From a virus: DNA of 42,172 nt. The stretch spans positions 1-42,172 of IMG/VR virus record IMGVR_UViG_3300046010_004502. The stretch is one strand, 5' to 3'. The position numbers and the translations under genes were made by a program. The notes beneath the pieces are model-generated. The model was given only the letters and a program-made list of their open reading frames with translations. It ran no database searches and had not been told where the DNA came from. Of the stretch, positions 1 through 42,172 are shown in pieces. Position 1 is the stretch's first letter. Each line of letters begins with the position of its first letter.

Positions 1-1
1 C

Positions 2-150
2 TCTGTTCCGGAACTCGCTGCGTCACTTGTCGCCGCAACGTCGTCCATGTCTGCGGAACTACGCAGCGGAACGGAACTCGCTGCGTCACTTGTCGCCGCA
101 ACGTCGTCCATGTCTGCGGAACTACGCAGCGGAACGGAACTCGCTGCGTC
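2..150 (+). repeat. 63-bp tandem repeat, left end (identical to 41983-42132)
   Basis: A leader beginning TCTGTTCCGGAACTCGCTG is followed by 63-bp units encoding 21 residues (TSSMSAELRSGTELAASLVAA). Bases 1-150 are identical to 41983-42132, after which the left copy reads TATCC and the right copy ACTTG because the right end carries another unit. This is an assembly overlap inside a tandem repeat, so the unit number is unresolved. Confidence 0.9.
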
Positions 151-331
151 TATCCTTGCGCTAACTTCATCGGTTGCCAGTTACGTGACACGCCGATCGG
201 GAATCTTTGTTTCCGCTAACATAGGTACATTGTCTACTATCTCAGTACACCTTCCCGGTCGTGAGTACGGCTCGCCAGTTACATCTGGCTCTGGTCGCAG
301 CGGCAACGGCGGAACGCCAACACCCTTCTAG
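2..331 (+). CDS. C-terminal part of repeat-rich fibre-like protein (continues from window end)
   Basis: This is the 3' part of the gene that starts at 41378 and runs off the right edge; the same reading frame re-enters here and ends with TAG at 329-331. The first residues belong to 21-residue units with core SAELRSGTELAASLV, one full unit and one that diverges after 150. The tail is Gly/Ser/Pro-rich and ends in TPTPF. If bases 1-150 are superimposed on 41983-42132, the joined gene is in frame and about 311 codons long. The Ala/Ser/Thr-rich repetitive composition and position after the tail genes suggest a virion fibre, spike or other surface protein. No catalytic motif is visible. Joining is inferred from sequence identity; function is a guess. 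Confidence 0.75.
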   Translation, partial: SVPELAASLVAATSSMSAELRSGTELAASLVAATSSMSAELRSGTELAASILALTSSVASYVTRRSGIFVSANIGTLSTISVHLPGREYGSPVTSGSGRSGNGGTPTPF

Positions 332-420
332 TGCTTCTACTTCTTTCGTCAGTATCGTCTGGGAACGGTGGCCGCAACGGACGTAGCGGATCGCCGACAC
401 CCGGAACTAAGAGGTAACGA

Positions 421-2655
421 ATGGCTCAGTCTTTCAGCGGTATCTACACCGGCAAAGGCGATGCAGCCTCTCGCCTTCAGCGCATGGTCGTTCAGGGCAA
501 GGAGGTCGCCAAGCAGGAGCGCACCCGCTGGCAGCAGAACCGCATGGTGTACCGAGGCGACCAATGGTTCAAGCCACGGCCCGGTGCCGGTTTCTCGTCA
601 GGTCGGCTCGAAATCCTTTCGGAGAGCGCCCGTGGCAGAAGGCGCGAAACGTTCAACCGCCTGCGCCAGATGACTGACGGACGTGTTTCGACGCTTACCG
701 CGCAGCGCCCACCGTACGAGGTAATCCCCAAGACACGTGACCAGCAGGTAATCGACGGAGCGCGTCAGGCGAAGAAGTTGATCGCCGCTAAGTGGGACGA
801 GTCGGGGTGGGCTGTTGACCGCACCCTCCGCGATCTTGTGCTTACCGGTGAGATAGACGGTATTTCGTTTCTCAACGTAACGTTCGATCCGAATTGCGGA
901 GAAGAAACCGTTATCTACATCGGTCAGGACGGCCAGCCGATCGCCAGCCGAGAGCAGTACGAGGCAGCAATCCAGCAGGACCCCGACGGCGGAACCCTCT
1001 GGCGACCGCAGCGGCTGAAGTTGGGCGAGGTTGTCTGGCGGGTCGTTCGTCCCGGCGCTGTTGCTGTCGATCCGACCGCGATTCATTGGAAGGACACGAA
1101 CTGGATTATCGAGTCTCGTGTCCTACCGAAGGCGAAGATCGAGTCAGATAACCGCGTAAAGATCGACGATCTTCTGAAGCAGGAAAAGACACGCAGCGGT
1201 AACCGCATGTCCAACCAAGACATGAACGTTGGTCCTGTAGTCGCAGAGGACGAGGGGCAACTCGCAGACAGGATCATCCCGGGGCGCGAGGAGTACATCG
1301 TTCACGAGATGTACATGAAGCCGGGGCCAGAGTGGCCGCAGGGCTGCCACGCCCGCTGGCTTGACCGCGCCCCCGGTCAGCCGCTTCTCGTCGAGCAGTA
1401 CAACGACTACGACCTACCGTACAAGCCGTTCAACCCGAAGCCGGACGGCGGCCACTACATGCGCTGCCGTGGGACCGTTGATGAACTGCGTCCGATCCAG
1501 CAGCGTTTCAACCGTATTCTTTCGCTCCTCTCGGAGTGGATGGAGAAGGTTGCACGCCCACCCGTACTCGTCCCCGTTGGTTCGCTCCGAGGGCAGGAGT
1601 TGTACAACGAGCGTGGGTATGCAGAGGTTCACCCGATTGGCGACCCGCACTTCCTGCCCACCCCGGGCGAACCGGTTGCGATCCTTACGCAGCATCTTCA
1701 ATGGTGCGTCCAGCAGATGGCTGAGATTGCTAATCAGAGTGACGCCCTCCGTGGCGTTCAGCCCGGTGGGGTTGAGAGCGCAGTAGGTATTCAGGCTCTT
1801 GCCCAGAACTCAGAAACGCAGTTGTCTGGTACCGCATCTCAGGTTGCGTCAACTATCGAGTGGGGGCTCTCGCGCTCACTCCGCCTCGTCCGTGATTACT
1901 ACTCGATCCCTCGCCTTGTCCAGACCTCAGGCGTAGATGACTCCGAGGAACTCACGGCTTTCGTCGGCCAGATGATTCGTGACGCAGAGGACGTACGCAT
2001 TACTGCGTCGATTCTCCCGCGCAACCGCGCCCTCCAGTTCCAGACGCTAATGCAGTTGGCGCCCCTAGTGGGCAACGACATTCGCCCTTATGTCGCGCGG
2101 TTCATCGAGGGTTCTTACGACGAGTTCATTTCGTCTGAGACTGCACAGCGTGACAAGCAGATGCGCGAGAACAAGGCTCTTGCCGCACTCGGCAAGTTGG
2201 ACGAGCGCGATCAGGTATGGATGGACTTCTCGCAGATTCAGGCTCAGTACACGGAGGCGGTGTCACTTGCAGTTTCTGACGGCGGCAACCCGATGGAATC
2301 TCTCGGTGCGGTTGGCATCAACCCTCCAACTGTTCTCGGGATGCTGCGCGACGCTGGCGTCAACATTCCGATGGTGGAGGACTACGACGACCACGCCTCA
2401 CACCTCAGGGCGCTCGATCTATGGCGACTGTCTGATGGATACGATGCGGTACACCCGCTTGTAAAGCAGGCAGCGCGTGAGCACGCAGCCGAGCACAAGA
2501 AGATGCTCGGTCAGCAACTCGTGTCAATGGGTGAGCAGACGCCACCCGACATGGCAAAGGGGCCATCAGCACCGGCTCCGAAGGGCCAGCCGTCACCTCC
2601 TAAGGAGCGTGCTGGCGGGCAGTCACAGGCTAATGCGATAACGGGGACGATGTGA
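421..2655 (+). CDS. Portal protein (P22/SU10-like short-tailed phage type)
   Basis: The 744-residue product has the length and layout of portal proteins of short-tailed phages: a basic N-terminus with RWQQNRMVYRGDQW, an early helix followed by RPPYEVIPKTRD, a VDPTAIHWKD segment in the wing/stem region and a long helical C-terminal half rich in Gln. The portal forms the dodecameric ring at one capsid vertex through which TerL pumps DNA and to which the adaptor attaches. The ATG follows AGAGGTAACG. It opens the head module and overlaps the next gene by 4 bases. The disordered C-terminus (about 705-744) is Pro/Gly/Gln-rich. Assignment rests on overall resemblance and on gene order before a scaffold-like and a coat gene. 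Confidence 0.85.
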   Translation: MAQSFSGIYTGKGDAASRLQRMVVQGKEVAKQERTRWQQNRMVYRGDQWFKPRPGAGFSSGRLEILSESARGRRRETFNRLRQMTDGRVSTLTAQRPPYEVIPKTRDQQVIDGARQAKKLIAAKWDESGWAVDRTLRDLVLTGEIDGISFLNVTFDPNCGEETVIYIGQDGQPIASREQYEAAIQQDPDGGTLWRPQRLKLGEVVWRVVRPGAVAVDPTAIHWKDTNWIIESRVLPKAKIESDNRVKIDDLLKQEKTRSGNRMSNQDMNVGPVVAEDEGQLADRIIPGREEYIVHEMYMKPGPEWPQGCHARWLDRAPGQPLLVEQYNDYDLPYKPFNPKPDGGHYMRCRGTVDELRPIQQRFNRILSLLSEWMEKVARPPVLVPVGSLRGQELYNERGYAEVHPIGDPHFLPTPGEPVAILTQHLQWCVQQMAEIANQSDALRGVQPGGVESAVGIQALAQNSETQLSGTASQVASTIEWGLSRSLRLVRDYYSIPRLVQTSGVDDSEELTAFVGQMIRDAEDVRITASILPRNRALQFQTLMQLAPLVGNDIRPYVARFIEGSYDEFISSETAQRDKQMRENKALAALGKLDERDQVWMDFSQIQAQYTEAVSLAVSDGGNPMESLGAVGINPPTVLGMLRDAGVNIPMVEDYDDHASHLRALDLWRLSDGYDAVHPLVKQAAREHAAEHKKMLGQQLVSMGEQTPPDMAKGPSAPAPKGQPSPPKERAGGQSQANAITGTM

Positions 2656-2912
2656 GTTCAGAGACTGACAGGGGCTTCGGCCCCGGATTTGAGAAGGACG
2701 TGGCCGCGATCCTTGCGACCGCTGACAGGGGGCTTCTTTACCCCCGCGAGGTTCGTGAAAACCTCGCACGTGCAGGCATGATTATCTATGATCACGTAGA
2801 CATGCCAAAGGTTGATCCCCCTGTCGTCGATGATGACGGTCCGGGTATCGACGAAATCCAACTGATCGGGCACGACGATCTGGCCGACGAGGAGGCCGAC
2901 AACGATGGCTGA
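2652..2912 (+). CDS. Small acidic protein between portal and scaffold
   Basis: An 86-residue acidic protein starting at GTG, whose first bases overlap the portal stop (GTGA), indicating translational coupling. It ends in an Asp/Glu-rich tail (DDLADEEADNDG) and overlaps the next start by 8 bases. No catalytic motif or membrane segment is visible. Position and acidity suggest a head-assembly accessory such as a scaffold partner, but I do not recognise the family. Confidence 0.65.
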   Translation: MSSETDRGFGPGFEKDVAAILATADRGLLYPREVRENLARAGMIIYDHVDMPKVDPPVVDDDGPGIDEIQLIGHDDLADEEADNDG

Positions 2913-3681
2913 CGAGAACGACGCACCGCAGGAGCAGCCGAATCCGTGGGAGCCGTGGCAGCAGGCTGGATTCGACCCGGCTGAGTACGACCCCGAGGAC
3001 GTAAGGAACGCTTACGAGGGGTGGAGTGCGCTAGGCGACCGTGACCAGCGCCCCTACCTCATCGAGCGTATGCTTCAGGGGAACGAGATTCCTGATGGCA
3101 TGAGCCTTGCCGAGGTGCAGGAGGCTGCAAACCTGTACTGGCAGGCCAAGAACGACCCGTTCGGTAACGAGGACCACATGTTCGCTGATGAGCAGCAGCA
3201 CTACTCAGAGCCGTATGGACCGGAGTATGGGGGGGAAGCGCCTGTCGGATACGACCCTTCGCCGGGGATTGACCCCAACTACCTTCGGTCTGTCTGGCAG
3301 CAGGATGTGGAGTCCATCGTAGAGCAGCGGCTGGCTGAGATGGAACAGCAGTATCAGGAGCGTGCCCAGTTCGATGAGTTTCGTACGGAGATGGACAGGC
3401 TCCGTTCCTCGAACAACCTCTCTGACTCCGACCTTCAGTTCATCGCTCCTCGCGCTGCTGAGTACATTCAGCCCGGTAGGCCGATCTCTGAGGCTGTCGG
3501 TCAGGCATGGAGCGACTTCGACGACTGGCGCCGTAGTTCGCTGGCTGCCTTCGCGCAGCAGCAGGGCCGCGCCCCCCAGACCTCTCCCCCGGGCGGGATG
3601 GCCGCTTCACCGGACCAGCCTCCGCGCAGTCTCGCAGAGGCTCGTGAGATGATGGAGCAGCGTTACAGCAACGGCTTCTAG
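2905..3681 (+). CDS. Putative scaffolding protein
   Basis: A 258-residue acidic, Gln/Glu-rich protein with low-complexity stretches (PWEPWQQAGFDPAEYDPED near residue 15), a predicted helical/coiled segment around 130-165 (VEQRLAEMEQQYQERAQFDEF) and a disordered Pro/Gln-rich C-terminal third. It lies directly between portal and coat genes, the usual place for a scaffolding protein, which directs procapsid assembly and leaves before DNA packaging. Scaffolds diverge quickly, so the call depends on position, size and composition rather than a recognised domain. Confidence 0.6.
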   Translation: MADENDAPQEQPNPWEPWQQAGFDPAEYDPEDVRNAYEGWSALGDRDQRPYLIERMLQGNEIPDGMSLAEVQEAANLYWQAKNDPFGNEDHMFADEQQHYSEPYGPEYGGEAPVGYDPSPGIDPNYLRSVWQQDVESIVEQRLAEMEQQYQERAQFDEFRTEMDRLRSSNNLSDSDLQFIAPRAAEYIQPGRPISEAVGQAWSDFDDWRRSSLAAFAQQQGRAPQTSPPGGMAASPDQPPRSLAEAREMMEQRYSNGF

Positions 3682-3685
3682 TCGG

Positions 3686-3716
3686 TTGACCGGCGCCGTT
3701 GCTTGTGTGGTAATGT
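3686..3716 (+). promoter_or_regulatory. Candidate promoter and stem-loop upstream of the coat gene
   Basis: TTGACC (3686-3691) is followed after 19 bases by TAATGT (3711-3716), which carries an extended TG one base upstream. The -10 sits in the loop of an imperfect hairpin, GCTTGTGTG / CACGCAAGC, spanning about 3701-3727. This 145-base gap is one of the few in the rightward block, and extra transcription of the abundant coat protein would make sense. The spacing is longer than ideal. Confidence 0.4.
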
Positions 3717-3826
3717 AACACGCAAGCACGGCGTCGGCTCCGGCGAGATGAGTCTCGGGAGGGCGGTGCGGACAGAGCGGATAACCCGTTCAACTGTTCG
3801 TTCCATTTTCCGTTAGGAGATTTCTC

Positions 3827-5131
3827 TTGTCCCTTTATTCCGCTTCCTCCGCTTTTGCGAAGGATGTCTGGCTTCCGGGGCTGAACTACGAACTTCTCAG
3901 CGAGCCGGGCACCCTGCTCGGCTGGCTCGGTTCGTACGCTGACAGCCGCGTGACCGTGGACATTGAGGGTCGCCGTTCGTACATCAAGATGCGTATCGGT
4001 GACTCCCTCGGTCAGGCCACTATCTCGCAGGGCGGCAACTACCCGAACCCGGGCGACCCGACCTACGACGAGGCTTCTCTGAACCTCGCCCACCTCGCGC
4101 ACGCTATCGACTTCACGATGGAGGAGATGGCGCTTCTGGAGTCCACCGAGGCCGCTGCGGTCCCGATCATGGCCGAGAAGATGAGCGCCGCTAAGGAGGC
4201 CATGTCCTCCGACATCGAGCGTCAGGCGTGGGGCGATGGTAGCGGCGTTCTTGCGAACGTCGCTTCGTCGTCGGGTTCGACGATCACCCTCGACGCCACG
4301 ACCTCATCGCAGGTGGATCGTGACCGTTACGTGTGGGTGGACGACGCAAACCGCGCACGCTACGACGTTGTGCACGGTACGACCGGTGCCCAGCAGGTGA
4401 CGGGCTTCACCGTGTCGGACATCAACGAGTCCACGAATGTTCTTACCTGCTCGGCTACGATGACCTCGGCCACCTCGGCTGGCGTTCTCGTCCGTAGCGG
4501 TACGTGGGCATCGGGTGGCGCGTACAACTCGCTGGAGTTCCCCGGCATCAAGGCTGCTGTTGACAACAACAACACCTACATGGGGATCGACCGCACCGCC
4601 TCCGGTAAGGGTTACTGGCAGGCCGTCGTGTCGGACAACAGCGGCACGCTCCGTCCCCTCACCGAGGAACTGATCCACGGCGTGATGAACAAGATCGCGC
4701 GGCGCGCTGGCCGTCAGCCCACGGGCGACTACGCTGGCTTCGCTTCGTTCGGTACGTATACCGCGTACCACCAGATCATCACCCCGGGCCTCCGTTACAC
4801 GCTGGAGTCCACGCCGGACATCGGCTTCGGTCGCCCGCTGGAGATGCTCGGCGTTCCTCTCTACCGTGGCGCTCGTTGCCCGAGGAACAGCATCTACCTC
4901 CTCAAGAAGGACACCCTGAAGTTCGTCCGTCCGAAGCACAACAAGCCGGGCGACCTTCTCAACTTCGTCAACCTCGGCGGCTCGGAGTTCTTCCTGAAGA
5001 ACGCTTCGAGCGGTCAGGGCCACAGCGCCGCTGTGGTGGCTTACCTTGACGGCTTCCTCGGCATGATGACCACCCGCCCGCGTGACCACGCGATTCTGGG
5101 TGACATCTCCGAGGTCGCAGGGGCCTACTAG
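3827..5131 (+). CDS. Major capsid protein (HK97-fold, P22-type)
   Basis: A 434-residue protein resembling coat proteins of P22-like and related short-tailed phages: an N-terminal arm, a conserved early segment (TVDIEGRRSYIKMRIGD), a long spine-helix region (TMEEMALLESTEAAAVP) with helical AEKMSAAKEAMSSDIE, a variable Ser/Thr-rich insertion around 145-230 that may be an I-domain-like loop, and a C-terminal P-domain-like part (FVNLGGSEFFLKNASSGQG). The start is TTG at 3827: AGGAGA lies 8 bases upstream, and no ATG or GTG in frame is better placed. It follows the scaffold gene and is preceded by a promoter-like stretch, as expected for the most abundant virion protein. Confidence 0.85.
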   Translation: MSLYSASSAFAKDVWLPGLNYELLSEPGTLLGWLGSYADSRVTVDIEGRRSYIKMRIGDSLGQATISQGGNYPNPGDPTYDEASLNLAHLAHAIDFTMEEMALLESTEAAAVPIMAEKMSAAKEAMSSDIERQAWGDGSGVLANVASSSGSTITLDATTSSQVDRDRYVWVDDANRARYDVVHGTTGAQQVTGFTVSDINESTNVLTCSATMTSATSAGVLVRSGTWASGGAYNSLEFPGIKAAVDNNNTYMGIDRTASGKGYWQAVVSDNSGTLRPLTEELIHGVMNKIARRAGRQPTGDYAGFASFGTYTAYHQIITPGLRYTLESTPDIGFGRPLEMLGVPLYRGARCPRNSIYLLKKDTLKFVRPKHNKPGDLLNFVNLGGSEFFLKNASSGQGHSAAVVAYLDGFLGMMTTRPRDHAILGDISEVAGAY

Positions 5132-5133
5132 TC

Positions 5134-5454
5134 ATGGCGGTTTCCGTCAGCACTACGCGCACCGATACCGTCGGTAGGTACACGAAGTACACGACGGGAA
5201 CCATCACCTTTGACTCGTCTTACCCGACCGGTGGGGAGGCTCTCCTCCCCACCGCAGTCGGTCTTTCGAGCAAGGTGGAGTTCATCTCGGTCAGCCCTGC
5301 AAGCGGTTACGTGTTCGAGTACGACTACGCGAACAACAAGGTCATGGCGTACTGGACTACCTCTGACGCCACGGCTCCGTGCCCGGGTGAGGAGGTCGCT
5401 AGCACGACCGACCTTTCCGCCGTTACCTGCCGCTACATCGCGTTCGGTAACTAA
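5134..5454 (+). CDS. Small virion-associated protein after coat gene
   Basis: A 106-residue beta-rich protein. The region VEFISVSPASGYVFEYDY followed by NNKVMAYW and a C-terminal TDLSAVTCRYIAFGN is a pattern seen in small structural proteins directly after coat genes in many tailed phages. Position, two bases after the coat stop, suggests a capsid decoration or auxiliary head protein. No enzyme motif is visible and the exact role is not known to me. Confidence 0.65.
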   Translation: MAVSVSTTRTDTVGRYTKYTTGTITFDSSYPTGGEALLPTAVGLSSKVEFISVSPASGYVFEYDYANNKVMAYWTTSDATAPCPGEEVASTTDLSAVTCRYIAFGN

Positions 5455-5934
5455 GTGAGACTCGGCGACCAGATCGGCTCCGTTCTCTACGAGGATTGGC
5501 GTTTCGTAGAGGAGGACATGCACAACATCAGCGGGCGTGTCACGGAGTACGACAGCGAGGCCAAGTTGGCTCGGCAGGAAGATACCGGCCATCTTGGCCT
5601 CGCTCGCCGAATCACGTCGCCCTTCGACGGTGGCGGCCACATCTGGGTTATCGCACGGAGGCTGCACGACGAAGATACTGGGGAGCCCCTCACGGGCGAG
5701 CCGGATGCCCGCGTCATTGACGAGCAGCGTCGTTCAGATGCGTTCCGCGTGGACAACCTTGATCGTTGGCGCAAGACGCAGGAGCGTATGTGGGTTCTCG
5801 ATCAGGAAATGCGTGCGGCGCAGGAGGTCGAGAAGAACATGGCGAACGCAGAGGAGTTCGTCTGGACGTTCCGACGCAAGGACTTGGGGCGTAAGGACAC
5901 GATCCTCGTGCCTGCCTCCGTGACCGATGGCTAG
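5455..5934 (+). CDS. Hypothetical head-module protein
   Basis: A 159-residue charged protein with a GTG start next to the preceding TAA. The C-terminal half (RWRKTQERMWVLDQEMRAAQ and onward) is predicted helical and rich in Arg, Glu and Gln. It overlaps the adaptor gene by 8 bases, so it is almost certainly co-expressed with the head-tail joining genes. I do not recognise the family; a head completion or connector accessory is possible from position only. Confidence 0.6.
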   Translation: MRLGDQIGSVLYEDWRFVEEDMHNISGRVTEYDSEAKLARQEDTGHLGLARRITSPFDGGGHIWVIARRLHDEDTGEPLTGEPDARVIDEQRRSDAFRVDNLDRWRKTQERMWVLDQEMRAAQEVEKNMANAEEFVWTFRRKDLGRKDTILVPASVTDG

Positions 5935-6631
5935 CGGGGACTTCCAAGACCTCTACCAAAAGGCGATCTACGGGTCGCGCCGCGATACGAGCGACTCATT
6001 CGATGTCGCCCGCGCGAAAGAGGCAATCAACGAGGCTTACCTGTACGTCGCGTCTACCGGTGACCCGTGGGACTGGCTTGAGAAGGAGGCCCAGTTCAAC
6101 GTTCAGTACGGTCAGGACGTATACACGTACGACGCTATCGGTTCGGCGCTCGCTACAAACATCGAGGAAATCCACACCCTGACGATGGACTCGGGCGACG
6201 GTGGCGGTTGGGTGCTTGATTCGATGTCGTGGCCCGCGCTTGAGCGAATCTCGTGGAGCACGCAGGACGACGAGCAGTTCGGCGAGCCCATCATGTATTC
6301 CAAGTGGGACCGGAGAATCCGAATCTTCCCACCGCCTGACGAGGCGTACACGCTCGGAATGTTCTACACGATTCAGGTTCAGGAGATGACGGCGGACAGC
6401 GACGTTCCTCTCCTACCGCTGGCGTGGCGCACGCGCCTCCTCGTCCCCTTCGCGTGCGCCCGCCTCCTTCGTCAGGAGGGGGGGACGGAAAGCGCGGGCG
6501 AGGCAGACCGCTACATGGCCGACTTCGAGCGTGCTTTCCGTGATGCGAGGAACGCTATGGCGACGGCCAAGATGCCGTCGTTCCGCCTCCAGTCTCCCGG
6601 CTGGAGCGATCAGTATTACTGGGAGCCGTAG
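5927..6631 (+). CDS. Head-tail adaptor (SU10/P22-type tail adaptor)
   Basis: The 234-residue product resembles phage adaptor proteins that dock beneath the portal (T7 gp11, P22 gp4 and SU10 adaptor families). N-terminal helix (DVARAKEAINEAYLYVAS), then an aromatic GDPWDWLEKE segment, a beta core with WDRRIRIFPPP, MFYTIQVQEM and LPLAWRTRLLVPFACARLL, and a C-terminal helical tail. This order, in which a short sheet is followed by proline-rich FPPP and a long helix, is characteristic. It overlaps the nozzle gene by one base, as is usual for adaptor-nozzle pairs. Confidence 0.75.
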   Translation: MASGDFQDLYQKAIYGSRRDTSDSFDVARAKEAINEAYLYVASTGDPWDWLEKEAQFNVQYGQDVYTYDAIGSALATNIEEIHTLTMDSGDGGGWVLDSMSWPALERISWSTQDDEQFGEPIMYSKWDRRIRIFPPPDEAYTLGMFYTIQVQEMTADSDVPLLPLAWRTRLLVPFACARLLRQEGGTESAGEADRYMADFERAFRDARNAMATAKMPSFRLQSPGWSDQYYWEP

Positions 6632-8808
6632 TGCGTCGGCTGTCAATCGCTCGTCCGTTCTCGCAGGGGTACAAGTCTGACTTCCCCGACTACGCGATTG
6701 CGTCAGGCGAGGCTTCGTTCGCTCAGGACATGATCGCTCCTCTCGGCAACGTGAGGCAGCGCAACGGATGGACGTACAGCGGTGGCTCTGTCGGGTCGTT
6801 CGACATCGGCGCCGTGGCTAAGACGAACTTCTCTCTCACGAGCAACGACGTAACCGTTGTGTCGCGCCTCTCCAACGGGAACATCCTGACGCAGGACAGC
6901 CCGAGCGGGGGAACGTCGATCTGGTCTAACCCGCGTTCCGCAAGCACGTACTGGATTCCTCGCTGCGTTTACAACGGCGATCTCATCTTCTGTGCTCAGG
7001 ACGGAGAAAGCCCTATCGTTCGTTACGCAGGAGCGACGAGCGCCAAGACGACGACGAGCGCAACTACTGCCGTGACGGTCAACTCAGGCGACATGACCTT
7101 CACCACCTCCGGTTCTTTCACGGCAACCGTCGGGTCGTTCCTCAACATCCGTCCCGCCACGTCTACTGGAAACTCCAAGCAGGCTTCGCTGTCATCTCGG
7201 ATTATCCAGACGAACGGATCGACTTCATTCACGAGCGAGTCGATTAGAAACGGAAGCGCCTCTAACGTTACCGGCGTCAACATGGCAGTCACGGTCGCCC
7301 CTGTCGGGTTCTCTTGGCCCGCAGTCGCAATCTCAGAGTCGGGGACGCTGTTTACCACAGGTGTCGCTGACCCAACGTTTACCGGTACAGACTTCACCAG
7401 TCTGAACATCAACACCACCGACCTCCAGAACGATGCTCTCCTCGTTGACGGGGTTAGCGGCGGGCCTTTCGAGATCGCCGACATCATCACCGTGAATAGC
7501 GCCGCGAAACTGACTCTCTCTGCGGCGGTTTCCAACGCTATTGGTACAAGGGTTCGTGTTCTCCGCCGCTGCCCGTTCAAGGATGCCACCGTCCATAAGG
7601 GCTCTCTGTACGGGACGGGCGTGAAGCAGTACCCGAACAGGGTCTACGTGTTCCCCGCGACGAAGGACATCGGGCTTCCGCCCGGTGCCCCCCTTCCGAA
7701 GGACATCCCCTACGACGCCATCTCGCGTGCCGGTTACGCAAGCACGACTGTTCCGGGGTACACCACCCTGAACGACCACGTTGCGTTTAGCGACGGTCTG
7801 GACATCCCGAGTCGTTACGACTCGACTCCTATCGTTGCACTCCTATCGACCAGCAACCAACTCCTCGTTCTCAAGCCTGACTCCGTGTACGGAATCTTGG
7901 GAACGTACGTCAGCCCAACGAACTCATCGCTTGAGGTCGCCAAGATTTCAGATGGCGCTGGCTGCATCGACCTTCGCTCTGCTGTCACGTACGAGTCAGT
8001 CCCGTATTGGGCTGGAGCGGAGGGCGTCTACACGTGGCGCGACGGGGCCATTGTTGACATGACTGCCGGGAAGATTCGTCAGGAGTGGCAGGCGCTTATG
8101 CGCGGCTACATGGCAGGTTCGTTCGTTACGACTGGCCTTGTTGCTGGTACGTACCTCGTCGTTTCCGCTGGCGGTCTTGACGACGCCAAGACTGGCGGGG
8201 CAAAGGTCGGACCCGACACGGTGAACCCCTCGAACAGGACGTTCATCTATGACCTTCGCAACAACGTATGGCTTGGCCGCGTCAGCAACTTCAACCCGAC
8301 CCACATGTGGACTACGACGATCGAGGACGGCGGCGAGGGGCTACTTGCCGTTGACGGAACTTCGTCTGGTTCAGCACATCAGGGGAGGATTCTCAACTTC
8401 TACCCAGCCGTGTCTGGTGGTTCGCCCGCTGACGCAGACTTGGTGTACCCGAGGTTCAAGGCATGGAGCAGCGCGGCACTCGCTCAGGCCGAGGGGGTCG
8501 AAGGGGAGACTCGGTTCTGTGACGTGATGATCCACGCGAATCTCACCGACGGGTCAACGCCTACGTCCCAGATCGACGTTGCGGTTGTCTCAGGTGGATC
8601 GCTATTTGAGTCGTCAAACCAGACCAAGAATCTTACGTCGATACCGGCAGACACGACGGACCGTGTTGATCGTTTCAAGCGTCAGGTCAACCGCGTCGGT
8701 CGTCTGCACCAGATTCGTCTGGACATGAGCGTTACGGATTCTTCTAATACGAACTCGGAGATTCCTGAGATCGTCATGTCATTCCGCGACAACAGGCGTG
8801 GAACATGA
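6631..8808 (+). CDS. Tail nozzle / tail tubular protein B-like
   Basis: A 725-residue, Ser/Thr/Gly-rich beta protein of the kind that forms the hexameric nozzle below the adaptor (P22 gp10, T7 gp12 family role). It begins RPFSQGYKSDFPDYAIASGEA, followed by MIAPLGNVRQRNGW, and in the middle has VYTWRDGAIVDMTAGKIRQEW, typical of nozzle propeller domains. The GTG start shares one base with the adaptor TAG. It couples by a 4-base ATGA overlap to the next tail gene. Assigned from length, composition, motifs and order. Confidence 0.75.
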   Translation: MRRLSIARPFSQGYKSDFPDYAIASGEASFAQDMIAPLGNVRQRNGWTYSGGSVGSFDIGAVAKTNFSLTSNDVTVVSRLSNGNILTQDSPSGGTSIWSNPRSASTYWIPRCVYNGDLIFCAQDGESPIVRYAGATSAKTTTSATTAVTVNSGDMTFTTSGSFTATVGSFLNIRPATSTGNSKQASLSSRIIQTNGSTSFTSESIRNGSASNVTGVNMAVTVAPVGFSWPAVAISESGTLFTTGVADPTFTGTDFTSLNINTTDLQNDALLVDGVSGGPFEIADIITVNSAAKLTLSAAVSNAIGTRVRVLRRCPFKDATVHKGSLYGTGVKQYPNRVYVFPATKDIGLPPGAPLPKDIPYDAISRAGYASTTVPGYTTLNDHVAFSDGLDIPSRYDSTPIVALLSTSNQLLVLKPDSVYGILGTYVSPTNSSLEVAKISDGAGCIDLRSAVTYESVPYWAGAEGVYTWRDGAIVDMTAGKIRQEWQALMRGYMAGSFVTTGLVAGTYLVVSAGGLDDAKTGGAKVGPDTVNPSNRTFIYDLRNNVWLGRVSNFNPTHMWTTTIEDGGEGLLAVDGTSSGSAHQGRILNFYPAVSGGSPADADLVYPRFKAWSSAALAQAEGVEGETRFCDVMIHANLTDGSTPTSQIDVAVVSGGSLFESSNQTKNLTSIPADTTDRVDRFKRQVNRVGRLHQIRLDMSVTDSSNTNSEIPEIVMSFRDNRRGT

Positions 8809-9413
8809 GCGAGTTCTGGGACGTTGAGGCGAAGAACGAGAACCAAACTGGTGTCACTCCCGACAAGTTGGATTCTTACGTCAAGAGCCCGATCTTCAAG
8901 ACCGTGCTCGAAACTGAGTACAAGACGACGATCCAGCCGACCGTTTACGGATGCTCCGTGTCTTACGACATGGGTGGTTCGTACAACGGAACGTCAACGC
9001 CGTGGGCTTGGGGTTACACGAGTTACGACAACGGTGGTTACCACGATGGCTCTCGCCGCCAGATCGTCATACCGACCGGTCTTGGCGGCCTCTACCTGAT
9101 TCTCTCCGACGTTTCCATTACACCGCTTGTTGGGCCGGGCGCTGCGACGCAACTCGACATGAACATCGTCGTCGTCACCTCAAACGCCATCACCAACCCG
9201 AGCGGTACATCGACTCGTTCGTTTGGCACGGGGCTGGTCGCTGGCCCGCTCGACTGGTCATCTAACAAGTTTCTGCTCCTTGATGAAGGCGACGCTATCT
9301 ACATCTCCGGTGGCGGCATCGACGGTTCGCTCTCACCTCCAGTTGGAGGTAACTGGACGTGTCCGCTGTTCGACAATCATCTTTCTGTAATCAGGTTCCC
9401 GTTCGGTTCTTAG
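8805..9413 (+). CDS. Putative virion/tail protein
   Basis: A 202-residue beta-rich protein with Gly/Tyr/Ser-rich central region (GYTSYDNGGYHDGSRRQIV) and a C-terminal segment with LLLDEGDAIYISGGG resembling jelly-roll C1q/TNF-like folds seen in phage fibres and head fibres. It follows the nozzle gene with an ATGA overlap. No catalytic residues stand out. A short fibre or tail accessory is plausible, but the fold is inferred from pattern only. Confidence 0.6.
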   Translation: MSEFWDVEAKNENQTGVTPDKLDSYVKSPIFKTVLETEYKTTIQPTVYGCSVSYDMGGSYNGTSTPWAWGYTSYDNGGYHDGSRRQIVIPTGLGGLYLILSDVSITPLVGPGAATQLDMNIVVVTSNAITNPSGTSTRSFGTGLVAGPLDWSSNKFLLLDEGDAIYISGGGIDGSLSPPVGGNWTCPLFDNHLSVIRFPFGS

Positions 9414-9429
9414 GTAAAATAAGGAACAC

Positions 9430-10386
9430 ATGAGCACCAACTACTTCGCACCTCCGACGATCGCTCCGCCCCGGATCATTGACAATCCGGCGCAGTCCAT
9501 CGCTCCGTCAACTCTCGGTCCACCTACCGCAGTAGACGAAACGTACGGTGCTCTTGTCGGTCAGTTGGGCTACGGCGAGCGTGCTCAGAAGATCAAGGAA
9601 CTTGGGACCGGCGCAGGGAGTATCTACGAGAGGTACATGGGGCTGATTCGTGACAAGCGAAACGCAACGGCTTCGTCCCTTTCTGGGTACGGTGGCATCT
9701 CCTTCAAGCCGAATGACCCCGCCACGCCAAACCGCGACGAGAGCCTCGAAATCCAGCAGGAGACTGGACGTGTCGGTGAGCGCGAGCGTTCAGCGTACGA
9801 CGAGGCTCTGTTCCGCTCGCTACAGACTGGCGGTGTTGGCCGGGCGCAACTGATCGGAGCCGCGCTCCAGCGTGTAAGCAAGGAAGCGCAGGACATCATC
9901 GCCCAGTACGCCAACTCGATTACGAACACCGACAATACGGGCTACGGCGACCTGATGCTCAAGGAACAGAACGCTGCGCTCGACCGGTGGAGGGAACTGT
10001 ACGGAGCAGACTCGCAGCAGTTCCTGAAGGAACTTAGCCAGAAGGAGCAGGAGAACAGCGCACCATCTCCGTCTGCTTCTCGCGGCCAGTCGTTCGAGAG
10101 TCAGGTTCGCCCCGGCGAGATCGAGATACCGGGCATCTACCGGATGGCGCCGAACATGAACACCCTGCGTAGCAGGTACAGCAACATGAACCTCCGTGTC
10201 ATCAAGGTTGACCGCACCCGTGATGCTGGGATTGGGGCGCAGAGCGATCAGGTTTACTGGCGCGTAGTAGGTACCCCCAAGACACCCCAGCAACTTGCTG
10301 CTGACGCCGCAACGGCACGAACCCCACCGGCCTTCGTCGAGACACGTAGCCCGAACCCGCCACGACGCCCCGCGAGAAGGAGGTAG
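9430..10386 (+). CDS. Putative internal virion (ejection) protein, 318 aa
   Basis: The ATG follows AAGGAACAC in a 16-base gap. The N-terminus is proline-rich and disordered, then helical (RAQLIGAALQRVSKEAQDIIAQYANS, Gln/Glu-rich), and the end is Arg/Pro-rich (PRRPARRR). Together with the next two large genes it forms a block between nozzle and lytic genes, where short-tailed phages place internal core or ejection proteins. No known domain recognised; the role is inferred from position. Confidence 0.55.
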   Translation: MSTNYFAPPTIAPPRIIDNPAQSIAPSTLGPPTAVDETYGALVGQLGYGERAQKIKELGTGAGSIYERYMGLIRDKRNATASSLSGYGGISFKPNDPATPNRDESLEIQQETGRVGERERSAYDEALFRSLQTGGVGRAQLIGAALQRVSKEAQDIIAQYANSITNTDNTGYGDLMLKEQNAALDRWRELYGADSQQFLKELSQKEQENSAPSPSASRGQSFESQVRPGEIEIPGIYRMAPNMNTLRSRYSNMNLRVIKVDRTRDAGIGAQSDQVYWRVVGTPKTPQQLAADAATARTPPAFVETRSPNPPRRPARRR

Positions 10387-10389
10387 CAA

Positions 10390-11880
<1,491 letters not shown>

Positions 11881-14800
11881 ATGGCGCTCCAGCCCGCTTG
11901 GCTGCGTTCGTCTACTGCGCCCAAGCCGGGAAGTAGGACGACTGGGAGCAGGACTACTGGCGCTCGCCGTCCTGCAACTGCGCGTCGGTCTACTGGACTC
12001 GCACCTGCATACGAGAGGATAAGAACCCCGTCACGTCCCGCCCGAATGGCGATGACGATTCCGGGCCAGATCGTACGTGCGGCTGACAATGCGTACGGTC
12101 GTAAGGAGGAGGACGACGGGGGAATCCTCGGTTCGATTGTCTCCCCCTTCCGCATCGCTGGTCAGGCGATCGGAGGGTTCGGGCTCAACGTTCTTCGAGG
12201 TGTCGCACCTATCCCAGAGGGTGCGGCACGACTCGTTTACGAGAACGCACGCGACCTCGGACAGATTGCCCTTAGCCCGCTGCCCGGTATCGACCTTGCG
12301 CCAGCCGCTAACCGGTTCGGTGAGCGCACAGTAGGGATGGTCCGTGGCCTCGGCGAGGACATCTCGTACACCTTTGGCCCGCTTGTCCGTGGCGACTTCG
12401 CAACCGCAGCCCGTCGTGCGTACGACCAGCCGGTTCGTGTTCTTGGTACCGCTGCTCTGGTCTACCCGGTTGCGGGCGCGACGATCGGAGCAGGGGCGCG
12501 TGCCGGAGCGATGGCAGGACGCGCAGCAGCACGTTCGGCTGGACGTGCGCCGGGACGCGGGACCCAGTTCCTTGATGCGGTCGGATCAAAGAGGACAGCA
12601 GTTGTCGAAGGGCAGCCTGTCCCGCGTCGCGCTCGACCGCCAGAAGTTATCCAGCCACCCGCACGCTCCCGCATGGGCGGAGATGTCTCGCCCCTGCCGG
12701 GAGAGACAGACCCGATGATCCGTATGCGGAGGCCGCGTTCTGCAAATCCGATCACCCGCGAGTTCCAGCGTTACGTAACGGAACCTGTCCTTGCCGCAGC
12801 AAGAGGGGCTGTCGGTCGCATCCCGCTCCGCATCGGTGGTAAGGAACGTAACCCGCTTTCTCCGGTAGCCCGTTACGAGCGCATCGCTCGTGGAGATGTA
12901 CGCAACAGCGGCTTCGGTTTCGCTGCGAACATGGACAACGATTTCCTGCGTACTAGCAGGGACTTCCAGAAGTTGATTCGCAAGGTCCCCAAGATTCTGG
13001 GACCAGTCCGTGGCACTAACGTAGGCGCATCCAAGCGCGCAAAGGCTGCTTACTACGCAGTAGCGATCCGCGCGATGGGCCTGAACAACCTGAGCAGGAC
13101 GCAGACATCGCGTACGTGGGGGCGCGATTCTCTGGTCAAGTCGTACGAGGAGGCACGGGAGAAGTACCCGCAGTACGCAAAGACGATCGACGACAACATC
13201 GAGACACTCCGTTCGATCCCTGACGAGTGGCTCGACCCGGACGCGGCACCGAAGGTTGTCAACGATCTGGTGCAGTCAGCGACCAAGATTCTTGATGAGT
13301 CAAGCGACCTCAAGATGAAGGCGAACATGATTACGCCTCAGACCGCTGACTTCGCAAAGAAGCGTGCTCAGTACATCGCCGCTGGCGTATTCAACGAAGC
13401 CGAGTACATGCGGCGTGCCATTCGTATTCGTGACAAGGCGACGAGGCTTGCAGTCCGCGCGTCTGCAAATGCCGCTGCGTTGCGTACTCAGCGTGCGAAG
13501 TTGGTAACTGAGAACGCAGCAGCGTCTGACATCCAGAAGATGGACAGCAGGATTCGTGCTGCTCTCGATGACGAGCGACGCAACCGCAACAAGGCATCGC
13601 GCCTCCAGAAGCGTGCGGACCAGATGCAGACCGTCATCGGTTCCAAGTTCGACATGGAGATGGAGCCGGGTTCGTACTTCCCGAACATCCGTCGTCAGAT
13701 GGACGGAGGGCAGCAGCGTTCCACTAAGCGCCCGGTCGGTACTGCGTCACCGCGTATGACGCTGCCGGAGGAGAAGCAGAACCGTGGCGTTGTCCTGCGG
13801 GAGGGGACCGCAGCGTTCGGACCTGACATCATCCTCGGCGCCCTCCGCGATGCGATCGACGTGTCGCAGCGTGCGGCTGCGCTTGAGAGAGTTCTCACCA
13901 AGTACGTCGTAAAGGACAAGGACGGTAAGCCCATCACCGTCCCCGAGACTGTCAAGACCGCAGAGCGCAAGAGCGATCTCTACGTTGCGCGTTCCAAGAA
14001 GGAACTGCTCCGAACGATGGCAGCGCGTGAAGGTTCGCCCGAGGCAGACGAACTTGTTGCGGCAATCGACGAACTGCCGGACGACGGGCGCAAGTACCTG
14101 ATCCCCCGTGCTGTTGAGAAGGGATGGCGGGACGCACTCGGCACAAGGCAGAACTTCCTTGACCGCATCAACGGCGCGTGGAAGGCAGGTGTGCTGGCCC
14201 TGTCCCCGCGTTGGTACGTTCAGAACGGCGTAGGCATGAGCCTCCAGTTCCTCCTCGGCGCTGGGCTCGATCTTCAGGCGATACGTATGGCGTTCTCCAA
14301 GAAGTACGCAGACCGTGTGCTTGCGGAGATTGACGCAAGCGGCCTGTCGAGTGACATGGGAGAACTCGCACGACGCATCGGCGAGCGTCCGTCACGCAAC
14401 ATCGTGAAGCGGATCATCGTGGGTGGTTACAAGATGAACGCTGCGCTTGAGGCCGTGCCCCGTAGAGCGATGTACTGGCACGCCGTGAAGAAGAAGTTGC
14501 GTGAGGAGGAGATGGTCGGGGGACCCACCAGTTCAGCGCGTCTTGCCGAAGCGTGGCTTGGCGTGGTCAAGGGTGCGGAGCGTGGCGAGAAGTGGGCCGA
14601 TGACATCATCAGCCAGTCCGTCCTTGAGACTGAGCGGTTCATGGGCCAGTACCTCAGGTACAACCCGTTCGAGCGCAAGGTGCTGCGGCGTGCCTTCCCG
14701 TTCTACGGATGGATGCGAGCGATCCACCGCCTCGCCTTTGCCCTTCCGGTGAAGTACCCGAAGCGTGCGGCACTCCTCGCTGCTGCGTCACGCATGGCGT

Positions 14801-15549
14801 ACGAGATGTACTCGGATGAGGAGTCATCGCTCCTCGATCCCTACGCTGGCCTGATTACGGGTGAGAACACCTTTATCGGGCTTGGGATTATGAACCCGCT
14901 TGAGTCGCTTACGCCGACCGCAGACGCTGCTGGCCGCGTGTTCGGTGCGATTCAGGAGGGCGACGTTGGCAAGGTTCCGGGCATCGCCCTGCAAGAGGCG
15001 TACAGGCAACTCGGTCCCGCGCTTACGTTGCCAGCCAGCATCGCCATGCAGCGCAGCGCACTCGGAGTTCCGACACGTTACGGCGTGGGCGGAGACATCG
15101 TTCGTGATCCCCAGTCGGGACGCACGTATGGCACCGACCCGGTTACCGGGCGCATCGTTGATGAAACCCCGGTTCCCGGCGCCGAGTACCTGCTGGGCCA
15201 GAACTTCCCGATCTACAACGCAGCGCGTCGTCTTGTCGCTGGCGCGAACGCACGGCCGACCGCAGACGCTGCCCTCTCTGACCTTCTTGAGTGGCGCCTC
15301 CGTGGCTCTCCTTCGAGCGAAGTGCCCCGCCTGTTCGCCACTCCTCAGGTACAGGGTCGTTCTCTCAGCCAGATCGGCAGGACGACGGACATCCTCTCAA
15401 CCGCTGTCGGTGTCCCGGTGTACAGGTACAACCCAGACGCTGCGTTGCGTGAGCAACTGGAGCGTGCTCGCCGGTATGCGGAGGCACGCAGGCAGGACAT
15501 GCGAAGTAGACTTCAGGCCGAGGCCCTGTACCGAGCGGGGCTGCGCTAA
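11881..15549 (+). CDS. Large internal virion protein (1222 aa)
   Basis: The largest gene in the window, beginning immediately after the previous TAG. It has a disordered Arg/Thr-rich N-terminus, an Ala/Gly-rich hydrophobic stretch around 190-215 (ATIGAGARAGAMAGRAAARS) that may be membrane active, long helical central regions, and a conserved-looking C-terminal block with RYNPFERKVLRRAFPFYGW followed by helical, membrane-like segments. The last feature resembles phage polyvalent/ejection proteins. In T7-like phages such large proteins form the trans-envelope ejection channel. No peptidase or transglycosylase active site is evident; the following gene supplies those. Confidence 0.65.
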   Translation: MALQPAWLRSSTAPKPGSRTTGSRTTGARRPATARRSTGLAPAYERIRTPSRPARMAMTIPGQIVRAADNAYGRKEEDDGGILGSIVSPFRIAGQAIGGFGLNVLRGVAPIPEGAARLVYENARDLGQIALSPLPGIDLAPAANRFGERTVGMVRGLGEDISYTFGPLVRGDFATAARRAYDQPVRVLGTAALVYPVAGATIGAGARAGAMAGRAAARSAGRAPGRGTQFLDAVGSKRTAVVEGQPVPRRARPPEVIQPPARSRMGGDVSPLPGETDPMIRMRRPRSANPITREFQRYVTEPVLAAARGAVGRIPLRIGGKERNPLSPVARYERIARGDVRNSGFGFAANMDNDFLRTSRDFQKLIRKVPKILGPVRGTNVGASKRAKAAYYAVAIRAMGLNNLSRTQTSRTWGRDSLVKSYEEAREKYPQYAKTIDDNIETLRSIPDEWLDPDAAPKVVNDLVQSATKILDESSDLKMKANMITPQTADFAKKRAQYIAAGVFNEAEYMRRAIRIRDKATRLAVRASANAAALRTQRAKLVTENAAASDIQKMDSRIRAALDDERRNRNKASRLQKRADQMQTVIGSKFDMEMEPGSYFPNIRRQMDGGQQRSTKRPVGTASPRMTLPEEKQNRGVVLREGTAAFGPDIILGALRDAIDVSQRAAALERVLTKYVVKDKDGKPITVPETVKTAERKSDLYVARSKKELLRTMAAREGSPEADELVAAIDELPDDGRKYLIPRAVEKGWRDALGTRQNFLDRINGAWKAGVLALSPRWYVQNGVGMSLQFLLGAGLDLQAIRMAFSKKYADRVLAEIDASGLSSDMGELARRIGERPSRNIVKRIIVGGYKMNAALEAVPRRAMYWHAVKKKLREEEMVGGPTSSARLAEAWLGVVKGAERGEKWADDIISQSVLETERFMGQYLRYNPFERKVLRRAFPFYGWMRAIHRLAFALPVKYPKRAALLAAASRMAYEMYSDEESSLLDPYAGLITGENTFIGLGIMNPLESLTPTADAAGRVFGAIQEGDVGKVPGIALQEAYRQLGPALTLPASIAMQRSALGVPTRYGVGGDIVRDPQSGRTYGTDPVTGRIVDETPVPGAEYLLGQNFPIYNAARRLVAGANARPTADAALSDLLEWRLRGSPSSEVPRLFATPQVQGRSLSQIGRTTDILSTAVGVPVYRYNPDAALREQLERARRYAEARRQDMRSRLQAEALYRAGLR

Positions 15550-15552
15550 ACC

Positions 15553-16740
15553 ATGTCGATCCCCTCATTCGAGAACTTCCAGCGTTCCCTTCGTGGTACG
15601 CCGATGGCACGCGAAGCACGCGGCATCTATGACGCAGCCGTCAGGGGGGGCATCAACCCGGCGCTTGTCGTCGGTATCGCAGGCGCCGAGTCATCGTTCG
15701 GCTCCCGTGGCTACGCAGTTGGCAGGAACAACCCGTTCGGACTCATGGGGTTCTCGTTCCCTAACTACTCAGCCGCCACTAAGAAACTTGCTCAGACCCT
15801 CAAGAGCAAGAGCCTCGGGTACCCGCAGGCGTACGGAAAGAGTGGGCTTCGCGGGATCATCGGTATCTACACGCCGTACGGCGCGGCAAATGGACCGAAC
15901 AACAACCCGCAGTCGCACACCCAGAACATCCTCAACATCGGACGAAAGAGCGGCGGCGATCCGTCGCAGGTGTACATCAACGGAAGGAACGTTCCCATCC
16001 CATCGGCGCCGGGCGTTCAGCCGCCGCAGCCGAGGGTGCAGAACTCAGCACCTACGGGAGGCGGCGAACTGGGATCGCTTCTTGCCCGTCAGTACCTAGA
16101 GATGGACAGGGGGGCAAGCGTTGCACAGATGGAGGCGACGGCTTCGCAGATTGCTCGGGCGATGGGCGGCAGGCAGAGGGCGATGGCGATGGCAAGCAGG
16201 ACCGGGGCGCCCGGCGTAGGCGCACCTATGGGTACTGCTGCGCCAGCAGGTGCCGGAGCGGGTGCGGGAACGATGCTGAACTACGGATCAACCCGTGGCG
16301 TCGTCAGGCCGCTGCCTACTGCGCTGGGTACTTCTGACTATGGGGCGGGCGGCGACAGGGAGGGGCAGGGCGGCAGGCACCTCGGCGATGACTGGTTCGC
16401 TCCGCCCAATACACCTGTCGCTGCGCCTGTAAGCGGGACCGTGTTCCGTGTACGTAATGACCCGCAGCCCGGCAAGCGTGTCAGCGGTCAGGTCTACGGA
16501 GGATCAACGTACATCCGTGACGACAGCGGGAGGGTGTGGGTTTTCCGGCACCTTGAGTCGCCAGAGAAGTACGTGACGAGAGGAGGACGCATCCGTGCCG
16601 GTCAGACCATCGGACGGGTGAAGCCGTGGACCGGCTCATCTCATGCACACATTGAGTTGTACAGCCCCGGCCCGTATGAGTACAGCGCCAAGCGTGCCCT
16701 GAACCCGCACGACTTCTTTACGAAGGCTGGAATCCGATGA
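15553..16740 (+). CDS. Virion peptidoglycan hydrolase: glucosaminidase-like plus M23 endopeptidase
   Basis: A 395-residue two-domain wall hydrolase. Residues about 30-130 resemble glucosaminidase/lysozyme-like domains, with catalytic-type Glu46 in AGAESSFG and the following NNPFGLMGF. A Pro/Ala/Gly-rich linker spans about 145-260. Residues about 270-390 form an M23 metallopeptidase: His276 and Asp280 (HLGDD), His333 (FRH) and HAH at 364-366 provide the expected zinc and catalytic residues. It directly follows the internal virion genes, so it likely opens the cell wall during DNA entry rather than lysis. It overlaps the next gene by 4 bases (ATGA). Confidence 0.82.
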   Translation: MSIPSFENFQRSLRGTPMAREARGIYDAAVRGGINPALVVGIAGAESSFGSRGYAVGRNNPFGLMGFSFPNYSAATKKLAQTLKSKSLGYPQAYGKSGLRGIIGIYTPYGAANGPNNNPQSHTQNILNIGRKSGGDPSQVYINGRNVPIPSAPGVQPPQPRVQNSAPTGGGELGSLLARQYLEMDRGASVAQMEATASQIARAMGGRQRAMAMASRTGAPGVGAPMGTAAPAGAGAGAGTMLNYGSTRGVVRPLPTALGTSDYGAGGDREGQGGRHLGDDWFAPPNTPVAAPVSGTVFRVRNDPQPGKRVSGQVYGGSTYIRDDSGRVWVFRHLESPEKYVTRGGRIRAGQTIGRVKPWTGSSHAHIELYSPGPYEYSAKRALNPHDFFTKAGIR

Positions 16741-16964
16741 GCCCAGAGAACATCATCGGGATCATGCGTCGCCTTGACGAGATCAAGGATGACGTGGACG
16801 AGGTGAAGGCGCTGGCGAAGGAAACGAACGGACGGATCAGGGAACTTGAGTTGTGGCGTGCTCGTATGCAGGGCGCAGCCACGAGCGCACGAATCTTTTG
16901 GGTGGTCGTCGGAGGTATCGTGACCGCGATCGCCATTAGAGTGTTTACGAACGTAACCTTTTAG
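16737..16964 (+). CDS. Coiled-coil/TM lysis accessory (XhlA-like)
   Basis: 75 residues: an amphipathic coiled coil (MRRLDEIKDDVDEVKALAKE, residues about 10-45) followed by one transmembrane helix (IFWVVVGGIVTAIAIRVF, about 53-70). This is the layout of haemolysin XhlA-type proteins that assist holins. It lies just upstream of the endolysin and overlaps the virion hydrolase gene. The call rests on topology and context, not a strict signature. Confidence 0.6.
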   Translation: MSPENIIGIMRRLDEIKDDVDEVKALAKETNGRIRELELWRARMQGAATSARIFWVVVGGIVTAIAIRVFTNVTF

Positions 16965-16972
16965 GGGGACAC

Positions 16973-17692
16973 ATGGCCGAGATTATTTCTCGACGGGTAT
17001 GGAAGGCGAAGCCTGCCAAGAACAGGACGCCGACACGCTGGCGGGAGGGGGAGACTCTCTGGGTCCACCACTCTGAGTCGCCAGCACCAAGCCCGAAGGC
17101 GACGATCGAAGATGAGTCGTCGATCATGCGGAACATTCAGGCGTTCCACATGGGACCCAGCCGTGGCTGGTCCGACATTGGGTACCACTACTGCATCATG
17201 CCGAGTGGCCGCATCTACGAGGGGCGTGGCCCCGATGTCGTCGGTGCCCATTGTCCCGGCCACAACAGCGAGCCGAGCGTTTGCTTCATCGGTTCATACG
17301 ATGACGTTCTTCCGACCAACGATGCGTTGCGTTCGCTAAACGATCTGAAGGAGCATCTCTCCGCTGGCCGCCTCAAGGGGCACAGGGACGGGTTCTCTAC
17401 TTCATGCCCCGGCAACGCTCTGTACCGACGCATCAAGTTGCCTCTCCCCGCCCCGCACGGGAAGGATGAGCCGGGCAAGGACGCGAAGAAGTCTGCGCGT
17501 CTTGTCATCGGTAATCGTGAGTGGGTCGGCTGGACGCAGTTCCGTGGCGCCGTCAAGTGGGTCGCCAAGAACGGGATCAAGCGGGGGACTAAGGCCGAGA
17601 TCGAATGGGCCGGTGACACGTGGAAGGGCGCCAAGCAGGTGACCGATGTGGCACGCAACATCTACTCTCGATTCATCGAGGAGGAACTTTGA
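16973..17692 (+). CDS. Endolysin: N-acetylmuramoyl-L-alanine amidase (type 2, PGRP-like)
   Basis: 239 residues. The N-terminal domain is an amidase_2/PGRP zinc amidase that cuts between MurNAc and the stem peptide: WVHHSES supplies zinc ligand His32 or His33, GHRDG supplies His137 and TSCPG Cys145. Tyr71 in IGYHY matches the catalytic-support Tyr of T7 lysozyme. SGRIYEGRG and VCFIGSYDD are family-typical. The C-terminal ~70 residues (from RLVIGNREWVGW) contain two similar tryptophan-bearing segments and may bind the wall. RBS AGGGGGACAC precedes ATG. It lies between an XhlA-like gene and a holin, forming the lysis cassette. Confidence 0.9.
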   Translation: MAEIISRRVWKAKPAKNRTPTRWREGETLWVHHSESPAPSPKATIEDESSIMRNIQAFHMGPSRGWSDIGYHYCIMPSGRIYEGRGPDVVGAHCPGHNSEPSVCFIGSYDDVLPTNDALRSLNDLKEHLSAGRLKGHRDGFSTSCPGNALYRRIKLPLPAPHGKDEPGKDAKKSARLVIGNREWVGWTQFRGAVKWVAKNGIKRGTKAEIEWAGDTWKGAKQVTDVARNIYSRFIEEEL

Positions 17693-17901
17693 GCAACTGG
17701 GGCAGGCCCGTCCGTAAGATCGCAGCAGCCGCCATCTCAGCGGTCATCGCTGCGCCAGCGTTCGTCGCGTGGCTGTCGGCAGAGGGCGACCTTGACTGGC
17801 GTTCTCTGATCGCCGTCGTTGTCGCTGCCGTTATTCCGGTTGTTGCCGGATACCTGACACCGGGTGAGGAGTACCCCCCCGGTGGCGAACCGATCAACTA
17901 G
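17689..17901 (+). CDS. Holin (two TM segments, TTG start)
   Basis: The product has 70 residues when initiated at TTG (17689), which overlaps the amidase stop (TTGA) and lies after GAGGAGGA. Two hydrophobic segments are visible, about 12-30 (AAAAISAVIAAPAFVAWL) and about 40-58 (SLIAVVVAAVIPVVAGYL), separated by a short acidic turn, with a polar C-terminal tail. Size, topology and position right after the endolysin fit a small holin that permeabilises the inner membrane. A longer in-frame start at 17620 would lie inside the amidase gene and lacks a ribosome site. Confidence 0.75.
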   Translation: MSNWGRPVRKIAAAAISAVIAAPAFVAWLSAEGDLDWRSLIAVVVAAVIPVVAGYLTPGEEYPPGGEPIN

Positions 17902-17903
17902 CC

Positions 17904-18800
17904 ATGAACGTCGTTCATGTTGATGAATACCTCGACGAGAACGCCGGGGAAATCGTCCTTATCCCAACGGGCGACTGGCATCTCGGAGCAACTGACGCTG
18001 CCGAGGAGAAACTGCGCGAGGACGTAAGGGCGTGGGCTGAGATACCGAACGCACGCCTACTTCTGATGGGCGACCTTATGGAACTCATCGACTACCGCGA
18101 CAAGCGGTTCTTTCCTCAGGGTCTGCCGCAGCGGTACGCAGATGCGCTGCTCAACTCTGACGGGGGAATCCCGTCCGAGTCCGTGCAGCACGCACTCGAA
18201 GTCCTTGAACCGTGGATCGGGAGTGGCCGCATCTGGGGGATCGTGACTGGTAACCACGAACGAAAGTTGGAGGTCACCCAGTCTCGTAACCTCACCGCCG
18301 AGGTTGCGAAGGAGGCCAACATCTCCCACCGCCAGTTGGGTTACGGCGGGTATGTCCATGTTTCGTTCAGGGTGCGCGGTCAAAAGAAAAGCACGATCGG
18401 TTCGTTGGTTATCCACGCTCACCACGGGTGGCAGACCGCTGGACGTGCAGGGTCGGGGAACCTGCTGAACGGAATGGAGCGGGAACTCGGGTACAGCAAC
18501 GCCGACATCATCCTGCGTGGTCACTCGCACGCTCCGCGTGTCGCTCAGGTTGTTCCGTCGCTCCGGGTTGAACGCAGCAACATCGTCGAGTGGCCGCGTG
18601 TCGTCGCATCGACTGGCACGTACAAGCGCGGGTCGGTGGTCAAGCAGGCAGGATCGCCAGCGATCGACACGTACGAATCGTTCAAGGGTTTCCGTGGGAG
18701 GCTGGACGGTAGCCTCGGCCCACCCATCATCACGATTCGTGCTAGGAATCGCTCAGGCTCGTCTACGAGAGCACGATTCGACTACGAGGTAACGGTATGA
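17904..18800 (+). CDS. Calcineurin-like metallophosphoesterase
   Basis: 298 residues with all metal-binding motifs of the calcineurin-like fold: DxH (Asp24, His26 in GDWHLG), GD (Asp57 in MGDLME), GNHE (residues 116-119), a His-rich turn HAHHG (171-175) and GHSH (206-209). Such enzymes hydrolyse phosphomono- or diesters. In phages relatives act on nucleic acid ends or nucleotides, but the substrate cannot be read from the motifs. It follows the holin by two bases and overlaps the next gene by 4 bases, heading the DNA-metabolism stretch. Confidence 0.85.
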   Translation: MNVVHVDEYLDENAGEIVLIPTGDWHLGATDAAEEKLREDVRAWAEIPNARLLLMGDLMELIDYRDKRFFPQGLPQRYADALLNSDGGIPSESVQHALEVLEPWIGSGRIWGIVTGNHERKLEVTQSRNLTAEVAKEANISHRQLGYGGYVHVSFRVRGQKKSTIGSLVIHAHHGWQTAGRAGSGNLLNGMERELGYSNADIILRGHSHAPRVAQVVPSLRVERSNIVEWPRVVASTGTYKRGSVVKQAGSPAIDTYESFKGFRGRLDGSLGPPIITIRARNRSGSSTRARFDYEVTV

Positions 18801-19069
18801 ACCAGACGGTCAAGGATGACCCGTGGCCTTTCATCCTCATGGAACTGGACGCAGCGTGGCGTGAGGCACGCGCTTCGCTGGACGAGATACCCCGGGGGGG
18901 TTTCGTAACGCAGGCCGAGGCTCGCTACCGCAACGGCGAGAGGTTGTACAAGAAGGAGTGGCTTGACTGGCCGCTTGACCGCTTCGAGGACGAGGCGATG
19001 CAGGAGTTGGTGGACTACATCTTGTACATAGCCATGCGTCGGGTGAAGTTCCCGATCCCGCTGGCCTAG
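18797..19069 (+). CDS. Hypothetical small protein, 90 aa
   Basis: ATG overlaps the phosphoesterase TGA. The C-terminal helix FEDEAMQELVDYILYIAMRR vaguely recalls the metal-binding helix (ExxxELxD) of MazG-like pyrophosphatases, but the protein is too short and lacks other motifs, so I do not assign that function. No membrane segment. Confidence 0.55.
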   Translation: MNQTVKDDPWPFILMELDAAWREARASLDEIPRGGFVTQAEARYRNGERLYKKEWLDWPLDRFEDEAMQELVDYILYIAMRRVKFPIPLA

Positions 19070-19078
19070 CGTTTGGAG

Positions 19079-19097
19079 ATCGGGAGGTGTACCCTCC
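19079..19097 (+). promoter_or_regulatory. Perfect 7-bp stem-loop in the 19070-19119 gap
   Basis: CGGGAGG / CCTCCCG with a 5-base loop lies at about 19081-19099 between two rightward genes. There is no following T run, so it is not a clear terminator; it may be an RNA processing site or attenuator ahead of the AGAGGAAC ribosome site. Confidence 0.35.
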
Positions 19098-19119
19098 CGC
19101 CTCACTAACCCAGAGGAAC

Positions 19120-19365
19120 ATGGACATACGAGACTTCATCGACGGTACGCAGGTTCAGAAGGATGACTACGCATCTCGCGTTCAGTCTGCTTCGATCATG
19201 TTCGCCACCGACCTCGTGCTGGTCATCGACCGATGGATTAGCGAAATCCCAGACGGGATGAAGCGTGACGTAACCGAGTTGGTCAACAACTTCTACGGGT
19301 ACGTCACCGAGTTCGTTGACATCAGCGGGCTCATGGAACATGCGAACGACGAGGAGGATGAGTGA
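19120..19365 (+). CDS. Hypothetical small protein, 81 aa
   Basis: The start at 19120 is preferred because CAGAGGAAC lies just upstream; an earlier in-frame codon at 19087 falls inside a stem-loop. The product is acidic at the C-terminus (NDEEDE), helical, and lacks recognisable motifs. It overlaps the nuclease gene by four bases (GTGA), so it is co-translated with the recombination genes. Confidence 0.55.
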   Translation: MDIRDFIDGTQVQKDDYASRVQSASIMFATDLVLVIDRWISEIPDGMKRDVTELVNNFYGYVTEFVDISGLMEHANDEEDE

Positions 19366-20216
19366 CACCACCTCGCAACGCGGTCCAGCGTAGGGGCGGG
19401 GGCAGGTTCTACCCGTACCCGCTCCACGCAGAGGCCGACGAGCAGATGGAGTACCCGTCGTCAACATCAGCGACTGGTATGTGGCCGAAGCCGTGGGCTA
19501 TGCCGTGGGCTTCCAAGATGGCTGCGGAACGTGCGGTCGAACTGCACAAGAGCGGTGCGCTGAGTGCGCTGCTTGAGCAGGGCGACAACATCGCACTTGA
19601 CGCAATCAAGTCAGCGTTCCGACACGCACGTGATGACGCGGCGATTGCCGGGTCAAAGGTTCACGAGGCGTGGGAGGAGTACCTGAAAGACCTGAGCAAG
19701 AAGCCGGACGACATTCGTTCGACTCTCTCAGAACTCGCAGCGTCCATGTTCGACGGACTGCTGGCGCTGACCGAGAAGTACAACGTGGAGTGGCTGCGGT
19801 CGGAACAGACTGCGTACAACCATGACCACCACTACGCCGGTACGTTCGATGGGATCGTTCTCATGGACACGCCGAGCGGTGTGCAGAAGTTGCTCGTTGA
19901 CATCAAGACGAGCAAGAGTCCCACACGTGACGAGTACGCCGCGCAACTTGCGTCGTACAGGTATGCGACGCACATCATCCATGCCGACGGGACCGAGGAG
20001 GTCATGCCGGAGGTTGATGGCTGCATCATCTTTCACGTGAGGCCGGATGGGGCGCACGCAATCCCGGTCAACACAGACCGTGTTGTGTTCGACTCATTCC
20101 TCGCCTGCCTTGCGATGCTTCGTGCAACGCATGGCAAGGAGCAACTGTTCGGTCCTCCGCTACCGGAGCCGGACGACGACAACAAGAATCTCAGCCAGAG
20201 AAAGGCAGACAAGTGA
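19362..20216 (+). CDS. PD-(D/E)XK nuclease (RecB/Cas4-type)
   Basis: 284 residues with GTG start after GAGGAGGAT. The core of the restriction-endonuclease-like fold is complete: GSKVHEAWE (His101, the RecB/Cas4 helix), Glu148, FDG with Asp163, LLVDIKTSKS with Asp180 and Lys182, then QLASYRYA with Gln195 and Tyr199. This spacing is that of RecB-family exonucleases such as phage Cas4-like and lambda-exo-like proteins. It is followed by an SSB-like gene and a RuvC-like gene, fitting a phage recombination or end-processing role. Confidence 0.82.
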   Translation: MTPPRNAVQRRGGGRFYPYPLHAEADEQMEYPSSTSATGMWPKPWAMPWASKMAAERAVELHKSGALSALLEQGDNIALDAIKSAFRHARDDAAIAGSKVHEAWEEYLKDLSKKPDDIRSTLSELAASMFDGLLALTEKYNVEWLRSEQTAYNHDHHYAGTFDGIVLMDTPSGVQKLLVDIKTSKSPTRDEYAAQLASYRYATHIIHADGTEEVMPEVDGCIIFHVRPDGAHAIPVNTDRVVFDSFLACLAMLRATHGKEQLFGPPLPEPDDDNKNLSQRKADK

Positions 20217-20680
20217 GCATTAGCGACGAGCAGTTGGCAGCGATGCAGGCAGAGGCACGCGCAGTTTCTGGCGGCGGTACGTTCGTGATCCTTGATGAGC
20301 CCGGCGAGTTCGTGGCGGGTACCGTCACGGGGCTGCACGAGGAGGTGACTTCGTTCGGCGAGGTCGAGGAACTGTCGCTGGTCAACATCCGTACCAAGTA
20401 CGGAGCGATGGACGGCGAGCGCAGGCTCCGGCTTTCGCGCTCCGTTCTCAAGCGTGAGTTGGGCAGCGAGTCGGAGAACGGTCCGGTCAAGCCCGGCCAG
20501 TCGATCTACGTGGAGTACCACGGGGAGGCGACCTCCAAGCAGGGTCGTCAGTTCCACAGGTACAGCGTCAAGCGGTTCGACGCCGTGCCCGAGGGCGAGG
20601 CCAGCAGCGCGGTGTCGGTTGACGCCGTGAAGGAGAAGGTGAAGGCCGCGTTTGACGCGGAGGAAATCCCCTTCGACTGA
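20213..20680 (+). CDS. Single-stranded DNA-binding-like protein
   Basis: 155 residues, GTG start overlapping the nuclease stop. The middle looks like an OB fold of beta strands (EFVAGTVTGLHEEVTSFGEVEELSLVNIR shortened here to its outline), with QSIYVEYHGEA and GRQFHRYSVKRFD. The C-terminus ends in an acidic tail and EEIPFD (150-155), very like the DDDIPF tip by which bacterial SSB recruits repair and replication enzymes. Gene context between a nuclease and a Holliday resolvase supports the role. Sequence resemblance outside the tip is weak. Confidence 0.65.
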   Translation: MSISDEQLAAMQAEARAVSGGGTFVILDEPGEFVAGTVTGLHEEVTSFGEVEELSLVNIRTKYGAMDGERRLRLSRSVLKRELGSESENGPVKPGQSIYVEYHGEATSKQGRQFHRYSVKRFDAVPEGEASSAVSVDAVKEKVKAAFDAEEIPFD

Positions 20681-20904
20681 TGGCCCCCTTAGGGTGGACA
20701 CCCGAGGGGACAGCAACATGGCAGGTTGCGAACGACGCGCTGCGCGCGTACTTCGCTGGTAGGCAGGACCCCCCTTGCCCGTGGTGTAGCGGGCAGGGGG
20801 GGTTCCTCAAGTTTTCGGACGAGTTACGTACGTTCGTTCCGGTCCTTTGCGAGGGTTGCTTTGGGACCGGGACGTGGAAAAGCGGAAGCGATGCCGACAG
20901 TTGA
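20680..20904 (+). CDS. Small zinc-knuckle protein
   Basis: 74 residues, start overlapping the previous stop by one base (TGATG). Two CxxC pairs, CPWC and CEGC, separated by about 23 residues with glycine-rich flanks (GQGG, GTGTW) resemble half of a DnaJ-type zinc domain. It probably binds zinc and may mediate protein or nucleic acid contacts. No enzyme domain is attached. It overlaps the next gene by 14 bases. Confidence 0.6.
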   Translation: MAPLGWTPEGTATWQVANDALRAYFAGRQDPPCPWCSGQGGFLKFSDELRTFVPVLCEGCFGTGTWKSGSDADS

Positions 20905-21100
20905 CCTGATAGACGAGATGCGTGACGCACGCGATGACATCTTGAAGATGATCCAGAAGCACGCTGGTAAGAGCGGTGCTTCGTTGTTGAGCGAGCGCGT
21001 TGAGTCATCATTCGAGTCACTCATTGAGTTCGCAGAAGATGAGCGTGTCGAATGGGAGAAGGTCATCAACTTCCTGATGGAGAAAGAGTTTGATGACTGA
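20891..21100 (+). CDS. Hypothetical small helical protein, 69 aa
   Basis: The ATG at 20891 follows AGCGGAAGCG and gives a 69-residue acidic helical protein (LIDEMRDARDDILKMIQKH). An upstream in-frame start would lie deep inside the zinc-knuckle gene. It overlaps the resolvase gene by eight bases. No family recognised; small helical proteins at this place can be recombination or replication accessories. Confidence 0.5.
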   Translation: MPTVDLIDEMRDARDDILKMIQKHAGKSGASLLSERVESSFESLIEFAEDERVEWEKVINFLMEKEFDD

Positions 21101-21557
21101 CCAACAGAAAGTCTGGGGCATCGACGTTTCCCCAACGAGGATTGCCGTCGCCGTTTACTCGGAGGATGGGACACGTTGGGCAAGGACGAGCGCGTTGAAC
21201 AAGGGGTCGCAATACGAGGCGGTACGCGACGCGCTGATCGAAGCAAGCAGAGAACACGGAGAGCCGACGGACGTGTGCGTTGAGCAGCCTGCACTTCCCT
21301 TCGCCCGTGCTGCGTACATGGCTGGCGCCGTGTGTGCAAGGACGGAGGATGCCGTGCTGGGGCGCTGGCCTCACGTCGTCATACGGTGGATGCAGCCGTC
21401 AGAGTGGCGGCGCATCGCCGGGCTTGGCGGTCGCGCATCCAAGCAGGACGTGTTCGACTGGTCCGTGATGATGGAGTTCAACCCGTCGGATCAGGATCAA
21501 GCAGATGCTTCGGCCATCGCGTACGCTCGCTACGTCGAGTTGATGGATGAGGAGTAA
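21093..21557 (+). CDS. RuvC-like Holliday junction resolvase / RNase H-fold nuclease
   Basis: 154 residues with the RuvC-type acidic tetrad: Asp11 in WGIDVSPTR, Glu64 in CVEQPA, and Asp135/Asp138 in DQDQADASAIAYA, the last helix being highly typical of RuvC family. RuvC cuts four-way junctions, in phages usually to debranch DNA before packaging. A TTG one codon earlier is possible, but the ATG at 21093 is better placed after GAGAAAGAG. It ends two bases before the PrimPol ATG. Confidence 0.8.
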   Translation: MTDQQKVWGIDVSPTRIAVAVYSEDGTRWARTSALNKGSQYEAVRDALIEASREHGEPTDVCVEQPALPFARAAYMAGAVCARTEDAVLGRWPHVVIRWMQPSEWRRIAGLGGRASKQDVFDWSVMMEFNPSDQDQADASAIAYARYVELMDEE

Positions 21558-21559
21558 CG

Positions 21560-22036
21560 ATGGACAGCGTTCGGGAATGGGCCGTTCGCTACGCCGAGCG
21601 GGGGTGGAAGGTGATCCCCCTGCACGGCGTTCGTGACGATGGTGCATGTACGTGCAGACTCGGCCACGAGTGCGACAGCCCCGGCAAGCATCCCTACTGG
21701 AGGGATTGGCCGTCTAAGGCAAGCGACAACATCGAACAGGTCACGGCGTGGTTCGACGACGTGACGCCACGGAACATCGGCATCGTGTGCGGTGCGTCGA
21801 ATCTCGTGGTGATCGACATTGACGACGAGGGAGGGGAGGCGATGGTTCTCCCCCTGATGGAGGTGGGGATTATCCCGCCATGCCCGCAGGTTCGCACACG
21901 CAGGGGTATCCACCTGTACCTGACGGGCAACGTGCCAGCCGCCAAGTTGCGGGGCATCGACATAAAGAGTGGCAACGGGTTCGTGGTGGCACCCCCGTCA
22001 CGCAGGGTGGACGGCGGGTACTACGAATGGGTGTGA
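21560..22036 (+). CDS. PrimPol domain protein (N-terminal part of a split primase-helicase)
   Basis: 158 residues that match the bifunctional primase/polymerase domain of the archaeo-eukaryotic primase fold: GWKVIPLH, Cys/His-rich CTCRLGHEC and GKHP (43-45), motif I IDIDD (Asp86, Asp88), motif II RRGIH (His118), motif III DIK (134-136) and FVVAPPS. It stops at GGYYEWV, where related proteins continue into a primase C-terminal and helicase region; here that region starts in the -1 frame at 22027. The fold makes RNA/DNA primers and can extend DNA. A frameshift, programmed or otherwise, or true separation are all possible. Confidence 0.85.
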   Translation: MDSVREWAVRYAERGWKVIPLHGVRDDGACTCRLGHECDSPGKHPYWRDWPSKASDNIEQVTAWFDDVTPRNIGIVCGASNLVVIDIDDEGGEAMVLPLMEVGIIPPCPQVRTRRGIHLYLTGNVPAAKLRGIDIKSGNGFVVAPPSRRVDGGYYEWV

Positions 22037-23424
22037 CAGAACACGCAGTCCCGTGGGATAGCGGGACACCAGAAGTAACGGACGAACTGGCCCGCTGGAT
22101 TTGGGCGGAGTCAGGTACGGAGCGTGTCACGCGGGAGCGCGTTGATGGTGCGGTAATCACGTACCCCGGAAGGAACAACGCGCTCGCATCTCTCGCCGGT
22201 TCGATGCGGCGGAGGGGAATGACGCAGCCCGAGATAGAGGCCGCCCTCGTTGCAACGAACGCAACGCGAGTCGAACCTCCTCTAGACGAGGACGACGTTC
22301 GCAGGATTGCCAAGTCGGTGTCCCGCTATCAGGCTGGCGACGACGTTCTCAAGTTGGTTGAGCGCGGCCAGTCAGACCCGGTATACGGGGAGGAATCCAC
22401 AGACGGGTTCTCGCTGACGACCATGACGTTGAAGCAGATAAGCGAGATGCCCAACCCCGGGTATCAGGAGTTGCTCGGGCCGCTCGTCTACCGTGGCCTA
22501 CGCACGCTGGTTGGTGCAGCGACTGGCGAGGGCAAGACCACGCTGGTCATGTGGATGATTCGCGCCATCATCGAAGGCGAGGGGTTCCTCGGATGGCAGG
22601 GGCTAGGCCCAGACGATGAAGGCAACCGGCCCAAAGTTCTTGTTATCGACGCAGAGCAGTCGGTACCAGACATCCAGCGTCTTGCGAACGAAACGGGGAT
22701 GTCGAACAGCGAGGACATCCACTACATCTCAGTTCCTGATGGGCTCCATCTCGGTGAGTCAACGAACGATGCGCTTCAGGTCGAGCGAATCATTGAGCAA
22801 CTGAGGCCGGATGTTCTCGTTGTTGACCCCGCCTATAAGGTCGCTTCGATCGACAGCAACAACGAGCGCGAAGTCGTGGACCTCATGCGGTTGTTCGATA
22901 GATGGAGGGCAGAGTATGGGTTCGCCTTCATCATGCCGGTGCACACACGCAAGGGCGACAAGAAAACGCCGGGCGGTGCGCCCACGCTTGACGACATTTT
23001 CGGGAGCGGTGCGTTCAGCCGTGGTGCCGAGGTAATCCTCGGGCTGCGTCAGGGTGAGCCGGGCTGGTCACGCATGTACGTGTGGAAGCACCGCCCCGGT
23101 GGGCTCAACAAGGGCGTCCACATAGACATGGCGTTCGACCGCGATACTGGTTTCTCACGAATCCACAAGGAGGGAATGGAAACGGTGCAGCAGATGGTGG
23201 AGTCCATGCTCGCCATGAACCCACACGGGCTGACCGTCGATGAAATGTCCGACCGTCTTGGGAAGTCGAAAGACCAGATTCGTAAGACGATCTCGCAGGC
23301 TGGGTACAACATCCACAGCGAGGCAATCCCGGGATCACGGAATAGGAAACTCTACAAACTCAGCGAGTCAGCCACGGTTGACGAGAACCTTCTCGCACGT
23401 TGGGAGGACATGATTGACGGATAG
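22027..23424 (+). CDS. PriCT-RecA-fold helicase (primase C-terminal plus ATPase)
   Basis: 465 residues from ATG 22027, overlapping the PrimPol gene by 10 bases in another frame. Residues about 45-100 (GRNNALASLAGSMRRRG and DVRRIAKSVSRY) are a PriCT-type primase C-terminal domain. A RecA-fold ATPase follows: Walker A GAATGEGKT (163-171), DAEQSVPDIQR, and Walker B DVLVVDPAY (Asp267), with HTRKGDKK and GSGAFSRGAEVIL downstream, like RepA-type hexameric helicases. The C-terminus carries a winged-helix pattern (LTVDEMSDRLGKSKDQIRK). It should unwind DNA and work with PrimPol at replication start. Ribosome site is weak, suggesting coupling. Confidence 0.85.
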   Translation: MGVTEHAVPWDSGTPEVTDELARWIWAESGTERVTRERVDGAVITYPGRNNALASLAGSMRRRGMTQPEIEAALVATNATRVEPPLDEDDVRRIAKSVSRYQAGDDVLKLVERGQSDPVYGEESTDGFSLTTMTLKQISEMPNPGYQELLGPLVYRGLRTLVGAATGEGKTTLVMWMIRAIIEGEGFLGWQGLGPDDEGNRPKVLVIDAEQSVPDIQRLANETGMSNSEDIHYISVPDGLHLGESTNDALQVERIIEQLRPDVLVVDPAYKVASIDSNNEREVVDLMRLFDRWRAEYGFAFIMPVHTRKGDKKTPGGAPTLDDIFGSGAFSRGAEVILGLRQGEPGWSRMYVWKHRPGGLNKGVHIDMAFDRDTGFSRIHKEGMETVQQMVESMLAMNPHGLTVDEMSDRLGKSKDQIRKTISQAGYNIHSEAIPGSRNRKLYKLSESATVDENLLARWEDMIDG

Positions 23425-23899
23425 CGCAGAAGAAACGGATGACCTCCCTGTTCGTAAGGAACGCAAGCCAAGGCGCACAGACCTAGAGGCAGCCGAAGCC
23501 AAGCAAGCCATGACGGTGAGCGAGGCGTACCGGATGAGGTGCGAGGGCGAGGACTACGTAACGATTGCGAAGGCGCTCAAGATCAAGGGAGGCTGGGTCG
23601 AAGCCCACCGCCTTGTGTCGGAGCATTACGGAGAACTCGTCGCAGGAATCGACAAGGCCAAGATGCGTGAGCAGGAGGCCGGTCGCCTCATGGCAATCCG
23701 TTCCGGTATCGAACCCGACGTGAGGCGCGGTGAGAAGTGGGCGATACAAGCCGACCTAAACATGAGCGATCAGATCGCTGACCTCATGGGGCTGAAGGAC
23801 AACGCACCCGCTGGTGGTCAGGCGAACGTGCAGATCAACATCACGCCGCCGTGGGAGACTGGCCCCCCGCCCGCCGACCTCGTTATCGACGAGGAATAA
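23414..23899 (+). CDS. HTH protein, candidate small terminase or DNA-binding regulator
   Basis: 161 residues from TTG 23414 (GGGAGGACATGA upstream), overlapping the helicase by 11 bases. After a basic N-terminus, TVSEAYRMRCEGEDYVTIAKAL is a helix-turn-helix. The following REQEAGRLMAIRSGIEPDVRRGEKWAIQADLNMSDQ part, shortened, ending ADLMGLKDNAP, resembles the central region of actinophage small-terminase and HTH proteins (RLDAL-x-GD-x-R-x-ERRA-x-LLGLD). The Gly/Gln/Pro-rich C-terminus fits. If TerS, it is 10 kb from TerL and on the opposite strand, which is unusual; a DNA-binding regulator is the alternative. Confidence 0.55.
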   Translation: MTDSAEETDDLPVRKERKPRRTDLEAAEAKQAMTVSEAYRMRCEGEDYVTIAKALKIKGGWVEAHRLVSEHYGELVAGIDKAKMREQEAGRLMAIRSGIEPDVRRGEKWAIQADLNMSDQIADLMGLKDNAPAGGQANVQINITPPWETGPPPADLVIDEE

Positions 23900-23902
23900 G
23901 AA

Positions 23903-23935
23903 GGGGGGTCAGCGGGTTTCCCTCGCTGCCCCCCC
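23903..23935. terminator. Bidirectional terminator between convergent gene blocks
   Basis: GGGGGG-T-CAGCG and CGCTG-CCCCCC form an 11-bp GC-rich stem with one bulged T and a 9-base loop. On the minus strand the stem is followed by TTCTTATT, a good U-rich tract, ending leftward transcripts; the plus side has only a weak tract. It lies just after the rightward block and before the leftward recombinase gene end. Confidence 0.7.
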
Positions 23936-24072
23936 ATGTGTTGCTAGGTCCGTCGATGCCAAACCGCCTAGCGTCGGTCAGGAAGTGCACCCTATGTACC
24001 CACGCCGCTCTGATGAGACAGCATGGAGGGCTGGCGCGAGGAGTCGAACGGCTGCTCCCGGCACTCAGGTCA
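23936..24072. other. Non-coding spacer next to recombinase gene, possible attachment region
   Basis: No gene is supported in this 137-base gap. On the minus strand it contains CCGTTCGACTCCTCGC, which looks like a tRNA T-loop followed by an acceptor-like stretch, and an imperfect CCGG-CA/TG-CCGG hairpin overlapping the recombinase stop. It does not fold as a tRNA. Since serine recombinases often have their crossover site beside the gene, a site here is possible but unproven. Confidence 0.3.
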
Positions 24073-24819
24073 CTACTGCCCGGTGCCACCACCCAGAGTA
24101 GCGGGCTGGACGTGGTTGTCAAGGGCACCCGACTGCTTCAACTGGCGGGTCACCTTCCCCCACGAGTCGCCCGTCACCATGTGCCTGACCGTGTTCCTGT
24201 TCCAGAGCGCACCACGGGGGGGAGTGAACCCCTCGGCGTCAAGCACGCGGGCTATTGCTGTCCATCCCATGCCTGCGTCGCGCAGCACGGTGGCGCGAGC
24301 GGCGGCTCCCGCGTCAGTCTCACGTGGACGACCGACCTTGCCACCCGCACGGATGAGCGCGTGCATGGCGTCGCTCGTACGCTCGCTGATGATGCGTCGC
24401 TCATACTCGGCGAGCATGGCGAACATCGACTGCATTAGCCAGCCGCCAGCCGTCGTCGGGTCAGCCTCGGGAAGGTCGCAGAGAAAGATGCCCCAGCCCT
24501 CGTCCTGCGACTGTTCGATCAACTCAAGCCGCTCCTTCATCCTGCGTGAGAGCCTGTCTCCCTTCGCAACGACAAGGATTCCGTTCGTGCCGCGAACGAG
24601 GTCGATCGCGTCAAGCGCGGCTGGCCGCTTCGCCAGCGGCTTAGTGAACGCTGACATAACCTCGGTGAACACGGCGATGCTGTCCCATCCACGCTTGCTT
24701 ATCGCTTCGTCGCAGGTGTGGAGTTGTGCGTCAAGGCCGAGCCCACTCTTTCCCTGATCCTCAGTCGATACCCGACGAAGGACTACGGCCTTGCCACTCA
24801 GGGTCGCTTTCGATTTCAT
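24073..24819 (-). CDS. Small serine recombinase (resolvase/invertase family)
   Basis: 248 residues. The N-terminal catalytic domain has RRVSTEDQGKSGLGLDAQ with nucleophile Ser18, GDRLSRR (Asp88, Arg89) and the long helix MLAEYERRIISERTSDAM. The C-terminal part has GKVGRPRE and a helix-turn-helix (GMGWTAIARVLDAEG) for DNA binding. Length fits resolvase/invertase rather than the large serine integrases. It could resolve genome multimers, invert a segment or integrate; none is shown. GGAAGGAAATCC precedes the ATG. It overlaps the upstream zinc-ribbon gene by 59 bases. Confidence 0.85.
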   Translation of the reverse strand: MKSKATLSGKAVVLRRVSTEDQGKSGLGLDAQLHTCDEAISKRGWDSIAVFTEVMSAFTKPLAKRPAALDAIDLVRGTNGILVVAKGDRLSRRMKERLELIEQSQDEGWGIFLCDLPEADPTTAGGWLMQSMFAMLAEYERRIISERTSDAMHALIRAGGKVGRPRETDAGAAARATVLRDAGMGWTAIARVLDAEGFTPPRGALWNRNTVRHMVTGDSWGKVTRQLKQSGALDNHVQPATLGGGTGQ

Positions 24820-24988
24820 GGATTTCCTTCCTGTACTTTCGGAGGTCGATCTCCAACTTGTACCACTCGGACTTGTGCTTCATGCGCTGCGTCCGTGGCA
24901 TCGCTTCCCAACACGGGTTACAGAACTTGCCCGTGTTCCAACTGGACAGGCGGGAACCGCAGCGTTGGCAGCGGCGCACTTCGTTCAT
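24761..24988 (-). CDS. Small zinc-ribbon protein
   Basis: 75 residues with CQRC near residue 7 and CNPC near residue 23 flanking GSRLSSWNTGKF, a typical four-cysteine zinc ribbon, followed by a basic helical tail (MKHKSEWYKLEIDLRKYRKE). It overlaps the recombinase start and the preceding gene's stop (ATGA), so it belongs to one leftward operon. Likely a nucleic-acid-binding or adaptor protein; specific role unknown. Confidence 0.65.
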   Translation of the reverse strand: MNEVRRCQRCGSRLSSWNTGKFCNPCWEAMPRTQRMKHKSEWYKLEIDLRKYRKEIHEIESDPEWQGRSPSSGID

Positions 24989-25191
24989 TTCCTGCGCGGC
25001 TCGATCTTCTCAACGAGGACACGCTGGTTCGTATACGGAAACTCCTTGCCGTCGCCGATGCGTATCTTCGCCCACTTGTTGCCCACCTCAACGAGGTGCC
25101 CGAACCGCCATCGTTCGTTCTTGTCGCGCCATCTAACGACGGGATGGCCGTCGCTTTCGTCAATCAGGGCGCGTGCTTCATCTACGTTCAT
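24985..25191 (-). CDS. Hypothetical small beta-rich protein, 68 aa
   Basis: ATG at 25191 overlaps the stop of the glycosylase gene (ATGA) and is preferred to a GTG nine codons earlier. The product (HPVVRWRDKNERWRFGHLVEVG, KWAKIRIGDGKEF) looks like a small SH3-like or Tudor-like barrel. It overlaps the zinc-ribbon start by 4 bases. No function assigned. Confidence 0.6.
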   Translation of the reverse strand: MNVDEARALIDESDGHPVVRWRDKNERWRFGHLVEVGNKWAKIRIGDGKEFPYTNQRVLVEKIEPRRK

Positions 25192-25616
25192 ACCCGGTAC
25201 TCGTCGTTCGCAGGCCACACGTACGGGAGACTATCGGGAACGCCGGGGAACTGAGGTCCGTAGTGCGTCGCATCCTTGCGAATGAGGTTCGACTGGTGCG
25301 AACGGTGGAACTCGGTATCGCCGAACCACGGGGGCATCCGTGACGGACGAGGCCACGCCCTGTCTGTGAACTTTCCCAAAAGCGAATCCTTGAAACCCCG
25401 CAACACCCACACCATGCAGCAGGCTGACCCGTACTCCACCAACGCATCCTCGTACCCCCTCCACATCTGAACTGCCGGGTGATGCTGCCAACCGTAGTCG
25501 GGGTCGGCCAGCGCCTTCATTATCTGATACGCCTCCACCCGCTGCTTGCCTAGCCGCCTGTCGTCAAGTGCCTTCGCGCTCTTTACGAAACTCGGGTGGG
25601 GAAGGAATGTCTGCAC
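25188..25616 (-). CDS. MSMEG_6728-family / pyrimidine-dimer DNA glycosylase-like protein
   Basis: 142 residues from GTG 25616, which has TGGAGGCAGAAC upstream; an earlier GTG (25643) lies in a hairpin. The start MQTFLPHPSFVKSAKALDDR and RLGKQRVEAYQIMKAL, then WQHHPAVQMWRGYEDALVEYG, are characteristic of the MSMEG_6728 family, annotated as pyrimidine-dimer DNA glycosylases related to T4 endonuclease V and common in Actinobacteria. If functional it would start base-excision repair of UV damage in host or phage DNA. Catalysis is inferred from family only. Confidence 0.75.
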   Translation of the reverse strand: MQTFLPHPSFVKSAKALDDRRLGKQRVEAYQIMKALADPDYGWQHHPAVQMWRGYEDALVEYGSACCMVWVLRGFKDSLLGKFTDRAWPRPSRMPPWFGDTEFHRSHQSNLIRKDATHYGPQFPGVPDSLPYVWPANDEYRV

Positions 25617-25636
25617 GTTCTGCCTCCATAGACGTA

Positions 25637-25672
25637 GGGCCACCCGGCGACTCTCACTCGCTCGGGTGGCCC
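25637..25672 (-). promoter_or_regulatory. 10-bp GC-rich hairpin ahead of the glycosylase gene
   Basis: GGGCCACCCG (25637-25646) and CGGGTGGCCC (25663-25672) form a perfect 10-bp stem with a 16-base loop. It lies between the AbrB-like gene stop and the glycosylase ribosome site. It lacks a U run on either side, so it may be an attenuator, RNA processing site or weak terminator limiting read-through. Confidence 0.45.
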
Positions 25673-25695
25673 CGTTACTTACACGTGTGTCGCCT

Positions 25696-26001
25696 CTAGG
25701 TGAGGGCGATCTTATCCGTCGTGTCGTCTACCACCGCACGACCTTCATCCTCGTCGGCCAGCGCGCGAAAACGCTGGGCGAGAACGACGGCAGCGGGGTC
25801 AAGCGCAGGCTCGCTGCGCTTCTTGGCCGGTGCGCCGACAGGGACGAGAGCAATCTCGTCGTCACGCACTTCGACGTGGAACTCCATGCCAGCGATTGCA
25901 CGTCCGATGCGGGCGGGGAAGGTGACGCCGAACTGTCGGCTGTCCTTCCCGCTCTCGTCGAACTTGCCGCCGACCCAACGAACCCTCCGTGGCTTGTCCA
26001 T
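25696..26001 (-). CDS. AbrB-like small DNA-binding protein (tentative)
   Basis: 101 residues after AGAGGAAATC. Residues about 8-55 (RWVGGKFDESGKDSRQFG, then VTFPARIGRAIAGMEF and IALVPVG) resemble the swapped-hairpin beta fold of SpoVT/AbrB transition regulators, in which an FP-x-R-I/L-G segment is followed by a hydrophobic strand. The C-terminal half is Ala/Asp-rich and helical. It has its own good promoter (26032-26060), which fits a regulator or abundantly made protein. Family assignment is weak. Confidence 0.5.
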   Translation of the reverse strand: MDKPRRVRWVGGKFDESGKDSRQFGVTFPARIGRAIAGMEFHVEVRDDEIALVPVGAPAKKRSEPALDPAAVVLAQRFRALADEDEGRAVVDDTTDKIALT

Positions 26002-26031
26002 GATTTCCTCTTGGTTGGTGGACTTGACGTG

Positions 26032-26060
26032 AACCTAGCGTGCCCACAAAACAAAGTCAA
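26032..26060 (-). promoter_or_regulatory. Sigma70-type promoter for the 25696-26001 gene
   Basis: On the minus strand TTGACT (26055-26060) is followed after exactly 17 bases by TAGGTT (26032-26037), about 35 bases before the ribosome site of the AbrB-like gene. It is the best -35/-10 match in the window and points left. It probably reads on through the glycosylase, zinc-ribbon and recombinase genes. Confidence 0.65.
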
Positions 26061-26070
26061 GGGGGACGGT

Positions 26071-26541
26071 CTATCCGTTTACCCAGCACGACGCTGCGCC
26101 CCATGCGCCAATGCCATAGCGCAGGCGAACGCGCTCGGCCACGAGGGTTTGCTGCTGCCACGTCATGCTGCCAGCGTCGGTTCCGTACGGGTGGCCGACG
26201 CTCTGATGCGTTGAGTAGTAGAGCCCGTATGCGCCTTGCCACTTCCAACCACGGGGCGTGTGCCAACGGACGCCTGCGTACCCGCTGCCATGCCCTGCCT
26301 CGCACTTGCCGAGGGCGATGAACTTCCGAACGTTGACGCTGCGAACGCGGAGGTCCCGGGCCGTCGGGTTCGGGGGCCACTCCATCCGGTCGCGCTTCAC
26401 CGTTGCGATGCACGCCCGCTTGGCATCGCCCTTGTGCGCTTGGCACGGTGGTGCGAGTGCCTGCTTCGCGCACCCGAACATGACCGCTGCTGCGAACGAC
26501 GCCGCCACCAGCACCATCACGAAACTCCCATGCGATCTCAT
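26071..26541 (-). CDS. Rpf-like muralytic lipoprotein
   Basis: 156 residues. The N-terminus is a signal peptide (MVLVAASFAAAVMFGC) with Cys24 after a hydrophobic run, likely lipidated although MFG is not an ideal lipobox. The C-terminal 80 residues match the resuscitation-promoting-factor/transglycosylase fold: ALGKCEAG with Glu80 as catalytic Glu, GAYGLYYSTHQSVGHPYGT, then QTLVAERVRLRYGIGAWGA and a final Cys. Rpf domains cleave peptidoglycan and are nearly confined to Actinobacteria. In a phage it could be an early exported protein altering the wall or excluding superinfection. AGGAGATCGC precedes the ATG. Confidence 0.7.
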   Translation of the reverse strand: MRSHGSFVMVLVAASFAAAVMFGCAKQALAPPCQAHKGDAKRACIATVKRDRMEWPPNPTARDLRVRSVNVRKFIALGKCEAGHGSGYAGVRWHTPRGWKWQGAYGLYYSTHQSVGHPYGTDAGSMTWQQQTLVAERVRLRYGIGAWGAASCWVNG

Positions 26542-26553
26542 GCGATCTCCTTT

Positions 26554-26629
26554 CGTTCGTTACCGTTTAGGGAAACGGGGTTCTCTTTACGTAGTAAAGA
26601 GAACCCCGCTCCTGCGTAGATAACGAACG
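26554..26629 (-). terminator. Nested inverted repeat / probable terminator or operator
   Basis: A perfect 15-bp stem (CGGGGTTCTCTTTAC at 26576-26590, GTAAAGAGAACCCCG at 26594-26608, 3-base loop) is enclosed by outer arms CGTTCGTTA (26554-26562) and TAACGAACG (26621-26629). On the minus strand GTTTCCC follows the inner stem. Lying between the HTH and lipoprotein genes it likely ends the MoxR operon; the outer arms, close to the lipoprotein start, might instead be an operator for the HTH protein. Confidence 0.55.
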
Positions 26630-26634
26630 TTACG

Positions 26635-26847
26635 TTAGCCCTTCTTCGCGTCTGCGAGAAGTCGGAACAGGTTAGGTGCGACAACCCCCGTCGCACGTGA
26701 GATAGCGGAAACGGTTATCCCGCTATCACGCGCTGCAATAACTGCGTCAACCCACGCCTTTCGCGCATCGGACAACTGCGCTTCGAGGTTGCGCTTTGCT
26801 TCGAGCGTGTGCATCACGTCGCCCATGAAGTCTGCGTCCTGCGTCAT
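26635..26847 (-). CDS. Small HTH DNA-binding protein
   Basis: 70 residues from ATG 26847 with a consensus ribosome site (GGAGGTGAAC). The C-terminal half contains a helix-turn-helix: GITVSAISRATGVVAPNLFRLL. The N-terminal half is helical and acidic, perhaps a dimerisation helix. It is the last gene of the MoxR/vWA operon, two bases after the vWA stop, and faces a nested inverted repeat downstream, so autoregulation or control of the lipoprotein gene is plausible. Confidence 0.65.
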   Translation of the reverse strand: MTQDADFMGDVMHTLEAKRNLEAQLSDARKAWVDAVIAARDSGITVSAISRATGVVAPNLFRLLADAKKG

Positions 26848-26849
26848 GT

Positions 26850-28829
26850 TCACCTCCTTCCCTTCATCATGTTACGGACGAGGACGCCGAGTGCGTTCGG
26901 CAGGGCGGAGGCGTCAGCGACGCTGACGTGGTGCATGTGGTAGTCGGGGTCAGCGTACCCGCCGACACCGATACCGCCCGTCATAACCCCCTCGCTGTAC
27001 GCAAAGGCGATCTGGGCACGCACGTCCTCCTTACAATGCGGCTCGCCGTCGGTAATGACGACGATCATAGGGGCGGCAGCGCCACGCTTGCGGCTGGCAC
27101 CACGTGCCCACACAAGAGCGTCTGCCTCCAGCGTACCGCCAGCGTGACCGCCACGGACGCAGCGCAGGGCACGCTCGTACCGTGCGATGCTCATGCGATC
27201 GGTGCGCTGCGCCATGTCGAACGGGATACCGATGTGAACCCCGGTGCCGTACACACACAGCGCAACGTCCAGCCCGTGCACCTGCCGTGCTGCCTCGTAC
27301 ATGGACAGGCCAGCGTCGGCGATGTTGCGCCCGATGTTGCCGCTGCGAACGGACGATGATGCGTCAAGGCACAGGACGAGGGAGAAGTCGAGCGCACCCT
27401 TCGCACCCTGCTTGCGACGGAACGCACGGAGGTCGCCGATGCCGAGCCGCGTCGAACTCTTGGCGTCAAACGAACCGCGCCTGTGCCGCCCGGTCCACCC
27501 CCCGTTGGCGTTGTCCTGCAACGTACGGCGCAGCGTACGGACGACCATGCGGGTGACCGGAGCCATGCGCTGCGACGCACCCTTGTCGTTCGTCCAACCC
27601 TGCGTGCGGAAGTGACGGACGATCGTTTCGCCGGAGAGCGTGTCGTCGAACGAATCGCTGGCGATCTCATCGTCGTCGCTGTCAACGTTCCACTCGCCAC
27701 GCTTGCGGTCGGGCCGGGCAGTCTCGCCCGGGTCGCCGTTGCCGCCGCTGTTGCCGCCGTCCTGCGTGTCGGTGTCGTCGTCGGTGTCGTCGTCGGTGTC
27801 GTCGCCGTCACCATCGCCGTCGCCGTCCTGATCGTCACCCTCATCGGCGTCGTCGTCGGTGTCGTCGGCGTCGCCACCGTCACCATCGTCGGCGTCGTCG
27901 TCGGTGTCGTCGTCCTCGCCGTCGCCGCCGCCACCGGCAGCCTCATCGCCCTCGTCGTCCTGCTCGCCGCTGGTGCCGCCGCCGCCACCGCCCGTGGTGG
28001 TGTCGTCGTCCGTGCTGGTGGTGGTAGTGGTGCCGCCCTCGCCACCCTCGCCGCCCTCGCCGCCGCCTCCCCCGCCGCCACCGTTCAGGTGCGGTGCGAG
28101 AAGGTCGTACAGGGGACGCAGGTGTTCGAGCAGGGTCGCCGTGTCTGGTGCGTTGGTCGCCGAGATAAACGACGGACGCCCGCCGTCGATCACGGACTGT
28201 ACGGTTGCGTCCGGCAGCCCGGCGAACACGTCTGCGTTGGAGCAGCAACGCTCGGCGAACAGGACGATCATCACCTTGCGAACGATGTCGAACGATGCGT
28301 AGTTGGCGGCGTTGCCCGGCATCATGCGGTCGTTCTCAATCCGGCGCAGCATCTGGAAAGCGGGGACGACAGCCTCGCCCTTGTCCTCAATGCGTACGTC
28401 CTCCGCAAAGTTGACGGCGGTAAAGAAGTCGGCCCAATGCTCAGGCTTGCACCATGCGGGGCGCCTGATCTCCGTCGTGAACAGGATGTGGAACATCTCG
28501 TGGCACATGACGGACACCGCCTCACCACGTGTGATGTTGCGGTGGTTGCCGCTCTCGTCGATGGTGTACATCGACCACCTGAGGCGAACGTACTTGCCGG
28601 TGTTCTCGTCGATCGCCACGGCCCATTGTCCCCGGGTGTTATGGCGGGCGTTGATGGTGCGTCCGTCCCTGATGATGGCCGACGCCGTTGCGACGACCTC
28701 ACGTTCGGCGACGCTTGCTGCGTGTGTCTGCTCGTAGATGGAGATGTAGGGGCTGACGAGGTGCTCGCTCCATCGGGCAGGGTCAGCGGTGAGGGTGGAC
28801 GTAATCGTGGGCATCGTTGCGGTAGTCAT
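26850..28829 (-). CDS. HExxH metallopeptidase-like plus vWA protein (DUF2201/CobT-like)
   Basis: 659 residues from ATG 28829 (AGGAGGTACGCAC). Residues 1-250: a putative metallopeptidase domain with CHEMFHILFTT (His110, Glu111, His114) and NFAEDVRIED (Glu143) as third ligand. Residues about 250-370: Gly, Thr, then very Asp-rich linker, as in CobT. Residues about 478-655: von Willebrand A domain with MIDAS residues DASSS (489-493), Thr566 (GGT) and Asp594 (ITDGEP). This is the architecture of DUF2201 (metallopeptidase plus VWA-like) proteins that pair with MoxR/CobS ATPases. The MoxR ATPase is encoded two genes upstream. Substrate unknown. Confidence 0.85.
   Translation of the reverse strand: MTTATMPTITSTLTADPARWSEHLVSPYISIYEQTHAASVAEREVVATASAIIRDGRTINARHNTRGQWAVAIDENTGKYVRLRWSMYTIDESGNHRNITRGEAVSVMCHEMFHILFTTEIRRPAWCKPEHWADFFTAVNFAEDVRIEDKGEAVVPAFQMLRRIENDRMMPGNAANYASFDIVRKVMIVLFAERCCSNADVFAGLPDATVQSVIDGGRPSFISATNAPDTATLLEHLRPLYDLLAPHLNGGGGGGGGEGGEGGEGGTTTTTSTDDDTTTGGGGGGTSGEQDDEGDEAAGGGGDGEDDDTDDDADDGDGGDADDTDDDADEGDDQDGDGDGDGDDTDDDTDDDTDTQDGGNSGGNGDPGETARPDRKRGEWNVDSDDDEIASDSFDDTLSGETIVRHFRTQGWTNDKGASQRMAPVTRMVVRTLRRTLQDNANGGWTGRHRRGSFDAKSSTRLGIGDLRAFRRKQGAKGALDFSLVLCLDASSSVRSGNIGRNIADAGLSMYEAARQVHGLDVALCVYGTGVHIGIPFDMAQRTDRMSIARYERALRCVRGGHAGGTLEADALVWARGASRKRGAAAPMIVVITDGEPHCKEDVRAQIAFAYSEGVMTGGIGVGGYADPDYHMHHVSVADASALPNALGVLVRNMMKGRR
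27763..28080 (-). repeat. Simple-sequence repeat encoding acidic and glycine linker
   Basis: GTC/GTCGTC-rich microsatellite-like DNA, with 12-base near repeats GTCGTCGTCGGT, encodes the Asp/Gly/Thr linker of the vWA protein. Its length could change by slippage without breaking the frame. Confidence 0.8.
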
Positions 28830-28840
28830 GTGCGTACCTC

Positions 28841-29512
28841 CTAGTTGCTGAACTGGTCTGCGTGTACGTACCAACGGTCCTGCTTGCCGTTCTTTCCGTT
28901 CGAGTAGACCTCACCGCGCTCGCTCATCTTGGTGAGGGCGGAACGAATCTGGGCCACGGTCAGCGTGATGCCGTGCACATCCTGCACCACGCCGGTCTTG
29001 CCGCTCGTGTCCTCGGCGTCGGCAAGTCCGAACGATGAGTATGTGTAGCGGGGCTGACGGATGGTGAACGACGTGCCCTGCTGCTTCGACTTCATCGCCG
29101 TCAGTACGTACGCCTGCGCCGTTGCCGGGTTGACACGGCGTGCACGTACCCTGCCGGTCGTACCTGCGAGAGGGCTGGTGTACGGAGGCGGCTGCTGCTC
29201 ATCGTCCGTGTCCGTCGGGTCAGCGTCGGCCTCAGGCTGGGGCTCGCCCTTCGTGCCGTGCCTGCCGCCCTCCAAAGCGGGCAGCGTGTGCGTTGAGGGG
29301 ATGAAGCCGTGGCTATCCTGCTCGCCGAACGTAGACACGTGGCTCTCATCCGGCTCGTCCGTCTGCGTGTCGGGATCGGGGTTATCCGGCTGCTCAACCG
29401 GGTCGATGGTGGGCGTTGCGTTCTCCTTCGCCTGCATCCAAGCGAGGAACTGCTCGAACAGCGCAGCATCGACCGTGATGCTGCTCGTGTTCGTGGTGGT
29501 GGTGGTGTTCAT
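28841..29512 (-). CDS. Linker/winged-helix protein between MoxR and vWA genes
   Basis: 223 residues from ATG 29512 (AGGAGGTACACGCACG). N-terminal Thr-rich stretch, a helix (ALFEQFLAWMQAKENA), a long acidic Pro/Asp region (about 40-125), then RVRARRVNPATAQAYVLTAM and a C-terminal winged-helix-like segment (GITLTVAQIRSALTKMSERG, then DRWYV). It sits in the operon between the ATPase and the vWA protein with gaps of 28 and 11 bases. I do not recognise a family; it may be a DNA-binding or substrate-adaptor part of the MoxR system. Confidence 0.6.
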   Translation of the reverse strand: MNTTTTTNTSSITVDAALFEQFLAWMQAKENATPTIDPVEQPDNPDPDTQTDEPDESHVSTFGEQDSHGFIPSTHTLPALEGGRHGTKGEPQPEADADPTDTDDEQQPPPYTSPLAGTTGRVRARRVNPATAQAYVLTAMKSKQQGTSFTIRQPRYTYSSFGLADAEDTSGKTGVVQDVHGITLTVAQIRSALTKMSERGEVYSNGKNGKQDRWYVHADQFSN

Positions 29513-29540
29513 CGTGCGTGTACCTCCTGTCGTCCGTGGC

Positions 29541-30647
29541 CTACGCCTGCGGCTGGCCGTTGTCGTCGGTGACGAACATGGCAAGCACGTTGCGTACGGC
29601 CTGCTGCTCATCGGTGGGGAACTTGGCGATCAGCGCACGCTCCGCCGCCTCCGACCACGAAAAGAAGCCGGAGTCCAGCGCCTTCGCCCATGCCTCAAGC
29701 GAACGGAAGCCGACGGGGTGCGCGATCTCGCCAGCCTGACGGACACGGTGAACCACGTCGCACATGTTCTTGGCAACGACGGGGTCCAGCGTGGGGATAC
29801 GTGAGCAAAGGGCCAGCGCCTCGTCAACGGGGTCGGGGTAGTCGATCGTCGGCGTCCACGGCAGACGGTTCTCGAACGCAGGGTCCAACTCGTTCGTTCC
29901 GACGTACTCGTGGGGAGGGTTGGCCGTTGCGATGAGCACGAGGTCACCCCGGTCGATGACCTCGCCGGTCGGAAGCGTGAGGCGTGCGGTCCCGTCAAGC
30001 AGGGGCATGAGTGCTGCGTACTCGTTCACGTCACGAATGCGGTTGATCTCGTCGATGAGGCAGACGGTCGGCCTATCGTGCGAGAACCGCACGGCCTGCG
30101 CGATCATCCGGTCGTGCCACTTGACGGTCGGCGCCCCGGTCACGTCGTGGGCAGCGGGCAACTGCGTGCCCAAGATGGTGTCCTCGTTGGAGCCGGGCGT
30201 GATCGACACGATCACGAGGTTCCAGTTGAGGAGGGCGGTAAGCCACTCAACGGATGCGGTCTTGCCGCACCCGGTCGGGCCGAACACGATGGTGTTCGTG
30301 CGGGTGGACAGGGCGTAGAGCATGTCGTACAGGTATCCGTCCTGCCCGATCAGCGGGTGCGCCCCGGGAGAGGGCGAGTCGGGCACGCCGCTTTCGATGG
30401 GCACGTTGATGTTCGGGCGACCGGGCTTCATCGCCGTCACGTGCGTTGCGTCCGTGACGATGCCGCTGCCGGTGTTCGCACCGTAGATGTGCGTGTCCCG
30501 GGTGATGAACACGTCGTCGCGGGTGGCAACGGGCAGGGTGACGCCGACGTTGCCGTTGACACCCACGGAAACCGTGAGTGCGGGATGGTTGTCCACGTTG
30601 AGGGTGGCGGTGCCGTCACCGTGCGGGACGAGGGAAACTGTGGGCAT
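29541..30647 (-). CDS. MoxR/CobS-type AAA+ ATPase
   Basis: 368 residues from ATG 30647, preceded by CAGGAGGTCACCCGT; an earlier start at 30710 lies in the promoter. A beta-rich N-terminal region (1-95) is followed by Walker A FGPTGCGKTA (122-131), Walker B VCLIDEINR (Asp199, Glu200), sensor 1 ATANPP (Asn243) and FENRL (Arg261) in a MoxR-type core with GSNEDTILG and TGEVIDRGD. MoxR ATPases act with vWA partners to remodel or metallate target proteins. Head of an operon driven by the P1 promoter. Confidence 0.87.
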   Translation of the reverse strand: MPTVSLVPHGDGTATLNVDNHPALTVSVGVNGNVGVTLPVATRDDVFITRDTHIYGANTGSGIVTDATHVTAMKPGRPNINVPIESGVPDSPSPGAHPLIGQDGYLYDMLYALSTRTNTIVFGPTGCGKTASVEWLTALLNWNLVIVSITPGSNEDTILGTQLPAAHDVTGAPTVKWHDRMIAQAVRFSHDRPTVCLIDEINRIRDVNEYAALMPLLDGTARLTLPTGEVIDRGDLVLIATANPPHEYVGTNELDPAFENRLPWTPTIDYPDPVDEALALCSRIPTLDPVVAKNMCDVVHRVRQAGEIAHPVGFRSLEAWAKALDSGFFSWSEAAERALIAKFPTDEQQAVRNVLAMFVTDDNGQPQA

Positions 30648-30705
30648 ACGGGTGACCTCCTGTGTGACGCCCGGCGGCAGGGTGCTACCGGACTGATGTT
30701 CCAAC

Positions 30706-30747
30706 AGCATAGCAAACCGGAAAGTCCCTGCTAATCAGCAACTTTTC
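30706..30747 (-). promoter_or_regulatory. Promoter P1: inverted repeat plus extended -10
   Basis: Minus strand AAAAGTTGCT-GATT-AGCAGGGACTTT is followed by TTTGC and TATGCT (-10, 30706-30711) with TG one base upstream. The AAAGT arm starts exactly 10 bases from the -10 edge, as in P2 and P3. Upstream CACGGAACCG and GGCAAGA are shared with P2. It drives the MoxR operon. Confidence 0.7.
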
Positions 30748-30783
30748 CGGGCCACTCTTGCCTGCGGTTCCGTGATGTGCACG

Positions 30784-30966
30784 TCACTTGCACGCAGGTA
30801 CGACCGCACGCTGCGCGTCCGTGCGGCACGGGTCCGTCATGTGATCGAACGCACGCCCGACAATCCAGAGCGACACGGTGACGCACGCGACGGCGAACAG
30901 AACGGCCAGCACGTACGCGATGCGATCGTTGCGACGCTGCTGCTGGCGGGTGTACGTACGGGGCAT
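30784..30966 (-). CDS. Small membrane protein, 60 aa
   Basis: ATG 30966 is preferred to 30972 because AAGGAGG then has a normal spacing. A basic N-terminus (RQQQRRNDR) precedes one transmembrane helix (IAYVLAVLFAVACVTVSLWIV) and a short Cys-containing tail, probably facing outward. It is last in the small-gene operon. Function unknown; early phage membrane peptides often modify host entry or physiology. Confidence 0.6.
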   Translation of the reverse strand: MPRTYTRQQQRRNDRIAYVLAVLFAVACVTVSLWIVGRAFDHMTDPCRTDAQRAVVPACK

Positions 30967-30968
30967 GG

Positions 30969-31406
30969 TCATGCCTCCTTCCTCGTGCGGAGGTGATGCC
31001 GCACGAACGTGTTGAGCAGGACGGTGATCGCTGTGTCAGCGTCCACCACGGACGGGGGCGGGTAGCAGGGCGGGCGATCGTCCATCCACGCAACCTGCAT
31101 GGCACGCACGAGGCAGGTGCTACCGGCCCAAGCGTGCGCCTCGAAACACGCACGTCCCTGCGCCTCCGTCCATTCGTACGGTCCGTCGGGGTAGTCCTTC
31201 GTCTTACGCACGCTGGTGTTCGTGCGCTTCCGGGGAGCCTTGACCGGGGGCTCATCGAACAGGCGCATCTGAGTGGACGCAAGCGCACGGATGGGGCGCA
31301 GCGGAACGCTGATGATGCGCGTGATACGCACGTTGGTCATGCGGTCGGGGTTGGCGGGGCGCACGTTCGTGCCACGGTTGCCGGTGTATCCGATGATGCG
31401 CGTCAT
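30969..31406 (-). CDS. Hypothetical protein, 145 aa
   Basis: Starts ATG 31406 after GGAGGGTGCCGC and overlaps the previous gene by 4 bases. Basic N-terminal half with RLFDEPPVKAPRKR and a helical, aromatic C-terminal half (YEWTEAQGRACFEAHAW). Three cysteines are scattered, with no CxxC pair. I recognise no family. Confidence 0.6.
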   Translation of the reverse strand: MTRIIGYTGNRGTNVRPANPDRMTNVRITRIISVPLRPIRALASTQMRLFDEPPVKAPRKRTNTSVRKTKDYPDGPYEWTEAQGRACFEAHAWAGSTCLVRAMQVAWMDDRPPCYPPPSVVDADTAITVLLNTFVRHHLRTRKEA

Positions 31407-31675
31407 GCGGCACCCTCCATCAGGCCCGATGCCACGTCGCTCACGATCACCCAGTCTGCGTGCGAACGGAAGGCGATAAGCGCGGGTCCGTCGGTAGCCA
31501 GCAGGTGCGCGTCGATGGTGGAACGGATGCGGTCCACGGTGGGCGCGAGGTCGGGGTTGGTCGGCGGGTTCTCCAACATGAGCGCGTGCAGGTCCATGAG
31601 GTAGCGGCTCATGCGCCCTCCGAACTCGTGGTTCACGAGCAACGTCTGCGTGTGTCCGTCAAGGGTCACGGTCAT
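31403..31675 (-). CDS. Hypothetical protein, 90 aa
   Basis: Mixed alpha/beta small protein (MTVTLDGHTQTLLVNHEFGG, then LHALMLENPPT and a helical DRIRSTIDAHLL). Overlaps the next gene's start by 4 bases (ATGA). The N-terminus follows a short gap of 2 bases after the neighbouring stop. No recognised domain. Confidence 0.6.
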   Translation of the reverse strand: MTVTLDGHTQTLLVNHEFGGRMSRYLMDLHALMLENPPTNPDLAPTVDRIRSTIDAHLLATDGPALIAFRSHADWVIVSDVASGLMEGAA

Positions 31676-31677
31676 GG

Positions 31678-31917
31678 TCAGTCCACCCAGTAGTCGCGGT
31701 TGACGTACGCCTCGGCGTACGCGGGCAAGGTGATGGTCACGGGGGTCAGCCTGTCCGACTCGTCCACGAAGGTGTCGATAACGGACGCGATCGCGTCCTG
31801 CACCATCTTGGGGTCGTCGAAAATCTCAGCGCCCGGGTATGCGAACGCGATGTAGTTCGCAACCTCGGTCCACCCATCGAGCGTGTTCGTGTACGTGGTC
31901 GGCTTGCGGTCGGCCAT
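31678..31917 (-). CDS. Hypothetical protein, 79 aa
   Basis: Ribosome site GAAGGAGGACTGACCG precedes ATG 31917. Acidic protein with WTEVANYIAFAYPGAEIFDD and a C-terminal AYAEAYVNRDYWVD. No motif recognised. Member of the leftward operon that starts at P2. Confidence 0.6.
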   Translation of the reverse strand: MADRKPTTYTNTLDGWTEVANYIAFAYPGAEIFDDPKMVQDAIASVIDTFVDESDRLTPVTITLPAYAEAYVNRDYWVD

Positions 31918-31920
31918 CGG

Positions 31921-32136
31921 TCAGTCCTCCTTCGTGATCGTGAGCAGGTGGGAAACGTCCGTGAAGGCAGCGTTCCTGAGCCACATCGCGTACGCTGCGT
32001 CGTCGTCCCGCTTGGCAACGGCCCTCACGTACGGGTTCACGGAGCGGGTGAACTGCGTGCCCGTGGTGCGGTGGTCCCGCTGCTGCTTGTTCGTGCGCCT
32101 CACGGAACGGCGCTGCTTGCTGATGGGGTCCGGCAT
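31921..32136 (-). CDS. Hypothetical basic protein, 71 aa (first gene of P2 operon)
   Basis: ATG 32136 follows CGAGGAGTGCACA; a longer in-frame start at 32193 would overlap the P2 -10. Basic N-terminus (SKQRRSVRRTNKQQRDHR) and helical remainder. It is the first gene after promoter P2. Possibly nucleic-acid binding by charge only. Confidence 0.6.
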   Translation of the reverse strand: MPDPISKQRRSVRRTNKQQRDHRTTGTQFTRSVNPYVRAVAKRDDDAAYAMWLRNAAFTDVSHLLTITKED

Positions 32137-32188
32137 TGTGCACTCCTCGTGTACGGGGCGGAGCCGACTGCTCCGACCGACTGAAAAC

Positions 32189-32229
32189 AGCATCTCAAAT
32201 GTAAAAGTCCCTGCTCAGAAGCAACTTTT
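32189..32229 (-). promoter_or_regulatory. Promoter P2: inverted repeat plus extended -10
   Basis: AAAAGTTGCT-TCTG-AGCAGGGACTTTT on the minus strand, then TTTGA and GATGCT (-10, 32189-32194). Spacing from the repeat to the -10 is identical to P1 and P3. It drives the small-gene operon 32136-30784. Confidence 0.7.
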
Positions 32230-32320
32230 CTCAGCGGTCTTGCCCACGGTTCCGTGTCGTGCACGGTTCGTGTTCCGTACGCGGTTCGTGGGCGTCACGT
32301 GCGGGGTACGTGGGCGGTAT

Positions 32321-32391
32321 GTTGTGACCTAGTTGTGACCGTTCGTGTGACTACGTATCGCGTAGGTATGTTGTGACTCGGAAGTTGTGAC
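32321..32391 (+). repeat. GTTGTGAC iterons
   Basis: Perfect copies begin at 32321, 32332, 32370 and 32384. The first pair is 11 bases apart, one helical turn, and the 13-base context GGTATGTTGTGAC recurs 49 bases later. Such phasing suggests binding sites for one protein on the same DNA face. Confidence 0.8.
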
Positions 32392-32413
32392 TCTCCCTAC
32401 GGGTAGTCACAGA

Positions 32414-32435
32414 GTCACAACTTGCAAGTTATGAC
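32414..32435. repeat. 22-base near-palindrome centred on AACTTGCAAGTT
   Basis: GTCA-C-AACTTGCAAGTT-A-TGAC has a perfect 12-base centre and matching outer GTCA/TGAC arms, interrupted by one mismatched pair. The left arm coincides with an inverted iteron. Confidence 0.8.
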
Positions 32436-32467
32436 CAAGCCATTACCCACACGTGACCCCAGCGGGG

Positions 32468-32500
32468 GTTGTGAACCCGCCTTTGGCGCGGGTCCACAAC
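32468..32500. repeat. 13-bp hairpin with iteron-like base
   Basis: Arms GTTGTGaACCCGC and GCGGGTcCACAAC are complementary except for one pair, with a 7-base loop CTTTGGC. The base of the stem is the iteron core GTTGTG. Could be a cruciform or single-strand initiation structure. Confidence 0.75.
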
Positions 32501-32567
32501 GCCCGCGTTAGCGGAGTCACGAGCGACACGCGGGTTCGTGTGCGTCCCCCACGCACGTGCGCGTTAC

Positions 32568-32611
32568 GTGTCGCCCACGTGTCGCCCACGTGTCGCCCAC
32601 GTGTCGCCCAC
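32568..32611 (+). repeat. Four tandem 11-bp repeats (GTGTCGCCCAC)
   Basis: Four exact consecutive copies of GTGTCGCCCAC at 32568, 32579, 32590 and 32601, followed by GTGACG. The 11-base period places each copy on the same helical face, consistent with an initiator or regulator binding array. Confidence 0.85.
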
Positions 32612-32839
32612 GTGACGTGCCCGGCGCCGTGGCCGTGGTGCCCGGCGCCCACGGCCCGCCCGGGGCGTCGATGCCGGGGCAGGGGTAGCCGCCTGGTACC
32701 CCCTGCGGCGCCCTAGAACGGGGCTAGAACGGCCTGCGATGCCCCGGGGGTAGTCCTACCCTTCCCCGGGGGGGTACCGGCCTTGTATGGCCCCCCACGG
32801 CGCCGCGCCGGTACGTGCCCGGGGCGCCCGCGTAGGGCC

Positions 32840-32878
32840 AAAAAAAAGGGCGCCCCTCCCGCGTGGGGAGGGGCGCCC
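32840..32878 (-). terminator. Strong intrinsic terminator for the 32905-33276 gene
   Basis: On the minus strand a perfect 13-bp stem, GGGCGCCCCTCCC with a 5-base loop, is followed by eight T residues (the A run at 32840-32847). It lies 26 bases past the stop of the leftward gene and prevents that transcription from entering the iteron region. Confidence 0.9.
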
Positions 32879-32904
32879 GTGAAGGGGACGTTATGCGGGC
32901 AGGG

Positions 32905-33276
32905 TCACGCCTGCGACGCCTGCCACTCGGCGAACGCCTTAGCCTGATCGCCCGTAATGGTCACCGCGTCGGTGGCCGGGGCGTCGGCGGGCGCCGCGTC
33001 GGCCTTCACGGCCGCGACGGCCTGCCGCCACGTGGCCAACGCCTGCTTCGTCCCCTGCCCGCCAATGCCCGCGTTCGGCAGGTGGCGGCGCATGGCGCCG
33101 GAAAACGTGGTGCCGTGCTGCGGGTGGGCGTTCGACTTGTACCAACCCTTCACGATCTTGTGGGCCTTGATGTACTCGAACGCGGCCACGGCGTCCGGGT
33201 GTGGCTTCCGCTTGTCACCGGTGCCCGTCCAAAGCGACTTCGCGCCCCACGTCTTGCTGCGATCGTACTCGGCCAT
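32905..33276 (-). CDS. Hypothetical protein, 123 aa, under P3
   Basis: ATG 33276 follows ATGGAGTGCATC; the longer start at 33327 lies within the P3 -10. The product is basic and aromatic in the first half (AEYDRSKTWGAKSLWTGTGD) with KIVKGWYKSNAHPQHGTTF and an Ala-rich helical C-terminus. It is transcribed alone, from P3 to a strong terminator, so it is probably made early and at high level. No family recognised; an origin-binding or host-interacting role is possible from its place next to the iterons. Confidence 0.65.
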   Translation of the reverse strand: MAEYDRSKTWGAKSLWTGTGDKRKPHPDAVAAFEYIKAHKIVKGWYKSNAHPQHGTTFSGAMRRHLPNAGIGGQGTKQALATWRQAVAAVKADAAPADAPATDAVTITGDQAKAFAEWQASQA

Positions 33277-33295
33277 GATGCACTCCATTCGTATT

Positions 33296-33314
33296 CGCCG
33301 GACCGTTTCCGGCG
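33296..33314 (-). promoter_or_regulatory. 5'-leader stem-loop
   Basis: CGCCGGA/TCCGGCG, a 7-bp stem with a 5-base loop, sits in the leader between P3 and the ribosome site of the 32905-33276 gene. A 5' stem-loop often stabilises phage mRNAs. Confidence 0.45.
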
Positions 33315-33322
33315 ATGCATAC

Positions 33323-33363
33323 ATCATGACAAATCGAAAAGTCCCTGCTCAGAGCAACTTTTT
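33323..33363 (-). promoter_or_regulatory. Promoter P3: inverted repeat plus extended -10
   Basis: AAAAAGTTGCT-CTG-AGCAGGGACTTTT, then TTTGT and CATGAT (-10, 33323-33328) on the minus strand. Same fixed spacing as P1 and P2. It drives the single gene 32905-33276. Confidence 0.7.
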
Positions 33364-33542
33364 GCATCCCACCCTGCCCCATTCATGCACGTGTATGCAA
33401 CCCCCGGGGGGAGGGGGGAGGGGGTGGCGCCCCGCGCGTGGGGAATCGGGTAATAAATGGATTACCTTAGGCATAAAAACGCGGCCAACTTTTGCGATTT
33501 GCAGGGAAAACGTCCATTTCAAGCCACGTTTTATTGCGTTCG
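33364..33542. other. Non-coding gap between P3 and TerL stop
   Basis: About 180 bases without a gene. It contains a G-run block (33403-33430), then a locally AT-rich stretch (TAATAAATGG, GCATAAAAACG, ACGTTTTATTG) unlike the rest of the window. A degenerate relative of the P-element, TTTGCGATTTGCAGGGAAAA, is at 33491-33510 in plus orientation. No hairpin terminator for TerL is obvious. Confidence 0.5.
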
Positions 33543-34997
33543 CTAACTACGTGCGCGTTGAAGGTCCGAAGTGCTCGGTGCGATGAGCCCAGACGCCAGA
33601 TACTCGCGCCATTTCCCGGTATCCGCCTCCTCACGGGGTGGCGGAGACACCATTAGCGCGTATTCCAGAGCGTCAAGCCGGTGATCGTCCTTCTTGACCC
33701 GCTCATCCGGCCTATCGCGGTCCACTCTGCCGCCCGGCTTGTACCTCGCAGACGTAATCGACTCCACAAGACCCGCGCAGCGGCGGCAAATGACCAGCGC
33801 GGGGCCGGTTCCGTCGCGCCGCACGAGCCGAGAGGCGAGCAACTGGGCCAAACGCTGGTCGCGTACCCCCTGACGCTTGCCCTTATCGCACGGAGAGATG
33901 AAGATTCCCTGCCTCGCGTACTCCTCCATGTACGAACCCGAGGCCCCTCTGGCCCGCCCAGCAGGGTCGCCGACCGCCATGACCTCTGTGATGCCGAAAC
34001 GCTTACGCATCTCGCGTACGTTCTTCGCGTGTTCGCTTGGCTCCAGTTCCGCCACGCCGTAGTCGGCGAAAACGATGATCGGGTCCTCCCCCTCCTCGTC
34101 AACCGCGAGCCAGATGACCGCAGTTTCGACAGCACGCCCGAAGTCCCACCCCTCGATGATGAGTTTCCCCTTGAGAGACTCGCCGGGAACGTCGTCAATG
34201 ATGTGCACGTTCTCGTCGAACTCGGTGAATACCTGCCCCTCGAAGGCTCCCCAGTCGCCTCGAACGTAAGCAGCGTGGCGGGCTCCGGTGAATCGCCTGC
34301 CTATCTCAGCGACATACTCAGGCGGTAGGTACGGATTTTCGTCGGTTCGCGCGGCGAACACCTCGAACCCCTGAGCCCTCTTACCGCGAGTCCCCGGGGG
34401 GACGAAGTTCTTACGGATAAAGGACGACGGGCCGGGGTTGCACGTAACCCAGATGCGGAGGGGGCCAGAGACACGGACCTCAACCTCCTTACCGTTGATG
34501 ATCTGCGTAGAGATCGACTTCCCCTCAGGGTTCGGAGTGCCACGCAGACGACCGGCGCCGAGCATCTCGTACACCTCGTCGCTGATCTCCGATCCCTCGT
34601 CGAGGTAAACCCAGTCCGGTTCGACCCCGAGGAAGTTCTGCTCGCTCTTTGCGTTACGGAACATGATCTCTGATCCGTTCCAGAAGCGAACGTGCGGAGG
34701 AGCAGACGCTGCCTTACCCCCTGTTACCTTCGCAAGCCCGGCCTCGACCAGCCCCGTCATGTCCAACTCACGGAGAAACGTTCGCCACGTTGAGTCCATG
34801 AGCGGTCGGTACTCCTTACGACCGATGATCCCGAGAGAGTTCGGGTATTCGATCGCGGTGCGTATCGCTTCGCGGCTACCGGCTTTCGTCTTACCGGCGC
34901 CGACGGCTCCTGCGTAGAGCCGCCACTTCGATGTCGAACGATGGAATCGTTCCTGAGCGGGCAGCGGGTGGTAGCCAGCCCATACATCTACGTTCAC
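33543..34997 (-). CDS. terL: Terminase large subunit
   Basis: 484 residues from GTG 34997 (GGGGGAC upstream); the longer start at 35129 overlaps the divergent gene. ATPase: Walker A GAVGAGKT (30-37), Walker B VYLDEGSE (Asp133, Glu134), coupling motif TCNP (185-188). Nuclease: GWDFG (Asp285), GDPAG (Asp344), DDHRLDAL (Asp438, Asp442), an RNase H fold. TerL cuts concatemers and powers DNA translocation through the portal. It lies alone on the minus strand, divergent from the 35063 gene, instead of next to a small terminase. Confidence 0.92.
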   Translation of the reverse strand: MNVDVWAGYHPLPAQERFHRSTSKWRLYAGAVGAGKTKAGSREAIRTAIEYPNSLGIIGRKEYRPLMDSTWRTFLRELDMTGLVEAGLAKVTGGKAASAPPHVRFWNGSEIMFRNAKSEQNFLGVEPDWVYLDEGSEISDEVYEMLGAGRLRGTPNPEGKSISTQIINGKEVEVRVSGPLRIWVTCNPGPSSFIRKNFVPPGTRGKRAQGFEVFAARTDENPYLPPEYVAEIGRRFTGARHAAYVRGDWGAFEGQVFTEFDENVHIIDDVPGESLKGKLIIEGWDFGRAVETAVIWLAVDEEGEDPIIVFADYGVAELEPSEHAKNVREMRKRFGITEVMAVGDPAGRARGASGSYMEEYARQGIFISPCDKGKRQGVRDQRLAQLLASRLVRRDGTGPALVICRRCAGLVESITSARYKPGGRVDRDRPDERVKKDDHRLDALEYALMVSPPPREEADTGKWREYLASGLIAPSTSDLQRARS

Positions 34998-35015
34998 AAC
35001 GTCCCCCAACTTAGG

Positions 35016-35044
35016 TTGCTGATGTAGTCTACCGGTGGTGTAAC
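35016..35044 (+). promoter_or_regulatory. Candidate promoter for the right rightward block
   Basis: TTGCTG (35016-35021), a 17-base spacer, and TGTAAC (35039-35044) with an extended TG, 18 bases before the ATG at 35063 and upstream of GGAGGT. The -10 lies in an imperfect palindrome (CCGGTGGT...ACCAACCGG) that could also serve TerL in the other direction. Confidence 0.45.
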
Positions 35045-35062
35045 CAACCGGAGGTAACTCCA

Positions 35063-35488
35063 ATGTCAGACCGTTGGGTTGAGTCACCCGCCCATCTCCC
35101 TCGTAAGTGTCATCGGACCGCCAACTCATCGCAGGAGTCTGGTCCGTACTTCGAGCACAACTGGGCCTACTACGACGCAGACCCCAACGCCGCTGCGACC
35201 GGCGAACTGCGACACCTCACGCTCTACCAGAGTCGTGAGTGGATCAAGCACATGCTCTCGCAGCCCGGTTCGCCGTATGTCCCGGTGTCCGCCGACGAGT
35301 GGATGGACGCGATCGTGGAGCGCAAGAACCTTGAGGACCGTATCTCGGAACTTGAGTCGAAGATCGAGGAACTTCAGGCCGACCTCATCGTTGCTCTGGA
35401 GCAGGAGCAGTTCGTCCTCCGCGACGAGGACATCGAGCGCCTTGCCGACGCCATGAAGCCGAAGCCGAGGACGAAGAAGGCCGCGTAG
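35063..35488 (+). CDS. Coiled-coil protein, 141 aa
   Basis: GGAGGTAACTCC precedes the ATG. N-terminal half with HLTLYQSREWIKHMLSQPG; then a clear coiled coil, about 93-120 (RKNLEDRISELESKIEELQAD); basic tail (KPRTKKAA). It is the first gene of the rightward block, divergent from TerL. A small terminase is possible because of the coiled coil and neighbour, but no DNA-binding HTH is visible; another packaging or virion role is equally likely. Confidence 0.6.
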   Translation: MSDRWVESPAHLPRKCHRTANSSQESGPYFEHNWAYYDADPNAAATGELRHLTLYQSREWIKHMLSQPGSPYVPVSADEWMDAIVERKNLEDRISELESKIEELQADLIVALEQEQFVLRDEDIERLADAMKPKPRTKKAA

Positions 35489-35519
35489 TTGGTAGGAAGA
35501 TCGCTTCGGGGTACAGGTA

Positions 35520-35855
35520 ATGCCCGCTAAGTCGCAGGCGCAGATGCGTTACATGGGCGCAGTCGCATCTGGGCGTATCAAGTCGAAGGGCCTCTCTCGT
35601 AATGAAGCACGAAAGTTTTTGCACGAGAGCAAGGGTATGTATGACAAACTACCGAGTAAGGTGAAAATGAAGGACGAAAACATGGATGACACCGGCGAGA
35701 TGCCCGTCATCAAGAAGGGTGTTGGCGGCAAGTTCGCAAAGGACACCTACCCGAAGAAGGGCGGGAAGGTCCCTCCCAAGAAGGGCAAGAAGATGTCCCG
35801 TGCCGAGTTCCTCAAGATGGTGCGCGAAAAGAAGTTCGCCAAGAAGAAGAAGTAG
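35520..35855 (+). CDS. Small basic protein, DUF3008-like
   Basis: 111 residues. The start MPAKSQAQMRYMGAVASGRIK resembles DUF3008 phage proteins (PAKSQAQQRFMG). The rest is very Lys-rich with KVPPKKGKKMSR and ends FAKKKK. It probably binds nucleic acid or the capsid interior. The following gene begins at its stop codon. Confidence 0.65.
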   Translation: MPAKSQAQMRYMGAVASGRIKSKGLSRNEARKFLHESKGMYDKLPSKVKMKDENMDDTGEMPVIKKGVGGKFAKDTYPKKGGKVPPKKGKKMSRAEFLKMVREKKFAKKKK

Positions 35856-36175
35856 TGCCGCTCCGTAATCCAGAAGGCGGGCTCACCGCCGCAGGACGCG
35901 CTCATTACCAGCGCAAGGAAGGCGCCAACCTCAAGCCCGGCGTCAAGAACTACTCGTCGGCGTCCCCCAACGATAAGAAGCGTTGGATCAGTTGGGCGTC
36001 GCGCTTCTACGGCCAGAAGAACCTGCCCCCGATGAAGAAGCCGAACGGACAGCCGACCCGCGCTGCGCTCACCGCTGCTGCGTGGGGCGAGGCAGTTCCG
36101 TCGAACGAGGCTGCTGCGCGTCGCATCTATGCGAAGGCGCTGTCACGAAAGAAGGCGATGGGTCTTGGCGAGTAA
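35855..36175 (+). CDS. DUF6321-like phage protein
   Basis: 106 residues, GTG start sharing a base with the previous TAG. GGLTAAGRAHYQRKEGANLKPGV, then KKPNGQPTRAALTAAAWGE, are the conserved parts of a family (DUF6321) recurrent in phages of many bacteria, function unknown. Basic and Ala-rich. Commonly next to DUF3008-like genes, as here. Confidence 0.7.
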   Translation: MPLRNPEGGLTAAGRAHYQRKEGANLKPGVKNYSSASPNDKKRWISWASRFYGQKNLPPMKKPNGQPTRAALTAAAWGEAVPSNEAAARRIYAKALSRKKAMGLGE

Positions 36176-37703
36176 CAGCCCGAGAAATCCGCTTGCCGCT
36201 GTTCTTTTTGGCGGCGTTCGTGGCGGTACGTCTAGGCGCGGTAGCAACCCAGCGGCAGGCGCGTCTGGGCGCCGTGGTGTCTCACCTTCAACTCCGCCTC
36301 CGCCTCCGCCTACGCCTACGCCTCCGCGACAGCGTAGTTCTGGAATGGACATCATCCGTTCGTCTGCTTCATCTGGAACTGCGCGTCCGTCCCTTCCTGC
36401 TCGTTCGCCACGTGACCCGTCGAACATCCTCGGCCAGACCTACAGCCGTACATCTCCGTTTGGTTCTGCCACGGCAACGCAGCGTGCGTCTGGGGCTAGC
36501 CTCGGAAAGACCCTTTCCTCGATTGGCTCCGCAGTTTCATCTCAGGTTGCGGCGATCGACCGTGATCTCCGCTCAACCATGATGAGGCCGCGTAGCGCAG
36601 TACGCACCCCCGCTCCTCGTCGCTCACCGCTCGTTCCCACGCAGCCGAGTCAGGCTGGCGGTCAGGCCGTAAACATACGGCGCGGACCGAACGTTCCGAG
36701 GATGGCTGACCAGTGGCGTCGTGGTGCACGTCCTGCCGAGTTCGGAAGGGTGCGCGAGTCTCCGATGAACAAGCCCGGGATGCTGAACATCCCCCGCGCT
36801 GGAAAGAAGTTGGAGAAGATGGTCGCTGGGGCAGACCTCCCCAAGCCTCCCGGGTTTGGAGAGGGAACGGGCGGAGCCCCGTCCAAGCCGAAGTCTCCAA
36901 CTCCTCCGAAGCCGACGCAGCCTGCTGCCGCCCCCGAGGGCAAGGTCAACCTACCTAAGGCGCCGAAGAAGGTAACTCCTCCAAAGCCTCAGGTGACGAT
37001 CACGGCTGCTCCGTCGCCGACGAAGCCGACGCAGCCCAAGACGATGACGAGCCCCGCTCCGACTCAGGGAAAGAAGCGGATAGAGCCGAGAGAGGTGACG
37101 AGCGCGGGTAAGGTTTCGCTCGTTCACGAGGGTGGTCGCGCGTACAGGCTCCAGCACTCTGCTGGCTACAGCGTAAACCTGCCGTGGAATCCTAAAAAGA
37201 CCGGTGACATCAACGAAAAGGCCGCTGCCAAACTCGTAAGCGATGTCGCCGGAAAGCAGCCAGAGGCGACCCCTCCAAAGCCGAAAACAGTCGCGCAACT
37301 TACTGACAGGCAGAAGGAGAAGGCGGTCGCAATCTACGGTGGAACGAGCAAGAAGGACCCGTACAAACTGTTCGTTGATGACCTGAATAAGGCCGCTGTG
37401 CGTCGCTCTGAAAAGCGTGCGACACGTCTTGTTACAGAGTTCGGCAACGACGCTTCTGCGAGGGATGTTTTCAACATCAAACGCAGCGGCGGACGACAGA
37501 TCGCAATCTCGAAGGGACTCGGCCTAATGAACCTCGGACTCGGCGCAGTCGGTATGGCTCCGAGTATCGTTCGACTTGCGCGTGGCGCAAGTCTGGGTTC
37601 ACTCGCTGGGCCTCCCCCGGGCACGCGACCGCAGGACATCGTGTACACGATGCGTAACAAGAAAACTGGAAAGACGTACAAGATCGGCGGTAGTTGGTCG
37701 TGA
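36165..37703 (+). CDS. Proline-rich structural protein, 512 aa
   Basis: Start chosen at TTG 36165 (MASNSPRNPLAAVLFGG), overlapping the previous gene by 11 bases; an ATG at 36129 would add an unlikely Arg-rich stretch. The N-terminal 60 residues contain poly-Pro/Thr (TPPPPPPTPTPP), a central region has PKSPTPPKPTQPAAAPEG and repeated PKP, and around residue 310-340 a short beta domain (KVSLVHEGGRAYRLQHSAGYS). C-terminal helices have Ala/Gly-rich LGLMNLGLGAVGMAPSIV. Composition suggests an internal or tail virion protein. Confidence 0.55.
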   Translation: MASNSPRNPLAAVLFGGVRGGTSRRGSNPAAGASGRRGVSPSTPPPPPPTPTPPRQRSSGMDIIRSSASSGTARPSLPARSPRDPSNILGQTYSRTSPFGSATATQRASGASLGKTLSSIGSAVSSQVAAIDRDLRSTMMRPRSAVRTPAPRRSPLVPTQPSQAGGQAVNIRRGPNVPRMADQWRRGARPAEFGRVRESPMNKPGMLNIPRAGKKLEKMVAGADLPKPPGFGEGTGGAPSKPKSPTPPKPTQPAAAPEGKVNLPKAPKKVTPPKPQVTITAAPSPTKPTQPKTMTSPAPTQGKKRIEPREVTSAGKVSLVHEGGRAYRLQHSAGYSVNLPWNPKKTGDINEKAAAKLVSDVAGKQPEATPPKPKTVAQLTDRQKEKAVAIYGGTSKKDPYKLFVDDLNKAAVRRSEKRATRLVTEFGNDASARDVFNIKRSGGRQIAISKGLGLMNLGLGAVGMAPSIVRLARGASLGSLAGPPPGTRPQDIVYTMRNKKTGKTYKIGGSWS

Positions 37704-38269
37704 TGAACAACCCGATGAGGGGCAAGCCGGTGCAGCAGACGAACCCTCTCGTAGAGGTTATTCGTCGCGGTTACTCAAAGCCGACCCCGGGAGGGATGAA
37801 CCCCGAGCGTCGTTACGGAACGCAGGCTCGTCCCCCGCAGCGTAAGCCGGGTCCTCGCCGCCCATCAGCCGGTGGGTTTCTCCAGAACTACCTCGACTCG
37901 ATCTCGACGGGCGTTGAGTCTCTTGGACGTGGCATCGGAAGAACTGCTGCTGTCGTCGTGCCGCCTGCCTCCGTTATCGCTGGCGCTAGTAACAGGCTCA
38001 ACCTCCAGTCTCCGTCGCAGAATCGCGGCAAGTTCCTTCAGCGCGTCTACGCAGATCAGGAGATGCCAGCGGGTGACATGCCGATGATCCGTCTTTTCAC
38101 CGGCAAGCAGTCTCCGTTCGCAAAGACTCACGGTGCTGGATTCGACCGAGCGATGAGCGAGTTTCAGCGCACGCACAAGTGGGCACGCAACCCGAAGAAC
38201 AAGACGGACGTTGAGTTCGCCGTCAACTACCTTCTCTCGAAGAAGCACAAGAGGTATTACAACCCATGA
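37703..38269 (+). CDS. Hypothetical virion-module protein, 188 aa
   Basis: ATG 37703 shares a base with the TGA before it. Basic, Pro/Arg-rich start (KPGPRRPSAGG), a hydrophobic stretch (GRTAAVVVPPASVIAGAS) and a Lys-rich end (LLSKKHKRYYNP). It overlaps the next gene by 4 bases. No recognised family. Confidence 0.55.
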   Translation: MNNPMRGKPVQQTNPLVEVIRRGYSKPTPGGMNPERRYGTQARPPQRKPGPRRPSAGGFLQNYLDSISTGVESLGRGIGRTAAVVVPPASVIAGASNRLNLQSPSQNRGKFLQRVYADQEMPAGDMPMIRLFTGKQSPFAKTHGAGFDRAMSEFQRTHKWARNPKNKTDVEFAVNYLLSKKHKRYYNP

Positions 38270-38520
38270 TCGCAGCCATCGTAATCCTCGGCGTCACCAC
38301 CGTTGTCAATGGTGGGCTCGCCGCGTTCATCTTCTTCATGGGGCAGCGCGAGCGCGACTCGTTGCTTGACCGGATTCAGGCACCCGAGGCTGCACGTATG
38401 GCGTCTGTCGTTCAGACGCTCGACAATGTTCCGACCGCTGAGGAAGCGGAGGCTCTGGTCGGAATCAACGTCCCGTGGGACGACGACCTCCGCATGATCC
38501 TGTCCGAGGAGGACGCCTAG
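38266..38520 (+). CDS. Small membrane protein, 84 aa
   Basis: One transmembrane helix at the N-terminus (MIAAIVILGVTTVVNGGLAAFIFF) followed by a cytoplasmic acidic helical domain (AEEAEALVGINVPWDDDL). Located between virion genes; possibly a second holin, spanin-like or assembly factor. Not assigned. Confidence 0.55.
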   Translation: MIAAIVILGVTTVVNGGLAAFIFFMGQRERDSLLDRIQAPEAARMASVVQTLDNVPTAEEAEALVGINVPWDDDLRMILSEEDA

Positions 38521-38798
38521 TGGCTGTTACCACGTCCAACGTCAGCGTTGGAACCACGGCGACGCTTCTGTGTGGTACTGACCCGAAGCGTCGTCGCCTG
38601 TACATCAAGAATGTCCATTCCAGTAAGGCGTACTTCGGGCCGCTCGGCGTCACAACGTCCAACGGTTTCCACATGGACGCTAACGAAACCATCGTTATCC
38701 AGAACTCACACCCCGCCGACGGCTCTGCAAAGAACGCTTACTACGCTGTTCTCGCTTCCGGTTCCGGCACCGTATCGGTCATGGAGGTGACTGACTAA
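38520..38798 (+). CDS. Small beta-rich virion protein, 92 aa
   Basis: GTG 38520 shares a base with the previous stop. Pattern TSNVSVGTTATLLCGTDPKR, RRLYIKNVHSSKAYFG and GSGTVSVMEVTD resembles short beta-sandwich phage proteins of tail or head fibres. Overlaps the next gene by one base. Confidence 0.6.
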   Translation: MAVTTSNVSVGTTATLLCGTDPKRRRLYIKNVHSSKAYFGPLGVTTSNGFHMDANETIVIQNSHPADGSAKNAYYAVLASGSGTVSVMEVTD

Positions 38799-39211
38799 TG
38801 GCATCTGGACTTTCTGACTACTTCGAGGATCAGGTTCTTGGAAAACTGTTCGGCAACCAGACCCTCACCGTCCCGGCGACGTACTACATTGGACTCTGGA
38901 CGGCCACACTTTCGGACTCGTCAACCGGATCGACCGCAGGCGAGCCATCGGGCAACGCCTACGCTCGTGTCTCAGTTACGAACAACGGGTCGAACTGGGA
39001 CGCTGTTTCGGGTGGCGCGACCGCGAACACGAACCTGATCGCTTTCCCGATGGCAACAGGTTCGTGGGGAACGATCACGTACGTCGGCATCTGCGACGCA
39101 TCGACCGCAGGAAACATGATCGCGTACGCGAGCCTAAACTCGTCCGTTTCCGTCGCGCAGTACGACACCGTGCTGTTCCAGCCCGGTGACCTCGACATCA
39201 CCCTTACCTAA
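38798..39211 (+). CDS. Phage tail/fibre protein, 137 aa
   Basis: MASGLSDYFEDQVLGKLFGN, then YIGLWTATLSDSSTG, YARVSVTNNGSNW and FPMATGSWGTITYVGICD are typical of a widespread small phage tail-fibre/structural family whose start is MASGLSxYFE. Beta-rich, no catalytic residues. Overlaps the previous stop by one base. Confidence 0.7.
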   Translation: MASGLSDYFEDQVLGKLFGNQTLTVPATYYIGLWTATLSDSSTGSTAGEPSGNAYARVSVTNNGSNWDAVSGGATANTNLIAFPMATGSWGTITYVGICDASTAGNMIAYASLNSSVSVAQYDTVLFQPGDLDITLT

Positions 39212-39221
39212 GGACTGAGTT

Positions 39222-39920
39222 ATGGCGGATAACGTCACGCTCAACTCGATGTCGGGCGGCGCTGTTGTCGCCACCGACGACACCGGCACCGCGCATGTCC
39301 AGATCATCAAGTTGGCGATTAGCGCAGATGGCTCTGCCACGGTAATCCCTGCTGATGCAACGAACGGGCTCGATGTAGATGTCACGCGCATCGTTCCGGG
39401 TACAGGCGCCACCAACCTCGGTAAGGCCGAGGACGCCGCTCACTCGGCGTCGGATGTCGGTGTCATGGCACTTGCGGTGCGTAACGACAACGCGGCCACC
39501 ACACTTGTCAGCGCAGACGCCGATTATTCGTCGTTTTCGGTGGACTCCCGTGGTGCGGTGTTCGTCAAGTCCCCGTACCGCCCGACGCCGTACAAACTCA
39601 ACAGCGCGGCCAGCACCAACGCAACGTCGGTCAGTGCCACGGCTAACACACTGCTGTACGGCTACTACATCAGCAACACCAACTCGTCGGTGCGCTACGT
39701 CAAGTTCTACAACAAGGCGTCGGCTCCGACTGTGGGCACCGATACCCCGGTGCTGGTGCTGGCAATCCCCGGCTCGGGCGCGGCCAACGTGTCGTTCCCG
39801 GCTGGCGTCAACTTCACCACGGGGCTTGCGTTCGCCACGACCACGGGTGCTGCTGACTCCGACACCGGCGCAGTCGCGGCCAACGAGATCATCGTCAACT
39901 TGGTTTACGCGACCTACTAA
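39222..39920 (+). CDS. Phage virion structural protein, 232 aa
   Basis: Starts after AAGGACTGAG. MADNVTLNSMSGGAVVATDD then TAHVQIIKLAISADGSATVIP is the usual start of a family of phage structural proteins; the C-terminal half (LLYGYYISNTNSSVRYVKFYN and LVLAIPGSGAANVSFPAGV) has a jelly-roll-like pattern seen in decoration or fibre heads. The next gene starts within its stop. Confidence 0.7.
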   Translation: MADNVTLNSMSGGAVVATDDTGTAHVQIIKLAISADGSATVIPADATNGLDVDVTRIVPGTGATNLGKAEDAAHSASDVGVMALAVRNDNAATTLVSADADYSSFSVDSRGAVFVKSPYRPTPYKLNSAASTNATSVSATANTLLYGYYISNTNSSVRYVKFYNKASAPTVGTDTPVLVLAIPGSGAANVSFPAGVNFTTGLAFATTTGAADSDTGAVAANEIIVNLVYATY

Positions 39921-40972
39921 TGCCGACGCTTCTCTCACTGACGGGGGCGGGGAGCGCACCGGCAGGTCAAGGTAACGCTATTGCCGTTGGCCACAGGACC
40001 ACCCCATTCGTCAGCGCCTACCCGTGGAGCGAATCAGGCTTTGGAACCAAGTTCGCTGACCCGGCAACGCTTCCAACAAGCACCGGCAATGGCGTTGCGT
40101 TCACCACAGCAGACGACGTTGTTGCCGTTGCTCACCTGAGACCCACTTCAGGCCCCTCTGGCCCATTCGTCAGCGCCTACCCGTGGAGCGAATCAGGCTT
40201 TGGGACCAAGTTCGCTGACCCGGCAACGCCTCCACCAGACAACGCCCAAGACGTTGCGTTCACCACAGCAGACAACGCTGTTGCTGTTGCTCACGAGGGT
40301 ACCCCATTCTTCAGCGCCTACCCATGGAGCGGGTCAGGCTTTGGGACCAAGTTCGCTAATCCCGGCACGCTTCCAGCAGGCAACAGCAGGGGCATTGCGT
40401 TCACCACAGCAGACGACGCTGTTGCCGTTGCTCACACCACCACCCCATTCGTCAGCGCCTACCCGTGGAGCGGATCAGGCTTTGGAACCAAGTTTTCTAA
40501 TCCCGGCACGCTTCCAGCAGGCAACGGCAGGGGCATTGCGTTCACCACAGCAGACGACGCTATTGCCGTTGGCCACAGCACCACCCCATTCGTCAGCGCC
40601 TACCCATGGAGCGGGTCAGGCTTTGGGACCAAGTTCGCTAACCCGGCAACGCTTCCAACAAGCACCGGCAATGGCGTTGCGTTCACCACAGCAGGCGACG
40701 TTGTTGCCGTTGCTCACGTCAACACCCCATTCTTCAGCGCCTACCCGTGGAGCGGATCAGGCTTCGGAACCAAGTTTTCTAATCCCGGAACGCTTCCAAC
40801 AAACACCGGCCAACGCGTTGCGTTCACCACAGCAGACGACGTTTTTGCCGTTGCTCACGCCAACACCCCATTCGTCAGCGCCTACCCGTGGAGCGGATCA
40901 GGCTTTGGAACCAAGTTTTCTAATCCCGGCACGCTTCCACCAAACGACGGCAATGGCGTTGCGTTCAACTGA
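39920..40972 (+). CDS. Seven-repeat beta-propeller, putative receptor-binding protein
   Basis: 350 residues made of seven tandem units (one 53 aa, five 47 aa, last 34 aa), each with PFxSAYPWSxSGFGTKF followed by NPxTLP and VAFTTADDxVAVAH. The N-terminal NAIAVGHRTT fits the strand missing from the truncated last unit (GNGVAFN), the classic Velcro closure of a seven-blade propeller. Propellers at this position are likely host-surface-binding or tail proteins; no catalytic residue is seen. Start shares a base with the previous stop. Confidence 0.75.
   Translation: MPTLLSLTGAGSAPAGQGNAIAVGHRTTPFVSAYPWSESGFGTKFADPATLPTSTGNGVAFTTADDVVAVAHLRPTSGPSGPFVSAYPWSESGFGTKFADPATPPPDNAQDVAFTTADNAVAVAHEGTPFFSAYPWSGSGFGTKFANPGTLPAGNSRGIAFTTADDAVAVAHTTTPFVSAYPWSGSGFGTKFSNPGTLPAGNGRGIAFTTADDAIAVGHSTTPFVSAYPWSGSGFGTKFANPATLPTSTGNGVAFTTAGDVVAVAHVNTPFFSAYPWSGSGFGTKFSNPGTLPTNTGQRVAFTTADDVFAVAHANTPFVSAYPWSGSGFGTKFSNPGTLPPNDGNGVAFN
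40004..40969 (+). repeat. Seven tandem 141-bp-class repeats in propeller gene
   Basis: Units begin at 40004, 40163, 40304, 40445, 40586, 40727 and 40868. Several are nearly identical in DNA (CAGCGCCTACCCGTGGAGC recurs), units 3 and 4 share one variable segment and units 1 and 5 another, a mosaic expected from unequal recombination or gene conversion. Confidence 0.9.
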
Positions 40973-40983
40973 AAGGTAAATAA

Positions 40984-41373
40984 GTGAACATCATCAGTAA
41001 CGAGAAGCGTGAAGCAGACCTCGCAGACGCAATCGTTAGCCGCACACATGAGGTCTATGGTTACGATGTCAACATCGCCAACTACGAGGCGATCCTCGCG
41101 GTGCTTCCGAGCGAGTGGCCCGAGCATCTAGAGAACCTTCGCACCCTGCACCCGCACGACGCCGCCGCGCAGTGCCCGCCCGAGGACATTGACCTTCTGG
41201 CCGACTTGCAGCAGCGTAACCAGATCAGCGCCTTGATCCAGTCGGAGAAGGTGGAGCGCAGCAAGGCGCAGCGCCTCCTTGACGCGATGGACGCGCAGTT
41301 GACCGGCCCCGGTCGTGACGCCGCTCTACAGGCGGCGGTGGACCGGCGTGAGGCTGCGCTTTCTTCCCAGTAA
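40984..41373 (+). CDS. Hypothetical helical protein, 129 aa
   Basis: GTG start in a short gap. Helical throughout, with RTHEVYGYDVNIANYEAILA, then LADLQQRNQISALIQSEKVERSK and an Ala/Arg-rich end. Lies between the propeller and the repeat-rich fibre gene. Possibly a tail accessory or chaperone of the fibre, but not recognised. Confidence 0.55.
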   Translation: MNIISNEKREADLADAIVSRTHEVYGYDVNIANYEAILAVLPSEWPEHLENLRTLHPHDAAAQCPPEDIDLLADLQQRNQISALIQSEKVERSKAQRLLDAMDAQLTGPGRDAALQAAVDRREAALSSQ

Positions 41374-41377
41374 CTAA

Positions 41378-42172
41378 ATGACTCTCGTACTCATTCTTGT
41401 ACCCGCTGCGGGCGTTGAGTACGACGTATTAGCAACCGCCACAGCGTCAACGACGCTCGCGGCATCGGCAACGCTCATAACCAGCAAGGCGGCGCAGTCT
41501 CCAGTAGATGTGTCTGCATCGCTATCCGCCGAACTGCGTGACAAGACGGTATTCGGTGTCGCAGAGTGCAACACTTTTCTCGGTGCGTCTGCCACTCTAA
41601 GCGGTGGATCACAGGCCCTTTCTGCGTCGATCGCGTCGATCTCATCCGTTGACGCCCTGTATCTCAGGCAGCGAAACCGCACCGCGACGGTTTCATCTGA
41701 GTCATCTCTTTCCGCTTCGGTAACTAATGGAACCGAAGTCGCTGCATCAGTTGTCCAGTCGAGTGCCTCGATCTCCGCTGAACTCCGAAGTCAGACTAAG
41801 ACTGCGGCAGCGGAGTCAAATGTGTTCCTCACCGCAACCGCAGAGTTGCGTGAGGGGACCGAGGTTGCCGCATCAGTAGTTGCTTTTGTCGCTTCGGTCG
41901 CAGCATCTCTGACCACCGGACAACCGGACTTCGCCAGCGCAACCGTCGGTTCTTCCGTCGGTTTGTCGGCATCCATTACAAACTCTGTTCCGGAACTCGC
42001 TGCGTCACTTGTCGCCGCAACGTCGTCCATGTCTGCGGAACTACGCAGCGGAACGGAACTCGCTGCGTCACTTGTCGCCGCAACGTCGTCCATGTCTGCG
42101 GAACTACGCAGCGGAACGGAACTCGCTGCGTCACTTGTCGCCGCAACGTCGTCCATGTCTGCGGAACTACGC
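41378..42172 (+). CDS. Repeat-rich fibre-like protein, N-terminal part (continues at window start)
   Basis: ATG 41378; open to the window edge with no stop. The 265 residues here are Ala/Ser/Thr-rich with degenerate copies of ISAELR-x-GTEVAASVV throughout, becoming exact 21-residue repeats near the end (SAELRSGTELAASLVAATSSM). The gene resumes at base 2 and ends at 331. Such periodic low-complexity proteins near tail genes are often fibres or surface-exposed virion proteins; a solenoid or trimeric fold would fit. Function and copy number are uncertain. Confidence 0.7.
   Translation, partial: MTLVLILVPAAGVEYDVLATATASTTLAASATLITSKAAQSPVDVSASLSAELRDKTVFGVAECNTFLGASATLSGGSQALSASIASISSVDALYLRQRNRTATVSSESSLSASVTNGTEVAASVVQSSASISAELRSQTKTAAAESNVFLTATAELREGTEVAASVVAFVASVAASLTTGQPDFASATVGSSVGLSASITNSVPELAASLVAATSSMSAELRSGTELAASLVAATSSMSAELRSGTELAASLVAATSSMSAELR
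41983..42172 (+). repeat. 63-bp tandem repeat, right end
   Basis: Begins with the same leader as base 1 and carries at least two and two-thirds 63-bp units before the sequence stops. Bases 41983-42132 equal 1-150; the remaining 40 bases continue the unit. The right copy has at least one more unit than the left. Confidence 0.9.

Follow-up and report, generated by a model that had tools for sequence, protein, structure and literature searches.

Genes resembling cobS and cobT are widespread and unexplained in tailed viruses (they are core genes in cyanophages), and likewise in integrative elements and resistance plasmids. Their usual annotation links them to vitamin B12 or porphyrin. In jumbo phages of group 2.2 a pair consisting of a MoxR ATPase and a metallopeptidase-vWA protein has been described (Iyer et al. 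2021, PMC7824862), and 'CobST' clusters have been reported from many tailed viruses (Liu et al. 2021, PMC8651126). IncC/MOBH plasmids (SXT/R391, R478, Rts1 and pCAR1 relatives; PMC2642839) carry a MoxR-DUF3150-vWA module within their ssb-bet-exo operons. The aerobic cobaltochelatase CobS-CobT also combines an AAA motor with a vWA adaptor; the N-terminal domain of CobT shares distant homology with the mobile-element family, but CobT lacks HExxH. The literature searched yielded no experiments with cobST from phages or plasmids.

The window analysed here, a stretch of 42,172 nucleotides (positions 1 to 42,172 of IMG/VR virus record IMGVR_UViG_3300046010_004502), carries such a pair together with two small genes. 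It resembles the jumbo-phage pair, going by the published description of the latter, in that the vWA protein encoded next to MoxR begins with a metallopeptidase domain; it differs in that the phage is of about 42 kb, the winged-helix and HTH genes are conserved, and the module is removable between relatives. The viral 'cobST' genes (cyanophage 'peptidase'/cobS, Gordonia, SSU5, HHTV-2) encode the same ATPase and HExxH-acidic-vWA protein with the same motif order, although identity is only about 19-26% for the ATPase and 16-20% for the vWA protein, no winged-helix or HTH partner was recognised in them, and the window protein stays under the CobT Pfam thresholds. The plasmid module also has the ATPase and a vWA protein with HEAAH...ED.RIE, plus a further gene that lies between these two or next to them, but that gene is DUF3150 in the plasmids and the winged-helix gene in the window, where the module has no directly adjacent SSAP or exonuclease gene. 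The ATPase-(HExxH-acidic-vWA) pair is already known from phages, plasmids and integrative elements, and the HExxH-vWA composition, which a preliminary description of the window did not recognise, is the standard MoxR-associated vWA architecture of phages and plasmids (PMC7824862, PMC8651126). The four-gene, removable version of the pair looks new.

Organisation and conservation of the module

The module comprises four genes read from the minus strand, from 30647 to 26635 (Table 1). Each is preceded by its own GGAGG Shine-Dalgarno site (aggagg upstream of the ATPase ATG), the starts in Table 1, which are the higher coordinates, are consistent with these sites, and successive genes are separated by 28, 11 and 2 bp, in line with the tight order noted in the preliminary description. 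The module is enclosed by a longer leftward cluster, from about 32193 to 24073, and is no isolated operon. The shared early promoter proposed before was not recovered, with 0 sigma-70-like sites against 1.3 expected in a scan that may not suit the host. An open reading frame on the plus strand over the acidic linker (27483-28844) was judged to be a shadow frame.

Table 1. Features of the module and its neighbour in the window
Feature	Position	Strand	Evidence
MoxR/CobS-type AAA+ ATPase, 368 aa, first module gene	29541..30647	-	AAA_5 E 1e-17; phrog_249 E 4e-28
Walker A GPTGCGKT, residues 123-130	30258..30281	-	translation; GxTGCGKT invariant in 4 phages
Walker B LIDE, residues 197-200	30048..30059	-	invariant in 4 phages
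Acidic protein with C-terminal winged-helix-like domain, 223 aa	28841..29512	-	no Pfam match
HExxH (zincin-like)-acidic linker-vWA protein, 659 aa	26850..28829	-	VWA E 5e-6
HEMFH, residues 110-114, predicted zinc-binding active site	28488..28502	-	H, E, H invariant in 4 phages
NFAEDVRIE, residues 140-148, candidate third zinc ligand E143	28386..28412	-	N, ED, RIE invariant in alignment A9
Very acidic, glycine-rich linker, about residues 251-385	27675..28079	-	sequence
vWA domain, MIDAS DASSS (residues 489-493), T566, D594	26859..27380	-	Pfam VWA 499-639 (long-ORF numbering)
Small HTH-like protein, 70 aa	26635..26847	-	weak HTH_IclR (E 0.013) and MarR_2 matches
DenV-like pyrimidine-dimer DNA glycosylase	25188..25643	-	Pyr_excise E 3.5e-21; adjacent gene, no clear member of the module

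All four genes are also found in three other uncultivated phages (L002, L003 and L016), in two of which the winged-helix and vWA genes are in swapped order. Between L002 and L003, the closest pair, dN/dS of the module genes is 0.13-0.58, from which we conclude that the genes are real. Scans of viral contigs with alignments of the vWA protein and the ATPase yielded only the two first relatives, and a terminase scan yielded L016 and relatives without the module. A DNA-level search of INPHARED phages for the module, tblastn with the window vWA protein, and scans with the CobT proteins of CRP-810 and Cantare found nothing. The glycosylase gene lies downstream of the module in L016 as well, follows CobT in Roseobacter phage CRP-810 and is missing from the L002 and L003 genomes; if the module were a protease of DNA-protein complexes, as considered below, a glycosylase gene adjoining it in two phages would be in keeping with a repair island.

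The ATPase is 68-70% identical to its homologues in the three relatives. Besides the Walker motifs, the sensor 1 Asn (in ATAN) and the arginine finger (in ENR) are kept in all four phages, and judged by these motifs the protein is a MoxR-type AAA+ ATPase. In the vWA protein, the N-terminal domain is 40-51% identical in the three relatives, HEMFH has 0 matches expected in shuffles, and the MIDAS residues D489, S491, S493, T566 and D594 are invariant in three phages. The MoxR/vWA pair of the preliminary description, with its metallopeptidase-like domain and very acidic linker, is upheld by the matches and conserved motifs in Table 1, whereas profile searches with PF13203 and PF09967 (DUF2201), suggested in the same description, gave no match at E<=1.

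The two small proteins are less conserved. Homologues of the winged-helix protein in L002, L003 and L016 are 26-34% identical; the L003 homologue matches phrog_1123, a family of unknown function (E 8e-5), and the window protein has no match to DUF3150 and no phage relative by tblastn. Its AF2 model has a mean pLDDT of 54, with 70-86 in the C-terminal region, and winged-helix proteins make up most of its Foldseek matches (best E 9e-3). The HTH gene has homologues at the same position with 37-40% identity in L002 and L003, and a very divergent one in L016 (21% identity), recognised mainly by position. Both genes are present in four of four module-bearing phages, so that the outcome which would have refuted the preliminary description, their absence from every relative, was not observed. 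Their earlier assignments as winged-helix-like and HTH-like hold; the two proteins look DNA-binding, although the sequence signals are weak and the model is of low confidence.

Relationship to mobile-element proteins and cobaltochelatase

The HExxH motif is kept across phage and plasmid relatives of the vWA protein and N..ED..IE in most of them, and the phage relatives have similar acidic linkers. In HHTV-2 the counterpart of the N-terminal domain is gene 2 (HEVQH...NVLEDNHID); ORF 4283-5626, which represented HHTV-2 in one alignment, is the wrong gene, and that row is disregarded. By its sequence the window protein, with an N-terminal HExxH followed by N..EDxRIE, an acidic linker, a C-terminal MIDAS vWA domain and a MoxR neighbour, belongs to the zincin-vWA proteins of mobile elements. 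An AF2 model of the zincin domain from four sequences was poor (pLDDT 58), and Foldseek gave no structural match.

With hhalign the N-terminal domain matched mobile-element CobT-like proteins (94.7%, P 6e-8), with HExxH and N..EDxRIE aligned, and showed no match to true CobT (0.2%); the vWA half matched both sets, the mobile-element one better (P 8e-34, against P 4e-8 for true CobT). None of 30 chromosomal CobT proteins has HExxH, and the four chromosomal matches with an N-terminal HExxH...ED motif all have a DUF3150 gene nearby (and ssb or ssb-bet-exo in two). The same ATPase-vWA pair lies, together with DUF3150, within ssb-bet/RecT/ERF-exo operons in plasmids and integrative elements, beside ERF-like and exonuclease-like genes (read by eye) in Desulfovibrio, and near gp46/47/45/44, DNA polymerase III and SSB genes in phages. 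In the tree, the ATPase falls outside the true CobS clade and beside HHTV-2, GMA6 and Cantare, with moderate deep support and long branches. The sequences indicate that the mobile-element lineage is distinct from true cobaltochelatase, and the window pair is very probably the phage form of the mobile-element MoxR-(zincin-vWA) family.

It has been proposed that viral CobST proteins provide host CobN with motor subunits for making B12 (PMC8651126). This would be consistent with the 'porphyrin biosynthesis' label of phrog_249 and with the matches of the L002 and L003 vWA proteins to CobT phrogs at about 1e-8. However, the window vWA protein matches neither PF06213 nor PF11775 (CobT; the L003 protein reaches only E 0.07 with PF11775), the ATPase lies outside the true CobS clade with partial support, and no other cobalamin gene, CobN included, was seen among the scanned window proteins. 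Since HExxH is absent from true CobT, and the N-terminal domain matches mobile-element proteins and not CobT, a role in B12 synthesis is highly improbable, in agreement with the preliminary description.

Possible function of an accessory module

The module is accessory and can be missing from close relatives. It is not present in G006, a complete and collinear relative with an exact 123-bp terminal repeat and the same structural genes, among them those for the capsid protein (85% identical) and the portal (64% identical), nor in contiguous G004. In the window it occupies a variable leftward interval, far from the structural genes.

We tentatively propose, as a plausible reading that falls somewhat short of probable, that the module is an accessory ATP-driven machine for remodelling or proteolysis of DNA-bound protein complexes, guided by the two small proteins. 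By analogy with the MoxR/vWA biochemistry of NorQD, RavA-ViaA and midasin, the ATPase would form a ring of six subunits, and this ring would dock the vWA protein so as to pull or twist it. The MIDAS of the vWA domain would grip a target protein, which the N-terminal zincin domain may cut or remodel, and the winged-helix and HTH proteins could bring the machine to DNA or a DNA-bound complex, so that it would act when phage DNA is recombined, replicated or repaired. That the module is an active remodeller or protease is probable; that its target is DNA-bound is possible but held more loosely than the proposal as such. Several points count against the proposal: many phage genes lie close to replication genes, and the neighbourhoods given above are uncorrected for a background rate; the module of the window sits in a variable leftward cluster, outside the recombination block (17904-23424, plus strand); and the winged-helix and HTH signals are weak and the zincin model poor. 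In a narrower version, which we consider improbable, the MoxR ring powers the zincin-vWA adaptor as a protease of DNA-protein complexes, and the winged-helix and HTH proteins target proteins bound or crosslinked to phage DNA; the module would then be the founder of a class of such phage proteases, and p97-SPRTN/Wss1 would be an analogue in working, not in descent.

Other roles have to be weighed against a remodeller of DNA-bound complexes. The preliminary description favoured host takeover or anti-defence, and a machine of this kind, or one for phage-borne exclusion, would unfold or cut a host or competitor protein. The accessory nature and variable location of the module are compatible with it, the HTH gene could regulate the module, and MoxR-vWA pairs with peptidases occur in predicted counter-invader systems (PMC7159879, PMC12839542). 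Direct support did not emerge, however: the proposed shared promoter was not recovered, no PADLOC MoxR-vWA defence model matches (AAA-only matches to IetA and Mad8 are weak), no VMAP, iSTAND or FtsH partner was recognised with Pfam or PADLOC, which may miss remote iSTAND versions, and members of the family occur in lytic cyanophages as well as on plasmids and integrative elements, for the most part next to DNA genes. We regard this role as somewhat unlikely. For the jumbo-phage pair, which has the same domain architecture, action as a virion assembly chaperone and maturation protease has been proposed (PMC7824862), and that paper relays a report of a MoxR-vWA pair in archaeal virus tail assembly. 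The lack of the module in G006, despite the same structural genes, and in G004 speaks against its being obligatory for virion assembly; the module is also distant from the structural genes, and most of its relatives are located near replication or recombination genes, so that this explanation appears distinctly unlikely. Quite improbable, finally, is a chaperone for metal insertion or activation of a phage or host metalloenzyme, in which HExxH would be a mere metal site: NorQD uses MoxR and vWA proteins to insert iron (PMC13036017) and HExxH can bind metal without cutting, but no metalloenzyme gene is consistently linked to the module, and two genes for DNA-binding-like proteins are linked instead.

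The split in HExxH between the two lineages, the order-swapped winged-helix and HTH companions, and the existence of closely related phages that have or lack the module mean that the explanations by B12 synthesis and by virion assembly can be tested directly. If the reading as a protease of DNA-protein complexes were true, the 'cobST' genes of tailed viruses and of ssb-bet-exo operons would be misnamed. The module gives a hint that machines of this kind work on proteins bound to DNA, and not in making B12 or building virus particles.

The four genes and their surroundings

The window is a virus record of 42,172 bases. The module consists of four leftward genes separated by gaps of 28, 11 and 2 bp, with a GGAGG-type site at all four starts. 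The preliminary description of these genes was accurate in order, motifs and domains, as seen on the minus strand. The genes are real, but the operon it proposed is not separate, being part of a longer leftward cluster, and a sigma-70-like scan found no shared early promoter.

Features of the window
Feature	Position	Strand	Remarks
AAA+ ATPase	30647-29541	minus	Pfam AAA_5, 1e-17
Acidic protein, winged-helix-like segment C-terminal	29512-28841	minus	winged-helix-like signal
HEMFH, very acidic linker and vWA domain protein	28829-26850	minus	Pfam VWA, 5e-6
HTH-like protein, 70 residues	26847-26635	minus	
DenV-like pyrimidine-dimer DNA glycosylase	25188-25643		
Strong terminator-like hairpin, 13 pairs then T8	32848-32878	minus	between 32905-33327 gene and module-bearing leftward cluster
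Major capsid protein	3827-5131		
tRNA-Gly(CCC) prediction	36809-36904		probably spurious; within 524-aa ORF 36129-37703
Start of window, recurring at its end	1-165; 41983-42172		within ~73-bp tandem repeat

In the window proteins the ATPase motifs and the MIDAS are complete and the putative zinc site is intact. The ATPase falls in the PHROG class 'porphyrin biosynthesis', i.e. it is CobS-like. The middle gene and the N-domain of the vWA protein gave zero Pfam matches at E<=1. An AlphaFold2 model of the middle gene has low overall confidence, with pLDDT 70-86 in the winged-helix-like segment, and winged-helix proteins dominate its Foldseek list (best E 9e-3).

The window is probably a closed, near-complete genome, because its start reappears at its end (in register, 165 of 190 positions match); an exact end repeat was not found. 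A search of the phage collection with the major capsid protein gave Arthrobacter and Cellulosimicrobium phages, about 46 kb in size and 23-24% identical in this protein, and one uncultured record, which suggests an actinobacterial host.

Presence and absence among related phages

Two IMG/VR phages, L002 and L003, were found via the vWA protein and a third phage, L016, via the terminase, a search that also gave several phages with 76-91% identical terminases. All four genes are present in these three phages, in the order of the window in L016 (ATPase, winged helix, vWA, HTH), and as ATPase, vWA, winged helix, HTH in L002 and L003. Identity to the window is 68-70% for the ATPase, 40-51% for the zincin domain, 26-34% for the winged-helix protein and 21-40% for the HTH protein, the L016 HTH homologue being assigned mostly by position. 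L002 and L003 are the closest pair, and between them dN/dS is highest for the fastest-evolving gene, winged helix (0.58; vWA 0.35, ATPase 0.18, HTH 0.13). Both the window and L016 have the DenV-like glycosylase gene downstream of their module, whereas L002, L003 and the module-free relatives G004 and G006 lack it; in Roseobacter phage CRP-810, CobT is likewise followed by a gene with the annotation pyrimidine dimer glycosylase.

The module is accessory. G006 (43,853 bp), taken as a closed genome because of its exact 123-base terminal repeat, is collinear with the window (identities: capsid 85%, terminase 79%, portal 64%, helicase 58%) and has no match to the module ATPase or vWA protein. In G004, the interval from terminase to p77/resolvase is contiguous and filled by other genes, including one for a DUF7227 protein. 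Absence was judged on these two genomes, the remaining relatives being fragments. Terminase identity to the window is 86-89% with the module and 79% without it; since presence tracks terminase similarity, the distribution could reflect a single gain or loss.

Relation to CobT and to mobile elements

By its motifs, HExxH...N..EDxRIE, an acidic linker and a MIDAS vWA domain adjoining a CobS-like ATPase, the pair follows a general viral 'CobT' plan. It occurs in Gordonia GMA6, Brevibacterium Cantare, Roseobacter CRP-810, PhiR41_1, SSU5 and cyanophage S-SM1 (where the gene is named 'peptidase'), and is split across two genes in HHTV-2; Gordonia BirksAndSocks CobT keeps HExxH and lacks the ED motif. 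In IncC and MOBH plasmids the plan adjoins DUF3150 inside ssb-bet/RecT-exo operons. It is also present in Desulfovibrio, where DUF3150 is a Pfam match and the ERF/exonuclease labels were read from sequence by eye. In one Desulfovibrio MAG, MES5, five contigs (L043, L044, L045, L046, L047) carry the CobS-like ATPase and there are five CobT-like matches, several adjoining DUF3150-like or ERF-like genes, perhaps as a multi-copy mobile element. A MoxR/VWA block is common to IncP-7, IncH and IncT plasmids and SXT/R391 (PMC2642839, 2009), and cobST genes occur in viruses of eight host orders, with B12 synthesis proposed (Liu et al., 2021, PMC8651126). The module composition is a new variation on a mobile-element machine already known.

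Judged from sequence comparison, the window HExxH-vWA protein is not a true CobT. Its N-domain matches the profile of mobile-element CobT-like proteins (94.7%, P 6e-8), in an alignment that brings both HExxH and EDxRIE into register, versus no match to true CobT (0.2%); the mobile-element and true CobT profiles are homologous over their length (P 8e-34). A profile including phage CobT matches the solved CobT (9uka) at 3e-42, whereas one from the window group alone does not. In the ATPase tree the four phages lie close to HHTV-2, GMA6 and Cantare and not within the CobS clade, though deep support is moderate and branches are long.

Among 299 genomes from the phylum of the Cycloclasticus MAG G019, 93 had a PF06213 match, and none of the top 30 matches (E about 1e-96 or better) contains HExxH. 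Four of 11 low-scoring matches have an N-terminal HExxH...ED, all with a DUF3150 gene nearby, two with ssb and one of those two with bet and exo. The other seven are without this motif and all have a CobS-like gene nearby (weak DUF3150 match in one); the sole neighbourhood read, L095, appeared metabolic. The chromosomal CobS/CobT-like pairs L095 and L096 lack HExxH, and the former adjoins apparent sulfoacetaldehyde/phosphotransacetylase-type genes; they are perhaps a further metabolic MoxR-vWA pair.

Possible function

For the MoxR-(metallopeptidase-vWA) pair of jumbo phages a role in virion assembly has been proposed (Iyer et al., 2021, PMC7824862). In this lineage an obligatory role of that kind is disfavoured, because the module is missing from the collinear complete genome G006. 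Host takeover or anti-defence, as the preliminary description had suggested, is a possible but less favoured role: MoxR-vWA-peptidase combinations are predicted counter-invader systems (PMC7159879, PMC12839542), although PADLOC returned no matches to MoxR-vWA-type defence models.

By analogy with MoxR/vWA systems, among which NorQD is a model for a MoxR ring engaging its vWA partner (PMC13036017), a hexameric ATPase ring would engage the vWA protein and strain its linker, and the N-domain would then act on a client gripped by the MIDAS. This client may be a DNA-bound protein complex, given the winged-helix signal, the HTH-like gene and the fact that members of the family are linked to genes for recombination and replication. 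Two outcomes are the most useful: HExxH separates mobile-element from true CobT proteins, and one phage group offers a natural presence/absence pair.
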